Shown here: piece after piece, positions 1-64,000 of the stretch
Layout: each line of letters begins with the position of its first letter
How positions within the stretch are numbered: position 1 is the stretch's first letter
Source of the DNA: an uncultured Latescibacterota bacterium
Lineage (GTDB): Bacteria; Latescibacterota; UBA2968
NCBI GenBank assembly: GCA_958295785.1
Contig: OY282377.1
Span: 4,776,896 to 4,840,895, forward strand
Direction of reading: 5' to 3'
DNA length: 64,000 bases
Notes under the pieces: model-generated
Database searches by the model: none
The model's input: only the letters and a program-made list of their open reading frames with translations
Told to the model about the DNA's origin: nothing
Position numbers and translations under genes: made by a program

Positions 1-28
1 GGGACTGGCTACTGACAACCGAAAAAAT

Positions 29-63
29 AAAACGCCGGGGATCTGAACGATCTCCGGCGTTTT
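29..63. terminator. Bidirectional rho-independent terminator
   Basis: An AAAACGCCGG stem pairs with CCGGCGTTTT around a GATC-containing loop, with A and T tracts on the two sides. It sits just past the stop codon of the leftward DUF1080 gene and can end transcription from either side. Confidence 0.75.
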
Positions 64-81
64 GTGTGCGATTTCCCCGCG

Positions 82-660
82 TTACAACTTCTCAATTTCA
101 ATATCGCGGAACCAGATTTGGTTGCCGTGGTCTTGAAGGCCGATGTAGCCGGCTTCGGTCATTTCGCAGAATGCGCGTTTGAATTTGTTGGGCGTGCCAT
201 CGGGGTTTTGGCCCGGCGCGGTCCAATGATTGAGGTCCATATCGACAATTTGCTCGCCGTTTAAGGTGACGCGGATGATGTTGTCCAGGGCGTAGAGGGT
301 CATGTGATTCCATTCGCCCGCGGGTTTGCAAGTGTTGTGCGTGGGGGCTTGCAGATCATAGACCGCGCCGCAGCATTTGACGGTTGCGGGTTCGTGACCA
401 TGGGTGTCCAAAATTTGGATTTCAATGCCGGTTTGCACGGGGTTGTCCAAATCCGTCCATCGAAAAAACACGCCGCTGTTGGTGTTGGGCGGGTGTTTGA
501 ACGCGAGCGAGAGTTCAAAGTTTTGAAATTGGTCTTCGGTGTAATACAGGTATTTCCCTTTTTCTGCGGTGCAGAAGATGCAACCGTGATCCACGACCCA
601 ACCGTCGGGATTGCCAGTGGTTGCCCAGCCATTGAGGGTACTGCCGTCGAAGAGTTGCAT
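82..660 (-). CDS. DUF1080 (3-keto-disaccharide hydrolase-type) protein
   Basis: A 192-residue single-domain protein of the DUF1080 family, a concanavalin-like beta-sandwich. It opens with the typical LFDGSTLNGW motif and has SGVFFRW and GIEIQILD strands plus a closing YIGLQDHGNQIWFRDIEI segment, all hallmarks of the family. Members are found with sugar oxidoreductases; some hydrolyse 3-keto-glycosides and others only bind carbohydrate. No signal peptide is visible, so it is probably cytoplasmic, whereas many relatives are secreted. The ATG at 660 is preceded by AAAGGAGA at good spacing. A Gfo/Idh/MocA oxidoreductase lies upstream on the same strand, a pairing that fits 3-keto sugar metabolism. 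The substrate cannot be read from sequence. Confidence 0.88.
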   Translation of the reverse strand: MQLFDGSTLNGWATTGNPDGWVVDHGCIFCTAEKGKYLYYTEDQFQNFELSLAFKHPPNTNSGVFFRWTDLDNPVQTGIEIQILDTHGHEPATVKCCGAVYDLQAPTHNTCKPAGEWNHMTLYALDNIIRVTLNGEQIVDMDLNHWTAPGQNPDGTPNKFKRAFCEMTEAGYIGLQDHGNQIWFRDIEIEKL

Positions 661-800
661 GAAGTCTCCTTTGGTGTTGGTGATGGGGACCTACTCCCTA
701 ACCCCGTTATTCGCGCCGCTCATTATAGGGCTTTGCTTGTGCCTAAGAGGAAGGGGGAATTTCGTCTCCCTCTCTGTTTCGGGGAGGGGCATGATGCCTT

Positions 801-1823
801 TTACCGTTCCCCGTAGTACGTGATGAGGCATTGATCCATGACCCAAGAGGCGCGGGCGCCGGTTTCGCCGGTGGATACGCATTGGCCTTTGCCGCGCAGT
901 TCATCGACAATGGATTGAATCAAGGGTTGGTGAACGTGTGGGGGATTGGGCGCGGATATGCGTTCTTCCGCGCCGTTGCGCTTGAGGATGATGTCGGTGT
1001 TTGAAAAGACGGGCGTTTGGATTTCGCCTTCGGAGCCTGTAAATGCGATGCGGTTGTCGGAATGATCGGCGTGGAAGTTATAGATGCCCGTGCCCACGAC
1101 GCCGGTTTCAAATTCAAATGCAGCGGCGGTGACGTCTTCGGCCTCGTACGTTCCACCCGTGTTGAGCGCGAACCCACAGACGCGGGTGATGGGGCTGATG
1201 AGAAAGTCCAAAATGTCGAACCCGTGCGATGCGAGGTCGAGGAACAGACCCGCTCCGGCAATGGACGGGTCAAAACGCCAGTTGTTGGGATTTTTGTGTG
1301 GGTATTGGGGGTGAGTTGCGCGATGCGTATTTGGAGCAAAATTTTTGTCCAGTTTGCCGTAGTGAACGATGTGAACCGATGTGAGCGTGCCTATCGCGCC
1401 TTCTTGGAGGAGTGCGCGGACTTTGAGGAAACGCGGGAGCGCGCGGCGGTAATAGGCGACGTAGAGGGGGATGTTTTTGGCCTGAAATGCGGCGACCATT
1501 TGCCGACATTCGCGGTGGTTCATTGCCATGGGTTTTTCCACATAACAGGGTTTGCCCGCTTCGGCGACTTTGAGGGCGTATTCGCAGTGCGAGGAGGGCG
1601 GCGTGGCAATGTACACGGCATCGACATCGGGGTGATGAATGACCTCATCGGCGTTGTCGGTGGATCGGGAAACGCCGTGGCGTTTGGCAAAGTCAGCCGC
1701 TTTTTCGGCATTTCGGCGCATGACAATGGCGAGTTCTGAATGGTCGGCTTTGTAAAACCCCGGGCCGCTTTTTACTTCGCACACATCGCCGCAACCGATG
1801 ATGCCCCATCTTATGTTTTCCAT
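801..1823 (-). CDS. Gfo/Idh/MocA family NAD(P)-dependent oxidoreductase
   Basis: A 340-residue dehydrogenase. The N-terminal Rossmann fold begins WGIIGCGDV (GxGxxx dinucleotide site), followed by the conserved EKPMA motif near residue 95, whose Lys is catalytic in this family. The C-terminal half is the alpha/beta substrate-binding domain. I chose the ATG at 1823 because AAAGGA lies just upstream and the Rossmann strand starts at residue 4; an in-frame ATG 45 bases further up would add an unconserved tail. Family members oxidise sugars, inositols or their derivatives. It is followed on the same strand by a DUF1080 gene about 140 bases away, suggesting one transcript for keto-sugar turnover. 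The specific substrate is unknown. Confidence 0.9.
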   Translation of the reverse strand: MENIRWGIIGCGDVCEVKSGPGFYKADHSELAIVMRRNAEKAADFAKRHGVSRSTDNADEVIHHPDVDAVYIATPPSSHCEYALKVAEAGKPCYVEKPMAMNHRECRQMVAAFQAKNIPLYVAYYRRALPRFLKVRALLQEGAIGTLTSVHIVHYGKLDKNFAPNTHRATHPQYPHKNPNNWRFDPSIAGAGLFLDLASHGFDILDFLISPITRVCGFALNTGGTYEAEDVTAAAFEFETGVVGTGIYNFHADHSDNRIAFTGSEGEIQTPVFSNTDIILKRNGAEERISAPNPPHVHQPLIQSIVDELRGKGQCVSTGETGARASWVMDQCLITYYGER

Positions 1824-1982
1824 TGGCGCGTCCTTTCGATGAAATTCAGTCGTCGTTTTGGTTCCCAATATTTTTTAATTTGCCGCGAGAGAGCCGCCTG
1901 CGAAAAAATAAAATCCCAAGGCGAGATGATGGGAATTGAGCGCGAAAGATGCGTCGAAATACCCATTCTGTGAAAGACATTA

Positions 1983-3008
1983 TTAAGCGGGTGTGGGTGC
2001 GTCTTTTCGCAACAGCCCCTCGGCTTTTAATTCGGCCCACAGGTCTGAGGGGATACGGTGCTGGTAATTTTTGATGTTTGCGTGGATGTATTCGGGTTTT
2101 AGTGCGCCGGGGATGATGGCGGCGACATTGGGATGTGATAGTGGGAACTGGATCGCTGCTGCCGGGAGCGGGACATTGTGGGCGTGGCAAAGGGTCTCAA
2201 TTTTTCGGGTTTTGTCCAAAATTTCTGACGGTGCCGGGGCGTAGGCATACAACGCGCCCTGTACTGGGCCGGTAGCCAGAATGCCCGAGGCAAAGACCGA
2301 GCCGATGATAATGTCAACGCCGCGTTCTGCACATTTTGGAAATTCTTCGTCCAGTGGGTCTTGGTCGAGGAGGGTATAGGGCATTGCGAGGATGAAGAAG
2401 TCGATATCCACCATGTCCAGCAACCGGGGAATGAGGCCGAGCATGTTGAGTCCTGCGCCAATGCCTTTGATTTGTCCGCTTGAACGGAGTTCATCCAAGG
2501 CGCGCCAGCCGCTCGTGTAGAGTTGGTGCAGGGACGCTGTCACCATTTCTTTTGTGGTGTGAAAAAAGTAATCGAGGTCGTGAATGAGGAGCAGTTCAAC
2601 GGCGTGCAAGCCCAACCGCTGGAGGCTGTCCTGATGGGATCGCATGATGCCGTCATAGCTGTAATCAAAGGCGTGTTCAAAGGGCAAGCCGCCAATCCAT
2701 GTCCCTTTGTCGTGGGTTTTGAGGTCGCGTGTGGGTGTGAGTACCCGCCCGACTTTGGTGGAGAGGACAAAATGGCCCCGCGCTTGTTGTCGCAAGAAGT
2801 GGCCGAAGCGGTGCTCGCTTTTGCCGTACCCGTAAAACGGGGCCGTGTCAAAATACCGAATGCCCGCATCCCAGGCGGCTTGCAAGGTGTCTTGCGCTTG
2901 TGTTTCGCTCACGGCTTCGAATAAATCGCCCAAAGGCGCGCCGCCCAGTCCCATTTCGGTCACTTGGACACCTGTTCGCCCAACGGTTCGCGTTTTGATT
3001 GCGTTCAT
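1983..3008 (-). CDS. Aldo/keto reductase
   Basis: A 341-residue TIM-barrel oxidoreductase. The opening TVGRTGVQVTEMGLGGAPLG is the usual aldo/keto reductase start, FDTAPFYGYGKSEHRFG carries the catalytic Asp/Tyr pair, and STKVGR carries the Lys. Overall it most resembles the D-threo-aldose/L-fucose dehydrogenase-like branch, which oxidises or reduces free sugars with NAD(P). The ATG at 3008 has GGAGGAAA seven bases upstream; a longer frame beginning at 3152 lacks support. The next gene downstream on this strand, after about 160 bases, is the Gfo/Idh/MocA oxidoreductase, and the divergent PQQ-like propeller gene starts 105 bases away, so the gap 3009-3112 should hold back-to-back promoters. 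Confidence 0.9.
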   Translation of the reverse strand: MNAIKTRTVGRTGVQVTEMGLGGAPLGDLFEAVSETQAQDTLQAAWDAGIRYFDTAPFYGYGKSEHRFGHFLRQQARGHFVLSTKVGRVLTPTRDLKTHDKGTWIGGLPFEHAFDYSYDGIMRSHQDSLQRLGLHAVELLLIHDLDYFFHTTKEMVTASLHQLYTSGWRALDELRSSGQIKGIGAGLNMLGLIPRLLDMVDIDFFILAMPYTLLDQDPLDEEFPKCAERGVDIIIGSVFASGILATGPVQGALYAYAPAPSEILDKTRKIETLCHAHNVPLPAAAIQFPLSHPNVAAIIPGALKPEYIHANIKNYQHRIPSDLWAELKAEGLLRKDAPTPA

Positions 3009-3112
3009 GCACTTTCCTCCGGATTTGAACTCAGGAACAACGGGGGCACAATATCCGTCAAATTGGGTGAAAAACAAACTGAAAATCACGCGGTTATCAG
3101 GAGGGTATGACC

Positions 3113-4417
3113 ATGATTCGCCGAATCGCTCGTGCAGTCTGTGTTGTGGCACTTATTCCGCTCGCTGTTCGCGCAGAGAATTGGGGGCAGTGGCGCGGGC
3201 CAGACCAAAACGGGGTCGGCACGGCCCAAAACTTGCCCACATCTTGGAGCCTGACAAAGAATCTGATCTGGAGAGCCAAATTGCCGTCATGGAGCGGCAG
3301 CACGCCCATTATTTGGGGGGATCGCATTTTTCTCACCTCGCCATCGCCTGCACGCACGCCAGAAGAACAGGAGCCCGGCGGGCCGGAAATTTACATCCTG
3401 TGTTTGGCAAAAAAAGACGGGCGCGAACGCTGGCGTTACAAATTGGACGAGGGCAATGTGTTGTGGCGCAAGCACAACAATGCGTCGCCATCGCCTGTGA
3501 CGGATGGCGCGCATGTGTGGGTGGTCACGGGCAATGGCGTCGTGACGTGTTTGGACATGGATGGCAAGGCGGTTTGGACGTGCGATTTGCAAAAGGAGTA
3601 CGGCGCGTTTGGCCTGAACTGGGGCTATGCGTCTTCGCCCATTCTCTATGATGGCAAACTCATTTTGCAGGTGCTTCACGGCACGCACACGGATGATCCC
3701 TCGTACATTGTCGCGCTAAACGCCAATACTGGGGAAGAAATTTGGCGCGAAGAACGCGCGACAGACGCCTTGCGGGAGTCTCCGGATGCGTATACGACGC
3801 CCGCTCTGTTGAAGCGCGGTGGCGAGACCCAAATTGTCGTTACGGGTGGGGATTGCGCGACAGGGCACGACCCGGATACGGGCCGGGAAATCTGGCGGGC
3901 CAATGGGTTGAATCCGAATCAGCGGGGCAATTATCGGATTGTGGCGTCTCCGGTTGTGATCGACAATATGATTTATGCCCCCACCCGACAACGCCCGTTG
4001 CTGGCTCTGTCTGCGGGCGGTACGGGCGATGTGTCGGGCAATGTGGTTTGGAAGTGGGAGGGCGCAGGCGCGCCTGATGTGCCCACGCCGGCCAGTGATG
4101 GCACGTATTTTTATATGGTGGATGATCGCGGTCGGGCAACGTGTCTCAACGCCAAAACCGGCGCTGTGGTGTGGGGGCCGGAAAGGACGGCACAAGGCGT
4201 TGTGAGCGCGTCTCCCCATGTGGCCGATGGCAAGGTGTTTCTCCTCAATGAAAACGCGGTGACCACGGTTTTGGCCGCTGGCCCAGCGTTTGAGGTGTTG
4301 GGCACAAATGAATTGGATGGCACGTACACGCTGTCATCGCCCGTGTCCGCTGGATCCCGGCTTTTTATCCGCACGGCGACTCATCTGTATTGTATTGGTT
4401 ATGGCGAGGAGGAGTAG
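3113..4417 (+). CDS. Secreted PQQ-like (BamB-type) beta-propeller protein
   Basis: About 434 residues. The N-terminus (IRRIARAVCVVALIPLAVRA, then ENWGQWRGP) is a clear signal peptide followed by the WxQWRGP motif that opens many planctomycete-type PQQ-like repeat proteins. Repeated blades follow with Trp-docking signatures such as AVWTCDL, EEIWREER, REIWRANG and AVVWGPER. I place the start at the second of two ATGs: AGGAGGG at 3099-3105 is one base from the first ATG (3107) and seven from the second (3113). Family members act in the periplasm as scaffolds, or as dehydrogenases when they bind PQQ; the cofactor residues cannot be judged here. It is transcribed divergently from the aldo/keto reductase. 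Confidence 0.85.
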   Translation: MIRRIARAVCVVALIPLAVRAENWGQWRGPDQNGVGTAQNLPTSWSLTKNLIWRAKLPSWSGSTPIIWGDRIFLTSPSPARTPEEQEPGGPEIYILCLAKKDGRERWRYKLDEGNVLWRKHNNASPSPVTDGAHVWVVTGNGVVTCLDMDGKAVWTCDLQKEYGAFGLNWGYASSPILYDGKLILQVLHGTHTDDPSYIVALNANTGEEIWREERATDALRESPDAYTTPALLKRGGETQIVVTGGDCATGHDPDTGREIWRANGLNPNQRGNYRIVASPVVIDNMIYAPTRQRPLLALSAGGTGDVSGNVVWKWEGAGAPDVPTPASDGTYFYMVDDRGRATCLNAKTGAVVWGPERTAQGVVSASPHVADGKVFLLNENAVTTVLAAGPAFEVLGTNELDGTYTLSSPVSAGSRLFIRTATHLYCIGYGEEE

Positions 4418-4855
4418 AATCAGTGGCGAGTGGCGAGTGGCGAGTTTCCCTACGACGAGAAAGGGGGGAATCAAGCCCTCCCGACAAGAAAGATGGATCG
4501 CGGATGAAACGGATGACGCGGATTGCGCGGATGAAAGGCGAAAACCAACCCCACAAAAACGTAGGGGCGCGGCCCCTGTGCCCGCCCGACAAGAAAGATG
4601 CGAGGATAGAAACGTAGGGGCGCGGCCCCTGTGCCCACCCGAAAATGCAAGATACAAGGTGGCAGACCATCTCCCCTCCCCATTGCGGGGAGGGGCCGGG
4701 GGATAGATTCTAAGATACAAGACGTGAGAATGTAGGGGCGGTGCCCTGTGTCCGCCCGGAGATAGTAGAGGCGCGGCCCCGTTCCGTCTATGACGCCTTC
4801 GTTGCGTTGTAGGCTACGGCTGTTCAAGCGCGTTCTTTTTGAATACAGGTTTTAT
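4418..4855. repeat. Repeat-rich intergenic region with three REP-like copies
   Basis: A 438-base gene-free gap. It contains three copies of a GTAGGGGCGCGGCCCC-type hairpin followed by GTGCCCGCCCG (4561-4588, 4614-4640, 4732-4758) and a shorter relative at 4769. Other low-complexity pieces include GCGGATGAAACGGAT-like short repeats and CCCCTCCCCATTGCGGGGAGGGG near 4672. The same hairpin recurs between other genes in the window. No gene is seen. Confidence 0.75.
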
Positions 4856-5683
4856 CTATTGCCCGCGTTTTTGTGCGAACAGCCAATCCCATACGTTTTC
4901 GGTTTTGTCGCACCGGTTGCTGGCAAAGTGCGTGACAAATCCGCGTTGGGAATCGTCGCCTGTGTACGCAAATCCATACATGCTCGCATTGTGCCCGATG
5001 TTTTTTAATTCGGTGTATTTGGCGTTGGCGTTTCGCGCATCCAACTGGCGAAAGGCGTCGCGCGTTAAGGCAATGGGTACGGTTTGATCCGCATCGCCGT
5101 GAAATGTCCAGATGGGAATGTCTGTAATTTGGCTGATGTCATTCCAGGGTTCACACCCGCCGGCAGAGGGAATCGCGGCGGCAAAACGGTCGGTTTGTTC
5201 GCAAATAGCGTTCCATGTGCCAAAACCCCCCATGGAATGGCCGAGCACATAAATGCGGTGGCGATCAATTGGAAATGTCTCGCAGATGGTATCGAGCAGA
5301 TCAAATGCCGTGCCCAAATCGCCGGTTGTGAGATCGTCGCCGCGGTCCAGCAATCGCTTAATGCGTGCCCGCCAAATGTCGGAAAGCGAGTCGATATATT
5401 TCGGCGTGATCTCGGGCATGGTATGGGGCATAAGCCAGCGCAGGGGCGTTTGAGGGGCGAGCACAAAACTGGGATATTTTCGGCGGTGTGTTTCCTCGGC
5501 CAGCGTCTCGTTCCAATGGCGCAGGTTTTTTGTATTGTCCGTACCTTTGCCGCCCGCGCCGTGCAAACTGAGAATGAGGGGATACGGCCTGCCGGGATGA
5601 TCGGCGATGTCAATGGGCCTGAGCAGGCGATAGGGCATGCGGTTATACATCCGTTTTTCGTACACGTCCATCCAGTTGTTCAT
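4856..5683 (-). CDS. Alpha/beta-hydrolase (esterase/PHB depolymerase-like)
   Basis: A 275-residue alpha/beta-hydrolase. LILSLHGAGGKG provides the oxyanion-hole His-Gly region, GHSMGGFGTW near residue 150 is the nucleophile elbow with the catalytic Ser, FHGDADQTVP holds the likely acid, and a late NIGHNASMYG the His. The arrangement matches the dienelactone hydrolase/carboxylesterase-like and PHB-depolymerase-like group. There is no signal peptide. Its ATG overlaps the stop of the upstream RibD-like deaminase gene by four bases (ATGA), so the two are translationally coupled. It may act on an ester-bearing carbohydrate or polymer; the substrate is unknown. Confidence 0.85.
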   Translation of the reverse strand: MNNWMDVYEKRMYNRMPYRLLRPIDIADHPGRPYPLILSLHGAGGKGTDNTKNLRHWNETLAEETHRRKYPSFVLAPQTPLRWLMPHTMPEITPKYIDSLSDIWRARIKRLLDRGDDLTTGDLGTAFDLLDTICETFPIDRHRIYVLGHSMGGFGTWNAICEQTDRFAAAIPSAGGCEPWNDISQITDIPIWTFHGDADQTVPIALTRDAFRQLDARNANAKYTELKNIGHNASMYGFAYTGDDSQRGFVTHFASNRCDKTENVWDWLFAQKRGQ

Positions 5684-6150
5684 TTCTGCCTCCTGATGGT
5701 GTTGAATTTGCCATTGATCAAATAACGCCCCATATCTCTCTCGGCTTCCTCCTGCAAAAGCCCGACCCGCACGGGAATGCCCGCGTCTTGGAGGATGTGG
5801 ATTCCGCGTCCGCGATTTTTGGGGTGAGGGTCGATCAGTGCCGCGAAGACTTCACCGATTCCGCGTTGCACAAGTGCCCGAGCACACGAAGGGGTGCGTC
5901 CGTGAAAAGCGCATGGCTCGAGCGTGACAAATGCTGTGACGTCTTTTAGTGAACCCGCGATTTGTGACAGTGCCATAGCCTCGGCGTGAAATTGCCCCGG
6001 CGGATGGGTATATCCTCGGGCAATGATTTCTCTCTCTCGCACGAGTACACACCCCACCGGCGGATTGGGGAAGCACGCTGGCAGTGCTTTTCGGCCTTCG
6101 GCAAGCGCGGCGGTCATAAAGTGCTCCAGTTCAGTCTGCGAATATGTCAT
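5680..6150 (-). CDS. RibD-type zinc deaminase, stand-alone domain
   Basis: A 156-residue protein matching only the deaminase half of RibD. PNPPVGCVLV, the zinc ligand motif HAEAMAL with its catalytic Glu, and TLEPCAFHGRTPSCARAL (PCxxxGxTPxC) are all present. RibD proper deaminates diaminohydroxyphosphoribosylaminopyrimidine in riboflavin synthesis and carries a reductase domain of about 200 residues, which is absent here. The gene may therefore work with a separate reductase, or deaminate another pyrimidine. The ATG at 6150 has AAGGA nine bases upstream; a longer frame reaching 6306 is not supported. It is coupled by ATGA overlap to the hydrolase gene. Confidence 0.82.
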   Translation of the reverse strand: MTYSQTELEHFMTAALAEGRKALPACFPNPPVGCVLVREREIIARGYTHPPGQFHAEAMALSQIAGSLKDVTAFVTLEPCAFHGRTPSCARALVQRGIGEVFAALIDPHPKNRGRGIHILQDAGIPVRVGLLQEEAERDMGRYLINGKFNTIRRQK

Positions 6151-6462
6151 GGGGTTCTGTCCTTGAATCAACGGATCAGCGGAACGGGGTATAGCTGCAT
6201 CAGCGGTTCCAGCAGTGAATCTACGATTGGAGCGGTATTTGGTCAGTGGATAAAGACCCGCTCCTGCCCTCCGCCCAATATGATGCCAATGACGGATTCC
6301 AAACAAACCTCCTTGTGTTGTGGGATTATGTTTTCGTCAATATAGGGCGTTGTGTCAAATCTGTAAAGGCGGGAGACGCAAGAAGCGAGTTAACCGCTGA
6401 CTGCTGACCGCAGATAGCCAAAAATGAGATGTTGACCGTTTGCTCTTTGAAAGGAGATGACA
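6151..6462. other. Intergenic region between divergent genes
   Basis: About 310 bases separate the leftward deaminase operon from the rightward isomerase gene, so promoters for both should lie here. I see short GCTGACTGCTGACC-type repeats near 6399 and a TCAACGGATCAGCGGAACGGGGTA stretch related to the dispersed hairpin family found elsewhere, but no convincing gene. Confidence 0.5.
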
Positions 6463-7266
6463 ATGGAATGTGAACTCGGTATTGCAGGCTGGGTGCTCAG
6501 TGGTGAAATTTTGCGGGAGAAGTCGTTGAATTTGCTGGCGTTTCCCGCGGTGTGTGCCTCGCATGGCGTGAAGACCGTGGAGTTGTGTTCGCGGTTTTTT
6601 GAAAGTCAGGATGCGCGGTATTTGAACGCGCTTCGGAATCGGTTGAGCGACAATGGGCTGTCCGTGCGTAATATCGCCGTGGATATGGGCAATATCGCGG
6701 GCGCGGATGAGGCGGTGCGCCGCACGGATTTGGAGGCTTTGAAGCAGTGGTTTTACACGGCGGCGGCCGTGGGGGCTGAGGCCATCCGGATTAACACGGG
6801 ACACGCAGACGACGATGAGGCCATGCACCGGGTGATCGAGGGCTACCGGGAGTTGGTGTCCGTGGGCGAGCAGGCCGGTGTGCGGTTGCTGGTGGAAAAT
6901 CACGGCGGGGTGTCGTCTTCGTCTGAGAATTTGCAACGGATTCTGGATGGCGTGGATTCAGACTGGTTTGCGACCTGTCCAGATACGGCGAATTTTCCGG
7001 ATGGCGATTGGGAAGCCGGCATGCGCGTGCTGGCCCCTCGGGCGTTCTCATGCCATGTCAAGGTGTTCAATTACAGCGACAACGGCGCGCAAACCTGGAC
7101 GCGAGATGGCGAGACAATGGGGTACAATTTGAAGACTTGTCTGGAAATTTTAGATGCCGCGGGCTACACGGGTCCGCTGTGTGTGGAGAAAGGCGCGTCC
7201 GATACGACAGAGGCGAGTATCCGAGAGACGCTGGATTATTTGAAGGAATTACAGAAAACGGTTTGA
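6463..7266 (+). CDS. Sugar phosphate isomerase/epimerase (AP-endonuclease-2 TIM barrel)
   Basis: A 267-residue TIM-barrel protein of the xylose-isomerase-like/IolE family. AEAIRINTGHADDD, RLLVENHGGVSS, CPDTANFPDG, ARAFSCHVKVFNY-like and GPLCVEKGASDTTE segments supply the Glu, His and Asp metal ligands at the ends of strands. Such proteins isomerise or epimerise sugars and sometimes dehydrate inosose. Of two close ATGs, the second (6463) lies six bases after AAGGAG and is preferred over 6457. The gene is followed directly by a strong terminator at 7281-7320, which is also the left boundary of the defence cassette. It fits the keto-sugar theme of the preceding genes, but its substrate is unknown. 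Confidence 0.87.
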   Translation: MECELGIAGWVLSGEILREKSLNLLAFPAVCASHGVKTVELCSRFFESQDARYLNALRNRLSDNGLSVRNIAVDMGNIAGADEAVRRTDLEALKQWFYTAAAVGAEAIRINTGHADDDEAMHRVIEGYRELVSVGEQAGVRLLVENHGGVSSSSENLQRILDGVDSDWFATCPDTANFPDGDWEAGMRVLAPRAFSCHVKVFNYSDNGAQTWTRDGETMGYNLKTCLEILDAAGYTGPLCVEKGASDTTEASIRETLDYLKELQKTV

Positions 7267-7280
7267 ATGACTGATGCGCG

Positions 7281-7320
7281 ATTGCAAAAGCCGCTCACAA
7301 GAGGAGCGGCTTTTTTTTGT
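7281..7320 (+). repeat. Left 40-bp direct repeat (terminator of the isomerase gene)
   Basis: A perfect AAAGCCGCTC/GAGCGGCTTT stem with eight Ts forms a rho-independent terminator 15 bases after the isomerase stop. The same 40 bases recur without a mismatch at 12329-12368, so the repeat pair encloses the four-gene cassette 7511-12312. The copy next to the isomerase is likely the original. Confidence 0.9.
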
Positions 7321-7510
7321 TTTGTGAATCTCTACTCAGGTTTTTTGGGGCAACGCAACGCTCCATAGAGCTTACCTCGCGTAGCTCCGTTAAAAATTTG
7401 ACCCATATCTTTCTTGACGCTGCTATAACTACTGACTATAATCCGTATATCGTTCATCCATCCTAAACATCAAATATCTGTCGCACAACTGAATGAAGGA
7501 GGCTTCTGAA

Positions 7511-8383
7511 ATGGTCGTGAAGGCGAGCACCGTAACCTATCGTGCGCTAAGCCTGGGGGCTGGCGTGCAGAGTTCAGTTCTGTCACTCCTCCTGTCTAGG
7601 TCTGACCCGCGCTTGGTTGAATTGGGTTATCCCATGCCTAACGCCGCTGTTTTCGCAGACACGGGATGGGAGCCTGAGTATGTATATCGACATCTGGACT
7701 GGCTTGAAGAGCAACTCCAATATCCATTGATTCGCGTGTCCGCAGGGAATATAAAAACCAATCTCAAAAAGGGCCTCACGGCGTCGGGTCACAAATTTGT
7801 CGATGTTCCACTGTTCACGGTCAATAAGGACGGGAAGAAGGGCATGTTGCGACGGCAATGCACCAACCACTACAAAATCAGACCCATTTATCGGCGGGTC
7901 AGAAAACTCGCGGGTGGGCAGCGTGGACGACCGTTTCCAAAGGATACCCACGCCGAGATGTGGCTCGGAATTTCGCTGGATGAGGTGGGCCGCATGAAGC
8001 CGAGCCGGGAACCATGGGTCAAACACCGCTGGCCTTTGGTGGATATTGGTATGACACGCCGAGATTGCGTTGCGTGGTTCGACTCTGAGTATCCTGGTCG
8101 CTACCTACCCCGGTCGGCTTGTGTTATCTGTCCTTATCGGTCAGACGAACATTGGCTGGAACTGAAGCAGTCTGAACCGGCCAGCTATGAGGAGGCTGTG
8201 CATTTTGATCGGTGGCTTCGCCACAGTACGAAGAATCCCGTGCGGAAATTGTTGAATGGCCGGCCGTACCTGCATGCTGCACGCCGCCCCCTCGCCAGTG
8301 TCATCGCGGAACGAGAAGAAACGCAGGAGTCGAATGGGGTTAATCCTTTCAACGAGGAATGCGAGGGACTCTGTGGTGTTTGA
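7511..8383 (+). CDS. PAPS-reductase-like PP-loop protein, first gene of cassette
   Basis: A 290-residue protein of the phosphoadenosine-phosphosulfate-reductase/adenine-nucleotide alpha-hydrolase fold. It opens with ALSLGAGVQSS (a PP-loop variant), then FADTGWEPEYVY, RRQCTNHYKI, EMWLGISLDEVGRMKPS and CVICPYRSDEHW, and ends in a Cys-rich CEGLCGV tail. This layout matches a small family I know from phage and actinobacterial genomes, distinct from CysH and from DndC, whose reaction is unknown. The conserved Cys residues could bind an Fe-S cluster or carry sulfur; that is inference. The ATG at 7511 has AAGGAGG seven bases upstream, better than the ATG at 7493. It overlaps the helicase gene and begins the cassette. 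Its base composition is less GC-rich than the host genes. Confidence 0.83.
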   Translation: MVVKASTVTYRALSLGAGVQSSVLSLLLSRSDPRLVELGYPMPNAAVFADTGWEPEYVYRHLDWLEEQLQYPLIRVSAGNIKTNLKKGLTASGHKFVDVPLFTVNKDGKKGMLRRQCTNHYKIRPIYRRVRKLAGGQRGRPFPKDTHAEMWLGISLDEVGRMKPSREPWVKHRWPLVDIGMTRRDCVAWFDSEYPGRYLPRSACVICPYRSDEHWLELKQSEPASYEEAVHFDRWLRHSTKNPVRKLLNGRPYLHAARRPLASVIAEREETQESNGVNPFNEECEGLCGV

Positions 8384-9623
8384 GACACACACAGAAACGG
8401 TCCGCCCTAGGTATCCGCTACATCCATACCAGCGGCAGGTGCTGGCCGACATCTTGCGTGCGCTATCGTCTCCTGAGCGTCGAACCATCGCTCATCTGCC
8501 TACCGGCGCGGGAAAGACCAGAATCGCATCTCACGCCGCCTGCCATTTGCTCAATGAGAAAGACACGGACAACGCGCTCGTTATCTGGTTGGCATCTACA
8601 GAGGAACTTTGTGAACAGGCAGCAGACGAACTTTCCCGTGCTTGGACATCCTTGGGGCGGCGAGATATCTGCGTTCATCGATATTGGGGCAATCGATCTC
8701 TTGATCTACGACATCTCCGTTCGGGGTTCTTGGTGACAGGGCTTGCCAAGTTGCGCTCCGCTGCGTTCCAAGACAACACCCTTCTTGCCCATCTTGCAAA
8801 CTGTGCCGCAACCGTCATATTTGACGAAGCTCATCAGGCAGTTGCAGAAACCTACTCCTTCATAACAGAGCAGTTATGTAGTGTTAGGCCGCCGCTTCTC
8901 GGTCTTACGGCTACGCCGGGACGTACCGCGGATATCACAGATGCGGATTATCGACTTGCCAGCATGTTCAATCACAACAAAGTTTCGGTAGATCCACGAG
9001 GACATGGCAACCCCGTCACCTATCTCATCCAAAACCGTTACCTTGCTGACCCGCGCTTTGTGCCAATTAGCTTTGAGTCCGACACTGCCATTACCACTCC
9101 TCAGCCCGATATGGATTACAGCACTGATGATCTGGATGTTCTGGGTCGCAACCATCAGCGCACGCGCAAGATCGTCGAACTCGCCGAGGACGTTGCTAAA
9201 CGCCACCCTCGCACCCTTGTGTTTTGCCCGTCGGTCAAAAGTGCTCTGGAATGCAATAAACTCCTTCAAGACAAAGGGGTCGTAACTGATGTGGTAACAG
9301 CCAATACATCCAGTGAAGATCGCCAGGCTATCATTGATGCTTTTAGATGCGACAGCAGAGAACATAAAGTAATATTCAATTATGGCGTGCTCACCGCTGG
9401 TTTCGATGCACCTCGTACTCGTTGCGTCATTATCGCTCGCCCCACCACTTCGCTGGTGCTTTACTCGCAAATGGCGGGCCGAGCGATGCGCGGCCCTAGA
9501 TCTGGCGGAAATCCAAAAGCCGAGATAATCACCGTTGCCGACACGAATCTTCCGGGGTTCGGGTCTGTGGCTGACGCATTCACAAATTGGGAGGAATTAT
9601 GGACGACCAACTCGCCAACCTAA
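8376..9623 (+). CDS. SF2 DEAD/DEAH-box helicase of the cassette
   Basis: About 415 residues. Motif I is LPTGAGKTR, motif II FDEAH, motif III LTATPGR, and the second RecA domain carries LVFCPSVKSAL, GVLTAGFDAPRTRCVI and motif VI QMAGRAMRG. It is a two-RecA-domain ATPase like the SSL2/Res-type helicases of restriction and defence systems, with no extra nuclease domain. No ATG fits: the likely start is GTG at 8376, seven bases after GAGGGA, so the frame overlaps the end of the PAPS-reductase-like gene by eight bases. An in-frame ATG at 8334 is the alternative. The 3' end overlaps the GHKL gene by about 25 bases. The tight overlaps indicate one operon with coupled translation. Confidence 0.87.
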   Translation: MFETHTETVRPRYPLHPYQRQVLADILRALSSPERRTIAHLPTGAGKTRIASHAACHLLNEKDTDNALVIWLASTEELCEQAADELSRAWTSLGRRDICVHRYWGNRSLDLRHLRSGFLVTGLAKLRSAAFQDNTLLAHLANCAATVIFDEAHQAVAETYSFITEQLCSVRPPLLGLTATPGRTADITDADYRLASMFNHNKVSVDPRGHGNPVTYLIQNRYLADPRFVPISFESDTAITTPQPDMDYSTDDLDVLGRNHQRTRKIVELAEDVAKRHPRTLVFCPSVKSALECNKLLQDKGVVTDVVTANTSSEDRQAIIDAFRCDSREHKVIFNYGVLTAGFDAPRTRCVIIARPTTSLVLYSQMAGRAMRGPRSGGNPKAEIITVADTNLPGFGSVADAFTNWEELWTTNSPT

Positions 9624-11455
9624 AAGATGCAGACCGCAATCTATTTCCGATCAATTTTACCATACGTGCCCTGCGGGACAGCAGGTATCGCAACACCGCG
9701 TATGCCATTGCCGAGCTCATTGATAATTCAATAGAGGCAGACGCTCCACAGATCGAGCTCCTCTGCCTGGAAGAGTCCCAAATGGTAAAGGCTCGAACTC
9801 GGAGGCTGGTCTCGGAAATAGCAGTCTTAGACAACGGCACAGGAATGGATGTGAGGACTCTCCTTGACGCCCTCAAGTTCGGAGGCGGCACCCGGCATAA
9901 TTCCACAAGCGGAATCGGCAAATATGGCATGGGCCTTCCCACATCCTCGATGTCTCAGTGCAAGCGAGTGGATGTGTGGACATGGCAGGATGGATTAGAT
10001 TCGGCATGGCATTCCAGCATTGATGCAGACATTATTGAGCAGGGAGAGTACCTTGTTCCCATTCCGGACCAAAAGACGCCTATACCAGCGGCGTGGAGAA
10101 AAGCCGGCAGTGAAGAAATTTATGAAAGCCAATCAGGCACTCTCGTCGTATGGAGCAAATTGGACAAGATTCAATGGAGAACTGCCCATGCGATAATCGA
10201 GAATACATCTCGAGAGGTCGGGCGTATCCATCGACATTACATTAATGCTGAAATACATATAATACGAGCCGCATCTTTCTTCAAAAACCGGCCTATTAAA
10301 CGAGAACATGAGAGGCAATTCGTCGCGAACGATCCTCTCTATTTGATGAAGCCTACATCTGTTCCTGAAAAACCATGGGACAACGAACCGATGTTCACAC
10401 AGTGGAGTGAAAAGGACTACACCCCCATTGTTGATGGCAAAGAAGTAACCATTGAAGTAAAGTATTCAATCGTGAAACCAGAGGCACTGACGACAGATAG
10501 AGTGGCACAGAATCCAGGCGATATGCCTCGTGGCAAGCACGCCAGGCACAACATTGGCGTATCAGTCGTCCGGGAGGATAGGGAGATCGTTCTCGAGGAT
10601 GCCTTTCTCAGGGAGGGGGGTAGTGCTGAGAATCCACAGAATCGCTGGTGGGGTTGTGAGGTGCAGTTCCGTCGTAGTTGCGACGAGTTGTTTGGCGTGG
10701 ATCACAATAAGCAAATGGTTGCAAAGTTCACGCAGGCTGCAAAGACCCTTGCTCGTGATGACCGTTCTAGGCAAGTCATCTTAGACGAGATGGGACTTGA
10801 CGAGGATATCATCCATGAAATTGTGGGAGATATTCGCGACCAGACACGCTCCATGATGCGTCAAATAAGGCAGATGTTTGAGGAAAAAAGAAAGCCAAAG
10901 GAAAGCAATGGTAGAAAAAGTCCGGAAAACAAGGCCGTGCAGACTGCCACCGACGCAGATCGAGACGCTATAGCCGCCGGTAAAGAGCCGCCGACCAAAA
11001 CTGATATTGAACGCGAGCAAATTCCATCTGAACAACGGGAAGCTGGACTGACGGACCAGTTCATTGCATCTGGTCAATCCGATCAAGCGGCTCAACAACT
11101 CGCAAAGAGGTTGGTGCAAGAGGGGCTTTCATACCAATTCAATCCTGCCCAACTGGATGGCTACCAGATATTTAATGTGCGCTCGAGCCATGGCGTCTTG
11201 CACATCAATCTCAATACCGACCACCCGATCTACGACTTGCTCAAGCATGTTGAAGGGCGTCTCGGCGAGAATGGCGACGAGAATGATCCGGCATTCCAGG
11301 CCATTGTCGCCATCAGGTTGTTGTTGTCGTCTTGGGCACGGATGGAAGACGAGACCAGACCCAGGGAAGAACGCACACTGATTCAGGACATCGCCATGAA
11401 TTGGGGACGCCAAGTAGATAAGGTCATCAATCAACTGCGTGAGAGAGACGGATAG
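9599..11455 (+). CDS. GHKL (HSP90/MORC-like) ATPase of the cassette
   Basis: A 618-residue protein whose N-terminal third is a GHKL ATPase. The N box is AIAELIDNSIEA, the G1 box VLDNGTGMD, and the G2 region SGIGKYGMGLPTSSMS; a ribosomal-S5-like transducer probably follows. The middle has a charged linker (residues ~415-480: KEKRKPKESNG-like, Lys/Glu rich) before a C-terminal domain I do not recognise. MutL/MORC-type ATPases of this kind have been noted in bacterial restriction-like operons, where they are thought to clamp DNA in an ATP-dependent way. The ATG at 9599 has GGAGG just upstream. It overlaps the helicase and ends two bases before the PLD gene, so the three should be made together. 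Confidence 0.85.
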   Translation: MDDQLANLKDADRNLFPINFTIRALRDSRYRNTAYAIAELIDNSIEADAPQIELLCLEESQMVKARTRRLVSEIAVLDNGTGMDVRTLLDALKFGGGTRHNSTSGIGKYGMGLPTSSMSQCKRVDVWTWQDGLDSAWHSSIDADIIEQGEYLVPIPDQKTPIPAAWRKAGSEEIYESQSGTLVVWSKLDKIQWRTAHAIIENTSREVGRIHRHYINAEIHIIRAASFFKNRPIKREHERQFVANDPLYLMKPTSVPEKPWDNEPMFTQWSEKDYTPIVDGKEVTIEVKYSIVKPEALTTDRVAQNPGDMPRGKHARHNIGVSVVREDREIVLEDAFLREGGSAENPQNRWWGCEVQFRRSCDELFGVDHNKQMVAKFTQAAKTLARDDRSRQVILDEMGLDEDIIHEIVGDIRDQTRSMMRQIRQMFEEKRKPKESNGRKSPENKAVQTATDADRDAIAAGKEPPTKTDIEREQIPSEQREAGLTDQFIASGQSDQAAQQLAKRLVQEGLSYQFNPAQLDGYQIFNVRSSHGVLHINLNTDHPIYDLLKHVEGRLGENGDENDPAFQAIVAIRLLLSSWARMEDETRPREERTLIQDIAMNWGRQVDKVINQLRERDG

Positions 11456-11457
11456 CC

Positions 11458-12312
11458 ATGTATCGCAGGCCAGGGGATATGTTGAGTCGCCTTTGTTCAG
11501 GGGCCCAGCATCTCATCATCGCGGCACCGTACATCAAGGCTGATGCTCTTACTCGGATTCTGACTGACGTTAGTCCAACAGTATCTCTCACCTGTATCAC
11601 GAGGTGGAACCCGCACGATCTCGCTGTAGGTGTGTCCGATACCGAATGCCGCACCATTGTTATCGAGCGTGGAGGTTCGTTTAGGTTGCATCCCTCTCTG
11701 CACGCCAAATACTATCGAATTGATGATGTGATTCTCGTTGGCTCTGCAAACCTGACATTTTCTGCACTGGGTTGGTCAATGCAATCTAATTTTGAGATTT
11801 TATGTCGCCCTAGCGATGACTTTGACGCATGTGCTTTTCAGCAGTGCCTGATGGAAGGCGCGAGAGAAATAAGCGATGATGAATTCGCGCGTTGGGAAGC
11901 CATAACCAAGATCAGTGCTCAAAGCAGTAGCGCAATTACTGGCGGTCAACCCCGACTTGGTACTTGGCGACCAGCGACTCGTGACTTTCGGAATTTGGAA
12001 CTTTCCTATCAAGGCAGAGAAGACGAGATCGCTTCATTCGATGAGCAACGAGCGGCGCAACGCGACATGCAAGTTCTCCTAATTCCTCTGGACTTGACCG
12101 ATGATCAGATCCGAATGTGGGCCTCGGCTTGTCTGCTCGCTACCCCCTTCACTAACACCGTGATACAGCTACGTAACGCGAAAGTTTCAAGCGCATCTCG
12201 CTCGCTTGCCAAGACCTATAACCTCGATGCTACCGAGGCGAGAAGAGACATGGAGACAGTCGAGAATTGGCTCGCATTCCTCGCGCCCGAGACTTTAATC
12301 AGAAATCCCTAA
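11458..12312 (+). CDS. Phospholipase-D-family nuclease of the cassette
   Basis: A 284-residue protein with one HKD motif: LHAKYYRIDDVILVGSANLTFSALG (H-x-K, then D and G-S-x-N) around residues 82-103. Proteins with this motif that sit beside SF2 helicases in defence islands (for example in DISARM-like and helicase-PLD systems) are usually nucleases acting as dimers. An N-terminal IIAAPYIK strand is the first half of the fold. The C-terminal ~120 residues are helical and unassigned. It starts two bases after the GHKL stop codon and ends 16 bases before the right copy of the 40-bp repeat, closing the cassette. Likely the effector that cuts DNA or RNA; this role is inferred. Confidence 0.84.
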   Translation: MYRRPGDMLSRLCSGAQHLIIAAPYIKADALTRILTDVSPTVSLTCITRWNPHDLAVGVSDTECRTIVIERGGSFRLHPSLHAKYYRIDDVILVGSANLTFSALGWSMQSNFEILCRPSDDFDACAFQQCLMEGAREISDDEFARWEAITKISAQSSSAITGGQPRLGTWRPATRDFRNLELSYQGREDEIASFDEQRAAQRDMQVLLIPLDLTDDQIRMWASACLLATPFTNTVIQLRNAKVSSASRSLAKTYNLDATEARRDMETVENWLAFLAPETLIRNP

Positions 12313-12328
12313 ATTGGATGGACAATGA

Positions 12329-12368
12329 ATTGCAAAAGCCGCTCACAAGAGGAGCGGCTTTTTTTTGT
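12329..12368 (+). repeat. Right 40-bp direct repeat (second copy of the terminator)
   Basis: Identical over all 40 bases to 7281-7320, including eight Ts after the GC-rich hairpin. It follows the PLD gene and can end the cassette transcript. Exact identity over a hairpin plus flanking bases, in the same orientation at both ends, points to insertion by duplication rather than to chance. Confidence 0.9.
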
Positions 12369-12457
12369 ATACGACAAAACGCACATCAACGAATAGATGA
12401 ATCAACGAATCGCTCTGTTGATGAATTGCTGCGCAGTTGTACCCATTCCGTACATTT

Positions 12458-12484
12458 GGGCGGGCACGGGGGCCACGCCCCTAC
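12458..12484 (-). repeat. REP-like hairpin repeat, inverted copy
   Basis: GGGCGGGCACGGGGGCCACG followed by CCCCTAC is the reverse of the GTAGGGGC...GTGCCCGCCC repeat at 4561. It lies in the 230-base gap between the right terminator and the transporter gene, which otherwise holds short ACTGACCACTGACC-type repeats and no gene. Confidence 0.7.
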
Positions 12485-12599
12485 GATTGGTTTTTCGCTT
12501 TTGGGGAATGGGTGGGGACTGACCACTGACCATTTGGGAGCGGCGGTTGGGCAGGGTTCGGCTATTCGCGCTTTTGGTCGTGTATGCTGATTTTTTTGA

Positions 12600-14006
12600 T
12601 CAGGTGTCTGTTCTCGGTGGCGATAGGTCTGTGCGGATGCCCGCTCGTTCGTCGACGGTTCGCAAGAGGAGGCCGCCCGCGATGAAGAACAGGCCCACGG
12701 TTGCCATGCCGATGCGCTGAGATTGAAAGGCTTCTGTGATTATGCCCATCAGCATCGGGCCGAGAAAGGCGGTGGCTTTTCCCGAGAAGGCGTAAAAGCC
12801 GTAAAATTCGGTTTCTTTCTGACGGGGTACAAAACGCCCCAAAAGTGACCGGCTGGCCGATTGGTTTGGGCCGGCAAAAAGGCCGACCAAAAGGCCCGCG
12901 ATCCAGAATTGGAATTTTGTATTGAAAATGAACGCTTGGATGGCCGATAAACTGGTCGATGTGTTTGAGTCGGCAAAAAGGCCGATCCAAAGGCCCGCGT
13001 CCCAGAACAGAAATTCAACCCAAAATTGGAAGCGTTCGGGGGGGATGACGGCAATGGTAGCCGCGATGACAAATCCGATCAGGGTGATTTGGATGGTGCG
13101 TTTGCCGCCGATGTGGTCGTCTAAAAAACCAAAACACCACGCGCCGATGCCAGCGGCGATGTTGATGATGATGCCAAAGAGCAGGACCTCTTCAATCGTG
13201 AAGCCAAATGTGCCCACCGCATAAATCCCGCCAAACGCAAAAATGGTGGTCAGGCCATCGTTGTACACGAGGCGGGCGAGCAACAGTTTGAAAATTTCGC
13301 GGTAGTGTTTGAGTTCGCGGAAGGTTTGCAGCAGGCGGCGGTAAGACGAAAGGAGTAGGTGTTCGTTGCGGGTTTGCCGCCCTGGCGTTTCGGGCAAATA
13401 GAAAAGGGCTGGCAGGCTGAAGATCGCAAACCAGATCGCAACGCCGACATTGGTCGCTCGGATGTGTGCGTGGGTTTCTTTGGACAGGCCAAACCACGGG
13501 GTTTCTGGGGATACAAAGCCGACCATGAGAACGGTCATAGAGAGCAGGCCCCCAAAGTAACCTATGCCCCAGGCCTGTCCCGAAATGCGCCCCATGCGCT
13601 CCGGCGGGGCGATGTCGGGCAAAAAGGCGTTGTAAAATACCGTGCCCATTTCAAAGCCGATACAGGCGATGATGTAGAGGGTCAGCGCGAAGGTGGCTTG
13701 CCCTTGTTGGGGAAAATAGAGCAGGGCGGTGAAGACAACCGCGAGGAGTGTCGTCCACATCAAAAAGCGTTTGCGACACCCGGCTTGGTCGGCGAGCGCG
13801 CCGAGGGGTGGGGACAGCAATCCGACGACGAGCATGATGATCGCCACGCCCCGAGACCACAAAACCGTGCCGGCAATCTCATTGTCAGCGATGACTTTGG
13901 CAAAAAATGTCGCGTAGATGAACGTGGTGACGTTGTTGGCAAAGGACGAGTTTGCAAAGTCGTACATCATCCACGCGAGGATGGTTTTGCGGTGGGTGCT
14001 TTTCAT
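12600..14006 (-). CDS. MFS transporter, UMF1/Atg22-like family
   Basis: A 468-residue membrane protein with 12 or more hydrophobic segments. It starts WMMYDFANSSFANNVTTFIY, the signature of the UMF1 family, and has LADQAGCRKRF as the MFS loop 2-3 motif. Family members are putative solute exporters or importers with unassigned substrates. The ATG at 14006 overlaps the stop of the upstream lactonase gene (ATGA), so the two are coupled. Unusually, a 33-residue block including FWIAGLLVGLFAGPNQS is preceded by a diverged copy (FWDAGLWIGLFADSNTS) 99 bases away, which would add about one extra transmembrane segment between the usual ones. The transporter may move the lactonase product. Confidence 0.85.
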   Translation of the reverse strand: MKSTHRKTILAWMMYDFANSSFANNVTTFIYATFFAKVIADNEIAGTVLWSRGVAIIMLVVGLLSPPLGALADQAGCRKRFLMWTTLLAVVFTALLYFPQQGQATFALTLYIIACIGFEMGTVFYNAFLPDIAPPERMGRISGQAWGIGYFGGLLSMTVLMVGFVSPETPWFGLSKETHAHIRATNVGVAIWFAIFSLPALFYLPETPGRQTRNEHLLLSSYRRLLQTFRELKHYREIFKLLLARLVYNDGLTTIFAFGGIYAVGTFGFTIEEVLLFGIIINIAAGIGAWCFGFLDDHIGGKRTIQITLIGFVIAATIAVIPPERFQFWVEFLFWDAGLWIGLFADSNTSTSLSAIQAFIFNTKFQFWIAGLLVGLFAGPNQSASRSLLGRFVPRQKETEFYGFYAFSGKATAFLGPMLMGIITEAFQSQRIGMATVGLFFIAGGLLLRTVDERAGIRTDLSPPRTDT

Positions 14007-15106
14007 TTTCCGAGTTTGAGAATCATGATCCACATGGGTTGTTTGCCCACGTCATAGACTTTGAGGGCCGTGAGGTCGCCGGTTTCGGTGTTGATGCGGT
14101 AGGCGGCCATTTTGTCCGATTTTTGACCGGCGGCAAAGAGGAAGTTGCCTTCGGGGTCGAGGTTGAAGGGCCGAGGGATGGGTTCTGTGGGGGTTTGACC
14201 GAGGGATTTGAGAGACCCGTCGGCTTGAACGGCATAGCGCGCGATGCTGTCGTGCCCGCGATTGGAGATGTAGAGGAAGTTGCCCGAGGGGTGAATGTGG
14301 ATTTGCGCGCAGGTGTTGTGGTCCGCATATCCCGCTGGCAGGGTTGAAAGATTTTGGCGGCGCGTGAGGGTGCCATCGTCCGGGTTCAGATCATAGACCG
14401 TGACGCTGGAACTGTTTTCATTTGCTACATAAACGACGTCCAAAGTGGGGTGAAATTCGTAGTGGCGCGGGCCTTCGCCGTGGGGCGCGTTGACTTTTGC
14501 GATCTCATTGGCTGCCAACTCGCCTGTGGTTTCGTCAAAGGTGAATTGATAAATGGCGTTGGGCGGCATGGTGTGCGGCACGAACAAATAGCGATTGGAG
14601 GGATCCGGAAAGAAGCAGTGGGCGTGTTCTTCTGTGGGAATCCACTGGCGATGCGGGGCGAGCACGGCCCCATTGCTGTCGATGGCGTTGATGGCCACGG
14701 CGCCCTCGCCGTAGTACGCGGAAAAAAGATAACGCCCGGTTTTGTCGGTGCTGATATAACACGAGCCACCGCCAAAGGGAACTGTGGCGATGTGTGCGAG
14801 CGCGCCTGTGTCGGGGTCGATGCCGTAGGTGACGAGTTCTTTGGACGAGCGCAAGGCCGCGTAGAGGTATTTTTGCCGCGGATCCGTGCAGAGCGGCCCG
14901 ATGCCGCCTTTGGCGGGAACTTCTTCGACGCGTGTGAGGTCGCCGGTTTCGGCGTCCATGTCGTAGCGCAGGAGTTTGCGGTCGCCAGAGACCGCGACGT
15001 ACATGTGGTATTTCATAGCGGATTCCTTTCTGTTGGGTGGCTGGGCAGACACGTTGCCCATTAGTGCGATGGACGAGACGAGGAGTGCAAAACAGATCGC
15101 TTTCAT
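14003..15106 (-). CDS. Lactonase-family seven-bladed beta-propeller protein (6-phosphogluconolactonase-like)
   Basis: A 367-residue protein of the YbhE/lactonase family: repeated blades such as GPLCTDPRQKYLYAALRS, YISTDKTGRYLFSAYYG, CFFPDPSNRYLFVPH and IHIHPSGNFLYISNRGHDSI. The N-terminus (MKAICFALLVSSIALMGNVSAQ) is a signal peptide, so the full form is exported; the ATG at 15106 has GGAG seven bases upstream. A second in-frame ATG about 30 codons later (MKYHMYVAVSG) has its own AAAGGA and exactly matches the usual cytosolic start of the family, so both a secreted and a cytosolic form may be made. It is coupled by ATGA overlap to the transporter gene. It may open sugar lactones; substrate unproven. 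Confidence 0.83.
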   Translation of the reverse strand: MKAICFALLVSSIALMGNVSAQPPNRKESAMKYHMYVAVSGDRKLLRYDMDAETGDLTRVEEVPAKGGIGPLCTDPRQKYLYAALRSSKELVTYGIDPDTGALAHIATVPFGGGSCYISTDKTGRYLFSAYYGEGAVAINAIDSNGAVLAPHRQWIPTEEHAHCFFPDPSNRYLFVPHTMPPNAIYQFTFDETTGELAANEIAKVNAPHGEGPRHYEFHPTLDVVYVANENSSSVTVYDLNPDDGTLTRRQNLSTLPAGYADHNTCAQIHIHPSGNFLYISNRGHDSIARYAVQADGSLKSLGQTPTEPIPRPFNLDPEGNFLFAAGQKSDKMAAYRINTETGDLTALKVYDVGKQPMWIMILKLGK

Positions 15107-15334
15107 GGGTATGCTCCGGGAAATGGGTTTGTGGGGCGTAATATAGCATCGAGCGAGGCAGATAGAAAGCGGAAAGGACAACCCGCAAAGTGGGTGATCT
15201 TTTGCGAACTTGACTTTGTGGCAAGAGAAAGGTTTATTGCTCACTTGAGGGGCGAGACGCAAGATGTGATCCGCGAAGAGCACGGGCGGGGTACAACTGC
15301 GATAGCCGTTCACGGACTCGAAGTCAAGGGGAAA

Positions 15335-15362
15335 TGTAGGGGCAGAGCCCCTGTGCCTGCCC
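15335..15362 (+). repeat. REP-like hairpin repeat
   Basis: A GTAGGGGCAGAGCCCC copy followed by GTGCCTGCCC, in the 309-base gap 15107-15415 between the lactonase and sulfatase genes. The same gap holds a copy of the GCGGGGTACAACTGC hairpin repeat near 15289-15318. No gene is visible. Confidence 0.7.
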
Positions 15363-15415
15363 AAAGGTACAAGAGAGACCTGGCAATTGACCACTACTTT
15401 TTTGGAGGGAGCAAT

Positions 15416-16816
15416 ATGAGCAATCAGAAGCCCAATATTGTGTTCTTTTTTACCGATGATCAGCGGTTTGACACGATTCGCGCGCTGGGCAATGCCGATG
15501 TGCAAACGCCGACGATGGATCGGTTGGTGGCCGAGGGCACGACGTTCACGCACGCGCATATTCCCGGGGGGACGTCGGGCGCGATTTGCATGCCGAGTCG
15601 GGCGATGTTGCACACGGGGCGCACGCTTTTTCACCTCGAGGGCGCGGGGCAGGGCATTCCCGATGGGCATGTGATGCTGGGCGAACATTTGCAGGCCCAT
15701 GGCTATCGCACATGGGGCACGGGAAAATGGCACAATGGCCCCGCTGCGTTTGCGCGCAGTTTTTCGGATGGGGCAGAGATCTTTTTCGGTGGGATGGACG
15801 ACCATTGGAATGTGCCCGCGTTTGATTACGACCCGACCGGCAAATACGATTCGGTCTTGCCGCAGTGTCCGGATGCGTTTAAGTCGAATGCGTTGAAAAT
15901 TCGGAAGGGCGACCACGTCAGGGCGGGCAAACACTCCAGCGAGTTGTTTGCCGAAGGCGCGGTTGATTGGCTGGAGAAGTACGATTCCGATGATCCGTTT
16001 TTTATGTATCTCTCATTTATGGCGCCGCACGATCCGCGCACGATGCCGCAGGCGTATTTGGATATGTACGACCCCGAGGATATTCCGCTTCCCGAGAATT
16101 TTGTGGGCGGGCATCCGTTTGACAATGGCGATTTGAAGGTGCGCGACGAGGTGCTCGAAGATTTTCCCCGCGATCCCCACAAGGTGCGCCGGCACATCGC
16201 CGAGTATTACGCGATGATTACGCATTTGGACGCGCAGATGGGGCGGGTGTTGGACGCGCTGGCCGCGTGCGGAAAGGCGGACGATACCCTCGTTGTTTTT
16301 GCGGGCGATAATGGGTTGGCCGTGGGGCAGCACGGGCTTTTGGGCAAGCAGAATATGTACGAGCACAGCGTGCGCGTGCCGCTGATCTTTGCCGGGCCGG
16401 GGGTGCCTGCGGGCGAGCGGCGATCCGCGTACGCGTATTTGCTCGATATTTTCCCGACGCTGTGCGCGTTGATCGGGATCGATGCGCCGAGTTCCGTGGA
16501 GGGGACGAGTTTGGTTTCGGCGATGAGCAATGGCGATGAGCAAGTGCGCGATACCCTGTTTGCGGCTTATCGCGGGTGGCAGCGCATGGTGAAAGACGAG
16601 CGGTTTAAGCTGATTGAATACGCGGTGAATGGGCGGCGCACAACGCAGTTGTTCGATTTGGAGAACGATCCGTTAGAATTGCACAATCTGGCGGATGACG
16701 AGGCACACGCGGGCGTGGTCAATGCGTTGCGAGAAACGCTGTTTCAGTGGCGCGACGATTGGGATGATGCGAAAAGCGAGTGGGGAAGGGCGTTTTGGGA
16801 CGGGTTTGAAAATTAA
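15416..16816 (+). CDS. Sulfatase (formylglycine-dependent, arylsulfatase family)
   Basis: A 466-residue type I sulfatase. IVFFFTDDQR provides the paired Asp metal ligands, ICMPSRAMLHTGR is the C-x-P-S-R site with Cys58 as the residue oxidised to formylglycine, GTGKWHNG holds the conserved Lys and His, and VVFAGDNGLAVGQHGLLGKQ gives the second metal cluster. No signal peptide is evident, so it may be cytoplasmic or use another route, although most sulfatases of this clade are exported. The ATG at 15416 follows GGAGGGA. Formylglycine formation needs a maturase not seen here. Substrates of such enzymes include sulfated algal or host polysaccharides, which suits a marine or sponge-linked heterotroph. 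Confidence 0.9.
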   Translation: MSNQKPNIVFFFTDDQRFDTIRALGNADVQTPTMDRLVAEGTTFTHAHIPGGTSGAICMPSRAMLHTGRTLFHLEGAGQGIPDGHVMLGEHLQAHGYRTWGTGKWHNGPAAFARSFSDGAEIFFGGMDDHWNVPAFDYDPTGKYDSVLPQCPDAFKSNALKIRKGDHVRAGKHSSELFAEGAVDWLEKYDSDDPFFMYLSFMAPHDPRTMPQAYLDMYDPEDIPLPENFVGGHPFDNGDLKVRDEVLEDFPRDPHKVRRHIAEYYAMITHLDAQMGRVLDALAACGKADDTLVVFAGDNGLAVGQHGLLGKQNMYEHSVRVPLIFAGPGVPAGERRSAYAYLLDIFPTLCALIGIDAPSSVEGTSLVSAMSNGDEQVRDTLFAAYRGWQRMVKDERFKLIEYAVNGRRTTQLFDLENDPLELHNLADDEAHAGVVNALRETLFQWRDDWDDAKSEWGRAFWDGFEN

Positions 16817-17092
16817 CGCTGAATAGACGAATGGATGAATAGACGAATGGACGCACAGGCGTAGCCTACAACGCAGGGCAGCAAGTAATCCCGCCCCTCG
16901 ACACATTGTAGGGGCGGTGCCCCCGTGCCCGCCCGAAAGTCAGTGGTCAGTCCCCACCCAACCCCAAAACCCGACGCACTCCGCCGATGAACTGGCCTGA
17001 GTAGCGGGGTACAACGGGCTGTCTCTCAAGCCCGTCCGTTGATTCGTAGAGGTATGTTTTGTGTACTGTAATTGAACAGAATGGAGGGCGAG
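16817..17092. repeat. Intergenic repeats before the ThuA gene
   Basis: A GTAGGGGCGGTGCCCC hairpin copy lies at 16908-16935, followed by a CAGTGGTCAGTCCCC repeat and by a GAACTGGCCTGAGTAGCGGG/TACAACGGGCT hairpin-type repeat around 16988-17018. No gene is visible. A promoter for the ThuA gene should be near the right end. Confidence 0.6.
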
Positions 17093-17758
17093 ATGAACAT
17101 TTTGATGTTGCGGCATTCGGCGGGTTTTGAACACAGTTATTTGCCCGATGCCGAGGTGGCTTTAAAGGCGATAGGCAAAGCGAATGGATGGCGGGTTTTG
17201 ACCACGCATCGGTTGGATCGCATTTCAGCAGCGCATTTGGAAAAGTGCGATGTTTTGGCTTTTGCCACGACCGGGAATTTGGCTTTTAGCGAGGAACAAA
17301 AGACCGCGATTTTGGATTTTGTTCGCAATGGAAAATCGTTTTTTGGCATTCACAATGCAACCGATACGTGCTATGACTGGCCCGAATACGGCGAGATGCT
17401 CGGCGGATGGTTTAACGGTCATCCCTGGCATCAGGAGGTGGGGATTATTGTTGAAGATACATCTCATCCAGCGACAGAGATGCTGGGCGACTATTTTCGG
17501 GTGACGGATGAGATTTACACGTTTAAGCATTACAATCGCGACAAGACGCATGTTTTGATGCGGATCGATAATCAGACCGTGGATTTGGCAAAAGGCAACC
17601 GCGAGGATGGCGATTACGCGATGGGATGGTGCCACGAATACGGCCAGGGGCGCGTGATCTATACCGCCTTGGGGCATCCCGACGCGCTGTGGTATGAAGA
17701 TTGGTTCCGGGCGCATATCACGGGATGTGTTCAATGGGCAGCGCGGCTGGCGGATTAG
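17093..17758 (+). CDS. ThuA domain protein
   Basis: A 221-residue ThuA-like protein, a class I glutamine-amidotransferase fold used in trehalose and related sugar metabolism. FARNGKSFFGIHNATD-type and GWFNGHPWHQEV segments, plus DEIYTFKHYNRDKTHVLMR and GRVIYTALGHPDALW, are typical. The nucleophile Cys of real amidotransferases is not conserved in this family, so the reaction is unknown. I chose the ATG at 17093, five bases after GGAGG, over the ATG at 17081. Members often sit with Gfo/Idh/MocA and DUF1080 genes in keto-sugar pathways, in line with the 1-7 kb region. Confidence 0.88.
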   Translation: MNILMLRHSAGFEHSYLPDAEVALKAIGKANGWRVLTTHRLDRISAAHLEKCDVLAFATTGNLAFSEEQKTAILDFVRNGKSFFGIHNATDTCYDWPEYGEMLGGWFNGHPWHQEVGIIVEDTSHPATEMLGDYFRVTDEIYTFKHYNRDKTHVLMRIDNQTVDLAKGNREDGDYAMGWCHEYGQGRVIYTALGHPDALWYEDWFRAHITGCVQWAARLAD

Positions 17759-17778
17759 GCCGGCGGCGATTCACTGGT

Positions 17779-17815
17779 GTTATGCACATATCCACACAGG
17801 CGTTGTTTGCAAATT
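17779..17815 (+). repeat. Left 37-bp direct repeat with DnaA-box-like sites
   Basis: Thirty-seven bases identical to 19649-19685. The repeat contains TTATGCACA, a match to the TTATNCACA DnaA-box consensus, directly followed by TATCCACAC, a near-match. Together the copies enclose the dual-OB/DUF488/DUF488 trio. It lies 20 bases after the ThuA stop codon. Confidence 0.88.
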
Positions 17816-17891
17816 TCATTCTTTGCCCTTTTAATGGAACGCCGGCCGCAAGCAAGAGCGCAGTATCAAGCCGTCGGATTGGGGTGCTATA

Positions 17892-18574
17892 ATGACAATG
17901 ACAAAGAGAATTGTTTGCTTGGCGAACTCGCGGAAACGGTCTGGTCGTTGCATTGTCGGGCGGGAACTTATCGATAGCTGTGCGGGAGTTTGGGTTCGCC
18001 CTGTGAGTGCCCGCGAGCATCAGGATGTATCGGAGTACGAACGCCAGTACGAGGATGGAAGCGATCCCAAGTTGATGGATATCGTGGAGGTTCCATTGCT
18101 GGCACACCAACCAAGGGACTACCAACAGGAAAACGGGTTGCTCGATCCGCAGGACTGCTGGAGAAAAGTTGACAAATGCCCTTGGCATGATCTGCAACAA
18201 TTATCCGAGACAGGCGGGACGCTGTGGCGCAACGGATACAGCACGCACAACGGAAGAAACGATCAAATCCCGCCACAGCAGGCAAAAGAGGAAACAACTC
18301 GCTCAAGTTGATCTATGTCGATAAGTTGTATCTGTGCGTGTTCGCGCCGGGTGAGGCTTTCGGAAACTCGAAACGCCGCGTACAGGGACGGTTTCGTTTT
18401 AGCGAGAATGACTATGCTCTGTGGATCACTGATCCCGATATCGAGACCGCTTATCTCAAGCGCGAAAATGGCAACTACGACCTGTCCGAATGTTATCTGA
18501 CCATCAGCCTCGGCGAACCGCATAAGGGCTACTGTTACAAACTGATCGCCGCTGTCATGGAGAGACCGCGATGA
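17892..18574 (+). pseudogene. Dual-OB-type protein gene, frameshifted
   Basis: Two overlapping frames give one protein when joined near 18285-18295. The first part (TKRIVCLANSRKRSGRCIVG ... VRPVSAREH ... LWRNGYSTHNGRNDQIP) runs in one frame from 17892. The second part (NNSLKLIYVDKLYLCVF ... GEAFGNSKRRVQGRF ... YALWITDPDIE ... YLTISLGEPHKGYCYKLIAAVM) runs in another and ends at 18574. The joined ~225-residue protein resembles a two-OB-fold family usually found next to DUF488 genes. A one-base change in the AAAAGAGGAAACAA stretch would explain the break, as either a real mutation or an assembly error. The 3' part overlaps the next gene's start by ATGA, so the operon layout is intact. Confidence 0.72.
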
Positions 18575-19197
18575 CGAAATCTGTAGAGAAAACGAGGATA
18601 TTTACCGTGGGCCATTCAACCCATGAGTTTGAGGACTTCGTATCCTTGTTAAAGTTGCACAGCATAGATGCCGTTGCGGATGTGAGATCGGTTCCATACA
18701 GCCGTTGGCAGCCGCAATTTAATCGCGAAGGCTTGGCGAAAGCCCTGGATGACCAGGGCGTTGCCTATGTTTTTCTCGGCGAGGAGCTCGGCGCACGCAG
18801 TGACGATCCGAGGTGTTACGAGAAAGGCCGAGTGAAGTATCGCTCAATCGCTGAAACCTCGCTGTTTCGGGCTGGAATAGAGCGGATCCGAGACGGGTGT
18901 AGTCGCTGGCGGATTGCTTTGATGTGTGCGGAGAAGGAGCCATTGGACTGCCATCGGACGATTCTCGTGGCTCGCGAATTGGTGGCAGGCGGGTCGGAGG
19001 TCGCACACATTCTTGAGGATGGGGAACTGGAAGCCCACGGAGCGACGATGAAACGCCTGTCTGAGCAATTGAGGTTGCCTATGCAGGATCTGTTTCTTAC
19101 TGCGGAGGAGTTGGAGGATAGGGTATACGCGGCCCAAGAACAGCGCATTGCATATCTTGACGCGCAACGCACTTGCGAAGCGCAGGAGGCTGGATAA
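18571..19197 (+). CDS. DUF488 family protein, first copy
   Basis: A 208-residue DUF488 protein: IFTVGHSTHEFEDFVSLLKLHSIDAVADVRSVPYSRW, FLGEELGAR and LMCAEKEPLDCHRTILVA are the family's conserved blocks. The paired Cys/His in CAEKEPLDCHR resembles a metal or catalytic site; the function is unknown. The ATG overlaps the stop of the dual-OB gene (ATGA) and the stop overlaps the next gene's ATG by one base (TAATG), so translation of all three should be coupled. DUF488 genes are frequent in mobile and defence-associated neighbourhoods. Confidence 0.85.
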   Translation: MTKSVEKTRIFTVGHSTHEFEDFVSLLKLHSIDAVADVRSVPYSRWQPQFNREGLAKALDDQGVAYVFLGEELGARSDDPRCYEKGRVKYRSIAETSLFRAGIERIRDGCSRWRIALMCAEKEPLDCHRTILVARELVAGGSEVAHILEDGELEAHGATMKRLSEQLRLPMQDLFLTAEELEDRVYAAQEQRIAYLDAQRTCEAQEAG

Positions 19198-19646
19198 TGA
19201 AAATTTTCACCATTGGTTTCACCAAAAAGAGCGCGGAACAGTTTTTTGAAAGTTTGCATCTGGCAGGCGTCAAGCGGGTCGTTGATGTGCGGCTCAATAA
19301 CGTATCCCAGTTGGCGGGCTTTGCAAAAAAAAATGATCTTGCGTACTTTTTGAAGCGAATTTGCGGCATGGATTACCTGCATCTGCCGAGTTTGGCACCG
19401 ACAAAGGAAATCCTGGATGATTACAAAAAAAAACGCGGCAGTTGGGACGCTTATGAACGCGCTTTTATCGATCTTATGGTTGCCCGAAAAATAGAAAACG
19501 AAATTGAGCGGGAAACCCTTAAGGATGCGTGCCTGCTGTGTAGCGAGGACAAACCCCATTATTGCCACAGGCGTTTGGTGGTTGAGTATCTTCAGAAACA
19601 CTGGGGGAATATTGAAGTTGCCCACCTTGGGGAGGAGCAGCGATAA
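19197..19646 (+). CDS. DUF488 family protein, second copy
   Basis: A 149-residue DUF488 protein, shorter than and diverged from its upstream neighbour: MKIFTIGFTKKSAEQFFESL, VKRVVDVRLNN, CLLCSEDKPHYCHRRLVVEYL. It retains the C-S-E-D-K-P-x-x-C-H-R block. I chose the ATG at 19197, eight bases after GGAGG, because the family begins with this strand. It ends two bases before the right copy of the 37-bp repeat. Two DUF488 paralogues in series suggest a heteromeric partner pair; the role is unknown. Confidence 0.86.
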   Translation: MKIFTIGFTKKSAEQFFESLHLAGVKRVVDVRLNNVSQLAGFAKKNDLAYFLKRICGMDYLHLPSLAPTKEILDDYKKKRGSWDAYERAFIDLMVARKIENEIERETLKDACLLCSEDKPHYCHRRLVVEYLQKHWGNIEVAHLGEEQR

Positions 19647-19648
19647 GC

Positions 19649-19685
19649 GTTATGCACATATCCACACAGGCGTTGTTTGCAAATT
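19649..19685 (+). repeat. Right 37-bp direct repeat with DnaA-box-like sites
   Basis: Exact repeat of 17779-17815, same orientation, starting two bases after the second DUF488 stop codon. The Fic gene begins 44 bases further on. Confidence 0.88.
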
Positions 19686-19729
19686 CCCCTTTTCTTTGAC
19701 AACTGTCGAGAGGGCGTTGAGGAGTTCGG

Positions 19730-20494
19730 ATGATGATCGAAAAGCCGCCATACTCAATCACGACGGACATTCTGTTTCGCGTTGAGCAAATCGGCGAAGC
19801 AATTGGCAGGGCAGAAGCGGCGGGTGTCTGGCAGAATTTGCGTTTGCGGCGCATCAATCGCATCCGCACGATTTGCGGCTCGCTGGGCATTGAGGGCAAT
19901 ATCCTCAGCGAGGCGCAAGTTTCCGCGATTCTCGATGGCAAACCGGTTGCCGCCCCGTTGAAAGATATTCAGGAAGTTCGCAACGCCATCAAAGCCTACG
20001 ACCAATACCAGCAGTGGAACCCGGATAGCGAGGCCGACCTTCTGCACGCGCCCCGAGTGCTGATGCTCGGCTTGTTGGATGCGCCCGGACAATATCGCCG
20101 CACCGGCATCGGCGTTATGGGCGGTGGCGAAGTCCATCACATCGGCCCGCCGGCCCGGCGCGTGCCGTTGCTCATGGCAAACTTGTTGGCATGGCTGGGC
20201 AGCACCGATGAGCACCCGCTGATTGCCAGTTCGGTTTTTCACTATGAGTTTGAGTTCATCCATCCCTTTGAAGATGGCAATGGCCGGATGGGGCGGCTCT
20301 GGCAGACCCTGATTCTGACCCACTGGAAACCCCTGTTCGCCCATATTCCCGTAGAGAGTTTGGTTCACGCCCGCCAAAGCGATTACTACGAAGCCATCAG
20401 GCAGAGTTCGGCAGGAGGCGAAAGTACGCCGTTCATTGCGTTCATGCTGGAGATTATTCACGCGGCACTCCAGTTACAGGAGATTTTCCGATGA
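19730..20494 (+). CDS. Fic family AMP-transferase, with built-in inhibitory helix
   Basis: A 254-residue Fic protein. FIHPFEDGNGRMGRLWQTLIL is the HPFxxGNGRxxR catalytic loop near residues 180-195, with the His as general base. An N-terminal SLGIEGNILS motif around residues 47-56 fits the S/T-x-x-x-E-G/N inhibitory helix of class II Fic proteins, so the enzyme is probably self-inhibited by its own N-terminal part. Such proteins attach AMP (or other nucleotides) to target Tyr, Ser or Thr. The start ATG at 19730 follows GAGGAG. The stop overlaps the next ATG (ATGA), pairing it with the HIRAN-like gene. Fic genes are frequent next to type I restriction genes, as here. Confidence 0.9.
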   Translation: MMIEKPPYSITTDILFRVEQIGEAIGRAEAAGVWQNLRLRRINRIRTICGSLGIEGNILSEAQVSAILDGKPVAAPLKDIQEVRNAIKAYDQYQQWNPDSEADLLHAPRVLMLGLLDAPGQYRRTGIGVMGGGEVHHIGPPARRVPLLMANLLAWLGSTDEHPLIASSVFHYEFEFIHPFEDGNGRMGRLWQTLILTHWKPLFAHIPVESLVHARQSDYYEAIRQSSAGGESTPFIAFMLEIIHAALQLQEIFR

Positions 20495-21237
20495 GCGTGA
20501 AGACCTTGTTCTTGGCGTGGCAAGACAAAGAATGGAGCCGACAATGGTTTCCCGTGGGGCGGTTGGATGCCGATGTCGAACAATCGCACTATCGCTTTCG
20601 TTATACGGCCGGGGCGAAACGAGCAGAGAGGGAGACAGGATTTCCTCCTTTGCCTGATTTTCCCCAATTGGCTGAAGATTATCGATCCTCAGAGCTTTTT
20701 CCGCTGTTCAGGAATCGGGTCATTGCGCCGGGAAGGCCGGACCGTTTGGACTATCTGCGTAATCTCGGCCTGCCAGAAGACGCGGACCCGATTGAAATTC
20801 TATCGGTAAATGGCGGCTTTCGAGTGACGGATAATTACGAGGTTTTCCCGAAACTCGAGAAGGATATTGAGGGAAGATTTACCTGCCGGATCTTTCTGCA
20901 TGGTTGGCAACATGTAAATGAAGCCGCTCAAGAACGGTATGGTCGTCTGGAGCCGGGAGAAGAACTTTATGTAACTTTGGAGTTGGCTAATCCTGCCACC
21001 CGGCTGGCGGTGCAAATCCAGACGAAAGACTACTATATGATCGGCTGGGCACCGCGTTACCTCGTGGATGATTTGGCAATGGCGATGGTCAAAGGACCTA
21101 GTGACTATACAGCAAAAATAGTGCGTATTAATCCTCAGCCAGCACCGTTGAAGCAACGCGTTTTGATTGAGATGCATGGCTACTGGGATAAGCACGAACC
21201 GATGAGTAGCCAGGATTTCCAGCCCTTAGTTGATTGA
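20491..21237 (+). CDS. HIRAN-domain-like protein
   Basis: A 248-residue protein. The first ~130 residues (LFLAWQDKEWSRQWFPVGRLDAD, YRFRYTAGA, FPQLAEDYRSSELFPLFRNRV, DPIEILSVNGGFRVTDNYEVFP) match a HipA-N-like domain found in annotated HIRAN proteins. The last ~100 residues (ERYGRLEPGEELYVTLELANPATRLAVQIQTKDYYMIGWAPRYLVDDL) look like a HIRAN domain, which binds DNA ends or single strands in repair helicases. It is coupled to the Fic gene by an ATGA overlap. No catalytic motif is visible; a DNA-sensing partner for Fic or the restriction enzyme is possible but inferred. Confidence 0.75.
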   Translation: MSVKTLFLAWQDKEWSRQWFPVGRLDADVEQSHYRFRYTAGAKRAERETGFPPLPDFPQLAEDYRSSELFPLFRNRVIAPGRPDRLDYLRNLGLPEDADPIEILSVNGGFRVTDNYEVFPKLEKDIEGRFTCRIFLHGWQHVNEAAQERYGRLEPGEELYVTLELANPATRLAVQIQTKDYYMIGWAPRYLVDDLAMAMVKGPSDYTAKIVRINPQPAPLKQRVLIEMHGYWDKHEPMSSQDFQPLVD

Positions 21238-21333
21238 TTGTTGCGTTTGCCAATTGAAGTTGAACACCTAGGCAGGAGCGGCGATGATGGCAACCGGCGC
21301 ATTCGCGGGCTGTGCTGTGAATAAGGAGATAGG

Positions 21334-22488
21334 ATGAGGGATAAAGTGAGAAACGCGCCCCTCGGTGATTTCGTTCAGTTTGTTTACGGGAAAGGACTAC
21401 CCGCTCGTGATCGAAAACCTGGGGCTGTTCCCGTGTATGGATCGGGTGGCATTGTCGATACTCACAACCAATCTCTCGTTCAAGGCCCAGGCGTGGTGGT
21501 TGGTCGTAAAGGGACGATTGGGTCCGTGTATTGGACGGATCGGGATTTCTACCCCATAGATACGACCTATTACGTCGTTCCCAAAACAGAGGACACGCGA
21601 CTGAGGTACATTTACTACTTGCTGAAGACGTTGCCGCTTACTCGTATGAACACTGACGTTGCTGTTCCCGGACTGAATAGATCAAACGCTCTGCAACTCA
21701 AGGTTTCTATCCCATCGCTACCAACACAGGACAGAATCGTTGACATCCTCTCTGCCTACGACGACCTCATCGAAAACAATCGGCGGCGGATTCAGCTGCT
21801 GGAACAGGCGGCGCGGTTGCTCTACAAAGAGTGGTTCGTCCACCTTCGCTTTCCCGGGTATGAACGCGCCAAAATTATTGATGGCGTGCCGGAGGGGTGG
21901 AAAAAGAAAACGATTGCTGAGGTATGTGAGACTATCGGGGGCGGCACACCATCCACCAAAGTGGCAGAGTATTGGGGAGGCGACATCACCTGGGTCATTC
22001 CCTCCGATGTTACGAAAAACGACTGTTTAGCCCTACTTGACTCGGAACGAAAAATTACCGAAAGAGGGCTTCGTGAATCGTCCGCGCAGTTGGTTCCGGC
22101 TAACACCATTCTAATGACAAGCCGGGCGTCCGTAGGGTTTTTCGCGCTCATAGATGTTGAAGCCTGCACTAATCAAGGATTCATCAATATCATTCCTCAC
22201 GTCGAGGAAATGAGGATGTACATGCTTTTTAACCTCATGAGTCGAGTTGCCGAGATTCGTAGCAATGCAAAGGGGACAACGTACCCCGAGATAAGCAAAG
22301 GGCGGTTTCGTCAGATGAATATTATCCTTCCAGCGGAATCCTTGGTTTCCGAGTTCGGGAGATTGGCTGGTGACTTTATTCAGCAAGTGCGTTGCTTGAA
22401 GCGAAAAATAGTCAAACTCACCCAAGCCCGCGATCTGCTTTTGCCTCGGCTGATGAATGGGGAGGTAGAGGTTGCAAGCAGGGATTAG
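21334..22488 (+). CDS. hsdS: Type I restriction-modification specificity subunit
   Basis: A 384-residue HsdS with two target-recognition domains. The first is residues ~1-145, with LGDFVQFVYGKGLPAR and VPGLNRSNALQLKVSIPSLPTQDRIVDILSAYDDLIENNRRRI as its conserved helix end. The second is residues ~185-380, with TIAEVCETIGGGTPS, FRQMNIILPAESLVSEF and TQARDLLLPRLMNGEV. Each domain reads one half of a bipartite DNA site and the helical spacers dock to HsdM. The start follows AAGGAGATAGG. It comes first in the operon (hsdS-ATPase-hsdR-hsdM), an unusual order. Confidence 0.92.
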   Translation: MRDKVRNAPLGDFVQFVYGKGLPARDRKPGAVPVYGSGGIVDTHNQSLVQGPGVVVGRKGTIGSVYWTDRDFYPIDTTYYVVPKTEDTRLRYIYYLLKTLPLTRMNTDVAVPGLNRSNALQLKVSIPSLPTQDRIVDILSAYDDLIENNRRRIQLLEQAARLLYKEWFVHLRFPGYERAKIIDGVPEGWKKKTIAEVCETIGGGTPSTKVAEYWGGDITWVIPSDVTKNDCLALLDSERKITERGLRESSAQLVPANTILMTSRASVGFFALIDVEACTNQGFINIIPHVEEMRMYMLFNLMSRVAEIRSNAKGTTYPEISKGRFRQMNIILPAESLVSEFGRLAGDFIQQVRCLKRKIVKLTQARDLLLPRLMNGEVEVASRD

Positions 22489-22600
22489 AGGGAGAGTACT
22501 TCGCACAAACTGGGGGTAAGTTTCAATCTGTGCTTTATACAGCATGTCATGTTGACTGATCGCGTTCACAGAACACGATTAAAAAATAAGGAGTTGTGTA

Positions 22601-24271
22601 ATGGCTAAAGCAGATCAATCAGAGTTCAAGTTCCGAAAAATGGACACAATCGGTGCCGCCAGTGCGGAGGATGATGGCGAATTTCTTGAAGACTGCTTTG
22701 TGAAAACTGAATCCTATGAGGTGCTGGAGAGTAAAGAGGACATTCGTCAGATTGTTCTCGGCCGGACAGGTTCAGGAAAGTCCGCGCTCTTTGAGTACCT
22801 TAAACTGGAGTACGAAGACCGAGACCGAGTTATCTCAATTGAACCCAGCGAACTCGCCCTTACTTATGTTTCAAATTCCACAGTGATCAAGTATTTCTCA
22901 GATCTCGGCGTAAATTTGGATCCCTTCTACAAATTGCTCTGGCGACATGTTTTGACGGTTGAAGTACTGAGAAAGCATTTCGAGTCACACGCAAGTAATG
23001 AGAAAAAAGGAATTTGGAACTCCCTTCTTGAGAGGTTCCCAGATCAGACCCGCAAAGACAAAAATGCAAAACAAGCCGTACAATATCTACGAGAATGGGG
23101 TGAGCAGTTCTGGGAAGAAACAGAGTACCGAGTCAAGGAAATCACGACCAAGATCGAGGATAAACTAAAAGATCATCTTAAGGCTGAAGTAAAAGCGCAG
23201 TTGTTCAAGGTAGGGGCATCATCCGGGGCGGATTCACTTCTTTCAAAAGAAGAAAAAACTGAAGTAATAAGCCGAGGCCAGCATGTAGTCAGCGAAGCTC
23301 AGATCCAAGACCTAAGCAAGGTACACAATCTTTTAGAAAACGTTCTGACTGATCGGCAGAAGTACTACTATGTATTAATTGATCGTCTTGATGAGAATTG
23401 GGTTGAAGAGAAACTGCGTTATCGACTGATCATGGCACTGCTGGACTCTGTAAAGGAAATCAGCCGAGTGTCGAACATCAAGGTTCTGGTTGCCATTAGG
23501 CGCGATTTGATTGATCGTGTTTTCAGGCTTGTGCGTGAGGCTGGGTTCCAAGAGGAGAAATATCAATCTCTGTATTTACCCCTACATTGGTCTCCAAAAA
23601 AAATAATTGAGATACTAGACAAGCGAGTAGATGCATTAGTCGCTCGGCGATATCAAAAGAACAAAAGAGTTACGCATCGTGACTTATTACCGAAAAAGAT
23701 TGATGGAAAATCCATTATAGAATTCATTACTGACCGTGCCCAAAGACCTCGAGATGTGATCAGCTTTTTCAATAAGTGTATCGAAGTAGCTGAAGGGAAG
23801 CCTCGGGTGAATGTGAATACACTGAAACGTGCCGAGGGAGAGTATTCTCGGCAACGTCTGAGAGCCCTTGCAGATGAATGGCATGCAGACTATCCAGGCT
23901 TGTTGGACTTTGTGGATATTCTAAAGAAACGCCCGCCAAAATTCTCCTTGGAGCAAGTCAAATATGATGATATTGCCGAGCTTTGCCTAAATTCGGCAAT
24001 AGAGCATCCTAACGATTCTGGGATTTTGAGAGAATATGCGAGAAACGTCGCAGAGGACTTAGTAGAAGTAAACGACTTCAAAAAAGAAATGTTTATGGTA
24101 TTTTATCGGATCGGTTTGGCCGGTCTAAAGCTCGAGACCTTTGAGAGCGCATCGTGGGTTGATGAATTAGGTCAAGATGTCTCACCTTCTGAAATAGACG
24201 ACCGTACGGGCGTAGCAGTTCACCCTACCTACTGGCGATCTCTTGGGATCGATACAAGAAAGCGCCGTTAG
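22601..24271 (+). CDS. P-loop ATPase between hsdS and hsdR (Sll1717-like)
   Basis: A 556-residue P-loop protein. GRTGSGKSALFEYL is the Walker A near residue 55, YYYVLIDRLDENWV a Walker-B-like strand near residue 265, and DRAQRPRDVISFFNKC a sensor-like helix near residue 380. The pattern matches the Sll1717-type P-loop ATPases often found in defence islands. The middle (residues ~150-230) is Lys/Glu-rich and probably coiled coil. It is markedly more AT-rich than its neighbours, indicating separate acquisition. AAGGAG lies seven bases before the ATG. It may be an accessory regulator or a separate abortive defence module nested in the restriction operon. Confidence 0.8.
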   Translation: MAKADQSEFKFRKMDTIGAASAEDDGEFLEDCFVKTESYEVLESKEDIRQIVLGRTGSGKSALFEYLKLEYEDRDRVISIEPSELALTYVSNSTVIKYFSDLGVNLDPFYKLLWRHVLTVEVLRKHFESHASNEKKGIWNSLLERFPDQTRKDKNAKQAVQYLREWGEQFWEETEYRVKEITTKIEDKLKDHLKAEVKAQLFKVGASSGADSLLSKEEKTEVISRGQHVVSEAQIQDLSKVHNLLENVLTDRQKYYYVLIDRLDENWVEEKLRYRLIMALLDSVKEISRVSNIKVLVAIRRDLIDRVFRLVREAGFQEEKYQSLYLPLHWSPKKIIEILDKRVDALVARRYQKNKRVTHRDLLPKKIDGKSIIEFITDRAQRPRDVISFFNKCIEVAEGKPRVNVNTLKRAEGEYSRQRLRALADEWHADYPGLLDFVDILKKRPPKFSLEQVKYDDIAELCLNSAIEHPNDSGILREYARNVAEDLVEVNDFKKEMFMVFYRIGLAGLKLETFESASWVDELGQDVSPSEIDDRTGVAVHPTYWRSLGIDTRKRR

Positions 24272-24383
24272 TGATGTGGTATCTGATAATGGGGTACATC
24301 ATCCTCGGATAGACTCCGAAGCAGTAGGCAGAAATATCGTCTTACCGAAAAGCACAGAAACATACTGAATAACAGGAGAAAGG

Positions 24384-27300
24384 ATGAACGCACTCCCCTA
24401 CACAGAAGACGCGCTCGTTCAGCAGACCACTGCTGATTATCTCGAGCGGCAACTCGAGTGGGAATCGGTCGATGCCTTCAACAGCGAGGACTTTGGGCCG
24501 CAGAGCTTGTTGGGGCGGGCTTCTGACCGCGAGGTGGTGTTGGTGCGTGTCTTGCGCGAGAAGTTGGTCGAGTTGAATCCTGGCCTGCCCGATGCCGCTT
24601 ATGAGGATGCGGTGCGGCAGATCACCGCCGCTGTTGCCTCGCAGACCATTGTCGCCGCCAACCGGGAAAAGTGCGATTTGATGCGCGATGGGGTGCAAGT
24701 CGCGTTCCGCAACGACAAGGGCGAGCGGGCACAGGAGCGGCTGCGCGTTTTCGACTTTGAGACGCCCGAGAACAACGCCTTTCTGTGCGTGCGCGAACTT
24801 TGGATACGCGGGGATCTCTATCGCAGGCGGGCGGACATCATCGGCTTTGTCAATGGCCTGCCACTGTTGTTCATCGAGTGCAAGAACATCTACCGAGACC
24901 TCAAGGCGGCGTTCGAGGAGAACTATTCGGACTACCGAGACACCATCCCGCACCTATTTCATCACAACGCGGTGGTGATGTTTGGCAATGGCGAGCAGGC
25001 GAAGATCGGCTCGATCACCAGCGAGTGGGCGCATTTTCACGAGTGGAAGCGATTGGCCGAGGGCGATCCGGGCGCGGTGGATATGGAGACGTTGCTCAAG
25101 GGCGTTTGCAACAAGCGCGATTTTATGGACATCGTGGAGAACTTCATTTTGTTCGACGACTCGGCGGGCGAAGTCCGGAAAATCCTCGCCCGCAACCACC
25201 AGTTCTTGGGCGTGAATCGGGCGGTTGAGGCGGTGCGAGAGCGCGAAACGCGACGGGGCAGATTGGGCGTGTTTTGGCACACGCAGGGCGCGGGCAAGAG
25301 CTATTCGATGGTGATGTTCACCCGCAAGGTACACCGCAAGTTGGGCGGCAATTTCACGTTTTTGGTGCTGACGGACCGCGACGATCTCGACCGGCAGATC
25401 TACAAGACCTTTGCCGGTTGCGGCGTGGTGAACCACGAGCGCGATCCATGCCGCGCGGCGGATGGCGCACACCTGAACCAATTGTTGACCGAACACAAAT
25501 CGCATGTCTTCGCCCTGATTCAGAAATTCAACCGCGATGCGGGCGCGGAATACACGCAACGCGCCGACATTATCGTCATCACGGACGAGGCGCACCGCAC
25601 GCAATACGGCGCGTTGGCGGCCAACATGCGCGCAGCACTCCCCAACGCCAGTTATATCGGGTTTACCGGCACGCCGTTGTTCACTTATGACGAGATCACG
25701 CGGCGGGTTTTTGGCGACTACGTCTCGACCTACGATTTCCAACGGGCGGTGGAGGACCGGGCCACAGTGCCGCTCTACTACGACGCCCGCGGCGACGAGT
25801 TGGGCTTGGGGGTTGGGGACCTGAATGCGCGCATCGCCGAAAAGCTAAATGAGTTTGAACTTGACGACATTGACGTGGAGCACCGGTTGGAGCGGGAACT
25901 CAAGCGCGACTACCACGTTATCACCGCGGTCCGTCGGCTCGACCAAGTGGCGCGGGATTTCACGCGGCACTATTCAAAGGCGTGGGAGACCGGCAAGGCG
26001 ATGCTGGTCTGCATTGACAAAGTGACCTGCGTGCGGATGCACAAGTTGATCGCGTTCTACTGGCATGAACACATCAAAGAATTAGAAGCGGAGCTTTCGC
26101 GGACAAAGGACGAGCAGGAGAAAATGGACCTGCGGCGGCGGCTCAACGGGATGCGCGAGACCCGCATGGCGGTGGTGATCAGCGAGGAGCAGGGCGAGGT
26201 GGAGAAGTTCAACGAGTGGGGCTTGGACATCGTCCCGCACCGCAGGCTCATCAAAGAGGGCATGGACTTGCCCTGTGCGATGCGGAACAAACCGCAGTTT
26301 CGCAACATGCAACGGATGGCACTAGACGACGCGTTCAAGGCCGAGGAGCACCCGTTCCGCATCGCCATTGTCTGCGCGATGTGGCTGACCGGCTTTGACG
26401 TGCCGAGCCTTTCCACGCTCTATCTGGACAAACCGCTCAAGGCCCATACCCTGATGCAGGCGATAGCCCGCGCCAACAGGGTGAGCGAGGGGAAAAACAA
26501 CGGCATGATCGTGGATTATTGCGGCATTCTCAAACACCTGCGCCAAGCACTGGCGACTTTCGCCGGCACTCGGCCCGATGGGGGTGACGCGATTGACCCG
26601 GCAAGGCCCGCTGAGGAATTGCTGGCGGATTTGGCCGAGGCCATCGCCTTTGTGCGGAACTTCCTCGCCGAGCGCAACGCGCCGCTCGATGACGTCATCC
26701 AAAAAACGGGTTTCGGGCGCAACGCCGCCATCGCGGCTTGCAAGGAAGCGGTCAATGAGAGCGACGAGACGCGCAAGCGTTTCGAGGTGATGTGCCGCGA
26801 GGTGTTCAAGAAGTTCAAGGCGTGCATCAACGTGCGGGGCGTTGGCGTATATCGCAAGGACCGAGACGCCATCGACATTGCATATAGGAGCCTGCAACGG
26901 GATCGCAAACAGGCCGACATTTCGGCGATTATACGGGCGTTACACGGGGTGGTAGATGAGGTCATTGAGACGAAGGGCAATACAATGACCGCAAAGCCAT
27001 CAGAATCCTATGACATCAGCCGCATTGATTTTGATCGCCTGAAGCGAGAATTTGCGCGCAGCCCAAAAAAGAATACCATCGTTCAAGATCTCAGGCAGGC
27101 AGTGGAACGACAGCTACAACGCCTTTTGATGCAGAACCCGCTCCGCCGCACGAACTTTCAGCAATACTACGAAGAGATCGCGGCGGCGTACAATCGAGAG
27201 AAGGACCGCGTGACAATAGAGCGCACTTTCGAGGCATTGCTCGAACTGGCGCGGGCGTTGGATGAGGAAGAAAGCCGAGCGGTGCGCGAAGGACTCGATG

Positions 27301-27623
27301 AGGAGACCTTGGCCATTTTCGATTTGTTGGAGAAACCTGACCTGAACGCAGGCGAGATCGCACGGATCAAGAAGGTCGCCATTGACCTGCTAAAAAAGTT
27401 GAAGGCGGGGAAATTGCGCGTGCATCAATGGCGGGAGAAGGAAAAGACCCGGGACGCGGTTCAAGTTGCCATCTCTAATTTTCTGTGGAGCGATCAAACC
27501 GGTTTGCCGGCTGAGCAGTACACGAAAGAGGACGTGCAAACGAAAACCGAGGCGGTCTTTTGTCACGTTTTCCGGGCCTACCCCACGGTGCCATCGCCGC
27601 ACTACGAAAGCCGAGCAGCGTGA
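24384..27623 (+). CDS. hsdR: Type I restriction endonuclease subunit R
   Basis: A 1,079-residue HsdR. The N-terminal PD-(D/E)xK nuclease has ADIIGF near residue 150 and FIECKN near 163-168. The helicase has Walker A HTQGAGKSYS near 298, ITDEAHRTQYG near 400, GFTGTPLF near 430, TGFDVPSLSTLYLDKPL near 675 and MQAIARANRVSEGKNNG near 695. A C-terminal helical region of about 300 residues docks to the methylase. The enzyme translocates DNA with ATP and cuts at random far from the site when it is unmethylated. The start follows AGGAGAAAGG. All motifs are intact, so it should be active if HsdM and HsdS are. Confidence 0.95.
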   Translation: MNALPYTEDALVQQTTADYLERQLEWESVDAFNSEDFGPQSLLGRASDREVVLVRVLREKLVELNPGLPDAAYEDAVRQITAAVASQTIVAANREKCDLMRDGVQVAFRNDKGERAQERLRVFDFETPENNAFLCVRELWIRGDLYRRRADIIGFVNGLPLLFIECKNIYRDLKAAFEENYSDYRDTIPHLFHHNAVVMFGNGEQAKIGSITSEWAHFHEWKRLAEGDPGAVDMETLLKGVCNKRDFMDIVENFILFDDSAGEVRKILARNHQFLGVNRAVEAVRERETRRGRLGVFWHTQGAGKSYSMVMFTRKVHRKLGGNFTFLVLTDRDDLDRQIYKTFAGCGVVNHERDPCRAADGAHLNQLLTEHKSHVFALIQKFNRDAGAEYTQRADIIVITDEAHRTQYGALAANMRAALPNASYIGFTGTPLFTYDEITRRVFGDYVSTYDFQRAVEDRATVPLYYDARGDELGLGVGDLNARIAEKLNEFELDDIDVEHRLERELKRDYHVITAVRRLDQVARDFTRHYSKAWETGKAMLVCIDKVTCVRMHKLIAFYWHEHIKELEAELSRTKDEQEKMDLRRRLNGMRETRMAVVISEEQGEVEKFNEWGLDIVPHRRLIKEGMDLPCAMRNKPQFRNMQRMALDDAFKAEEHPFRIAIVCAMWLTGFDVPSLSTLYLDKPLKAHTLMQAIARANRVSEGKNNGMIVDYCGILKHLRQALATFAGTRPDGGDAIDPARPAEELLADLAEAIAFVRNFLAERNAPLDDVIQKTGFGRNAAIAACKEAVNESDETRKRFEVMCREVFKKFKACINVRGVGVYRKDRDAIDIAYRSLQRDRKQADISAIIRALHGVVDEVIETKGNTMTAKPSESYDISRIDFDRLKREFARSPKKNTIVQDLRQAVERQLQRLLMQNPLRRTNFQQYYEEIAAAYNREKDRVTIERTFEALLELARALDEEESRAVREGLDEETLAIFDLLEKPDLNAGEIARIKKVAIDLLKKLKAGKLRVHQWREKEKTRDAVQVAISNFLWSDQTGLPAEQYTKEDVQTKTEAVFCHVFRAYPTVPSPHYESRAA

Positions 27624-27688
27624 TGGCAACGCGCTACGGCTGTCCGTTGTGCCCGATTATGACCTATATACTGGGATCGGTTTGGTTT

Positions 27689-27715
27689 TGGGCGAGCACG
27701 GGGGCGTCGCCCCTA
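27689..27715 (-). repeat. REP-like hairpin repeat, inverted copy
   Basis: GGGCGAGCACGGGGGCGTCG followed by CCCCTAC, an inverted relative of the 4561 repeat, in the 193-base gap between hsdR and hsdM. A relative of the ATGAACTGGCCTGAA hairpin family follows at about 27725. Host-type repeats inside the operon suggest the type I genes have been resident for some time. Confidence 0.65.
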
Positions 27716-27816
27716 CAATTCGTCTATGAACTGGCCTGAAAAATGGTCAATTGTACACCGTTCCGTCTGTTCGTCTGACAACATAAAATCAAATTGGTAT
27801 TACACAGGAGAGACGA

Positions 27817-29892
27817 TTGCCCCAACTCGAACACATCGAAGCGATTGAACGCCGCCTCTGGGGCGCAGCCGATACCTTGCGGGCAAACTCCGGCTATGCT
27901 AGCAATGAGTACTTCCTGCCAGTCATGGGCTTGGTTTTTCTGCGCCATGCCTACAGCCGCTATCTCGCCGTCAAGGACGACATAGAAGCCAACCTGCCCA
28001 CCCGCGGCGGCGAGAAGCGCGATTTCACCAAAGAGGACTTTTCCCAACGGAGTGCCATCCTCCTACGGCCCGAGGCGCAGTTCGATTACTTGGTCGGCCT
28101 GCCCGACAGCGAGGACCGTGCGAAGGCGATCATCGCGGCGATGGCGTCTATTGAAAAGGACTACGAGAGCCTGCGGGGTGCCTTGCCCACGGGCGAATAC
28201 CGAGAAATAGACAACGCCGTTCTCGGCCAACTTTTGCGCCGACTCAATCCCGACGAACTCAAGCAGATATCCGGCGACATCTTCGGGCGCATCTACGAGT
28301 ACTTCCTCACTCAGTTTGCCGACCAGAAGGCTCACGATGGCGGCGAGTTCTTCACGCCTGTCTCGCTGGTTTCGCTGATCGCCCATGTCCTCGAGCCCGA
28401 CTGCGGAACAGTGCTTGACCCGGCCTGCGGGTCGGGCGGCATGTTTGTGCAGAGTGCGCGCACGGTTGCGGAACACGGTCGGCGTCCCGGCGAGCAACTC
28501 ACTTTTCGCGGCTTGGAGAAGAACGCCACCACCATCCGCTTGGCCAAGATGAACCTCGCTGTACACGGGCTTGAGGGCGACATCAAACAGGCGATCACTT
28601 ATTACGAAGACCCGCACCAACTGGTCGGCAAGGCCGACTACGTGATGGCCAATCCGCCTTTTAACGTGGATGAGATCGACGCCGATAGAATCAAGGCCGA
28701 TCCGCGCCTGCCCTTCGGGCTGCCCGGCGTCAACAAAAAGGACAAGGTCAGCAATGGCAACTACGTTTGGATCAGCTACTTTTACAGCTACCTAAACGAG
28801 ACGGGGCGGGCCGGCTTTGTCATGTCGTCGCAGGCGTCTAGTGCCGGGGGCGGCGAGGCCAAAGTGCGGCGGCAACTGGTGGAGACCGGCGATGTGGAAG
28901 CGATGATCGCCATTCGCTCCAATTTTTTTTATACGCGCACTGTGCCCTGTGAGTTGTGGTTCTTCAACCGCGCCAAGCCCCAAGAGCACCGCGACAAAGT
29001 GCTGATGATCGACGCCCGCAACATTTACCGCAAGGTGACGCGCAAGATCTACGAATTTAGCCCTGAGCAAGCGCAGAACCTGCTGGGTATTGTTTGGCTC
29101 TACCGGGGTGAGACAGCGCGTTTTCTCGACCTCGTGTTCCGGTATCTAAGCGATGCGGTGAACGGAGCGCGTGCCTGCTTTGAGCGAGAAGGCGAGGATG
29201 GCGAAACGACCGGCCCCCTGCCGGCGTTTCTCGCCGCGCTTGCGGATGTGTGCGAGGTGTTGCTTCCGTTTTTCAATACCATCGGAGACGATGCCGGGAT
29301 GTACGCGGAACTGAACGTTGCCCGCCGCGCTTTCATCGCTGAGGTGGATGATTTTGAGAAGGCCGTCTCCGCGCAAGGGCAAGATGACGCCGCGCTTGGG
29401 CAGACCGTTGACCGTCTCGCCCCAATGGCCGAGGCCAGCCGCGATTTGGTCAAGCGGGCCGATTTGATCTACAAGCTCGTCGCTCGCCTGATCGAGACCT
29501 GCGAGAAGGGAGGTCACGCGAGCGGTGCTTGGAATAACCGCGACATCGTTCTCGCACGCAGGGCAGTGGACGATGCCCGCCAGCACGCCGTGGAGCACCT
29601 CGAGCAGGCGCGCTATTTTTGGCGCCATGCACGCTGGCTCACCGAGCGTTTTCCCGATGCGGAATTGCGCGATGTGGAGGGGTTGGTCAAGCTGGTAGAT
29701 CGCGCTGAGATCGAGGCCAACGACTGGAGCCTAACGCCTGGCCGCTATGTCGGCGTCGCCCCCGAAAAAGAGGACGAGGATTTTGATTTTGCGGAGGCCC
29801 TGCGCGAGATCCATGTGGAACTGGAAGACCTCAACGCCGAGGCGGTGACGCTGGCGGCCACGATCGGGAAGAACTTCGAGGAGTTGTTGTGA
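27817..29892 (+). CDS. hsdM: Type I restriction-modification DNA methyltransferase subunit
   Basis: A 691-residue N6-adenine methylase. The N-terminal helical domain (LWGAADTLRANSGYASNEYFLPVMGLVFLRHA) precedes DGGEFFTP, the SAM motif VLDPACGSGGMFV near residue 200 and the catalytic NPPF near 280. An extended C-terminal helical region (~430-690) is seen in the longer HsdM type. The start is TTG at 27817, six bases after AGGAGA; no better ATG exists upstream. It protects the host DNA at the HsdS-specified site and forms the core of the HsdR-HsdM-HsdS complex. It lies last in the operon, after hsdR, separated by a repeat-bearing gap that may carry its own promoter. Confidence 0.94.
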   Translation: MPQLEHIEAIERRLWGAADTLRANSGYASNEYFLPVMGLVFLRHAYSRYLAVKDDIEANLPTRGGEKRDFTKEDFSQRSAILLRPEAQFDYLVGLPDSEDRAKAIIAAMASIEKDYESLRGALPTGEYREIDNAVLGQLLRRLNPDELKQISGDIFGRIYEYFLTQFADQKAHDGGEFFTPVSLVSLIAHVLEPDCGTVLDPACGSGGMFVQSARTVAEHGRRPGEQLTFRGLEKNATTIRLAKMNLAVHGLEGDIKQAITYYEDPHQLVGKADYVMANPPFNVDEIDADRIKADPRLPFGLPGVNKKDKVSNGNYVWISYFYSYLNETGRAGFVMSSQASSAGGGEAKVRRQLVETGDVEAMIAIRSNFFYTRTVPCELWFFNRAKPQEHRDKVLMIDARNIYRKVTRKIYEFSPEQAQNLLGIVWLYRGETARFLDLVFRYLSDAVNGARACFEREGEDGETTGPLPAFLAALADVCEVLLPFFNTIGDDAGMYAELNVARRAFIAEVDDFEKAVSAQGQDDAALGQTVDRLAPMAEASRDLVKRADLIYKLVARLIETCEKGGHASGAWNNRDIVLARRAVDDARQHAVEHLEQARYFWRHARWLTERFPDAELRDVEGLVKLVDRAEIEANDWSLTPGRYVGVAPEKEDEDFDFAEALREIHVELEDLNAEAVTLAATIGKNFEELL

Positions 29893-29953
29893 GGAAAAAA
29901 AAGTGAGTTCGCTCGGCATGGCCTAACGATTTAACGGAGGTAGCCACATCGTG

Positions 29954-30088
29954 ATGCAGTGGCGCACGGCATGGGGGCCGACTACCGTGGTCGTTTCCAA
30001 CCACCGAGAGATTCGCGAAGGCACACCGAGTTCCATCATCTACTATTCGCGCCTGTCTCGTCGGAAATTTGAGGAGCTTGAGGCGTGA
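29954..30088 (+). CDS. Small ORF coupled to the zeta-toxin-like gene
   Basis: A 44-residue frame (MQWRTAWGPTTVVVSNHREI ... SSIIYYSRLSRRKFEELEA) with GGAGG about ten bases upstream and a GTG three bases before the ATG. Its TGA overlaps the GTG start of the following kinase (GTGA), so both are likely translated as a unit. It resembles no family I know. Position and size would suit an antitoxin or leader peptide, but that is a guess. Confidence 0.5.
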   Translation: MQWRTAWGPTTVVVSNHREIREGTPSSIIYYSRLSRRKFEELEA

Positions 30089-30612
30089 GTGTTGAAAAGA
30101 AAATCATTATCATCGCCGGGCCGAACGGGGCCGGCAAGACGACCTTTGCGCGGGAATATCTGCCCAATGAGGCGGGCTGTCCGATCTTTGTCAATGCGGA
30201 CCTGATCGCTGCGGGGCTATCGCCCTTTCGCCCCGAGTCCGCGGGCATTCGCGCTGGGCGGCTGATGCTGGAGGAAATCAACCGTCACGCTCGTTGCGGG
30301 AGAAATTTCGCCTTTGAAACGACGCTATCGGGTCGGGGATATGTCAAAATGATCCGGCAATGGCGCGATGATGGTTACAGGGTGAAGTTGATATTTCTGT
30401 CGCTTGCGACGCCCGAGGAAGCCATTAGGCGCGTGCAGTCGCGAGTGCGACAAGGCGGTCATCACGTTCCGGAAGCGGTGATCTGTCGCCGTTTCGCCAG
30501 CGGCCTTTTGAACTTCGAGACGATATACCGACATTGCGTGGATTTCTGGCAAAAATTTAATGCCAGCGGCATTGGGCTTATTTTGGAAGATGAGGGAGGA
30601 AACAACAGATGA
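30085..30612 (+). CDS. Zeta-toxin-like P-loop kinase
   Basis: A 175-residue P-loop protein of the zeta-toxin/predicted ABC-type ATPase group. IIIIAGPNGAGKTTFAREYL is the Walker A, FVNADLIAAGLSPF follows as in zeta proteins, and FAFETTLSGRGYVKMIRQW and REGGHHVPEAVICRRF-like segments match. Zeta toxins phosphorylate UDP-N-acetylglucosamine; the stand-alone short form may have another substrate. The start is GTG at 30085, overlapping the preceding TGA. The stop overlaps the ATG of the following 64-residue ORF (ATGA). The three frames therefore form a compact toxin-antitoxin-like unit at the right edge of the defence block. Confidence 0.82.
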   Translation: MSVEKKIIIIAGPNGAGKTTFAREYLPNEAGCPIFVNADLIAAGLSPFRPESAGIRAGRLMLEEINRHARCGRNFAFETTLSGRGYVKMIRQWRDDGYRVKLIFLSLATPEEAIRRVQSRVRQGGHHVPEAVICRRFASGLLNFETIYRHCVDFWQKFNASGIGLILEDEGGNNR

Positions 30613-30803
30613 AAAAGGGCAAATACCAAATCCCTGTATCCAAACTGGCAGACCCCGACATGCAGGCTGTGCCAGCCGCACTCAGGCGGGCCGTTAGACG
30701 CGCGCATCAGATCGCGCATCAGACCGGCACGGGCGTTGTCGTGATGCGCGATGGCGAGGTCGTGGAAATTGAACCTGATCCGGAGATGTATGAAGGGTTG
30801 TGA
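30609..30803 (+). CDS. Small antitoxin-like protein
   Basis: A 64-residue protein (KKGKYQIPVSKLADPDMQAVP ... ALRRAVRRAHQIAHQTGTGVVVMRDGEVVEIEPDPEMYEGL). The end resembles short antitoxin-like proteins that place a G-x-G-V-V-V-x-R-D-G-x-V-V strand beside toxin genes. The ATG overlaps the kinase stop by ATGA, giving coupled translation. The role as antitoxin is inferred from size, position and overlap. Confidence 0.6.
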   Translation: MKKGKYQIPVSKLADPDMQAVPAALRRAVRRAHQIAHQTGTGVVVMRDGEVVEIEPDPEMYEGL

Positions 30804-30832
30804 AGGAGAAGAGACGACTATCGGAGGGGGTT

Positions 30833-32209
30833 GTGAAATCTTTCAAAAAAATTCTCATTGTTGATGACGACCGCGATGTTTTGTTGGCCGCACGACTTTT
30901 TTTGAAACAACACGCCGAGCGCGTGGATACCGAAGCCGATCCCAACCAGATTCCCCATCTGTTGCAAAATGAGATCTATGACGTGATCTTGCTCGATATG
31001 AATTTTGCGCGAGACGCCACATCGGGCAAAGAGGGGTTTCATTGGCTGAGTCGCATTCTCGAAATCGATCCGGCGGCGGTGGTCATTCTCATCACGGCGT
31101 ATGGCGGCGTTGAAACTGCGGTGCAGGCCATCAAAGAAGGCGCGACCGATTTTGTGCTCAAGCCGTGGCAAAACGAGAAACTGCTCGCCACCCTCTCGGC
31201 TGCGGCGCGGTTGCGCCGATCCCAACTCGAAGTGGATCAGTTGCGCGCCCAACAGGAACAACTCCACGCGGACCTCGACGGTCAATTTCCCGACATGGTC
31301 GGCATATCGCAGGCCATGCGCGCGGTGTTTGACACCATTCAAAAGGTGGGGGCGACCGATGCCAATGTGCTCATCTTGGGCGAAAATGGCACTGGCAAAG
31401 ATGTCGTTGCCCGCGCTTTGCACCGGCAATCTGCCCGCGCATCAGAAGCGTTTATCCGCGTCGATCTCGGCGCGGTGCCCGAAAGCCTTTTTGAAAGCGA
31501 ACTCTTTGGACACAAAAAAGGCGCCTTTACCGACGCGAAAAAAGACCGTGCGGGGCGTTTTGAAATCGCGTCGGGCGGCACGCTTTTTTTGGATGAAATT
31601 GGCAATCTTTCACTGCCGCTCCAGGCCAAATTGCTCACCGCGCTCGAAAACCGCACCGTGACCCGATTGGGCAACAACAGGGCTATCGCCATTGACGTGC
31701 GCCTGATCTGTGCCACCAACATGCCCATTCACGACATGGTCGCCAGCCGCGCTTTTCGTCAGGACCTCCTGTATCGCATCAATACGGTTGAACTCCATCT
31801 GCCGCCTCTGCGCGACCGCATTGAGGACATTCCCCTGCTCGCGGCTGCGTTTCTCGAAACGCACGGGCAAAAATACAGCAAACCCGGCATTGTCATTCAA
31901 CCCGTAGCATTTGAGCACCTCAAAAATTACAACTGGCCGGGCAATATCCGCGAATTGCAACACGCCATTGAACGGGCCGTGATCATGAATGAAAATGGCA
32001 TTCTGCAAGCGTCCGATTTTCCACTCGGCGTTTCTGAACCCGCGGCGGGTGATGACATTCACTTTGACGACTACAATCTCCAGCGCGTGGAAAAAACCGT
32101 CATTCGCAAAGCCATTGAAAAACACCACGGGAACATCAGCCACACCGCGCGCGAACTCGGTCTCACGCGCAGCGCGCTTTACCGCAGGCTGGAAAAATAT
32201 GGCCTATAA
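30833..32209 (+). CDS. NtrC-type sigma-54-dependent response regulator
   Basis: About 458 residues. The receiver domain holds the acidic pair in VDDDRD and the phospho-acceptor Asp55 (DVILLDMNF). The AAA+ domain has Walker A GENGTGKD, KKGAFTDAKKDR in place of the classical GAFTGA loop, and FLDEIG as Walker B. A Fis-type helix-turn-helix (NISHTARELGLTRSALYRRL) ends the protein. The GAFTDA variant is common in some phyla and does not by itself mean loss of sigma-54 contact. The GTG at 30833 follows GGAGGGGG and is chosen over the GTG at 30800. The 3' end overlaps the kinase start, so the two form a two-component system, probably regulating an outer-membrane or nitrogen-related set of genes. Confidence 0.9.
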   Translation: MKSFKKILIVDDDRDVLLAARLFLKQHAERVDTEADPNQIPHLLQNEIYDVILLDMNFARDATSGKEGFHWLSRILEIDPAAVVILITAYGGVETAVQAIKEGATDFVLKPWQNEKLLATLSAAARLRRSQLEVDQLRAQQEQLHADLDGQFPDMVGISQAMRAVFDTIQKVGATDANVLILGENGTGKDVVARALHRQSARASEAFIRVDLGAVPESLFESELFGHKKGAFTDAKKDRAGRFEIASGGTLFLDEIGNLSLPLQAKLLTALENRTVTRLGNNRAIAIDVRLICATNMPIHDMVASRAFRQDLLYRINTVELHLPPLRDRIEDIPLLAAAFLETHGQKYSKPGIVIQPVAFEHLKNYNWPGNIRELQHAIERAVIMNENGILQASDFPLGVSEPAAGDDIHFDDYNLQRVEKTVIRKAIEKHHGNISHTARELGLTRSALYRRLEKYGL

Positions 32210-33542
32210 AAACTTTCGCCTGATCTGTCTTTTGCGCGTGGCCCTTCTGTGCGCCACCACCTGTTTTTGCTTTTACCTGTTTTTTGCCACCGCGTACTAT
32301 GCCACAGTGATCGTGGTCGGCGCGGGCGTGCTCTATCAGACATGGGCACTCATACACTATGTGGAGCGCGCGGACCGCGATCTCACGCGCTTTTTGCAGG
32401 CGATTCGGTACGAAGATTTTTCCCTGTCTTTTACCGGTGCCGGGTTGGGTTCGGCTTATGCGGATCTCAAAAATGCTTTTAACGATGTCTTGGATGCGTT
32501 TCGCAAAACGCGCGCAGAAAGAGAGGAAAATTTTCAATACCTCCAGACCGTCGTGCAGCATGTGGGCATTGGGCTGATTTGCTACGCGCCAGAAGGCCGC
32601 ATTGAATTGGTGAACAGCGCGGCGCAACGCTTGCTTCGCAAACCCCACCTGCGCGACGTGCGCGAATTGGAAACGATCAGCAAGCCCTTTGCCGAAACGC
32701 TGCTCAAACTCCGCTCGGGCGACAAGGCCCTCATTAAAGTCCAGGACAGAGACGAACTGCTCCAGATCCTCGTCTATGCCACAGAACTTCGGATGCGCGG
32801 CGAATCGTTTATTTTGGTGTCGATTCAAAATATTCAGAGCGAACTCGAAGAACAGGAAATGGAGGCGTGGCAAAAGCTCATTCGCGTTTTGACCCACGAG
32901 ATCATGAACTCCATCACGCCCATCTCTTCGCTCGCCTCTACGGTGCGCGGTCTCTTGCCCGATTCTGAGGCCGCTGGATCCGTTGATCCCGAAATCCTGT
33001 CCGATGTTCAAGTGGCCCTTCAAACCATTCAGTCGCGCAGCGAGGGCTTGCTCCACTTTGTCGAAACCTATCGCCAACTCACGCGCATCCCGCGCCCTGA
33101 TTTTCAAATTTTTCAGGTTGCCGAACTCTTTGCCCGCGTTGTGTTTCTGATGCAGGCCGAATGCGAAAAGCACAATGTCGTCCTTCACACAGCCATCACC
33201 CCCCAAACCCTTGAACTCTCCGCGGATCCCGATCTCGTCGAACAGGTGTTGATCAACTTGATGCGGAATGCCGTGCAAGCCCTTGCTGGTCGTCCCAATG
33301 CCCGCGTGGATCTCACGGCCCACCTCGATGCCCGCGGGCGCGTGATTATCTGCGTGCAAGACAATGGCCCCGGCATCTTGGAAGACGTACAAGAGCGCGT
33401 TTTTATCCCTTTTTTCACCACCAAACGCGATGGGTCCGGCATTGGCCTTGCCCTGTCCCGGCAGATCATGCGCGTGCATCGCGGCACTATCAGCGTGCAA
33501 TCCAAACCCGAAGAAGAAACCGCGTTTACCCTGCGGTTCTGA
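32199..33542 (+). CDS. Membrane histidine kinase, NtrY-like
   Basis: A 447-residue kinase. Two N-terminal transmembrane helices (CLLRVALLCATTCFCFYLFF and ATVIVVGAGVLYQTWALI) are followed by a PAS-like segment (VVQHVGIGLICYAPEGRIELVNSAAQRL), the H-box RVLTHEIMNSITPI with His233, the N box NLMRNAVQAL, G1 DNGPGI and G2 DGSGIGLALS. It should phosphorylate the adjacent NtrC-type regulator. The ATG overlaps the regulator gene by 11 bases. Confidence 0.9.
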   Translation: MAYKNFRLICLLRVALLCATTCFCFYLFFATAYYATVIVVGAGVLYQTWALIHYVERADRDLTRFLQAIRYEDFSLSFTGAGLGSAYADLKNAFNDVLDAFRKTRAEREENFQYLQTVVQHVGIGLICYAPEGRIELVNSAAQRLLRKPHLRDVRELETISKPFAETLLKLRSGDKALIKVQDRDELLQILVYATELRMRGESFILVSIQNIQSELEEQEMEAWQKLIRVLTHEIMNSITPISSLASTVRGLLPDSEAAGSVDPEILSDVQVALQTIQSRSEGLLHFVETYRQLTRIPRPDFQIFQVAELFARVVFLMQAECEKHNVVLHTAITPQTLELSADPDLVEQVLINLMRNAVQALAGRPNARVDLTAHLDARGRVIICVQDNGPGILEDVQERVFIPFFTTKRDGSGIGLALSRQIMRVHRGTISVQSKPEEETAFTLRF

Positions 33543-33552
33543 GGGGTTGACA

Positions 33553-34020
33553 TTGAACGCATATCTGTGTATTGTCGGCGATGAAAAAGCCAGTCGGTTG
33601 GCCCTTCCTCCGTCACGGCTGGAAACCCGATGTATGGACAGAGAGACGCTGAACCTCTCTGCCGCCCGAGCGATTGCCAAAACGACGGATCTATTTTTTG
33701 TGAACCGCAAAGTCATTCACGCGCATCCGCCATTTCCGATAAACGAAGAGCGCGTCGATCGAAATCCCCCGCCCTTGCTGTGGCCCACTGCCGAGGGTGA
33801 AGGCGTTCGGGTTGCCGATTGGTCGATTCGGGCGCGACTCGAGGCCGATCAGAATCCCGCGCTCGAAATTCGCCATCAGACCAAACACATCGCCCTCGCC
33901 GCGGATATGCCGTGGATTGCCGTGGGCGAAAAACGCCATTCCACACCCAACGCCACGCTGCTCGTTGAACCCTTTAGCATCTATATGTCGAAAGACACTT
34001 TGCCTCGGGCCGCGCCGTGA
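33553..34020 (+). CDS. Hypothetical protein before the sulfatase
   Basis: A ~155-residue frame starting at a TTG (33553) shortly after GAGGGG. The only distinctive features are a short N-terminal AYLCIVGDE strand, a Pro-rich middle (PPLLWPTAEGEGVRV) and a C-terminal LLVEPFSIYMSK. The stop overlaps the GTG of the sulfatase gene by GTGA, which supports a real coupled gene. I do not recognise the family. The weak start leaves some doubt. Confidence 0.5.
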   Translation: MNAYLCIVGDEKASRLALPPSRLETRCMDRETLNLSAARAIAKTTDLFFVNRKVIHAHPPFPINEERVDRNPPPLLWPTAEGEGVRVADWSIRARLEADQNPALEIRHQTKHIALAADMPWIAVGEKRHSTPNATLLVEPFSIYMSKDTLPRAAP

Positions 34021-35336
34021 TCCACAGGATGCTTATGCCTCCCAATATTTTATTCCTACACGTCGATCAAATGCACGCCGATGCGATTTCCGCGCTCGGC
34101 TGCGAATATCTGCACACGCCTGCGATTGACCGCCTCGTGCGGGAAGGCCACACCTTTGCCAAAGCCTATTGCGCCATGCCGCAGTGCTGTCCGTCGCGTG
34201 CGTGCTGGTACACGGGCCGCGTGTCCAAAGAACACGGCGTTGTCGTCAATGCCTATCCCATCGATCCGCGCATTCCGGATCTCGGCCAGTGGTTGCGGCG
34301 CGAAAATTACGATTGTGTGTACACGGGCAAATGGCATGTTACTGGCCGCGATTTGCACGAGAGTTTCGACGTGTTGCAACCGCAGCACGGCATGGGGGAA
34401 CTCAACGATGGCAATGTGGCCCGATCCGCCGTTGCGTACCTCAAAAACCGCGCCTCTGACCAACCCTTCTTTTTGAATGTGGGATTTTTGAATCCCCACG
34501 ACTGTTGCTTTCCCGCCATGGCACACGGCGGCCCTGGCAAATACGCATTTGCACCGAAAATCGAAAGCGCGTTGCCGCCTTTGCCCGGCAATTTTGACGA
34601 CGAATACGCCCTTCGCGGGCGGCCCAATATTCGCCATTGGTCGCGCCGAGACTGGCAGTATTATATTTATCAGTACTACCGCATGGTCGAAATGGTCGAT
34701 GCCGAAATCGGTCGCGTGATGGACGCGCTGCGCGCATCGCCTTACGCCGACAATACCCTCGTGATTTTTGCGTCTGACCACGGCGATGGCCTCGGCTTCC
34801 ACAGCAAGACGAGCAAAGGCTTCCTCGAAGAAGAAGCCTTTCGCGTGCCCACTATTGCGTGGTGGCCGGGACAAATTCCCGAAGGCGTGCGGGATGCCGA
34901 TCATCTCATCTCGGGCGTTGATATCGCCGCCACGATATGCGACTATGCCGGCGCGCCGCCCTTGCCCAAGACCACTATCGCGCGCTCTTGGCGGCCCATT
35001 TTTGAAAGGCGCGCTGCGCCATGGCGCGATTACGTCATCGGCGAAACCTCTGTCGGTTGCCTGTCGGTTGCGGTGCGCGATGCGCGGTACAAAAGCATTA
35101 TCGAACGGGAGAACACGCGCCTTTACGACCTCGAGAATGACCCGCTCGAAACGCGAGATCTCGCTGGGGACGCACGCTATGCCGATATCGCCGCGCGCCA
35201 CCGGGCGCACTTCCGCGAATACATCTCGCAAATTGAACTGTATCCCGAACCGGAAATCGGTCTTGGGGCTATGAAACGCGGCAACCTGTATCGAGAATAC
35301 ATCAACTGGTATCATTCCGTACTCAATGAGGCATGA
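34017..35336 (+). CDS. Sulfatase (formylglycine-dependent)
   Basis: A ~439-residue sulfatase. LFLHVDQMHADA supplies metal ligands, MPQCCPSRACWYTGR gives the C-x-P-S-R formylglycine site (Cys57, x is Cys58), TGKWHVTG holds the Lys/His, and FASDHGDGLGFHSKTSKGF the second metal set. The GTG start at 34017 overlaps the previous stop codon; ATGs at 34029 and 34035 are alternatives and the second has AGGATG upstream. No signal peptide is evident. It belongs to a different branch from the 15416 sulfatase and probably acts on another sulfated substrate. Confidence 0.88.
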   Translation: MIHRMLMPPNILFLHVDQMHADAISALGCEYLHTPAIDRLVREGHTFAKAYCAMPQCCPSRACWYTGRVSKEHGVVVNAYPIDPRIPDLGQWLRRENYDCVYTGKWHVTGRDLHESFDVLQPQHGMGELNDGNVARSAVAYLKNRASDQPFFLNVGFLNPHDCCFPAMAHGGPGKYAFAPKIESALPPLPGNFDDEYALRGRPNIRHWSRRDWQYYIYQYYRMVEMVDAEIGRVMDALRASPYADNTLVIFASDHGDGLGFHSKTSKGFLEEEAFRVPTIAWWPGQIPEGVRDADHLISGVDIAATICDYAGAPPLPKTTIARSWRPIFERRAAPWRDYVIGETSVGCLSVAVRDARYKSIIERENTRLYDLENDPLETRDLAGDARYADIAARHRAHFREYISQIELYPEPEIGLGAMKRGNLYREYINWYHSVLNEA

Positions 35337-35340
35337 CCTT

Positions 35341-36048
35341 ATGGCAATTGACACCCCCACCGGCCCGTATGCGGTTAAACCCATCCGCGATTTTCTCGAG
35401 GATTTCGCGCCTGTCCAAAAGGCAATAGCAGACCATGAGTGCGCCGCGTTGACCTACGACATTCTCAACTGGCATTTCGCGCCCACCCAACCGCCGCCAT
35501 GCCCCAACAGCGTCTATGGCTCTCTCACTATTCGGCGCGAACAGCCCCATGCGTATCACATTTATCAGCGAACCCATGTCGGCGGCGAACCGATCATTTT
35601 TAGGGCAGAGATGATCTGCAACCCCGATGACACCCTCAAATTTTGGACGCTACACACCTATCGCGCCGATGCCAATGGCAATCCGATTCCGATTTCTGAA
35701 CTGCGCGAAAGCTGGGAAAATGACGACGGACATATTCGCTCTCGAGATGGCGCCTATGAATACCGCGCAACGCGCCCGGTTTTCAGCCATTGGACGCTTC
35801 CCCATCTGCTGCTTTGTGCGAGACGCCCCGTCTCTATGGCGTTCGACATGCTCCAAGACCTCTCCCTTTTTCGCCCCAACCATAAGCTCGTTTCCGATGG
35901 ATCTGTCGATCTCGCTACCGGCTCTTACCAGATTTATGCCCAAACCGGCGACGGCATTTTGCCCATTCACTACTTGCTGGACAAAGACCGCCGCCCGCAA
36001 CTCATCACCTTTGGCCTCATCGCTTGGGCACTGAGGGATGTGGCGTAA
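35341..36048 (+). CDS. Hypothetical protein after the sulfatase
   Basis: A 235-residue protein: [47 protein letters not shown] and [16 protein letters not shown] are notable segments. Its ATG at 35341 lies ten bases after the AATGAGG region that also ends the sulfatase; an in-frame ATG at 35326 is the other choice. It is likely in one operon with the sulfatase and coaD. No family is recognised and no signal peptide is visible. Confidence 0.62.
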
Positions 36049-36061
36049 AAAGGGAATTTCC

Positions 36062-36550
36062 ATGAAAAAAGCCGTGTACGCCGCCAGTTTCGATCCCGTG
36101 ACCAACGGCCACCTGTGGGTAATTCAGCAGGCTGCTCGGCTTTTCGATCAGCTCATTGTCGCCATCGGGATCAATCCGGAAAAGGACTACACGTTTTCTC
36201 TCGAGGAACGGCTCGATCTGCTGGATGAAACCACATCTCAGTTCGACAATGTCGCGGTCGCCAGCTACGAAAATCAATTCCTGGTCACGTATGCACGCGG
36301 CATGGAAGCCGATTATATCGTGCGCGGCATCCGCACGCAGACCGACTATGAGTTTGAACGGAGAATGCGCTATATCAACAGCGATCTCGACAACAGCATC
36401 ACCACCATCTTTTTGATGCCCCCGCGAGAGATTGCCGAGATCAGTTCCAGCTTTATCAAGGGCTTGGTCGGGCCCGCCGGCTGGCAAGATGTCGTGAAAC
36501 GCTATGTGCCGGAACCCGTGTTTCACAAGTTTATCGAGCATTTTGAATAG
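36062..36550 (+). CDS. coaD: Phosphopantetheine adenylyltransferase
   Basis: A 162-residue enzyme that makes dephospho-CoA from phosphopantetheine and [17 protein letters not shown] carries the T-x-G-H nucleotidyltransferase motif, [16 protein letters not shown] the phosphate-binding Arg, and ISSSFIKGL the ISSTxVR-like motif in slightly changed form. The length is typical of CoaD (~160). The ATG at 36062 follows AAGGGA. An essential coenzyme-A gene, so it marks core chromosome next to the insertion-rich stretch that follows. Confidence 0.92.
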
Positions 36551-36611
36551 CTGGCGGGGGGCAACCATATAAGAACGCGGATGAAGTGTGAGGTGCAAAG
36601 TGCAGAGAGGT

Positions 36612-37050
36612 AATGCCAATTTGATTTTTAATTGTCCGTATCCTGCCTCCCATTAGGGATGAATGAGAAATGGGGAACAGACGTTCCGTAGAGATCATGC
36701 GTTGCTCGTCTTAAGCGTTTGGCCTTACAGCATCGTTTGTTGCCTTCAATGCGTTGGCTACGCCTGTGCCTACGGCGTGCGGCGTCAAACGCTCAAATTA
36801 TTCGCGTTTTCCTACTTTTTTTTATCAGCAAAAAAAAGTAGGAAAAAAATGCCGCTCTCAAACGCCGAGAGGCTTGCACAGCGCAAATCGCTTTTGTAGT
36901 AGCACGACATGCGTTGGCCTGCGAAGAGAGTTGCAAGAGGGAGGTGGGTTGCGAGACGGCCTTGCGCGCTGTGCGTGATGGCTTTGTGTGACGGTATTTT
37001 GTGATCGCATTTTTGCGATGGTTTCTCTGAATGACTGCGTAAGGTCAAGG
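36612..37050 (+). repeat. ~430-bp dispersed non-coding repeat, copy 1
   Basis: First of three similar copies (also 48928-49360 and 54882-55345), all on the same strand. Shared landmarks in order are TGTCCGTATCCTGC, GAACAGACGTTCCGTA, GTTGCTCGTCTTAAGCGTTTG, GTTGGCTACGCCTGTGCC, a CAGCAAAAAAA tract with CCTACTTTTTTTTATC ahead, ATGCCGCTCTCAAACG, GCTTGCACAGCGCAAA and ACGACATGCGTTGGCC, then GGTTGCGAGACGG. No conserved open frame is seen, so it may be a structured RNA or an inactive mobile element. Confidence 0.75.
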
Positions 37051-37105
37051 GAATCATTTGCGGGTCGCATATCGCATCACATGAGGTCAACTGAAAATCA
37101 ATTTA

Positions 37106-38000
37106 GAAGCCCTAACAAAAAGCGTTGCCATGGATTTGTGAGAGGCCGATTTTCTTCTCAGCCCAACCCTTACAACGTCCATGCCCGGCATCTGCAACCG
37201 GGCGAGGAGGAACAGATGACCAACCCCCTCGTGAGCGATGCACTCTGGGAAAAGGCCCCCCCCTTTTGCCGGTTCCCAAGCCTGGACGGTTCCGCTTTCC
37301 CGGCCGTAAGCGCATTGACGACCGCAAGGCGTTGACCGGCATTCTATTCGTCCTGAAGAGCGGCATCCCATGGGAGCAGTTGCCCCAAGAGATGGGGTGG
37401 GGTTCCGGGATGACCTGCTGGCGTCGTCTGAAGGCATGGCATGACGCCGGCGTGTGGGAGCGGCTTCATCATCTGCTGTTGTCCAAACTGCGAGCGGCCG
37501 ATGGCCTGGACGGGTCTCGCGCCTGTGTGGACAGTGCCTCCCTGCGTGCGGTGGGGGGCGGAAAAAAAACCGGCCCCAATCCACAGACCGCCGCAAGCCC
37601 GGGCGTAAGCATCATGTGATCACCGATGCCAACGGGCTACCTCCCAGATGTGACGCAATGGTTGCCCTTGGTGGACGCCGTGCCTGCGGTCAGAGGCAAA
37701 CGCGGTCGTCCGCGCCGCAGACCCCAACGGCTGTATGCAGACCGTGCCTATGACTCGAAGGCATGCCGGAAGGCCCTGCGTGTGCGCCACATCTGGCCGG
37801 TGATCGCCCGGCGGGGTACAGCGCATGGCAGCGGGTTGGGGGTGTACCGGTGGGTCGTTGAGCGGACGCTGGCCTGGCTCCGGCAGTTCCGCAGCCTGCG
37901 GGTGCGCGACGAACGCAGAGCGGACATCCATGCGGCGTTCCTCTCCATCGGCTGTTCACTCCTCTGTTTCAGACGCTTACTTTCTTTATGTTAGGGCTTC
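37106..38000 (+). mobile_element. IS5-like insertion sequence, degraded copy 1
   Basis: 895 bp with terminal inverted repeats GAAGCCCTAACA, reading GAAGCCCTAACAAAAAG at the left and its complement ending GGGCTTC at the right, flanked by TA on both sides. It lies 15 bases before the ATG of the Rpn-type gene. It lacks ~30 bp of the copy-2 sequence near 37640 and has a changed C tract near 37257. Confidence 0.82.
37216..37994 (+). pseudogene. IS5-like transposase, frameshifted
   Basis: The start MTNPLVSDALWEK follows GGAGGAACAG. A run of eight Cs near 37256-37263, where the other copy reads TCCAACCCC, puts LLPVPKPGRFRFPGRKRIDDRKALTGILFVLKSGIPWEQLPQE into another frame. A further change near 37575 and a deletion near 37640 separate the last part (RLYADRAYDSKACRK ... 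VERTLAWLRQFRSL ... RRADIHAAF). The first catalytic Asp is in CVDSASLRA, the second in ADRAYDS, and the Glu in VVERTLAW. With at least three disruptions it cannot encode an active DDE transposase. Confidence 0.78.
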
Positions 38001-38014
38001 TAAGTGGTATCCCC

Positions 38015-38944
38015 ATGGCAGAATACGATACGATTTCCAAACATTTGATTCAAACCTACCCTGCCGATTTCGTCCGCTTCACCCTCGGACGAGCCGATGT
38101 CGAAATCCGCGCAATCCTCGACCCCGAGATCCCTAGGGTTGAAACGCGCTTAACCGATAGCCTGATTCGCGTGTGGATTGATGGCGAGGAGGTCTTGGTA
38201 CACACGGAATTTCAAACCACCGACAGCAGGGATACGCCCATGCCGATCCGCATGGCCAGCTATATCATCCGGCTCATTGAATACTATGGCCTGCCGGTCT
38301 ATTCCCATGTGATCTACCTACGGCCCGATGCCGGGCGACGCGATGAAGGGCTTTACCTCCAAAAGCATCCGGACTACCCAGTGGTGGTGCGCTATAAGGT
38401 GATTCGGCTGAACGAGATAGACGGGCAAGACATTGTTGAGGGCGGTCATCCGGGTTTGCTTCCATTCGCGCCATTGATGAAGCGTCCTGCGGGGATGACT
38501 TCTGCGGAATGGTTGCGTCAGTGCATTCGCAGGACCGATGCCGTGTCGTTGGCGCAGGCAGAAAAGGCTAACTTTTTGGGCGGCTTGGCAGTATTAAGTG
38601 GGTTGGCGTATGATCCAAACACTATCACGAGTATCATTTCTCAGGAGGGTCTTATGGACGCGATTATGCGTGAATCATCGTTTGCCCAATACCTCAAGGA
38701 ACTGGGTGTTAAACAAGGCATTGAGCAGGGCATTGAGCAGGGCATCGAGCAGGGCATTGAGCGAGGCATCCAAGAGAGCATCCGAGAAGCGTTGGCGGTT
38801 CGCTTTGATGCGGGTGTGGCCGGCCAGTTCGCTGATCGCATTGCGGTCATCGACGATTTGCAACGGCTCAAGCAGTTGCATCGTGCAGCGGTGCAAGTCA
38901 ATAATCTGGCGGCATTTCAGCGCGTGTTGGATGCGGAGGCCTGA
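38015..38944 (+). CDS. Rpn-type PD-(D/E)xK nuclease/putative transposase, copy 1
   Basis: A 309-residue member of the Rpn (recombination-promoting nuclease) family. The N-terminal nuclease has TDSLIRV, then VLVHTEFQT, where Asp and Glu-x-Gln are the catalytic set. A C-terminal Gly-Ile-Glu-Gln-Gly repeat (four to five units, from a 12-base DNA repeat) precedes a helical tail. It is 70-80% similar to the gene at 50492. The IS5-like element ends only 15 bases upstream, so the native ribosome-binding site has been lost (the other copy keeps GAGGTGG); expression is doubtful. Confidence 0.83.
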   Translation: MAEYDTISKHLIQTYPADFVRFTLGRADVEIRAILDPEIPRVETRLTDSLIRVWIDGEEVLVHTEFQTTDSRDTPMPIRMASYIIRLIEYYGLPVYSHVIYLRPDAGRRDEGLYLQKHPDYPVVVRYKVIRLNEIDGQDIVEGGHPGLLPFAPLMKRPAGMTSAEWLRQCIRRTDAVSLAQAEKANFLGGLAVLSGLAYDPNTITSIISQEGLMDAIMRESSFAQYLKELGVKQGIEQGIEQGIEQGIERGIQESIREALAVRFDAGVAGQFADRIAVIDDLQRLKQLHRAAVQVNNLAAFQRVLDAEA

Positions 38945-39087
38945 CGCGATTTCCCGCTGAATGACAAGCGGAGCATTGCGTAACGTCAAATGTTCACTGA
39001 AATCAGCTTTTGGCTTTCAGCTTTCAGCCCCACCTCTCCACCGCTGATTGCTTGTTTTGCTGACCGCCAACCGCTGACAACGAAAAA

Positions 39088-39126
39088 CAAAAGCCCGAGT
39101 TCCTTGCGAACCCGGGCTTGTTTTGT
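39088..39126 (+). terminator. Rho-independent terminator after the Rpn-type gene
   Basis: AAGCCCGAGTTC and GAACCCGGGCTT form a stem around CTTGC, followed by GTTTTG. The same hairpin with other flanks occurs at 61337-61372. Confidence 0.75.
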
Positions 39127-39298
39127 GGCCCCTTGTCTGAATCAGGATAAACTTCTGTCGAAGTTGTACGCCGTTATTCAGGATTATATGACCCTCGTGT
39201 AGCGACGTGCTAAAATTCTACCCCCCTCGCTTCTTATCAACGTTAGGGTATTACCTCTTATGCGGTACTGATAGGTATAAGTAGTGCCATCTTCATTA

Positions 39299-40117
39299 GG
39301 TCGTGTTGACAATTGAGATATGTGTGTTATTCTGTGTGTATTATGTCAAAATATACTCTCCCTGCGAAATAGTGGCCTAAAATTCTCGCTTTTATTCGGG
39401 AATGCCCGCACGTCTATGTCGGGAAGGAGGCCAACTGCAAACTTTTCATTGCGGCGGTTGTGTGGGTGATGCGCTCGGGTCGTCAGTGGCGTCAATTGCC
39501 GAAGCACTATGGGAAGTGGCACTCGGTCTATAAACGCTTTGCCCGCTGGGTTGAGCATGGCGTGTGGGAACCCATGCACCAGCATTTTACCTCTGATCCA
39601 GATTTGGCGTCTGTGATCATTGACAGCACTGTTGTGCGGGCTCATTCCTGTGCAGCGGGGGCCCAAAAAAAAAGGGGGACAAGCCGCGCAAGCCCTCGGC
39701 AGAAGCCGGGGCGGGTTCAGCACCCAAGTCCCCCTTTGCACCGATGCACAAGGCATCCCGCAAAGGTTTCGACTTCCCCCGGGACAAGCCCACGATCAAA
39801 CCCAAGCAGAGGCGTTAAGCGCTGGGGATGAGAGTTCTTATGTCATCGCGGATAAGGGCGATGATTCACAAGCATTTCAGGACGTCATTTTCAACAGCGG
39901 ACAGATTGCCGTGATCCCGCCTCGGTCTAATCGAAAGACCCCACGGTGCTATGATCGCCACCGATACAAGCAACGCAATTTGATTGAGCGGTTCATCGGG
40001 AAAATGAAGCCGTATCGCAGGATATTTTCTCGGTTTGAGAAACGCGACGCGAGTTATCGAGGCGTTCTCTGTTTTGCGGCTACTCTCATCACATGAAAAC
40101 AAAATGTCAACACGACC
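39299..40117 (+). mobile_element. Second IS5-superfamily element, degraded
   Basis: About 819 bp bounded by GGTCGTGTTGACA inverted repeats (left at 39299; right ending 40117) flanked by TA. Distinct from the 37106 and 51571 elements. It holds one damaged transposase gene. Confidence 0.8.
39343..40096 (+). pseudogene. Transposase of the 39299 element, nonsense and frameshift
   Basis: Reads MSKYTLPAK then TAG where K-Q-W is expected, so a C-to-T change stops it after nine codons. The frame continues (ECPHVYVGKEANCKLFI ... WRQLPKHYGKWHSVYKRFARW ... IIDSTVVRAHSCAAG) to an A9 tract at 39664-39672. The rest (ALGRSRGGFSTQVPLCTDAQG ... VIADKGDDSQAFQ ... KQRNLIERFIGKMKPYRRIFSRF) continues in a different frame to 40096. 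The DDE residues are in IIDSTV, IADKGDDS and NLIERFIGK. The nonsense codon alone argues that this copy is inactive. Confidence 0.75.
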
Positions 40118-40257
40118 TAGTATAAGGGCGTAGAGGCGCGGCCTTCGTGCGAAGATTCGAGAAGCATGTCGCTTTCAGCTATTGGCCTCCGGCCCCTTAA
40201 TGGCGACTCGTTTTGCCGACTGCGAGGCCGGGTGGACTAACTGCTGATGGCTGACGG

Positions 40258-42663
40258 CTAATTCACACGCATCGCATCTGCTTTTGGCTTGCGCGGGCGT
40301 TTCATGAGGGCGGTTTCCAGCACCTGATCCATGTGCGATGCAAATACCAGCCTGATGTCCTTGCGCGTTGTGTTGGGAATTTCGCGTGTATCTCTGCGGT
40401 TTGCTTCGGGCAAAATCACTGTTTTCGCGCCTGCGCGGTGTGCTGCCAAAACTTTATCGCGCACGCCGCCGATGGGCAACACTTTGCCGCGCAGGGTGAT
40501 TTCGCCGGTCATCGCCACATCTTTGCGGATGGGCCGATTGGTGAATACCGATGCCAGCACCGTCGCCATGGTAATCCCCGCCGATGGGCCATCCTTGGGC
40601 ACAGCACCTGCGGGTACGTGAACGTGTACATCCCTCTGCTCGTTAAACTGCGCGTTGAGATGCAGTTCATGCCACCGCGACTGCACATAAGTCAGTGCTG
40701 CATGTGCCGATTCTTTCATCACATCGCCGACTTGCCCGGTCAGATTTAACTCACCCTTGCCGGGCACGACAGATGCCTCGACAAACAGGACATCGCCGCC
40801 GGTAGCGGTCACGGCAAGCCCAGCGGCGACCCCGACCTCGTGATCTTCTTCGGCGACTTCGTAGTGGAACTTTTGTGGCCCCAAGTATTCGACCACATTT
40901 TTTTGTTGCACGCGCACGCGCCGCTTGCGGCCCTGGGCGAATTTGCGCGCCACCTTGCGAGACACGGTTGCAATCTCGCGCTCCAGATTGCGTACCCCGG
41001 CCTCGCGGGTGTAGTGCTGAATCACCTCTTGCAGGGCGGCTTTGTCGAATGCTACGTGCTTGTGGGTCAAACCGTGTTCGGACATCTGCCGCTTCACCAG
41101 GTATCGGCGTGCGATTTCCAGCTTTTCGGCTTCGGTATAGCCCGAAACTTCCAACACCTCCATTCGATCCATCAGCGCGGGGGGAATGGGGTGGAGCGAG
41201 TTGGCCGTAGCGAGAAATAAGACTTCTGACAGGTCAAAGGCGACATCCAAGTAGTGATCCGCGAAGGTATTGTTTTGCGCGGGGTCCAAAACTTCCAACA
41301 ATGCGGCCGACGGGTCGCCGCGGAAATCCGCGCCCAGTTTGTCGATTTCATCCAGCATAAACACCGGATTTTTTGTGCCGGCGCGTCTCAACCCCTGAAT
41401 GATGCGCCCGGGCAATGCGCCGATATAGGTGCGGCGATGCCCGCGGATTTCCGACTCATCGCGCACGCCCCCTAGGGACATTCTCACAAATTCGCGGTTG
41501 AGTGCTCGCGCCACGGATTGGCCCAGCGATGTTTTGCCGGTGCCCGGCGGCCCGACCAGCAACAAAATGGGCCCGCGCATATCGTTTTTTAGGTGGCGCA
41601 CGGACAGGTATTCCAAAATGCGCTCTTTGGGTTTTTCCAATCCATAGTGATCTGCTTCCAAAACGCGCTCGGCCTTTGTCACGTCCAATTGATCGTCTGT
41701 TTTTTTGCGCCACGGGAGTTCGACCAACCAGTCCAGATAGGTGCGCGATACAGTGTATTCGGCAGAGGCTTCGGGCATGCGCGCCATGCGTTTGAGTTCG
41801 CGCTCGGCTTCTGCTTTTGCTTCTTTGGACATGCCTGCGGCTTCGATCTTTTCGCGCAGGTCTTCCAGTTCAGCTTTGACATCTTCCCCTTCGCCCAATT
41901 CATCTTGAATGGCCCGCAGTTGTTGGCGCAAAAAATACTCTCTTTGGGCATCTTCCATTGACCCCGCGGCTTCCGAACTGATCTTTTGCCGCAATTCCAA
42001 AATTTCAACTTCGCGGTTTAGGGAGTGATTGATAACCTCCAAGCGTCGATTCAGATTGAGCTCAGAGAGAATTTTTTGTTGTTCTTCAAATTCCACATTG
42101 AGTTGTGAGGCAATGAAATCCGCCTTGTGGGTCATCTCGGAAAGGGCGTCTAAGGCCGTGCCCACTTCTCGGGGCACATTGGGGGCGAGGGCCACTGCTT
42201 TTTTGAACTGCCCGAACACATTGCGCGCGAGGGCTTCCAATTTTGTATTTTGTTCGACAATGGCGGTCACTTTCTCGACTTGGGCCACGGGAAAGGGATG
42301 CGACTGCAACACGTCCGTCAGCGCGAGGCGCGCCATGCCCTGAACGAGCACCTGCATCTGGCCGTCGGGCGTGCGCGATGATCGCGCAATGTAGATCGCA
42401 GTGCCCACTGGGTACAGGAACTCGCGACGGAGGTCTTTTTCGCTCCCCTCTGAATCGCTTTCTTTGAGTGCGCCAAAAATGGCGATCACTTTATGCCCGG
42501 CGTCTATTGCCGCTTGTGCGGCTTTTACGGCACGCTCGTCTTCCAACAACAAGGGCGCGGCCATTAAGGGGTAAATTACCACTTCAGATGTTACCAGCAT
42601 GGGCAATTCAGGGGGAATGCGATGCGTTTCGATTGCGTTCACGCTCGTTAGGGGATTTGCCAT
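40258..42663 (-). CDS. lon: ATP-dependent protease Lon
   Basis: An 801-residue Lon. The N-terminal substrate-binding domain begins PPELPMLVTSEVVIYPLMAAPL. The AAA+ domain has GPPGTGKTSLGQSVARAL and FMLDEIDKLG. The protease domain carries PKDGPSAGITM with the nucleophile Ser near residue 693 and a Lys about 43 residues later in GGVRDKVLAAHRAG. Length and motifs match classical LonA. The ATG at 42663 has GAGGAG upstream; an in-frame start at 42765 is less likely. A 142-bp piece of this gene (42152-42293) is repeated at 61552-61693. It removes damaged or regulatory proteins. Confidence 0.96.
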   Translation of the reverse strand: MANPLTSVNAIETHRIPPELPMLVTSEVVIYPLMAAPLLLEDERAVKAAQAAIDAGHKVIAIFGALKESDSEGSEKDLRREFLYPVGTAIYIARSSRTPDGQMQVLVQGMARLALTDVLQSHPFPVAQVEKVTAIVEQNTKLEALARNVFGQFKKAVALAPNVPREVGTALDALSEMTHKADFIASQLNVEFEEQQKILSELNLNRRLEVINHSLNREVEILELRQKISSEAAGSMEDAQREYFLRQQLRAIQDELGEGEDVKAELEDLREKIEAAGMSKEAKAEAERELKRMARMPEASAEYTVSRTYLDWLVELPWRKKTDDQLDVTKAERVLEADHYGLEKPKERILEYLSVRHLKNDMRGPILLLVGPPGTGKTSLGQSVARALNREFVRMSLGGVRDESEIRGHRRTYIGALPGRIIQGLRRAGTKNPVFMLDEIDKLGADFRGDPSAALLEVLDPAQNNTFADHYLDVAFDLSEVLFLATANSLHPIPPALMDRMEVLEVSGYTEAEKLEIARRYLVKRQMSEHGLTHKHVAFDKAALQEVIQHYTREAGVRNLEREIATVSRKVARKFAQGRKRRVRVQQKNVVEYLGPQKFHYEVAEEDHEVGVAAGLAVTATGGDVLFVEASVVPGKGELNLTGQVGDVMKESAHAALTYVQSRWHELHLNAQFNEQRDVHVHVPAGAVPKDGPSAGITMATVLASVFTNRPIRKDVAMTGEITLRGKVLPIGGVRDKVLAAHRAGAKTVILPEANRRDTREIPNTTRKDIRLVFASHMDQVLETALMKRPRKPKADAMRVN

Positions 42664-42942
42664 TCCATGTACTCCTCGAGGATTCGGGGTGGGTATGATC
42701 GCAACAGTGAGATTGTATATGCAACATCCGTGCCGAAAAAACAGAGATTTGGCTAATTGTTTCATTTACAATAAAATATAAATTTTCGCCTCCGAATGCG
42801 ATCCGATTTCGCGTTCTGGCGTTGGTCAGAATGGCAGTTGGGTCGCGCTTTGTATGATATTATTTCACGCTGGAAACGCATTGGGAGTTTCGCTATATTG
42901 ATAATGGCATTCGTCGTTTGGCAATAAACACAGTTGCAAACT
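42664..42942. promoter_or_regulatory. Divergent promoter region between lon and the oxidase gene
   Basis: The 279-base gap between divergent genes is visibly AT-rich near 42770-42930 (AATTGTTTCATTTACAATAAAATATAAATTTTC), unlike the GC-rich genes around it. Promoters for both directions are expected. I cannot assign a -35/-10 pair with confidence, and no heat-shock (CIRCE) inverted repeat is evident. Confidence 0.4.
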
Positions 42943-44091
42943 ATGGCTTCTACGTACCACACCCTCATTATCGGCGCGGGCATCAATGGCTTGAGCACTG
43001 GCTATCATCTCTCGCGTCAGAACGCACGCGGTATTGGCCTGATCGAACAATTTGCACTCGGCCATGACCGGGGCAGTTCACATGGGCATTCGCGCATTAC
43101 GCGCAGCGCGTATGTGAACGCGCATTACGTGCGCCTTATGCAAATTGCACACGGCGAATCATGGCCGCAACTCGAACGCGACGCGGGCCGACAACTCATT
43201 TATCCCACGCCCGGCTGTTTTTTTGGCCCGCCCGATGGGAAATACGAAAGCTATGCCCAAGCTGTGGAAGAAGTCGGGGTTGACGTTGAACGGCTCACCC
43301 CAAAGGAGGGCCGAAAACGCTTTCCGCACTTTCGCTTTGAAAATGCCGCCGGCGTTCTCTACGACCGCACGGCCGGATTTGTGGCTGCGGCGCAGACTGT
43401 TCAATCGCTCATTCGCCTCGTTCGCAACCGGGGTGTGGAAATTCGGGAAAACGCGACTGTTCTGCGGGTTGACCTGACGCGCGATCCCATTCGCGTCGAA
43501 ACCTCTGTGGGCGATCTCGAGACCGAGCGTCTCATCGTCGCGGCTGGCCCTTGGGCATCGCGCCTTCTTCCGGTTCTCAAATCGCGCGTTGCTGTGGCGC
43601 GCCAAACGGTTGGCTATTTTCAACTCGCGGGGGCGCGGGAACAAGGCGCGTTTCCGGTTTGGGGCTACCTCCTCGGCAAAGGCGATATGGGGTATTACGG
43701 CCTTCCGCAATTTGGGCGCGATGGGATCAAAATCGCCAAACACATTGTCAGCGGCGTTGACGACGACCCGGACGATGTGCCCGTGCAGATGCCCAGTGCC
43801 GCCATTGACGACCTTCGCGCATTTATCGAAGAACAATTTGTTCCACCCGTCGAGCGGTTCATCGATTGGGAAACCTGTCTCTATACCAACACGCCCACGG
43901 AGGACTTCATCCTCGACATTCACCCCGACCATCCCAATGTGGTCATTGGCGCGGGCTTTTCTGGGCACGGGTTCAAGTTCGGCCCGCTCACGGGGCGCGT
44001 CTTGTCTGAACTCAGCCTGAATGGCAAAACATCGATACCCGAATTTGAGGCGGCCAGAGAGATGTTCAAAGCCACCTCTCAGCGCGGCTAA
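42943..44091 (+). CDS. FAD-dependent amine oxidase, sarcosine/N-methyltryptophan oxidase family
   Basis: A 382-residue DAO-fold enzyme. HTLIIGAGINGLSTGYHLS is the FAD dinucleotide motif, HGHSRITRSAY is typical of monomeric sarcosine oxidases, and TCLYTNTPTEDFILDIHP holds the Cys that attaches FAD covalently in that family. VIGAGFSGHGFKFGPLTG closes the FAD site. It should oxidise a secondary amine such as sarcosine or N-methyl amino acids, giving H2O2. The ATG at 42943 has no strong ribosome-binding site; TTG at 42934 is an alternative. Transcribed divergently from lon. Confidence 0.88.
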   Translation: MASTYHTLIIGAGINGLSTGYHLSRQNARGIGLIEQFALGHDRGSSHGHSRITRSAYVNAHYVRLMQIAHGESWPQLERDAGRQLIYPTPGCFFGPPDGKYESYAQAVEEVGVDVERLTPKEGRKRFPHFRFENAAGVLYDRTAGFVAAAQTVQSLIRLVRNRGVEIRENATVLRVDLTRDPIRVETSVGDLETERLIVAAGPWASRLLPVLKSRVAVARQTVGYFQLAGAREQGAFPVWGYLLGKGDMGYYGLPQFGRDGIKIAKHIVSGVDDDPDDVPVQMPSAAIDDLRAFIEEQFVPPVERFIDWETCLYTNTPTEDFILDIHPDHPNVVIGAGFSGHGFKFGPLTGRVLSELSLNGKTSIPEFEAAREMFKATSQRG

Positions 44092-44140
44092 AAATCAATC
44101 CGAAGAGTCGTTTCATTCACCCCACGCGAAAGGTTGCGCG

Positions 44141-45592
44141 GTGTTGCCAAAGCAATTTTACATCGCAATTCTGATCTCGCTGATCCCGATCCCCTCTCTG
44201 GCTTATGACCGCGACCGCTGGGAAAGTTTCCCCAGCATGAACTACGTCACGTCTATTGCCGAAAGCCCGACGGTCATTTTTGTGGCGACCACCGGAGGCA
44301 TTCGCCGCTACGACCGGTTTTCCAGAGCATGGCTGGCGCCAATAACGACCCTTGATGGCCTTCCCGACAACCGGGTGCAGCGCGTTATTTACGATAGCGA
44401 TACGGGCGACCTGTGGTTTGAAACGCCTTCGGGCGCGGGCCGATGGCTCACGGGCGTGCAAAGCGTCATGCAAGGGGGCAACCCGCCTGCACGTCTCAAC
44501 AGGTCGCGCCCGGTTGTCAGTATTCCCCCTGTTTTTCCGCCCTTTGGCTACTATCTCGACGGCCACCAGGTTCTGGGCCCTCGGCGCAACTATGCCATTA
44601 CAGATGTCCTGATTGACTCTTGGCGCCACTTGTGGATCGCCACATGGGGCTTGGGCGTGGGCCAGGCCGAACTCCTGAATGGTCAACTGTCATTCCTCAC
44701 TTTTGGGCCACTGGAAGAAAATGTCACCGCCATGGCACGCGATGGCGATGCGATATGGTTCGGAGGGACAGACACGTATCGCGCGCCTGCGCGGGGGATC
44801 ACGCGATACCAGCCCGCCGCGAACACATGGGAATATTTTGAAGCCAACCGGATCATGGGCCTTGACGATCCGCAAATCGTCTCCATATTGCCCGGCAGCG
44901 ACGACGTGTGGTTTGGCACTCACAATGGCCTGATGCGGTATCACAAACGCACGGAGCAGTGGTTCACGTACCGCGAGACCCGCCGGTGGGGGCAGGTGCA
45001 AGCACTGGCACATGATGACAACACCCTTTGGATCGGTTCAGAACGCGGTTTGGCAATGCTGGATATCAAAGCCGATTCGCTCGACCGCGTGTCGGGAAGC
45101 GAATACGCGAGTATCCACGCTCTGGTTACAGGCCCCAATTATATATGGGCGGGCACGCACACCGGGCTTTTTCAGTGTGCGCGAGGGGATCGCACTTGGC
45201 GGCCTGTGCGCGATGCGAATAATATTGCCAAACGCCGGGTGCGTGCGCTGGCGATGCACGACAACGATTTGTGGATCGCCACAGAAGCCCCACCTGCTGC
45301 GGTGCGCTATCGCCCGGCGGAAAACACTTGGCGAGAGTATCCCCTCGCCGAAATTGGGTGGCGAGACCGCATCTCAATTGCAGCCGATAGCAATTGGGTG
45401 TGGGTTGCGACGGGTGCGGGGGCTTTTCTCCTGGATGTGCCGCGCCATCTCTGGACGCATTACACGCTGTACGACGGTCTCATGCACACGCGGGTGCAGG
45501 CTGTTCTCCGCGATGGCGAATACGTCTGGTTTGGCACGGCTGGGGGACTCAGTCGTTTTCACTGGTCGCATATCTTGTTCGACAAGCGTTAG
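44141..45592 (+). CDS. Secreted beta-propeller protein (two-component-regulator-propeller-like)
   Basis: About 483 residues. A signal peptide (KQFYIAILISLIPIPSLAYD) leads to many repeated blades of the type LWIATWGLGVGQ, IWFGGTDTYR, VWFGTHNGLMRY, LWIGSERGLAML, IWAGTHTGLFQ, LWIATEAPPAAV and VWFGTAGGLSRF. Each has the Reg_prop-like W-x-G/A-T-x-x-G-L pattern and pairs of IT-x-x-x-GL. It lacks kinase or DNA-binding domains. Start is GTG at 44141 (TTG 44144 also possible), seven bases after AAAGG. Probably periplasmic or surface, with a binding role. It begins about 50 bases after the oxidase. Confidence 0.8.
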   Translation: MLPKQFYIAILISLIPIPSLAYDRDRWESFPSMNYVTSIAESPTVIFVATTGGIRRYDRFSRAWLAPITTLDGLPDNRVQRVIYDSDTGDLWFETPSGAGRWLTGVQSVMQGGNPPARLNRSRPVVSIPPVFPPFGYYLDGHQVLGPRRNYAITDVLIDSWRHLWIATWGLGVGQAELLNGQLSFLTFGPLEENVTAMARDGDAIWFGGTDTYRAPARGITRYQPAANTWEYFEANRIMGLDDPQIVSILPGSDDVWFGTHNGLMRYHKRTEQWFTYRETRRWGQVQALAHDDNTLWIGSERGLAMLDIKADSLDRVSGSEYASIHALVTGPNYIWAGTHTGLFQCARGDRTWRPVRDANNIAKRRVRALAMHDNDLWIATEAPPAAVRYRPAENTWREYPLAEIGWRDRISIAADSNWVWVATGAGAFLLDVPRHLWTHYTLYDGLMHTRVQAVLRDGEYVWFGTAGGLSRFHWSHILFDKR

Positions 45593-45886
45593 AATACAGC
45601 CTTTGGAGATGAACTTTATCCGTTGCGTAACGCTGTTACAGTGCGGAATGTCAGGAACAAAAAAAAGTGCGTGACATAAGACCTCAAATTTGTTACTTTT
45701 GATTTTCACGGTATCCATATAAATCAATACCTTAGCAGATTGGAAAATCGAATGGGCTTTCCATTGGTTCAAACCGCGATTCTCGTTTCCCCTGCTAAAA
45801 ACACCCCCCGTTGATTCGTTTCCGGCGGCTGTTCCATACGCACATGGCGTTTGGATAGCCGCTTTTCTTTTTTCAAATGAGCAGCT
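45593..45886 (+). promoter_or_regulatory. Leader region of the BMC operon with a hairpin
   Basis: The 294-base gap is AT-rich and gene-free. Just before the BMC gene, GGCGGCT near 45822 pairs with AGCCGC near 45857 and is followed by TTTTCTTTTTTC. This terminator-like hairpin ends about 10 bases before the BMC ATG. It could be an attenuator, or the end of the preceding transcript. No known riboswitch is recognised. Confidence 0.45.
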
Positions 45887-46324
45887 ATGAAACCCGCCCT
45901 TGGACTCATTGAAATGCTGGGTTTTGTCGGCGTTGCCGAAGCAGCCGACGCAGCGACCAAAGCGGCGGCTATTGAGTTGTCCGCCGTAGAAAAAATAGAA
46001 GGCGGTATTATTTCCATTCGCTTTTTAGGCGATGTTGGCGCCGTGCAGGCCGCGGTTGAAGCGGGGGTGCAAGCCGCGCAAGAGGTGGGCACTTTGATGG
46101 CGCATCACGTCATTCCCAACCCACACGAAGACCTCGTGCGCGTTTTTGGGTTGAAAAAAAAAACAGATGAAGTGGATCTCGAAAGTCTATCCGTGCATCG
46201 CCTGCGCCAACTCGCTCGGGAAACCCCGGGCGTCACCATTCGAGGCCGGGAAATTTCACACGCAAATCGCGCGCAACTGCTATCTGAACTTCGCCGCGCA
46301 AAAAGCGATCAAACGGACATTTAA
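45887..46324 (+). CDS. Bacterial microcompartment (BMC) shell protein with C-terminal extension
   Basis: A 145-residue protein. Residues 1-85 (KPALGLIEMLGFVGVAEAADAATKAAAIELSAVEKIEGGIISIRFLGDVGAVQAAVEAGVQAA) form a single BMC fold like PduA or EutM, which assembles into hexagonal shell tiles. A charged linker is followed by a ~40-residue C-terminal piece (LSVHRLRQLARETPGVTIRG...ANRAQLLSELRRA) resembling a SAP/Rho-N-type nucleic-acid- or protein-binding motif. No other shell or cargo gene is in the window. No ribosome-binding site is evident before the ATG. Fourteen bases downstream lies a coiled-coil gene. Confidence 0.86.
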   Translation: MKPALGLIEMLGFVGVAEAADAATKAAAIELSAVEKIEGGIISIRFLGDVGAVQAAVEAGVQAAQEVGTLMAHHVIPNPHEDLVRVFGLKKKTDEVDLESLSVHRLRQLARETPGVTIRGREISHANRAQLLSELRRAKSDQTDI

Positions 46325-46338
46325 TTGGAGCAAACAAC

Positions 46339-46662
46339 ATGGACACCAACTCTCTTTGGACAAAAATCAAGCAAGGTCTGCGCGATGGCGCGGCCACCGC
46401 AGCGGAAAGAGCCGAACACTTGGGCAGACTGGGCCGGGCACGCCTTGACATGGCGCGCACCCGACACGCCATTCACGATGCGTTTACCGAACTCGGCGGG
46501 CATATTTACGATCAGCTCAAAGACGATGAAGCCGCCGCCGAGGCGCAGTCCGAAGCGGTTCAAAAGTACATCCAGACCGTCCGCGAGTTGGAAGAGCAGT
46601 TGCAAAACCAAGAACAGCAATTCAAAGCATTGCAAGAAGCAGACAATGCGCCGAAAAATTAG
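46339..46662 (+). CDS. Small coiled-coil protein after the BMC gene
   Basis: A 107-residue mainly helical protein ([43 protein letters not shown]..., then [25 protein letters not shown]) with a clear heptad-rich C-terminal half. The first part resembles short proteins with an L-G-R-x-G-R-A-x-L-D-x segment often adjacent to shell proteins. It begins 15 bases after the BMC stop codon (GGAGC upstream), so the two form an operon. A shell-to-cargo adaptor is possible but unproven. Confidence 0.65.
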
Positions 46663-46741
46663 AACCTGCTGTACCCCACCAGCGGTTTAGGCCCGTGGCC
46701 GTGTCGGGAGAAGGGACAGGCACTGGCTATTGGGTAAAGAT

Positions 46742-46758
46742 AGGAGGTATTTATGTAA
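46742..46758 (+). promoter_or_regulatory. Start-stop (AUG-UAA) element in the sigma-factor leader
   Basis: AGGAGGT at 46743-46749 is followed four bases later by ATGTAA at 46753-46758, a start codon directly followed by a stop. It lies ~117 bases before the sigma-factor GTG and may hold ribosomes or set the level of translation. No functional evidence is available. Confidence 0.4.
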
Positions 46759-46874
46759 AATTCTCCCTTTGTCGTTTCTTAGACCTTTGTCTAAATCCTT
46801 TATCCTTGCAGGAAGACAAACCTGTATTTTACCTGCACAAATCCCCTGTGCCGAAGGAAAGAGAGGTTGACGAA

Positions 46875-47732
46875 GTGCCAAGACTATCAAAAAGACCGTA
46901 TGCCCGTGAAGACGAATCACTGGATCAGTATCTGCAAGAAATTGGCGAAGTCGCGTTGCTCACCGCAGATCAGGAAGTCGTGCTGGCCAAACGAATCAAA
47001 AAAGGCGATCAAGGTGCCTTGGAAGAATTGACCACAGCCAATCTGAGATTTGTGGTAAGCGTCGCCAAGCAGTATCAAAATCAGGGCCTTTCGATGGGCG
47101 ACCTGATCAACGAAGGCAATCTCGGGCTCATCAAAGCCGCCAAGCGTTTTGATGAAACCAAGGGTTTCAAATTTATCTCTTATGCCGTGTGGTGGATTCG
47201 CCAAGCGATTTTACAGGCCCTGGCCGAGCAATCCCGCATTGTTCGCCTGCCGCTGAATCGCGTTGGCGCGCTCCACAAAATTGGCAAGGCATCGAGTGGT
47301 CTCGAACAGGAGTATGGACGCGAACCCAGCCCGGGCGAAATCGCCGATGAACTCGGCATGAACGATTTTGAAGTGCGCGATACCCTCAAAATTTCGAGCC
47401 GCCATCTTTCATTGGACGCGCCATTCAAAGACAGCGAAGACAACAGCCTGCTCGATGTGCTCGAAGACGGCATGCAACCCCCACCCGATGATCCCCTTCT
47501 CGATGACGCCCTCGGACGAGAAATAGAAAAAGCCCTCGCCACCCTCACGCCCCGAGAAGCCGAAGTCATCACCCTCTATTTTGGCATTAACCGCGCACAG
47601 CCACTTACCCTCGAGGAAATTGGCGAGCGTTTTGGATTGACCCGAGAGCGCGTGCGTCAGATCAAAGAGAAAGCCCTTCGGCGGTTGCGCCATGCCTCGC
47701 GCAGTCGTCCGCTGAAATCTTATTTGTATTGA
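46875..47732 (+). CDS. Primary-type sigma-70 factor
   Basis: A 285-residue sigma factor. Region 1.2 is [17 protein letters not shown], region 2 [72 protein letters not shown], region 3 follows, and region 4 is [43 protein letters not shown]. The size and order match the short RpoD-like factors of Bacteroidetes and related phyla, which lack region 1.1. The start is GTG at 46875, eight bases after GAGAGG. A second, more diverged sigma factor is at 59535. Confidence 0.9.
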
Positions 47733-47749
47733 CGCGCATGGCAATTCCG

Positions 47750-47791
47750 ATAGGCCACAAACGGGTTCGCCCGGTGTGGCCTATTCTTTTT
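47750..47791 (+). terminator. Rho-independent terminator after the sigma gene
   Basis: ATAGGCCAC pairs with GTGGCCTAT around an ACGGGTTCGCCCGG inner hairpin, followed by TCTTTTTG. It ends the sigma-factor transcript, 18 bases after the stop codon. Confidence 0.8.
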
Positions 47792-47831
47792 GTTTACAAC
47801 TTTTGCTTGCTCGCGTGTATAGTAATATAAA

Positions 47832-48923
47832 TAGGACTTACGCATGCTGAGTTAAAAAAGGGTGCAATTCCGTAAAAATTATCACTTTGAGGAGGTGTCA
47901 ATGCGCCACCCGACGCGTTTGGATGACTGTCAGTATCTGCTTAGCCGTCCCCTCAACGATACCCTGACCCCTTTCGCCGACCATAGCGAAGGGTTCAGTC
48001 ATGATAGGATCAACCGCTATCTCGCCGGTGCGCGTATCCCCCCCCGCTTGGTGTGGGAACACGTCAAAGACCACATCGCGTTGACGCCTGAAGGCGATGT
48101 GATCTTTGATGACACGGTTTTAGACAAGCGACACGCACGCAAGATCGCGTGAGTGCGTCGTCAATATAGCGGCAACGCCCAAGGCGTCATCAATGGCATC
48201 GGGGTGGTCACATGTGTCTATGTCAATCCGCAAGAGGATCGGTTCTGGCTGATTGACTATCGGATTTATGACCCGCAAGGCGATGGCAAAACCAAATGGG
48301 ATCCTCTCAAGGACATGCTCTCTGCGTTGGTCTATCAGAAGCGCCTCCCTTTTACTGGGGTCTTGATGGACAGTTGGTATGCGACCAAAACGGTCATGCG
48401 ACACATAGAGCAGATGCAAAAAACCTATTATTGTCCCCTCAAGACGAACCGGCGCGTGGACTATTCGGCAGGCACAACCCCCTACCAGCGCGTAGATAGC
48501 TTAACTTGGACGAAAGCGCAACGCAAACAAGGCAAGTCAATTAAAATCAGAGGGTTTCCCAAAGACCACAAAGTGAAATTATTCCGGGTGGCGTCTGCTG
48601 ATAGACGCACGGCGTATGTCGTGACCAACGACCATGCTCAAAACGATTCTTCAGGGGTACAACAGGTGTGTCACAGGCGATGGAAAATTGAGCCCTTTCA
48701 CCGCGAAGTCAAACAGGTAACCGGGCTTGAAAAATGTCCATGTCGGTTGGCACGCATGGTACGAAATCATATTGGGTGTGCGATGTTCGTTTGGATTCGA
48801 CTCGCGCAGGTGGCCTATCAAACAGGACAAACCATTTATCAAGTCAAATACCGGGGGGTGGCTGACTTCTTGAGACAACAACTCAAAGTGCCTGATATTC
48901 CAATGGAAATTGCGTAAGTCCTA
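47832..48923 (+). mobile_element. IS701-like insertion sequence, copy A
   Basis: 1,092 bp with terminal inverted repeats TAGGACTTACGCA / TGCGTAAGTCCTA. The left end is followed by GAGTTAAAAAAGG and a GAGGAGGTG ribosome-binding site before the transposase. A second copy starts at 63302. Confidence 0.86.
47901..48917 (+). pseudogene. IS701-like transposase, interrupted by a stop codon
   Basis: The ATG at 47901 reads to a TGA (TTA in copy B) after about 84 codons (…DKRHARKIA-stop-VRRQYSGN). The remaining 254 codons (INGIGVVTCVYVNPQ ... MDSWYATKTVMRHIEQ ... YCPLKTNRRVD ... RVDSLTW ... GFPKDHKVKLFRV ... WKIEPFHREVKQVTGL ... GCAMFVWIRLAQVAYQTGQTIYQ) follow in frame to 48917. The family is DDE_5/IS701-like, typical of cyanobacteria. 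Several first-half differences from copy B also change conserved residues (H to P, M to R, Y to D), so this copy is probably dead, unless the changes are sequencing errors. Confidence 0.8.
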
Positions 48924-48927
48924 ATAA

Positions 48928-49360
48928 ATTGATTTTTATTTTTCCGTATCCTGCCTCCCATCAGGGATGAAGGAGGAATTGGGAACAGACTTACGTACGG
49001 GTCATACGTTGCTCGCCTTAAGCGTTTGGTTCTGCCTCCACGTTTGTTGGCTTCGATGCGTTGGCTACGCCTGTGCCTACGGCGTGCGGCGCCCTACTTT
49101 TTTTCAACAGCAAAAAAAGTAGGCGAGCGGGGTACAACTGCCTTAGCAGTTCAAAAATGCCGCTCTCATGCGCCGAGGGGCTTGCACAGCGCAAAGTGCT
49201 TTTGTAACAGCACGACATGCGTTGGCCTGTAAGGTGGGTTGCAAGAGGGATGTGGGTTGCGAGACGGCCTTGCGCGCTGTGCGCGATGGCATGATCTGAT
49301 GGTCTTTTGGGATGGCCTGGTTGCAATGGCTTCTTTGAATGATTTTCCCAGAGCACATAC
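48928..49360 (+). repeat. ~430-bp dispersed non-coding repeat, copy 2
   Basis: Directly abuts the right end of IS701-like copy A. It keeps the order of landmarks of copy 1 but lacks the GTCAAACGCTCAAATTATTC stretch. After CAGCAAAAAAAGTAGG it adds a GCGGGGTACAACTGCCTTAG hairpin that copy 3 has too. Confidence 0.75.
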
Positions 49361-49390
49361 ATTTCGTTTTTTCAAACAGGAGAGACTCAC

Positions 49391-50044
49391 ATGTCTAATC
49401 TGCGGTTCACCCACTTGTTCGTATTTTTATTTTTGGCGTGTCAACTCGCACCTGTTTTTGCCCAAGATGAAGAAGAGAGAGAACCCACAATGATGGGCGG
49501 GAGCGGGGTGACAACCTGGATTTTGAAAGGGAATAAAATTTATTATCTCAAATGGGATCGATCATTTGAGCAAGCTCAGATTTACGGCCCTCGTGAACTC
49601 GACAACAACGATGATGCCGCAGAGACACTGCTCTTGCAAAGTTCGGGCGATTTTGCGTGGGTCTTGCGGGATGACGAGGTCTTTTTTGCCGTTGCAAAAC
49701 GCGAAGGCTCGTTTGTCACAATTGAAGTTGAACGCCCCGAAGAACTCCCGGATGCAGACCCATCAGATCCCGTTATGATGGCAGGCGGGGGTTCCAGAGC
49801 ATGGATTTTGAAGGGCCACAGCCTCTTTTATCTCAAGTGGGATGCCGCGTACGGGAAGGCGCAGATTTACGGCCCGGAAGAACTTCCCGCCAATGACTAT
49901 GGCCCTTCTGAGCCCGTGCTTATGCACGGCACGGGCAACGCAGTGTGGATTTTGCGGGGCAATGAGGTTTTTTACGTTGCGGCCAGAGTAGATGGCGCGT
50001 TTGTCGATATTGAAATTGAACGACCCGAGGAACTTCCGGACTAA
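49391..50044 (+). CDS. Secreted internally repeated protein, Trp/Tyr-rich
   Basis: A 217-residue protein with a signal peptide (FTHLFVFLFLACQLAPVFAQ) and an acidic start (DEEEREP). It then alternates two units: TTWILKGNKIYYLKWDRS...AQIYGPREL and FAWVLRDDEVFFAVAKREGSFVTIEVERPEEL, each present twice. The four blades of about 50 residues have W-x-L-x-x-x-x-x-x-Y/F patterns, suggesting a small beta-propeller or beta-prism. AGGAGA precedes the ATG. No family is recognised. It is followed directly by a MITE at its stop codon. Confidence 0.78.
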   Translation: MSNLRFTHLFVFLFLACQLAPVFAQDEEEREPTMMGGSGVTTWILKGNKIYYLKWDRSFEQAQIYGPRELDNNDDAAETLLLQSSGDFAWVLRDDEVFFAVAKREGSFVTIEVERPEELPDADPSDPVMMAGGGSRAWILKGHSLFYLKWDAAYGKAQIYGPEELPANDYGPSEPVLMHGTGNAVWILRGNEVFYVAARVDGAFVDIEIERPEELPD

Positions 50045-50156
50045 GCGTCCCTAACAAAAAGGGTTGACCTGGATTTGTGAGAGGCCGCCTTTGAGGCGTT
50101 CCTGCGGGTGTTCACTCCTCTGTTTCAGATGCTTAATTTCTTTTTCTTAGGGCTTC
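50045..50156 (+). mobile_element. 112-bp MITE of the IS5-like family, copy 1
   Basis: Starts GCGTCCCTAACAAAAAGGG right after the TAA stop of the preceding gene and ends TTAGGGCTTC. Left and right ends match the ends of the 37106/51571 element, with no transposase between. The same 112-bp layout occurs at 51456, 60761 (inverted) and 61440. Confidence 0.82.
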
Positions 50157-50491
50157 TTAGCACTGGCTTACGGCGTTTTGGCACAGGCTCTGCAACGCCA
50201 CTGTCTGGATCGCGGATTGTCGCGGATTAGGGGATTGCGCGGATTACCCCCCACCCTCCTGCCTCCGCTCTGTCCTCTCTGTCTGCTCCATTGGCTGTCC
50301 TGCGGCTTCCCAATATTTGTCCCTCTGTGGTTGTCTTTCGCCTTGTATCTTGCCTTTTCGGGCGGGCACGGGGCACCGCCCCTACGTTTTTATGTTCGCA
50401 TCTTTGTCCAACAAAGTCTTGTCAAAAATGGCGTGATTGTATCATTTTTGTTCCCCATTTTTTGTTCCTCAATTTTTTCGAGGTGGCGTTT
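50157..50491. repeat. Gene-free region with REP-like copy
   Basis: About 335 bases with no convincing gene. An inverted REP-like hairpin (CGGGCGGGCACGGGGCACCG then CCCCTACG) lies at 50360-50384. GCGGATTAGGGGATTGCGCG repeats occur near 50222. A promoter and the GAGGTGG ribosome-binding site of the next gene lie at the right end. Confidence 0.6.
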
Positions 50492-51457
50492 ATGGCCGAA
50501 TACGATACGATATCCAAACACCTGATTCAAACCTACCCGGACGATTTCATCCGCTTCACACTCGGACGCGCTGACATCGAGGTGCTCGAGGTGCTCGAGA
50601 CCGAGCAACCCACCGTGGAATCCCGGCGCGCCGATAGCCTGATTCTCGTGCGTATTGAGGGTGAGGATGCGTTGATTCATTGCGAATTTCAAACCGCGGA
50701 CAGCACGGACACTCCGATGTCGCGTCGCATGGCCGGCTATATTGGTCGCGCCATAGAACGCTATGGTCTGCCGATCTTTTCCTTTGTGATCTACCTGCGT
50801 CCCGGTGCTGGACGACGCGATAAGGGATACTACATCCAAGAACTGCCCGGCCATGAGGTGCTGGTGAAATACAAGGTGATTCGTCTGAGTGAGATCGACG
50901 GTCAAGCGATTATTGCGGGCGGTCATCCGGGCTTGCTTCCGTTTGCGCCATTGATGAAACCTCCGTCTGGGATGTCTGCGGATGCGTGGTTGCGTCAATG
51001 TCTTCAGGCGACGGAAGCCTTGCCCTTGGATGCCTCAACCAAGGTTGACATGATGGCGGGTATGGCTATTTTAGGTGGGATATCGTACGAGTTGTCCACC
51101 GTTAGGCGTATTATTTCTCAGGAGGGTTTTATGGATGCGATTATGCGTGAATCATCGTTTGCCCAATACCTTACCCAACAAGGTATTGACCGCGGGATTG
51201 AACAGGGCATTGAACAGGGCATTGAACAGGGCATTGAACAGGGGATGCGTCGCGGCAGGGAGGAAGGGATTAGAGAAAGCACCATTGAAGATATTCTCGA
51301 TGTGTTGGAGGTTCGCTTTGATGCGGACGCGCCCGGTCAGTTCGCTGGTCGCATTCGGGCCATTGACGATTTGCAACAACTCAAGCAGTTGCTTCGTGCG
51401 GCGGTGCAAGTGGACAATCTCGATGCTTTTCAGCATGCGTTGGACGCAGAGGCTTGA
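50492..51457 (+). CDS. Rpn-type PD-(D/E)xK nuclease/putative transposase, copy 2
   Basis: A 321-residue paralogue of the 38015 gene. ADSLILVRIEGEDALIHCEFQT holds the nuclease residues (Asp, Glu-x-Gln), followed by conserved RYGLPIFSFVIYLRPGAGRRD and GGHPGLLPFAPLMK. Four Gly-Ile-Glu-Gln units come from 12-base tandem DNA repeats at 51190-51243, then an extra ~12-residue insertion (MRRGREEGIRESTIED) before the tail shared with copy 1. GAGGTGG lies a few bases before the ATG, so unlike copy 1 it keeps its start signals. Its TGA overlaps the first bases of a MITE. Confidence 0.85.
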   Translation: MAEYDTISKHLIQTYPDDFIRFTLGRADIEVLEVLETEQPTVESRRADSLILVRIEGEDALIHCEFQTADSTDTPMSRRMAGYIGRAIERYGLPIFSFVIYLRPGAGRRDKGYYIQELPGHEVLVKYKVIRLSEIDGQAIIAGGHPGLLPFAPLMKPPSGMSADAWLRQCLQATEALPLDASTKVDMMAGMAILGGISYELSTVRRIISQEGFMDAIMRESSFAQYLTQQGIDRGIEQGIEQGIEQGIEQGMRRGREEGIRESTIEDILDVLEVRFDADAPGQFAGRIRAIDDLQQLKQLLRAAVQVDNLDAFQHALDAEA

Positions 51458-51567
51458 GTCCCTAACAAAAAGGGTTGACCTGGATTTGTGAGAGGCCGCC
51501 TTTGAGGCATTCCTGCGGGTGTTCACTCCTCTGTTTCAGACGCTTGATTTCTTTATCTTAGGGCTTC
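51456..51567 (+). mobile_element. 112-bp MITE, copy 2
   Basis: GAGTCCCTAACAAAAAGGG to CTTAGGGCTTC, 112 bp. It overlaps the TGA stop of the Rpn gene at its left edge. Only TAA separates it from the IS5-like element at 51571. Confidence 0.82.
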
Positions 51568-51570
51568 TAA

Positions 51571-52494
51571 GAAGCTCTAACATAAAGCGTTGACATGGTG
51601 TGAGAGGCCGATTTTCTTCTCAGCCCAACCCTTACAACGTCCATGCCCGGCATCTGCAACCGGGCGAGGAGGAACAAATGACCAAACCACTCGTGAGCGA
51701 TGAACTCTGGGAAAAGGTCCAACCCCTTTTGCCGGTTCCCAAGCCGAGACGATTCCGCTACCCCGGACGTAAGCGCATTGATGACCGCAAGGCGTTGACC
51801 GGCATTCTATTCGTCCTGAAGAGCGGCATCCCGTGGGAGCAGTTGCCCCAAGAGATGGGGTGTGGTTCCGGGATGACCTGCTGGCGCCGTCTGAAGGAGT
51901 GGCATGACGCCGGCGTGTGGGAGCGGCTTCATCATCTGCTGTTGTCCAAACTGCGAGCGGCCGATGGCCTGGACTGGTCTCGTGCCTGCGTGAACAGCGC
52001 CTCCCTGCGTGCGGTAGGCGCTGGGGGGAAAACCCGGCCCCAATCCCACAGACCGCCGCAAGCCCGGGCGTAAGCATCATGGGATCACCGATGCCAACGG
52101 GGTGCCTCTGGCCGCGATTGTGACCGGGGCGAACCGGCCAGATGTGACGCAATGGTTGCCATGGGTGGACGCTGTGCCCGCGGTCAGAGGCAAACGCGGT
52201 CGTCCGCGCCGCAGACCCCAACGGCTGTATGCAGACCGTGCCTATGACTCGAAGGCATGCCGGAAGGCCCTGCGTGCGCGCCACATCTGGCCGGTGATCG
52301 CCCGGCGGGGTACAGCGCATGGCAGCGGGTTGGGCGTGTACCGGTGGGGCGTTGAGCGGACGCTGGCCTGGCTCCGTCAGTTCCGCAGCCTGCGGGTGCG
52401 CGACGAACGCAGAGCGGACATCCATGCGGCGTTCCTCTCCATAGGCTGTTCACTCCTCTGTTTCAGACGCTTGATTTCTTTATGTTAGGGCTTC
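51571..52494 (+). mobile_element. IS5-like insertion sequence, copy 2
   Basis: 924 bp, inverted repeats GAAGCTCTAACA (left) and TGTTAGGGCTTC (right). It sits just after a MITE and ends 30 bases before the DUF2723 gene. It is longer than copy 1 (895 bp) because it keeps the VPLAAIVTGANRPD region. Confidence 0.84.
51678..52488 (+). pseudogene. IS5-like transposase, two frames and Asp-to-Asn change
   Basis: The first part (TKPLVSDELWEKVQPLLPVPKP ... LTGILFVLKSGIPWEQLPQEMG ... WSRACVNSASLRAVG) runs to 52073. The second (PLAAIVTGANRPDVTQ ... RRRPQRLYADRAYDSKACRK ... VERTLAWLRQFRSL) runs to 52488. They are in different frames; a shift near the GGGGGGAAAACCC run at 52022-52034 would join them, which could be programmed as in several IS5-group elements. 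The first catalytic Asp is replaced: CVNSAS here, CVDSAS in copy 1. This change alone should abolish activity. Confidence 0.8.
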
Positions 52495-52523
52495 TAAGGG
52501 CCTATACTTGTGAGCAGAATTTT

Positions 52524-54878
52524 ATGACTGTCTTTGCAAAGCGCGCCAACATCGTCGCTGGTCTGGTCTTTTTGATTACGACCGTTGTCTATCTCTCGAC
52601 GCTAGCCCCTACGGTTGCATTTTGGGACTGCGGCGAGTTCATTACCACGTCTTATAGATTGGGCGTTCCCCATCCCCCCGGCGCGCCGTTTTACACTTTG
52701 CTCGGGCGCATTTTTTCTATGTTGCCGTTTGGGGAAATCGCTTTCCGCGTGAATCTCTTGTCGGCGGCGTCTGGCATTGCCACGGTTGTTCTCATTTATT
52801 TGTGTACGGTCCGGTTGCTCTCCACATGGCTCGACCGCGAAAACACGGCCCAACAAATCGCCATCATAGTAGGTGGCGCGGTGGCCGCCCTCAGCACGGC
52901 TTTTTCTTTTTCTTTTTGGAACAACGCCATTGAAGCCGAAGTGTACGGCTTGTCGATGTGCATTACGTTGCTGGCGGTTTGGGTCGCCCTGCGCTGGGAT
53001 GACGCGCACAAAGATCACAACAGCGACCGCCTCTTGATCTTTATCGCCTATCTTTTTGGCCTGGGCGCGGGGGTGCATCTGCAGTGTTTGCTCACCATTC
53101 CCGGCATTCTCATTTTGCTTTTCACTGATTTGATGGAAGACCGCCCGCTCAAGTATCAGGTGCTCGTGGTCGCGGGTCTCGTTCTCTATCCCTTTTTGGC
53201 GATTGTCTGTCACGTCTCGGTGGCCGCGCTTCTTGCTGGTGGCATCATTATCGGGTTGCTCATTCTTAGGCCCGCATGGCGCAATCCCCAATTCTGGTTT
53301 TGGGGCATCCTCATCGGTGGGCTGGGTTTTTCCACGTACTTCGCCCTTTTTATTCGGTCGGGACTCAATCCCATGATCGACATGAACGACCCCGAAACAT
53401 GGGAGAATTTCAAAGCATTTCTCGCGCGGCAGCAATACGGCATCCATGCTGTTTTTCCGCGCCGCGGCGAACCGTGGGCTTTTCAGTTTAATATTCACAT
53501 CAAATACTTTCTCCAACAGTTTCCGTTTTTCGATGACATTTCCGCACAATTTCGCCGCGCCGTAGATGTGTACATCAGCCCATACGAGACCATTCGCTAT
53601 TCTTTGATCACGCTCGCGCTCGGCATTGGCGGGGCCGTGTATCACTTGCGTAAGGATTGGAAACGCTTTGCTTCCCTTTTTGCGATGTTTGCCCTGATGG
53701 GCGCGGGGCTCGTGCTCTATCTCAATATGCCCGACCCCGAACCCCGCGAGCGCGAATACATTTTTGTGGGGGCGTACACGTTTTTTGGGATTTGGATGGG
53801 CATCGGCGCGGCGGGTCTCATCGCTTGGGTGAAGACGACGGCGTTGGCAATACCCACGGCACTTTGCGCGTTGCTCGTGCCCACGGGTATTTTGATCGAG
53901 AATTATCACGTCCACGACCGCACGGGCGACTTTGTGTCTTATGATTATGCCCACAATATCATGGCGACCTGTGAAGAAAATGCCATTTTGTTCACCAATG
54001 GCGACAACGACACCTATCCGCTTTGGTTTTTGCAGGGCGTTGAGGCCGTGCGAAATGATATTCAAATCGTCAATCTCAGCCTGATCAAGACCTCGTGGTA
54101 CGTCAAGCAAATAAAAAGGCTCGGTGTTGAAGTGGGGCTTACGGATGATCAGATTGATAATTATCTCACGGGCCTTCCATGGGAAGATGACAGACGCATG
54201 GAGGTCGCAGGGCTTGCACTTGAGGCAGGGGATATTCCCACTGCCGAGTATTACATCGGCAGTGGCAGCCGCCAGACGATTCGCGTCGTTGAGCCCCACA
54301 CTTGGATGATATGGCGCGTGTTGGAAAATAACTGGCACAATCGGCCCATCTACTTTGCCGTGACCGTGCCGAATAGCAATATGGCGGGTTTGAAGCCCTA
54401 TTTGTCTATGGAGGGGATGGCCTATAAACTGGTCAAAACCCGCGGCGATGGGCAGTTTGACAGAGAGAAAACCAGACGCAATTTGCTCGAGGTCTATCGC
54501 TATACCGGCGTGGCGGACAGCACGGTTCACAAAGACCCGGTTGCGCGCCGCTTGCTCGGCAATTATCTGATTCTCTTTGATGGCCTCGTTCGCGCTTATA
54601 TGCAAACGGGCAGGTACAAAAGTGCTTATGATATTCTCATTGAACTCGAAAAGCGCGTGCCGCCCTACGCGCTTGACGTACCCGATGTATGGCAACAATT
54701 GGCCGGCAGACACTACCGCGACTTGGCCCTCTTATTTGCCGAATCGGACGACACAGCCCTTGCGATCTCCTCGCTTGAAAATCTGCTCAGACTGGGCCCA
54801 CCCATAGAAAATCCCGAAGACATACACGCGCTCATAGACAAGTGGAAGTCGAGGACGCAGGAGGATATACCTCGGTAA
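52524..54878 (+). CDS. DUF2723 membrane protein, O-mannosyltransferase-like
   Basis: A 784-residue membrane protein with ~10 transmembrane helices. LAPTVAFWDCGEFITTSYRLGVPHPPGAPFYTLLGRIFS near residues 24-62 is the DUF2723 signature with the acidic loop found in GT-C glycosyltransferases such as TMEM260 and PMT relatives. A later periplasmic part (residues ~465-784) includes ILFTNGDNDTYPLWFLQGVE and TPR-like helices. It probably moves a lipid-linked sugar to proteins or a polymer. The start at 52524 is weak (no clear ribosome-binding site) because the IS5-like element ends 30 bases upstream and has likely replaced native control sequences. Confidence 0.87.
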   Translation: MTVFAKRANIVAGLVFLITTVVYLSTLAPTVAFWDCGEFITTSYRLGVPHPPGAPFYTLLGRIFSMLPFGEIAFRVNLLSAASGIATVVLIYLCTVRLLSTWLDRENTAQQIAIIVGGAVAALSTAFSFSFWNNAIEAEVYGLSMCITLLAVWVALRWDDAHKDHNSDRLLIFIAYLFGLGAGVHLQCLLTIPGILILLFTDLMEDRPLKYQVLVVAGLVLYPFLAIVCHVSVAALLAGGIIIGLLILRPAWRNPQFWFWGILIGGLGFSTYFALFIRSGLNPMIDMNDPETWENFKAFLARQQYGIHAVFPRRGEPWAFQFNIHIKYFLQQFPFFDDISAQFRRAVDVYISPYETIRYSLITLALGIGGAVYHLRKDWKRFASLFAMFALMGAGLVLYLNMPDPEPREREYIFVGAYTFFGIWMGIGAAGLIAWVKTTALAIPTALCALLVPTGILIENYHVHDRTGDFVSYDYAHNIMATCEENAILFTNGDNDTYPLWFLQGVEAVRNDIQIVNLSLIKTSWYVKQIKRLGVEVGLTDDQIDNYLTGLPWEDDRRMEVAGLALEAGDIPTAEYYIGSGSRQTIRVVEPHTWMIWRVLENNWHNRPIYFAVTVPNSNMAGLKPYLSMEGMAYKLVKTRGDGQFDREKTRRNLLEVYRYTGVADSTVHKDPVARRLLGNYLILFDGLVRAYMQTGRYKSAYDILIELEKRVPPYALDVPDVWQQLAGRHYRDLALLFAESDDTALAISSLENLLRLGPPIENPEDIHALIDKWKSRTQEDIPR

Positions 54879-54881
54879 TAC

Positions 54882-55345
54882 CAATTTGATTTTAAGTTGT
54901 CCGTATCCTGCTCCTATCAGGGAGGAATGAGGAATGAGGAACAGACGTTCCGTAGCACTCAGGCGTTGCTCGTCTAAAGCGTTTGGTTCTGCCTCCTTGT
55001 GGGTTGCCTTTGATGCGTTGGCTACGCCTGTGCCTACGGCGTGCGGCGTCAAACGCTCAAATTATTCGCGTTTTCATCCTTTTTTTCAACAGCAAAAAAA
55101 GTAGGCGAGCGGGGTACAACTGCCTTAGCAGTTCAAAAATGCCGCTCTCATGCGCCGAGGGGCTGGCACAGCGCAAAACGCTTTTGTAATAGGACGACAT
55201 GCGTTGGCCTGCAAAGTGGGTTGCCCAATGAACGTGGGTTGCGAGATGGACTTGCGCGCTGTGCGTGATGGCTTTATCGGATGGTCTTTTGGGATGGCCT
55301 TGTTGCAATGGCTTCTCTGAATGACTGCATAACGTCAAGGGGATC
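54882..55345 (+). repeat. ~430-bp dispersed non-coding repeat, copy 3
   Basis: Starts three bases after the DUF2723 stop. It carries both the GTCAAACGCTCAAATTATTC stretch of copy 1 and the GCGGGGTACAACTGCCTTAG hairpin of copy 2, so it is the most complete version. It ends GAATGACTGCATAACGTCAAGG, like copy 1. Confidence 0.75.
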
Positions 55346-55454
55346 AATGGCTTGATCTTACGAGAGCCATTCGATTATACAAAGTGGCAACGACCTCTCT
55401 GGCGCGATAGAAATGTCGCTGAAATAAGCAAATCGGCGATGGAGTCGCGGAGCG

Positions 55455-55637
55455 TGCAAAAAAAATAAATCAACCCTTTTCAAAGCCTGCGATGAAACAG
55501 TAAAGGCGGCCATGGCAAAACCATGACCGCCTCTAAGAATCTGCGGAGCGGGATACAACTGGCCGCTTTTCAGGCCAGTTCATCTGCGAATCAGTGGAAC
55601 GGGGTACAACTGCCTCAGCAGTTCATCGAAACGCGCA
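55455..55637 (+). repeat. Left 183-bp direct repeat
   Basis: Matches 59292-59474 with four mismatches and no gaps. It contains a hairpin (AGGCGGCCATGG/CCATGACCGCCT), an AACTGGCC/GGCCAGTT hairpin and an AACTGC/GCAGTT hairpin of the dispersed family. With its partner it encloses the type III scar and the methyltransferase/GHKL module. Confidence 0.9.
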
Positions 55638-55665
55638 GGGGTTGGGCGGGGACTGACCACTGCTT

Positions 55666-56114
55666 CTAATATTGACCGTTCAGCCGCGCCGATATTTCCG
55701 CAAATTCGCGTTCGCTGAATACCAACTGAAAGATGCTTTGGGCCGACCCCTCGCACACCTTCATCGCGCCGGCGGTGTTGAACGCGCCTTCGAGCGTTTG
55801 CAATACTTTCTCCTTGTACTCGGTGTCCGGGTTGCCGCGCAGGTGTTCGCCCTTGGTCTCGAAGATCAGCAGTTGCGGCACTCCGGCAATCTCGCCGGCC
55901 TGTACGGCGGGTCAATGTAGATGCACTTGACGCGGTTGGCGTAGCGGGGTAGCAGTGCTTTGAGGGCGTGGAGGTTGTCGCCGTGGATGACGAGGTTATC
56001 GTCAGTGCCGCACGAGTTGCAAGATCGGCTTGCGTCCGCTTCAATGGGGCGGTAAGGCACAGTGAGATGGTGGGCGTAGATATGTTGCTTGCCTTTGAAG
56101 TCGAGGGTCGGCAT
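55666..56114 (-). pseudogene. Remnant of a type III restriction-modification locus (mod'-'res deletion junction)
   Basis: The first ~71 codons from 56114 (PTLDFKGKQHIYAHHLTVPY ... DDNLVIHGDNLHALKALLPRYANRVKCIYIDPPY) are the N-terminus of a type III/adenine methyltransferase, ending at its catalytic DPPY. Directly after this, near 55901, another frame reads PAGEIAGVPQLLIFETKGEHLRGNPDTEYKE...LVFSEREF to 55666, which is the C-terminal end of a restriction subunit (Res), with its ETKG nuclease-like segment. A deletion has removed the rest of mod and most of res, joining the ends out of frame. Confidence 0.8.
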
Positions 56115-56168
56115 GGGGAAAACCTTTGGCGTGGAGGGAAGGATAGAGAAATCAGGGCGTGTTTTTAT

Positions 56169-58148
56169 TTAAAATGCAGGGTCATCATAAGTTTCAATCT
56201 CATCCAAAAGTTTTTTGATCCGACCTTTCTCTTTGCTCTTTTCGAGGTACTGTTGGTAGCTCGCTTCTGCATCGCGGATGAGTTGTTGGTAGGTAATCAC
56301 GCGGATATGTTTTGCTTCCAAAGCATTTTCCGATTCTTGTCGCGTTTCTGCATCCTCCCAATCACTGAGTTCTTTTCCCACCAGACAGACCGCTTCAATA
56401 GCCCCAGCCTCCTTAGCTACACGTAACTGTTTCCTCAATGCCCTTATGTACTTATCAACTTGCCCCATAAGGCTATAGGTTGAATTGGGAGCAGACCCTC
56501 TTTTCAGTTCAATAATCACATGCTTGCCCGACGTTTTCTTGTATCGAATATCCAGACGCCCCTGCTTTTCTTCCTTGCTCAATTTATCGGAAATTTTATC
56601 AAAGCTGGTCGTAACAGACCGCTCTAAGGTGGGCGTTTCCGTCGCCCTATCCCACGATGGGTCCAGCAACCAGAGATGGTTGTAAATATGCTGTTGGATG
56701 ATCTTTTCCAGCACATTCTCGTCAATATCAGCAGATAACTTTTTAATGACATCCAAGCGACCTTCGGTGATTTCATAATACCACGATGCTTCTATATCGT
56801 CCAACTCGGAAAAGAGTTTTACGGTAGCCTCGAGATTATTGATATCGAGTTGATCCAGTTCGTTTAGCTTTTTTTTATAACGCAGACGCTCAAACGCCAA
56901 TACGCCATACTTATACAGCGTCTTTCTGTGTTCATCGTCGGTTGCGATTTGGTTAATTCTGCCGAATAATTCTTTGGCCGCGGTTTTCGTATCTCCCTTC
57001 AACGACTCGTACCACTCCTCAATCGCGGGGATTTCACAGGCTTTCTTCGCCCCTTCTTCATTCTTCAGTTTTGCCCGTTCTCTTGCCAAATATTTCAGTT
57101 CCCGTTCGACAAATTTTCGCAGTTGCACAAATCGCTCGTCGCTCTGGATAAAATCCTGCCTGCTGGATGTGGCAATGTCCTCTTGCTCGGTTAAGTCCAA
57201 GAAGTCCGTCTCCAATTCGCCGATGATGTACTTTGTATATAGCCCACCCTCTCGGTATGAATCCAAGATGTCTTCCAATGCCACCTTTCCTCGGGCGAGA
57301 ATGGATATTTTGTTCAGATTATCTGCGCCCTCTTCCTCTTGCAATGATCCCGATTTTTCCACCAAGCCAATCCAGCCGCGCACAGCATGTCGCTTTTGCT
57401 CATCTATTGTATTTTTCGGACGTGGAACGACATATTTCTCATCGTGCTTAAATTTAGACTTGTCGAAGTTGCCATAGACCAATGCGTATTCCAGTTTTCC
57501 GAAATAATTCCTGTCCCTTAGCGTTATCTCGCTGCCATTGACGAGCACTTGAAAGCCGTCGCCAATAACCGAAAAGCGGCGTGCCACGCGCTGGCGCAGA
57601 TATCGATCCAGCGATGCGTTCACCCGTTTCTTGAGATCAGACAGAACGATTGCCGTGCCAGAACGCCCAAGAACGATTGCCTCCGGCACAGAGATGGCAG
57701 GAGGATGATATTTCTGTTTTGTTTCTATGGCTTTCTGGATTTCTGCGACCTCTAACTCAATTGCAAGAGGGGCGGCATTTTCTTTTTTTGTGAAGACTTG
57801 GACTTTTCGGGCAATAGACAAGACAGACAACTTGCCGATGCCCTTTCGCCCCATAACGGGTCGTCCCTTACCCGGCGTAAGATCCCCACTTTCTTTTGTT
57901 CTGCGTTGATACCCAACGACCAAAAATTTGTCGCGCAAATCGGCGTCATTCATCCCGCAACCATTGTCCTGAATGACGATCTGCTTACCCTCATCCGGTT
58001 CTTTTACAGATACATCCACCCGAGCGGCATCGGCATCCCAAGCGTTGGCGATCAGTTCGGCCAACACAGCGGGGACGTTGCTATACAGGTTCAATCCCAA
58101 ATGGTTGAGCACATTCAGGTCAATGTCCAAAGAGTATTCTTTAGGCAT
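56169..58148 (-). CDS. GHKL ATPase fused to a C-terminal PD-(D/E)xK-like nuclease
   Basis: A 659-residue protein. Residues 1-200 are a GHKL ATPase: N box VLAELIANAWDADA, G1 VIQDNGCGMND, G2 RPVMGRKGIGKLSVLSIA. A middle helical region (~330-460) is followed by a C-terminal domain with GRLDIRYKKTSGKHVIIELKRG near residues 535-556, a D...E-x-K nuclease pattern. Proteins with this MutL/MORC-like plus nuclease plan are known from restriction loci with C5 methyltransferases, where the ATPase may recognise or clamp DNA. It overlaps the methyltransferase gene by eight bases, so the two are coupled. It is more AT-rich than host genes. Confidence 0.82.
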   Translation of the reverse strand: MPKEYSLDIDLNVLNHLGLNLYSNVPAVLAELIANAWDADAARVDVSVKEPDEGKQIVIQDNGCGMNDADLRDKFLVVGYQRRTKESGDLTPGKGRPVMGRKGIGKLSVLSIARKVQVFTKKENAAPLAIELEVAEIQKAIETKQKYHPPAISVPEAIVLGRSGTAIVLSDLKKRVNASLDRYLRQRVARRFSVIGDGFQVLVNGSEITLRDRNYFGKLEYALVYGNFDKSKFKHDEKYVVPRPKNTIDEQKRHAVRGWIGLVEKSGSLQEEEGADNLNKISILARGKVALEDILDSYREGGLYTKYIIGELETDFLDLTEQEDIATSSRQDFIQSDERFVQLRKFVERELKYLARERAKLKNEEGAKKACEIPAIEEWYESLKGDTKTAAKELFGRINQIATDDEHRKTLYKYGVLAFERLRYKKKLNELDQLDINNLEATVKLFSELDDIEASWYYEITEGRLDVIKKLSADIDENVLEKIIQQHIYNHLWLLDPSWDRATETPTLERSVTTSFDKISDKLSKEEKQGRLDIRYKKTSGKHVIIELKRGSAPNSTYSLMGQVDKYIRALRKQLRVAKEAGAIEAVCLVGKELSDWEDAETRQESENALEAKHIRVITYQQLIRDAEASYQQYLEKSKEKGRIKKLLDEIETYDDPAF

Positions 58149-59202
58149 TCTTTTCCCTCTTTCGCAGATGGTCTATAATCGTTTTGCCAATCGCAACCCC
58201 CAAAGATGGCGGAACCGCGTTGCCGATTTGACGGCCAATTTTCGAGAAGGACGCTTTCTCGCCCGGTGCGATAAACTGATATTCTTCGGGAAAGGTTTGG
58301 AGGATCGCGCCTTCCCGAAAGCTCAAGGCCCTGTCTTGTTCGGGATGCCCATAGCGTCCGGTGCCATAGCGATAGAACTGCGTGGTCAGCGTCGGCGCGA
58401 GCTTGTCCCACTGCATACGGCCATAGACGCTTCCATAGGTCGAGCCGCTGTCCTTTTTGTAACAATTGGGCAATAATTCCGCCGGCCAATCGCGCCAACT
58501 CCCCCCAGGCTTTGACGCTCGGATGCGTTTTAGGTTGATCGGTGCTAATTGAGAGCAAACATGCAGGGGATCGGTCGCGCTTGATTGCCCCGGCTCGAGA
58601 TGCTCTAAGTGCCCGATTACCTGTCTTACTGTTGGGTGGCTATGGGTTGTGGGGTTCGGCATATCAATCTGTCCCAACAAAGACGCCAGCATAACCAAAC
58701 GGGAGCGACTTTGCGGAACGCCGAACTGGGCACAGGATAGAACGCCATCAGAGACTTTATACCCCACATCGGTCAACTCGCGCTTAAATTTATCGTAAAT
58801 AGATTTACCCATGAGTTGGGGCACATTTTCCATTGAAACGATCTCTGGCCGACCCTCGAGGATTACTCGCAGAAATTCATCGATCAGATTCCATCTCGCA
58901 TCCGCTTGATAAGACCTCAATTTCGTATGGCTAGAGAACGGCTGACAAGGCGCGCAACCGACCAGTACGCGATATTCCGCATCACTAAAATAGGTTGCAA
59001 CATCCGCAAAAGAGATTTCCCGAATATCCGCTTCAATAAAAGTCGCCTCGCAGTTTTTTTTATAGGCGAAACGGCACGAACCATCAATGTCCAGCCCCGC
59101 GTTGACCGAGATGCCAGCCCGCTGCAACCCATAGGTCAAGCCGCCAATGCTGCAAAACATATCGAACACTTGTGCATTGGGTCGATTGTGTAATTTGTCC
59201 AT
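58141..59202 (-). CDS. DNA (cytosine-5-)-methyltransferase
   Basis: A 353-residue C5 methyltransferase. Motif I is FDMFCSIGGLTYGL, motif IV GCAPCQPFS with the catalytic Cys, motif VI SMENVPQL, motif VIII QSRSRLVML and motif X RQIGNAVPPSLG. The target-recognition region (~residues 210-300) includes PGGSWRDWPAEL. The ATG at 59202 follows GGAGGTGG; a start at 59310 is not needed. The following coupled gene is the GHKL-nuclease fusion, so this is the modification half of a restriction-like pair. The recognition site cannot be deduced. Confidence 0.93.
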   Translation of the reverse strand: MDKLHNRPNAQVFDMFCSIGGLTYGLQRAGISVNAGLDIDGSCRFAYKKNCEATFIEADIREISFADVATYFSDAEYRVLVGCAPCQPFSSHTKLRSYQADARWNLIDEFLRVILEGRPEIVSMENVPQLMGKSIYDKFKRELTDVGYKVSDGVLSCAQFGVPQSRSRLVMLASLLGQIDMPNPTTHSHPTVRQVIGHLEHLEPGQSSATDPLHVCSQLAPINLKRIRASKPGGSWRDWPAELLPNCYKKDSGSTYGSVYGRMQWDKLAPTLTTQFYRYGTGRYGHPEQDRALSFREGAILQTFPEEYQFIAPGEKASFSKIGRQIGNAVPPSLGVAIGKTIIDHLRKREKNA

Positions 59203-59291
59203 ACAACCACCTCCAAAGTATATGCTGAAGAAGGAAGGATGGTTAGGGGGTAGGGTCCCGATAATCTTAAAACAGCTTTTTAAATCTACGA

Positions 59292-59474
59292 TGCAAAAAA
59301 AATAAATCAACCCTTTTCAAAGCCTGCGATGAAACAGTAAAGGCGGCCATGGCAAAACCATGACCGCCTCTAAGAATCTACGGAGCGGGGTACAACTGAC
59401 CGCTTTTCAGGCCAATTCATCTGCGAATCAGTGGAACGGGGTACAACTGCCTCAGCAGTTCATCGAAACGCGCA
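59292..59474 (+). repeat. Right 183-bp direct repeat
   Basis: Same sequence as 55455-55637 but for four substitutions (at the CTGCGG/CTACGG, GGGATA/GGGGTA, TGGCCG/TGACCG and CCAGTT/CCAATT positions). It lies between the methyltransferase promoter region and the sigma-factor gene. Confidence 0.9.
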
Positions 59475-59534
59475 ACGGTTGGGGTTGGGTGGCCTTCTCC
59501 CGTCTCCCTTTGGGCCAGGCCATCTATTTGTCTA

Positions 59535-60395
59535 TCAGACCAAATCCTCCACTTTTCCCCCCGGCACTTCGCGCCGAAAATATCGCTGGAGCTTGAACAG
59601 CGCGCGGTTGCGAATCTGGCGAATGCGTTCTCGGGTTAGGCCCAAAGAGCGACCAATTTCGCTCAGGTTCCTGCGCTCATCGCCATCGAGCCCAAAATAG
59701 GCGCGGATGACATCGGCCTCGCGCTGTTTAAGCGCGGCGAGAGACCGAGACACCCGTTCGGCCTGATCGCGTGCCATAACCAGTTGATCGGGATCTTCTG
59801 CTTCGGCCTCGATCAAATTTATGAGCGACTGCTCGCCTTCCGCGTCTATGGGCATCGAGAGCGACAGATCTGGGCGCACACAGCGCAAGGCCCGCTCTGC
59901 GCGCTTGAGGCTGATCTGCATATCGCTGGCGACTTCGTCCAGCGTGGGCACGCGGCCCAACTCTTGGCTCATCTGCCCCCAGCGACGCGCCATGCGATCC
60001 ATATCTTCCTGGCGATTTGCGGGCATCGCCACGGCTGATGTGCGCTTGAGCGCGTTGAGAATGCCCTGCCGAATCCACCAAACGGCATAGCTGATGAACT
60101 TAAACCCGCGTTTTTCATCAAATCGCTTGAGGGCTTCCATCAGCCCGATATTGCCCTCGGCGATCAAATCGGCGAGGGGCACGCCCCGGCCCTGATACTC
60201 GAGTGCAACGCTAACGACAAAACGCAAGTTTGACGTGATGATCTTGTCGGTCGCCGCTCGGTCGCCTTTTTTTGCTTTGCACAGGGTTTGTTGTTCTTCT
60301 TCTCGGCTCAATGGCGGATACTTGCGAAGTTCCCTCAGATAGCTCTGAATCGAAGCATCGCCCGCGCCCCGCGTTTCTGTTTTCATATCTTCCAT
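59535..60395 (-). CDS. Sigma-70 family factor, second in window
   Basis: About 286 residues. Region 1.2 is DASIQSYLRELRKYPPLSREEEQ, region 2 [63 protein letters not shown], and region 4 ADVIRAYFGLDGDERRNLSEIGRSLGLTRERIRQIRNRALFKLQ. It is more diverged in regions 3 and 4 than the 46875 factor, as in alternative or group-2 factors. The ATG at 60395 has GGGAG about six bases upstream; ATGs at 60446 and 60482 would add a charged tail. It is read away from the window's right part toward the methyltransferase module. Confidence 0.87.
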   Translation of the reverse strand: MEDMKTETRGAGDASIQSYLRELRKYPPLSREEEQQTLCKAKKGDRAATDKIITSNLRFVVSVALEYQGRGVPLADLIAEGNIGLMEALKRFDEKRGFKFISYAVWWIRQGILNALKRTSAVAMPANRQEDMDRMARRWGQMSQELGRVPTLDEVASDMQISLKRAERALRCVRPDLSLSMPIDAEGEQSLINLIEAEAEDPDQLVMARDQAERVSRSLAALKQREADVIRAYFGLDGDERRNLSEIGRSLGLTRERIRQIRNRALFKLQRYFRREVPGGKVEDLV

Positions 60396-60760
60396 TGTAT
60401 CTCCCACCCATTCTTTTTTTTCCCGGCCAGCGTCATTCAAGGACATGGTTTTTTTTCCGCGTGCGGTCATGCCCAGCAGCACAGCGAAAACCTTCGCCCG
60501 GCTCGGCGCGGGTTGTCGTCATCGGCATTTCCAATTTTGCGACCATGATCTTCCCTCCCAAAGCAGGTACTGACAAGGGTTACGCCTCGCCTGACAGAGC
60601 TTGCTCAGTGGATTAAAGCGTTCCAGTGCAGGCTCTACGGGTTTAAGCAGGGGGTATCAGTCAGGGCTATCATGAGTGGATACATCCCTTAAACGCATTG
60701 TGCATTTACAAAGTTTCACGGCTGGGCGATCAGCACCACGCCCTCCTTTGTTACGTCTTA
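60396..60760. other. Gene-free region upstream of the second sigma gene
   Basis: About 365 bases that should hold the sigma gene's promoter. A Lys/Gly/Arg-rich extension of the sigma frame reaches 60482 but shows no conservation. The rest (60483-60760) has no open frame I trust and no known repeat, until the MITE begins at 60761. Confidence 0.4.
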
Positions 60761-60872
60761 GAAGCCCTAACATAAAGAAATCAAGCGTCTGAAACAGATG
60801 CGTGAACACCCGCAGGAACGCCTCAAAGTCGGCCTCTCACAAATCCATGGCAACGCTTTTTGTTAGGGACTC
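60761..60872 (-). mobile_element. 112-bp MITE, copy 3, inverted
   Basis: Reads GAAGCCCTAACATAAAG to GTTAGGGACTC and is the reverse complement of the copies at 50045 and 51456, with TTA on the left and TAA on the right of the ends. It lies inside the 5' part of the next frame. Confidence 0.82.
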
Positions 60873-61299
60873 TAAGTACGGATATATCGACGCCGATACC
60901 GGTCTCTTTGACATCCTTTCCAACCGGGATGCCGAAGATGTGGTCTATATCATGTTTCAGTTGCGAGGTTATCTTTGTGCGCCCATGAGACGCCGAGCGG
61001 ATACCATGTCCTACGAGTACTTGATGTGGTCGCGTGATGGGGAGTGTAAGTTGGCTGTTCAAGTCAAGACAGGTGATGTCGAGGTCACTGCGGACAACTT
61101 CCCAACTGATGTTACAAAGATCGTGCTCTTCTCGACCACCGGCAACGACGCACCGACTCGGGATCCAAGGGTCACATGCCTTGACCGTGATGAGGTGATT
61201 TCGTTTATTGGAAGCCACCTCGACGCGCTTCCCCCGGCTATCGCGGACGGTTACAAGTGTTGGCAAACCCTCCAAGCGTTGAATGGTAACAATGTTTGA
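60802..61299 (+). CDS. Truncated nuclease-like protein with a MITE-derived start
   Basis: A 165-codon frame. The first 24 codons (NTRRNASKSASHKSMATLFVRDS) are MITE sequence. Native coding begins at ~60873 (KYGYIDADTGLFDILSNRDAEDVVYIMFQLRGYLCA). MSYEYLMWSRDGECKLAVQVKTGDVEVT looks like a PD-(D/E)xK core with QVK in place of ExK. The C-terminus is helical. GTG at 60802 or ATG at 60847, both inside the MITE, can start translation. The original N-terminus has been lost, so the gene is either a remnant or a chimeric protein. A rho-independent terminator follows. Confidence 0.6.
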   Translation: MNTRRNASKSASHKSMATLFVRDSKYGYIDADTGLFDILSNRDAEDVVYIMFQLRGYLCAPMRRRADTMSYEYLMWSRDGECKLAVQVKTGDVEVTADNFPTDVTKIVLFSTTGNDAPTRDPRVTCLDRDEVISFIGSHLDALPPAIADGYKCWQTLQALNGNNV

Positions 61300-61336
61300 A
61301 CGATAGTTGCAGGTAGCGTGTATCGTGGCAAAGCAC

Positions 61337-61372
61337 AAGCCCGGGTTCGCAATGAACTCGGGCTTTTTTGTT
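61337..61372 (+). terminator. Rho-independent terminator
   Basis: AAGCCCGGGTTC and GAACTCGGGCTT pair around GCAAT, followed by TTTTTG. It ends the transcript of the chimeric gene. The stem resembles the one at 39088. Confidence 0.75.
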
Positions 61373-61439
61373 TGTTTGGTGTTTGTGAAGCGAGCCGTGT
61401 TATTTGTCTGGATCGCGGATTTGGGATTGTGCGGATTAA

Positions 61440-61551
61440 GAGTCCCTAACAGAAAGCGTTGCCCTGGATTTGTGAGAGGCCGCCTTTGAGGCGTACCTGC
61501 GGGTGTTCACTCCTCTGTTTCAGACGCTTGCTTTCTTTATGTGAGGGCTTC
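61440..61551 (+). mobile_element. 112-bp MITE, copy 4
   Basis: GAGTCCCTAACAGAAAGCG to GAGGGCTTC, 112 bp and in the direct orientation. It is the most diverged copy and directly abuts the lon fragment. Its right side lacks the T of the usual TAA junction. Confidence 0.78.
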
Positions 61552-61693
61552 AAGGCCGTGCCCACTTCTCGGGGCACCTTGGGGGCGAGGGCCCCTGCTT
61601 TTTTGAACTGCCCGAACCCATTGCGCGCGCGGGCTTCCCATTTTGTATTTTGTTCGACACTGGCGGTCCCTTTCTCGACTTGGGCCCCGGGAA
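61552..61693 (+). repeat. 142-bp fragment of lon with eight A-to-C differences
   Basis: Identical in length and in 134 of 142 positions to 42152-42293 inside lon (read here on the strand opposite to lon coding). All eight differences replace A by C. The fragment is out of context, next to a MITE end, and cannot encode anything useful. Confidence 0.85.
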
Positions 61694-61742
61694 GCGGAAT
61701 ATATTGCGTGTTCATTTTTTTCATGTCGCTTTGGGAACGCGT

Positions 61743-62440
61743 GTGAACCGATCAGCTGAGCAAGGACGAGAGGCGAGATTTCGCTTTTCGGATGACAGGT
61801 CCCCCTTTCTCGGCCTGTCAGTGGTTTTTCTTCTTGTGGTGAAGCCGTTGTTGGAGCGCGAAGCGCAGTCCTTTGTGCCCTTTCTTTTTTTGTTGGTTAT
61901 GGCCATGGTGCTCTGGCCGCTTGGCCTTGCCAAGGTGCTCTTTGGGTTGTGTGTGGTTCTCGGATTGTTGGGGTTTGGATTTTCGTTGTGGATGGATCTG
62001 AGGGCCGTTTCAGAGGCCGTATCTGAAGGGGTTGCGTTGGCCTTGCTCGGTGTTTATCCCTCGTTTTACGGGATATGTCTCGTGGTTTTTTTGGACCGGA
62101 TTTTCTCTGAGAAGATGATCACGTCAGATACCATTCAGGGAGAATTGCCGTCTCATTTCTCAGCGGGTTGTTGTGGGCGTTTTTCTATCCCATCTTGCTC
62201 TTGCTCGACCCCGCTGCGATTTCATTGCCGGTTCACACATCGGGCGAGTTTTCAGAGTTGATTTATTTTTTCTTTGTCAGGCTGACCCCTTTGGGGTACG
62301 GAGAGATAACGCCGGTGAGTTGGATGGCGCAAAACCTGACCCTGTTAGAAGCCGTTTGGGGTCAGACGTATCTGGTGGTGCGGGTTGCTCGCCTGGTGGG
62401 CTTGCATTTGAGTGGGGCCGGTCAATCGGATCACAAATAG
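61743..62440 (+). pseudogene. Two-transmembrane potassium-channel-like protein, frameshifted
   Basis: The first frame (VNRSAEQGREARFRFSDDRSPFLGLSVVFLLVVKPLLEREA, LFGLCVVLGLLGFGFSLWMDLR and further hydrophobic stretches) runs to about 62160. After a one-base shift the second frame (LLWAFFYPILLLLDPAAISL ... FFFVRLTPLGYGEITPVSWMAQNLTLLEAVWGQTYLVVRVARLVGLH) contains a TPLGYGEI selectivity filter (normally TLGYGD). GTG at 61743 is the likely start. The 5' end lies next to the MITE-lon fragment, which may have removed the native promoter. Confidence 0.65.
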
Positions 62441-62448
62441 GAAGGGTT

Positions 62449-62550
62449 ATGAATGACAGATGGCCTGTTGTGTTTGGCGTTTTCTTTTGGGTGCTCTTAT
62501 TGACGCCTGACGTTTGTGCTCAAAGTCAAAAAGAGCACGTTGCTAGCTGA
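62449..62550 (+). CDS. Tiny ORF with signal-peptide-like sequence
   Basis: A 33-residue frame (NDRWPVVFGVFFWVLLLTPDVCAQ then SQKEHVAS) with GAAGGG upstream and a clear hydrophobic core ending in CAQ. It is either a small secreted protein or the 5' stub of a truncated gene. A terminator follows 50 bases later. Confidence 0.4.
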   Translation: MNDRWPVVFGVFFWVLLLTPDVCAQSQKEHVAS

Positions 62551-62601
62551 CCTAATTCCCGCATTTGCAATTCATTGAATTTTGTCCATCCAAAAAATAA
62601 A

Positions 62602-62635
62602 AACGCCCGGTCATTGTGCGACTGGGCGTTTTTTT
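62602..62635. terminator. Rho-independent terminator
   Basis: AAACGCCCGGTC and GACTGGGCGTTT pair around ATTGTGC, with A-rich and T-rich sides, so it can end transcription from both the left and the leftward gene at 62651. Confidence 0.78.
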
Positions 62636-62650
62636 GCTCGATTTGCGTTA

Positions 62651-63094
62651 TCACTCGGTGCTTGGCTTGGTGTGTGTCAATGATGCGGTTGTTGGGGCGT
62701 TTGAGGGTTTGGCGAAAAAGTCGGGGATGGCAACAACGGGTTCTCCGAGGGACAGACGCATGAGCGCGTCCTGCATGCAGAATGCGGGTTCGTCGGCGCA
62801 GGGCGCGGTGCGATTGTTTGAAGCAGGAAGAAAATGGGATGGCAGATTTGGTTTGGCGCTTGTAAGAGTCGGAACAGACCTTATTTTTTGTCCCGTCCCA
62901 CTCGGCACAACGATATCGCCCTGCAAAACATAGACATCAGGAGCAATATCAGGAGCATGAACCTCATTCAATACATTCTGAAAAACCCCCTCATAACGCG
63001 CCACAGAAGCCGGCACCCTATGAGGTTCATTTGTACTCAAGCGACTAATAGACTTGCCAACCTTATGTTTCAAATCCGCTATCATATCCGCCAT
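62651..63094 (-). CDS. Hypothetical protein
   Basis: A 147-residue frame (MADMIADLKHKVGKSISRLSTNEPHRVPASVARYEGVFQNVLNEVHAPDIAPDVYVLQGDIVVPSGTGQ...). AGGAG lies seven bases before the ATG and a terminator follows the stop codon, both of which support a real gene. There is no signal peptide and no motif I recognise; the C-terminal third is Pro/Ser/Thr-rich. A broken reading frame whose stop lies 46 bases upstream (63140) may have been the preceding gene of an operon. Confidence 0.6.
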   Translation of the reverse strand: MADMIADLKHKVGKSISRLSTNEPHRVPASVARYEGVFQNVLNEVHAPDIAPDVYVLQGDIVVPSGTGQKIRSVPTLTSAKPNLPSHFLPASNNRTAPCADEPAFCMQDALMRLSLGEPVVAIPDFFAKPSNAPTTASLTHTKPSTE

Positions 63095-63139
63095 TATAGA
63101 TCTCCTTTCTATTCACCCATCACCATCTCATAAACAAGA

Positions 63140-63301
63140 TCAGATCACATCATAGATAGACTTCTCGCCCCCATCCGTCAACTTATCCCACAATATCAAA
63201 ATCTTCCAAGCATCATCCCTCTCGTGTCCTAAATCCATCAATCCCTTGACCAAACGCTTCCGCCAATACAAACTTTCCCTCTTCTCTCCATTTTTCTTTG
63301 T
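63140..63301 (-). pseudogene. 3' end of a gene cut by the IS701-like element
   Basis: The last ~53 codons (KKNGEKRESLYWRKRLVKGL ... ERDDAWKILILWDKLTDGG ... IYDVI) form an open frame that enters the left end of the IS701-like element at 63302. The upstream part is not in the window. Family not recognised. Confidence 0.55.
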
Positions 63302-64000
63302 TAGGACTTACGCATGCTGAGTTAAAAAAGGGTGCAATTCCGTAAAATTTATCACTTTGAGGAGGTGTCAATGGACCGACCGACGCGTTTGGATTACTGT
63401 CAGTATCTGCTTAGCAGTCCCCTCAACTATACGCTGACCCATTTCGCCGACCATAGCGAAGGGTTCAGTCATGATATGATCAACCGCTATCTCGCCGGTG
63501 CGCGTATCCCACCCCGCTTGGTGTGGGAACACGTCAAAGACCACATCGCGTTGACGCCTGAAGGCTATGTGATCTTTGATGACACGGTTTTAGACAAGCG
63601 ACACGCACGCAAGATCGCGTTAGTGCGCCGTCAATATAGCGGCAACGCCCAAGGCGTCATCAACGGCATTGGGGTGGTCACCTGTGTCTATGTCAATCCG
63701 CAACAGGATCGGTTCTGGCTGATTGACGATCGGATTTATGACCCTCAAGGCGATGGCAAAACCAAATTGGATCATCTCAAGGACATGCTCTCTGGGTTGG
63801 TCTATCAGAAGGACCTTCCTTTTACCGGGGTCTTGATGGACAGTTGGTATGCGACCAAAACGGTCATGCGACACATAGAGCAGATGCAAAAAACCTATTA
63901 TTGTCCCCTCAAGACGAACCGGCGCGTGGACGATTCGGCAGGCACAATCCCCTACCAGCGCGTAGATAGCTTAACTTGGACTCAAGAGGAGCGCAAACAA
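63302..64000 (+). mobile_element. IS701-like insertion sequence, copy B, cut by the window end
   Basis: Left inverted repeat TAGGACTTACGCA at 63302, then the same leader and GAGGAGGTG as copy A at 47832. The right end lies outside the window. Confidence 0.86.
63371..64000 (+). CDS. IS701-like transposase, 5' part, open to window end
   Basis: The 210 codons from ATG 63371 are uninterrupted: PTRLDYCQYLLSSPLNYTLTHFADHSEGFSHDMINRYL, IFDDTVLDKRHARKIALVRRQYSGN, GIGVVTCVYVNPQQDRFWLIDD and VLMDSWYATKTVMRHIEQMQ. IFDDTVLDK and LMDSWYAT hold the first two catalytic Asp residues of the DDE triad; the Glu lies beyond the window. Unlike copy A it has TTA instead of TGA at the 84th-85th codon, so this is the potentially active copy. 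It inserted into the gene represented by 63140-63301. Confidence 0.85.
   Translation, partial: MDRPTRLDYCQYLLSSPLNYTLTHFADHSEGFSHDMINRYLAGARIPPRLVWEHVKDHIALTPEGYVIFDDTVLDKRHARKIALVRRQYSGNAQGVINGIGVVTCVYVNPQQDRFWLIDDRIYDPQGDGKTKLDHLKDMLSGLVYQKDLPFTGVLMDSWYATKTVMRHIEQMQKTYYCPLKTNRRVDDSAGTIPYQRVDSLTWTQEERKQ

Follow-up and report, generated by a model that had tools for sequence, protein, structure and literature searches.

In the genome of an uncultured Latescibacterota bacterium, two 37-bp direct repeats (GTTATGCACATATCCACACAGGCGTTGTTTGCAAATT) enclose a dual-OB (DuOB) gene and two DUF488 genes, which raises the question of what these repeats are and how they came to flank these three genes. The locus is part of a stretch of 64,000 nucleotides, called the window here. 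Exact repeats around a dual-OB/DUF488/DUF488 trio had been described in the initial annotation, and both copies are indeed present and identical (Table 1). In the whole genome of 5.66 Mb, the 37-mer has two copies at up to three mismatches. No degenerate copy was found, the best other local match in the genome reaching 31.9 bits (E=0.09). When the window was simulated 30 times with a Markov-1 model, the longest exact repeat arising by chance was 14-17 nt. In addition, the 37-mer is absent from 63 other genomes of the phylum, and searches against plasmids gave chance-level matches alone (E >= 0.4). A common dispersed sequence, which the initial annotation had set against its own proposal, is excluded by these two copies and the lack of degenerate ones. 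The search that it had suggested for the 37-mer beside DUF488 genes elsewhere was carried out, and no other trio examined has the sequence in its flanks. CRISPR arrays alternate short spacers with repeats of 20-50 nt at regular intervals, and this identity was rejected for two copies with 1833 nt in between.

Table 1. Positions of the features in the window and of the related motif in congeners (L037-L048 are loci of other genomes).
Feature	Position	Strand	Remarks
ThuA-like gene	17072-17758	+	PF06283 6e-49; left anchor, genus-conserved
37-bp direct repeat, copy 1	17779-17815	none	begins 21 nt past the ThuA stop, ends 76 nt 5' of the DuOB start
PDC-M45A / DuOB, N-terminal part	17892-18311	+	PF22557 1.4e-41, PDLC04653 1.5e-52; cut by frameshift near 18301
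PDC-M45A / DuOB, C-terminal part	18224-18574	+	PF22557 6.5e-22; other frame
PDC-M45B, DUF488 protein 1	18571-19197	+	PF04343 3.4e-24; PDLC04657 7e-84
PDC-M45C, DUF488 protein 2 (DUF488-N3a)	19197-19646	+	PF04343 3.4e-24, PF22751 3e-10; PDLC04658 3e-74
37-bp direct repeat, copy 2	19649-19685	none	begins 2 nt past the M45C stop, ends 44 nt 5' of the Fic start
Fic-family gene	19730-20494	+	PF02661, SoFic PDLC03963; right anchor, follows ThuA-dehydrogenase-SMP30 in relatives
Rest of defence island	20491-29892	+	PDC-M03B/HIRAN, HsdS, weak STAND-like ATPase, HsdR, HsdM
29-bp motif GTRGCGCRATYTCGCRTGATTMNNTACAT upstream of Fic	L040:4929-4957, L045:5728-5756, L047:3751-3779, L048:15898-15926		
29-bp motif GTRGCGCRATYTCGCRTGATTMNNTACAT upstream of DuOB in G030	L037:5684-5712		

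The initial annotation had also pointed to a DnaA-box-like sequence in the repeat, and had proposed the repeat as a possible replication site of a small cassette. The 9-mer TTATGCACA in the 37-mer is an exact match to TTATNCACA, and it lies within 17 nt with the better second 9-mer, ATATCCACA, which matches at eight of nine positions. This pair of boxes would fit a small replicating cassette with a site for DnaA binding or replication, but their number is at chance level: sites like TTATNCACA with at most one mismatch occur 36 times in the window versus 34 expected, and TTATGCACA occurs 42 times in the genome versus 38 for the reversed control. Also, no replication protein or gene was found between the repeats with Pfam and PADLOC profiles. 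The consensus 9-mer is thus present at chance frequency, its role in replication is not supported, and the identity of the 37-mers as a replication site was rejected as extremely improbable.

The trio is the PADLOC candidate phage-defence module PDC-M45, with M45A, M45B and M45C encoded together in this order and all three proteins matching the A, B and C models (E 1e-52 to 1e-84). In contrast to the known module, the DuOB gene in the window is frameshifted, and exact 37-bp flanks are foreign to PDC-M45. In the literature searched, no paper on PDC-M45 or DuOB and no phage-protection assay of PDC-M45 were found; its status in PADLOC is that of a candidate. The gene overlaps that had been annotated are present (ATGA at 18571-18574 and TAATG at 19195-19199). 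The assigned protein families also held, except that DuOB is not one open frame but is divided over two frames, which cover positions 1-124 and 118-210 of the DuOB profile. Alignment with the intact genes of G030 and G031, two Latescibacterota metagenome-assembled genomes of the same genus, showed that a deletion of 1 nt near 18301 splits the gene, and DuOB is intact in relatives. Compared with G031, the C-terminal part has a dN of 0.12 and a dS of 1.06, and dN/dS is approximately 0.11-0.15 for both DuOB halves and both DUF488 genes, indicating either a recent break or an error of sequencing. Unless it is such an error, the frameshift probably disables the module in this genome. A 1-nt frameshift within a gene under purifying selection could also point to an assembly or sequencing artefact at the edge of the repeat. 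This is very unlikely, since the genome is a single contig, the genes joined at the two flanks, ThuA and then Fic, stand in the order expected and the remaining frames of the unit are open.

The position of the trio differs between members of the genus. In the window genome, the order is ThuA, 37-mer, trio, 37-mer and Fic. In the six congeners that have both anchors, the gene order is ThuA, 2-hydroxyacid dehydrogenase, a convergent SMP-30 gene and Fic, and the best homologue of this dehydrogenase in the window genome is only 45% identical. The ThuA-like gene itself shares 72-83% DNA identity with that of 13 other family members. G030 and G031 carry the trio in the same hotspot at another position, approximately 6 kb and 10 kb from ThuA, respectively, and in G031 it is directly upstream of an hsdS gene. 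As the six congeners hold two other genes between ThuA and Fic and the trio, in those that have it, lies elsewhere, it appears to have been placed here as a unit. No precise empty site was found among the congeners, and the event is therefore read as a replacement of these two genes. The trio is without any mark of recent import from afar. Its dS between the window genome and G030 or G031 is 0.67-0.98 and does not exceed that of ThuA (1.2-1.8), and its GC content is similar to the window's, indicating a module native to the genus that was moved or exchanged within it.

Other features of these regions were observed as well. A weak STAND/mad8-like ATPase is encoded at 22601-24271 of the window, where it separates hsdS from hsdR in a type I restriction system, and the right part of the window (36600-40100 and 47800-64000) is dense in IS4/5-type transposase genes and contains several dispersed-repeat families. 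In the G031 locus (L038), a 54-nt stretch from the 3' end of M45C (10785-10838, 87% identical to 13038-13091) lies approximately 0.5 kb upstream of the trio, 5' of a ParS-like antitoxin gene, and is a second sign of past module rearrangement in the genus.

The reading that we favour, with some reserve, is that a compact PDC-M45 unit, including its 5' region, was inserted at the border of ThuA and Fic in a defence hotspot, and that this event duplicated the junction and so left the 37-mers. The unit of 5' region and operon would have been placed at this border in exchange for the two other genes. The route may have been a circular or tandem intermediate captured by recombination, either Campbell-like or illegitimate, and such a capture would duplicate the edge of the target and give rise to the 37-mers. 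The window also contains a 40-nt sequence in two exact copies (7281-7320 and 12329-12368), an intrinsic-terminator sequence directly past two stop codons. Repeats of such size can thus have other causes, which counts against an insertion scar, as does the lack of a precise empty site among the congeners.

Flanking repeats were compared with those of other PDC-M45 loci. The M45C alignment was scanned against 84,980 species genomes, which confirmed at least 553 relatives, 80 of which were kept; the A-B-C order is present in 60 of these 80 loci, from many phyla. In 68 loci, the 600 nt before DuOB were compared with the 150 nt after M45C. Four loci (the window locus G000, L081, L106 and L082) scored above every control of mismatched pairs or displaced windows, and 64 have no flanking repeat. 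Because G000 was picked for its repeats, it was left out of the enrichment count, giving 3/67 loci versus 0/403 mismatched pairs and 0/245 displaced windows, and versus 2/381 similar-size gene units from the same and related loci (p=0.026). Relative to the gene-unit controls, the enrichment is modest and is carried by three loci, so that, with most loci blank, the pattern remains a lead. In L081, a 252-nt repeat (96%) spans the 3' end of a TPP-enzyme gene; in L106, a repeat of ~95 nt (82-85%) spans the 3' end of an rlmB-like gene; and in L082, a repeat of ~37 nt (84%) lies just beyond a thioredoxin-like gene. In all four loci, the downstream copy begins 2-43 nt past the M45C stop (3-43 nt in the three others) and the upstream copy ends 76-378 nt 5' of DuOB. 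The repeat sequences are unrelated among the four loci and their lengths differ, which favours a fixed unit whose insertion duplicates the edge of the target, and argues against one conserved att site. Repeats flanking L080 and L076 were set aside as dispersed REP-like repeats, and scores of L097 and L072 were discarded as index artefacts at contig ends. For L106, an empty site was sought in relatives: an rlmB match was present in 85 of 101, and the same convergent pair in none of the 19 loci read.

The 37-mers could also stem from a tyrosine-recombinase-type event and be its attL and attR cores, the enzyme having acted in trans or since been lost. The exact 37-nt flanks surround a complete operon, and the repeats of the window, L106, L081 and L082 coincide with or lie close to the 3' ends of adjacent genes, a usual target of integrases. 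In addition, a site-specific integrase is encoded approximately 4 kb from the trio on an Agrobacterium plasmid. However, besides the divergence of the repeats between loci, the 37-mer was found in no other genome or viral contig searched, profile searches revealed no recombinase between or beside the repeats, and no integrase family recurs among the sampled second neighbours of PDC-M45, with resolvases at 2 of 101 first neighbours. This explanation is considered somewhat unlikely. With repeat length and sequence varying per locus and no recurrent recombinase family, capture is favoured over a dedicated site-specific enzyme. An integron attC site, which requires a foldable inverted repeat and a GTTRRRY end, was rejected for the 37-mer, which starts with GTTATGC and forms no stable hairpin (z +0.9 to +1.1). 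The window unit resembles integron cassettes and integrative elements at gene 3' ends in its compact cargo and its direct-repeat flanks near gene ends, but differs from them in having no integrase, no attC hairpin and no core common to loci. Of the small cassette with a recombination site that was first suggested, the cassette is therefore supported by the trio at a site holding other genes in six relatives and by the repeats at the other loci, whereas a conserved recombination site is not.

Another explanation, regarded as unlikely, is that two operons, the trio and Fic, each received a copy of a promoter or operator, namely the 37-mer. Both copies end 44-76 nt upstream of start codons, but at unequal spacing, no sigma-70-like site was called at the 37-mer, and a third copy in the genome is absent. 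A different motif, GTRGCGCRATYTCGCRTGATTMNNTACAT, lies 5' of Fic in four congeners, and G030 has it 5' of the trio, indicating that upstream DNA is common to both in the genus. This motif, which is possibly a common promoter of hotspot genes in the genus, is absent from the window. As an insertion junction, the locus would be a case of a stand-alone candidate defence operon that moved into or within a hotspot with no obvious recombinase and left a readable scar, and the scar geometry, with its downstream copy 2-43 nt past the last stop, would be a signature for locating mobile-unit boundaries.

The proteins provide indications of what the module may do. The structure model of the intact G031 DuOB protein (pLDDT 94.8) has HIN-200 domains as its best PDB matches, followed by RPA70, POT1 and telomere-end-binding proteins, all of which are tandem-OB nucleic-acid binders. 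With a best E of 1.2e-3 and a global TM of 0.3-0.4, the likeness is architectural and homology is not proved. The model suggests that DuOB may bind DNA or DNA ends. Across 37-40 relatives, the DUF488 proteins retain a CHR motif and invariant cysteines, in the motifs CLLCSE...CHRR and MCAE...CHR. We take the DUF488 / DUF488-N3a and DuOB families to be those of the RapZ-C-DUF488-DUF4326 clade of the rhodanese-phosphatase superfamily, for which Burroughs and Aravind, writing in NAR Genom Bioinform in 2023, reportedly predicted DNA-end chemistry. The trio proteins agree with these families in their Pfam matches and conserved Cys/CHR motifs, but the published function is a prediction and the best fold match of M45C is weak (E 0.04). 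In the proposed mechanism, recognition of DNA or its ends would fall to DuOB, and processing of the ends to the DUF488 pair as putative enzymes. The likeness of DuOB to tandem-OB DNA-binding and sensing proteins offers a direct biochemical handle on an uncharacterised defence candidate of many phyla. A wider proposal, which is decidedly unlikely as a whole, is that PDC-M45 is a mobile cassette of ~2 kb, a fixed unit of 5' region and A-B-C that inserts beside gene 3' ends in unrelated phyla, duplicates 37-252 nt of target and needs no cassette-encoded recombinase (using host recombination or an enzyme in trans), with DuOB as a bacterial HIN-200-like tandem-OB DNA sensor. Taken together, the locus is an already known candidate defence module, broken here as sequenced, with an apparent relocation scar; the scar geometry and the DuOB fold are the parts that deserve follow-up.

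PDC-M45 is found in multiple genomic contexts. The trio lies beside CBASS genes on the Agrobacterium plasmid and beside CRISPR-associated Csm6/Cas1 genes on an Allochromatium plasmid, and housekeeping genes are common among its first neighbours. No DuOB was found in phages and no trio DNA in E. coli genomes. Schlafen AlbA_2 / HATPase_c_4 proteins account for 10 of the 101 immediate-neighbour proteins scanned, and this protein, directly beside the module (for example, L039:7126-8355), is possibly a fourth component. In a DuOB-DUF488-DUF4326 variant, DuOB is likewise followed by an M45C-like DUF488 gene, but DUF4326 replaces one DUF488 gene and the set is carried by small enterobacterial and Acinetobacter plasmids, the smallest of 4.2 kb. 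Positions 2370-4028 of the 4167-bp Klebsiella plasmid CP052514.1 (L136), approximately 1.7 kb, hold DuOB, an M45C-like DUF488 and a third, DUF4326-like ORF, and this gene order recurs with annotated DUF4326 on other plasmids of these groups. In a Nitrospira contig (L097), two DuOB copies that are 92% identical lie at the two ends (1-328 and 4019-4346), which suggests a possible tandem duplication of the trio, and an ORF between them (3011-3406) resembles, by eye, a putative tyrosine-recombinase remnant.
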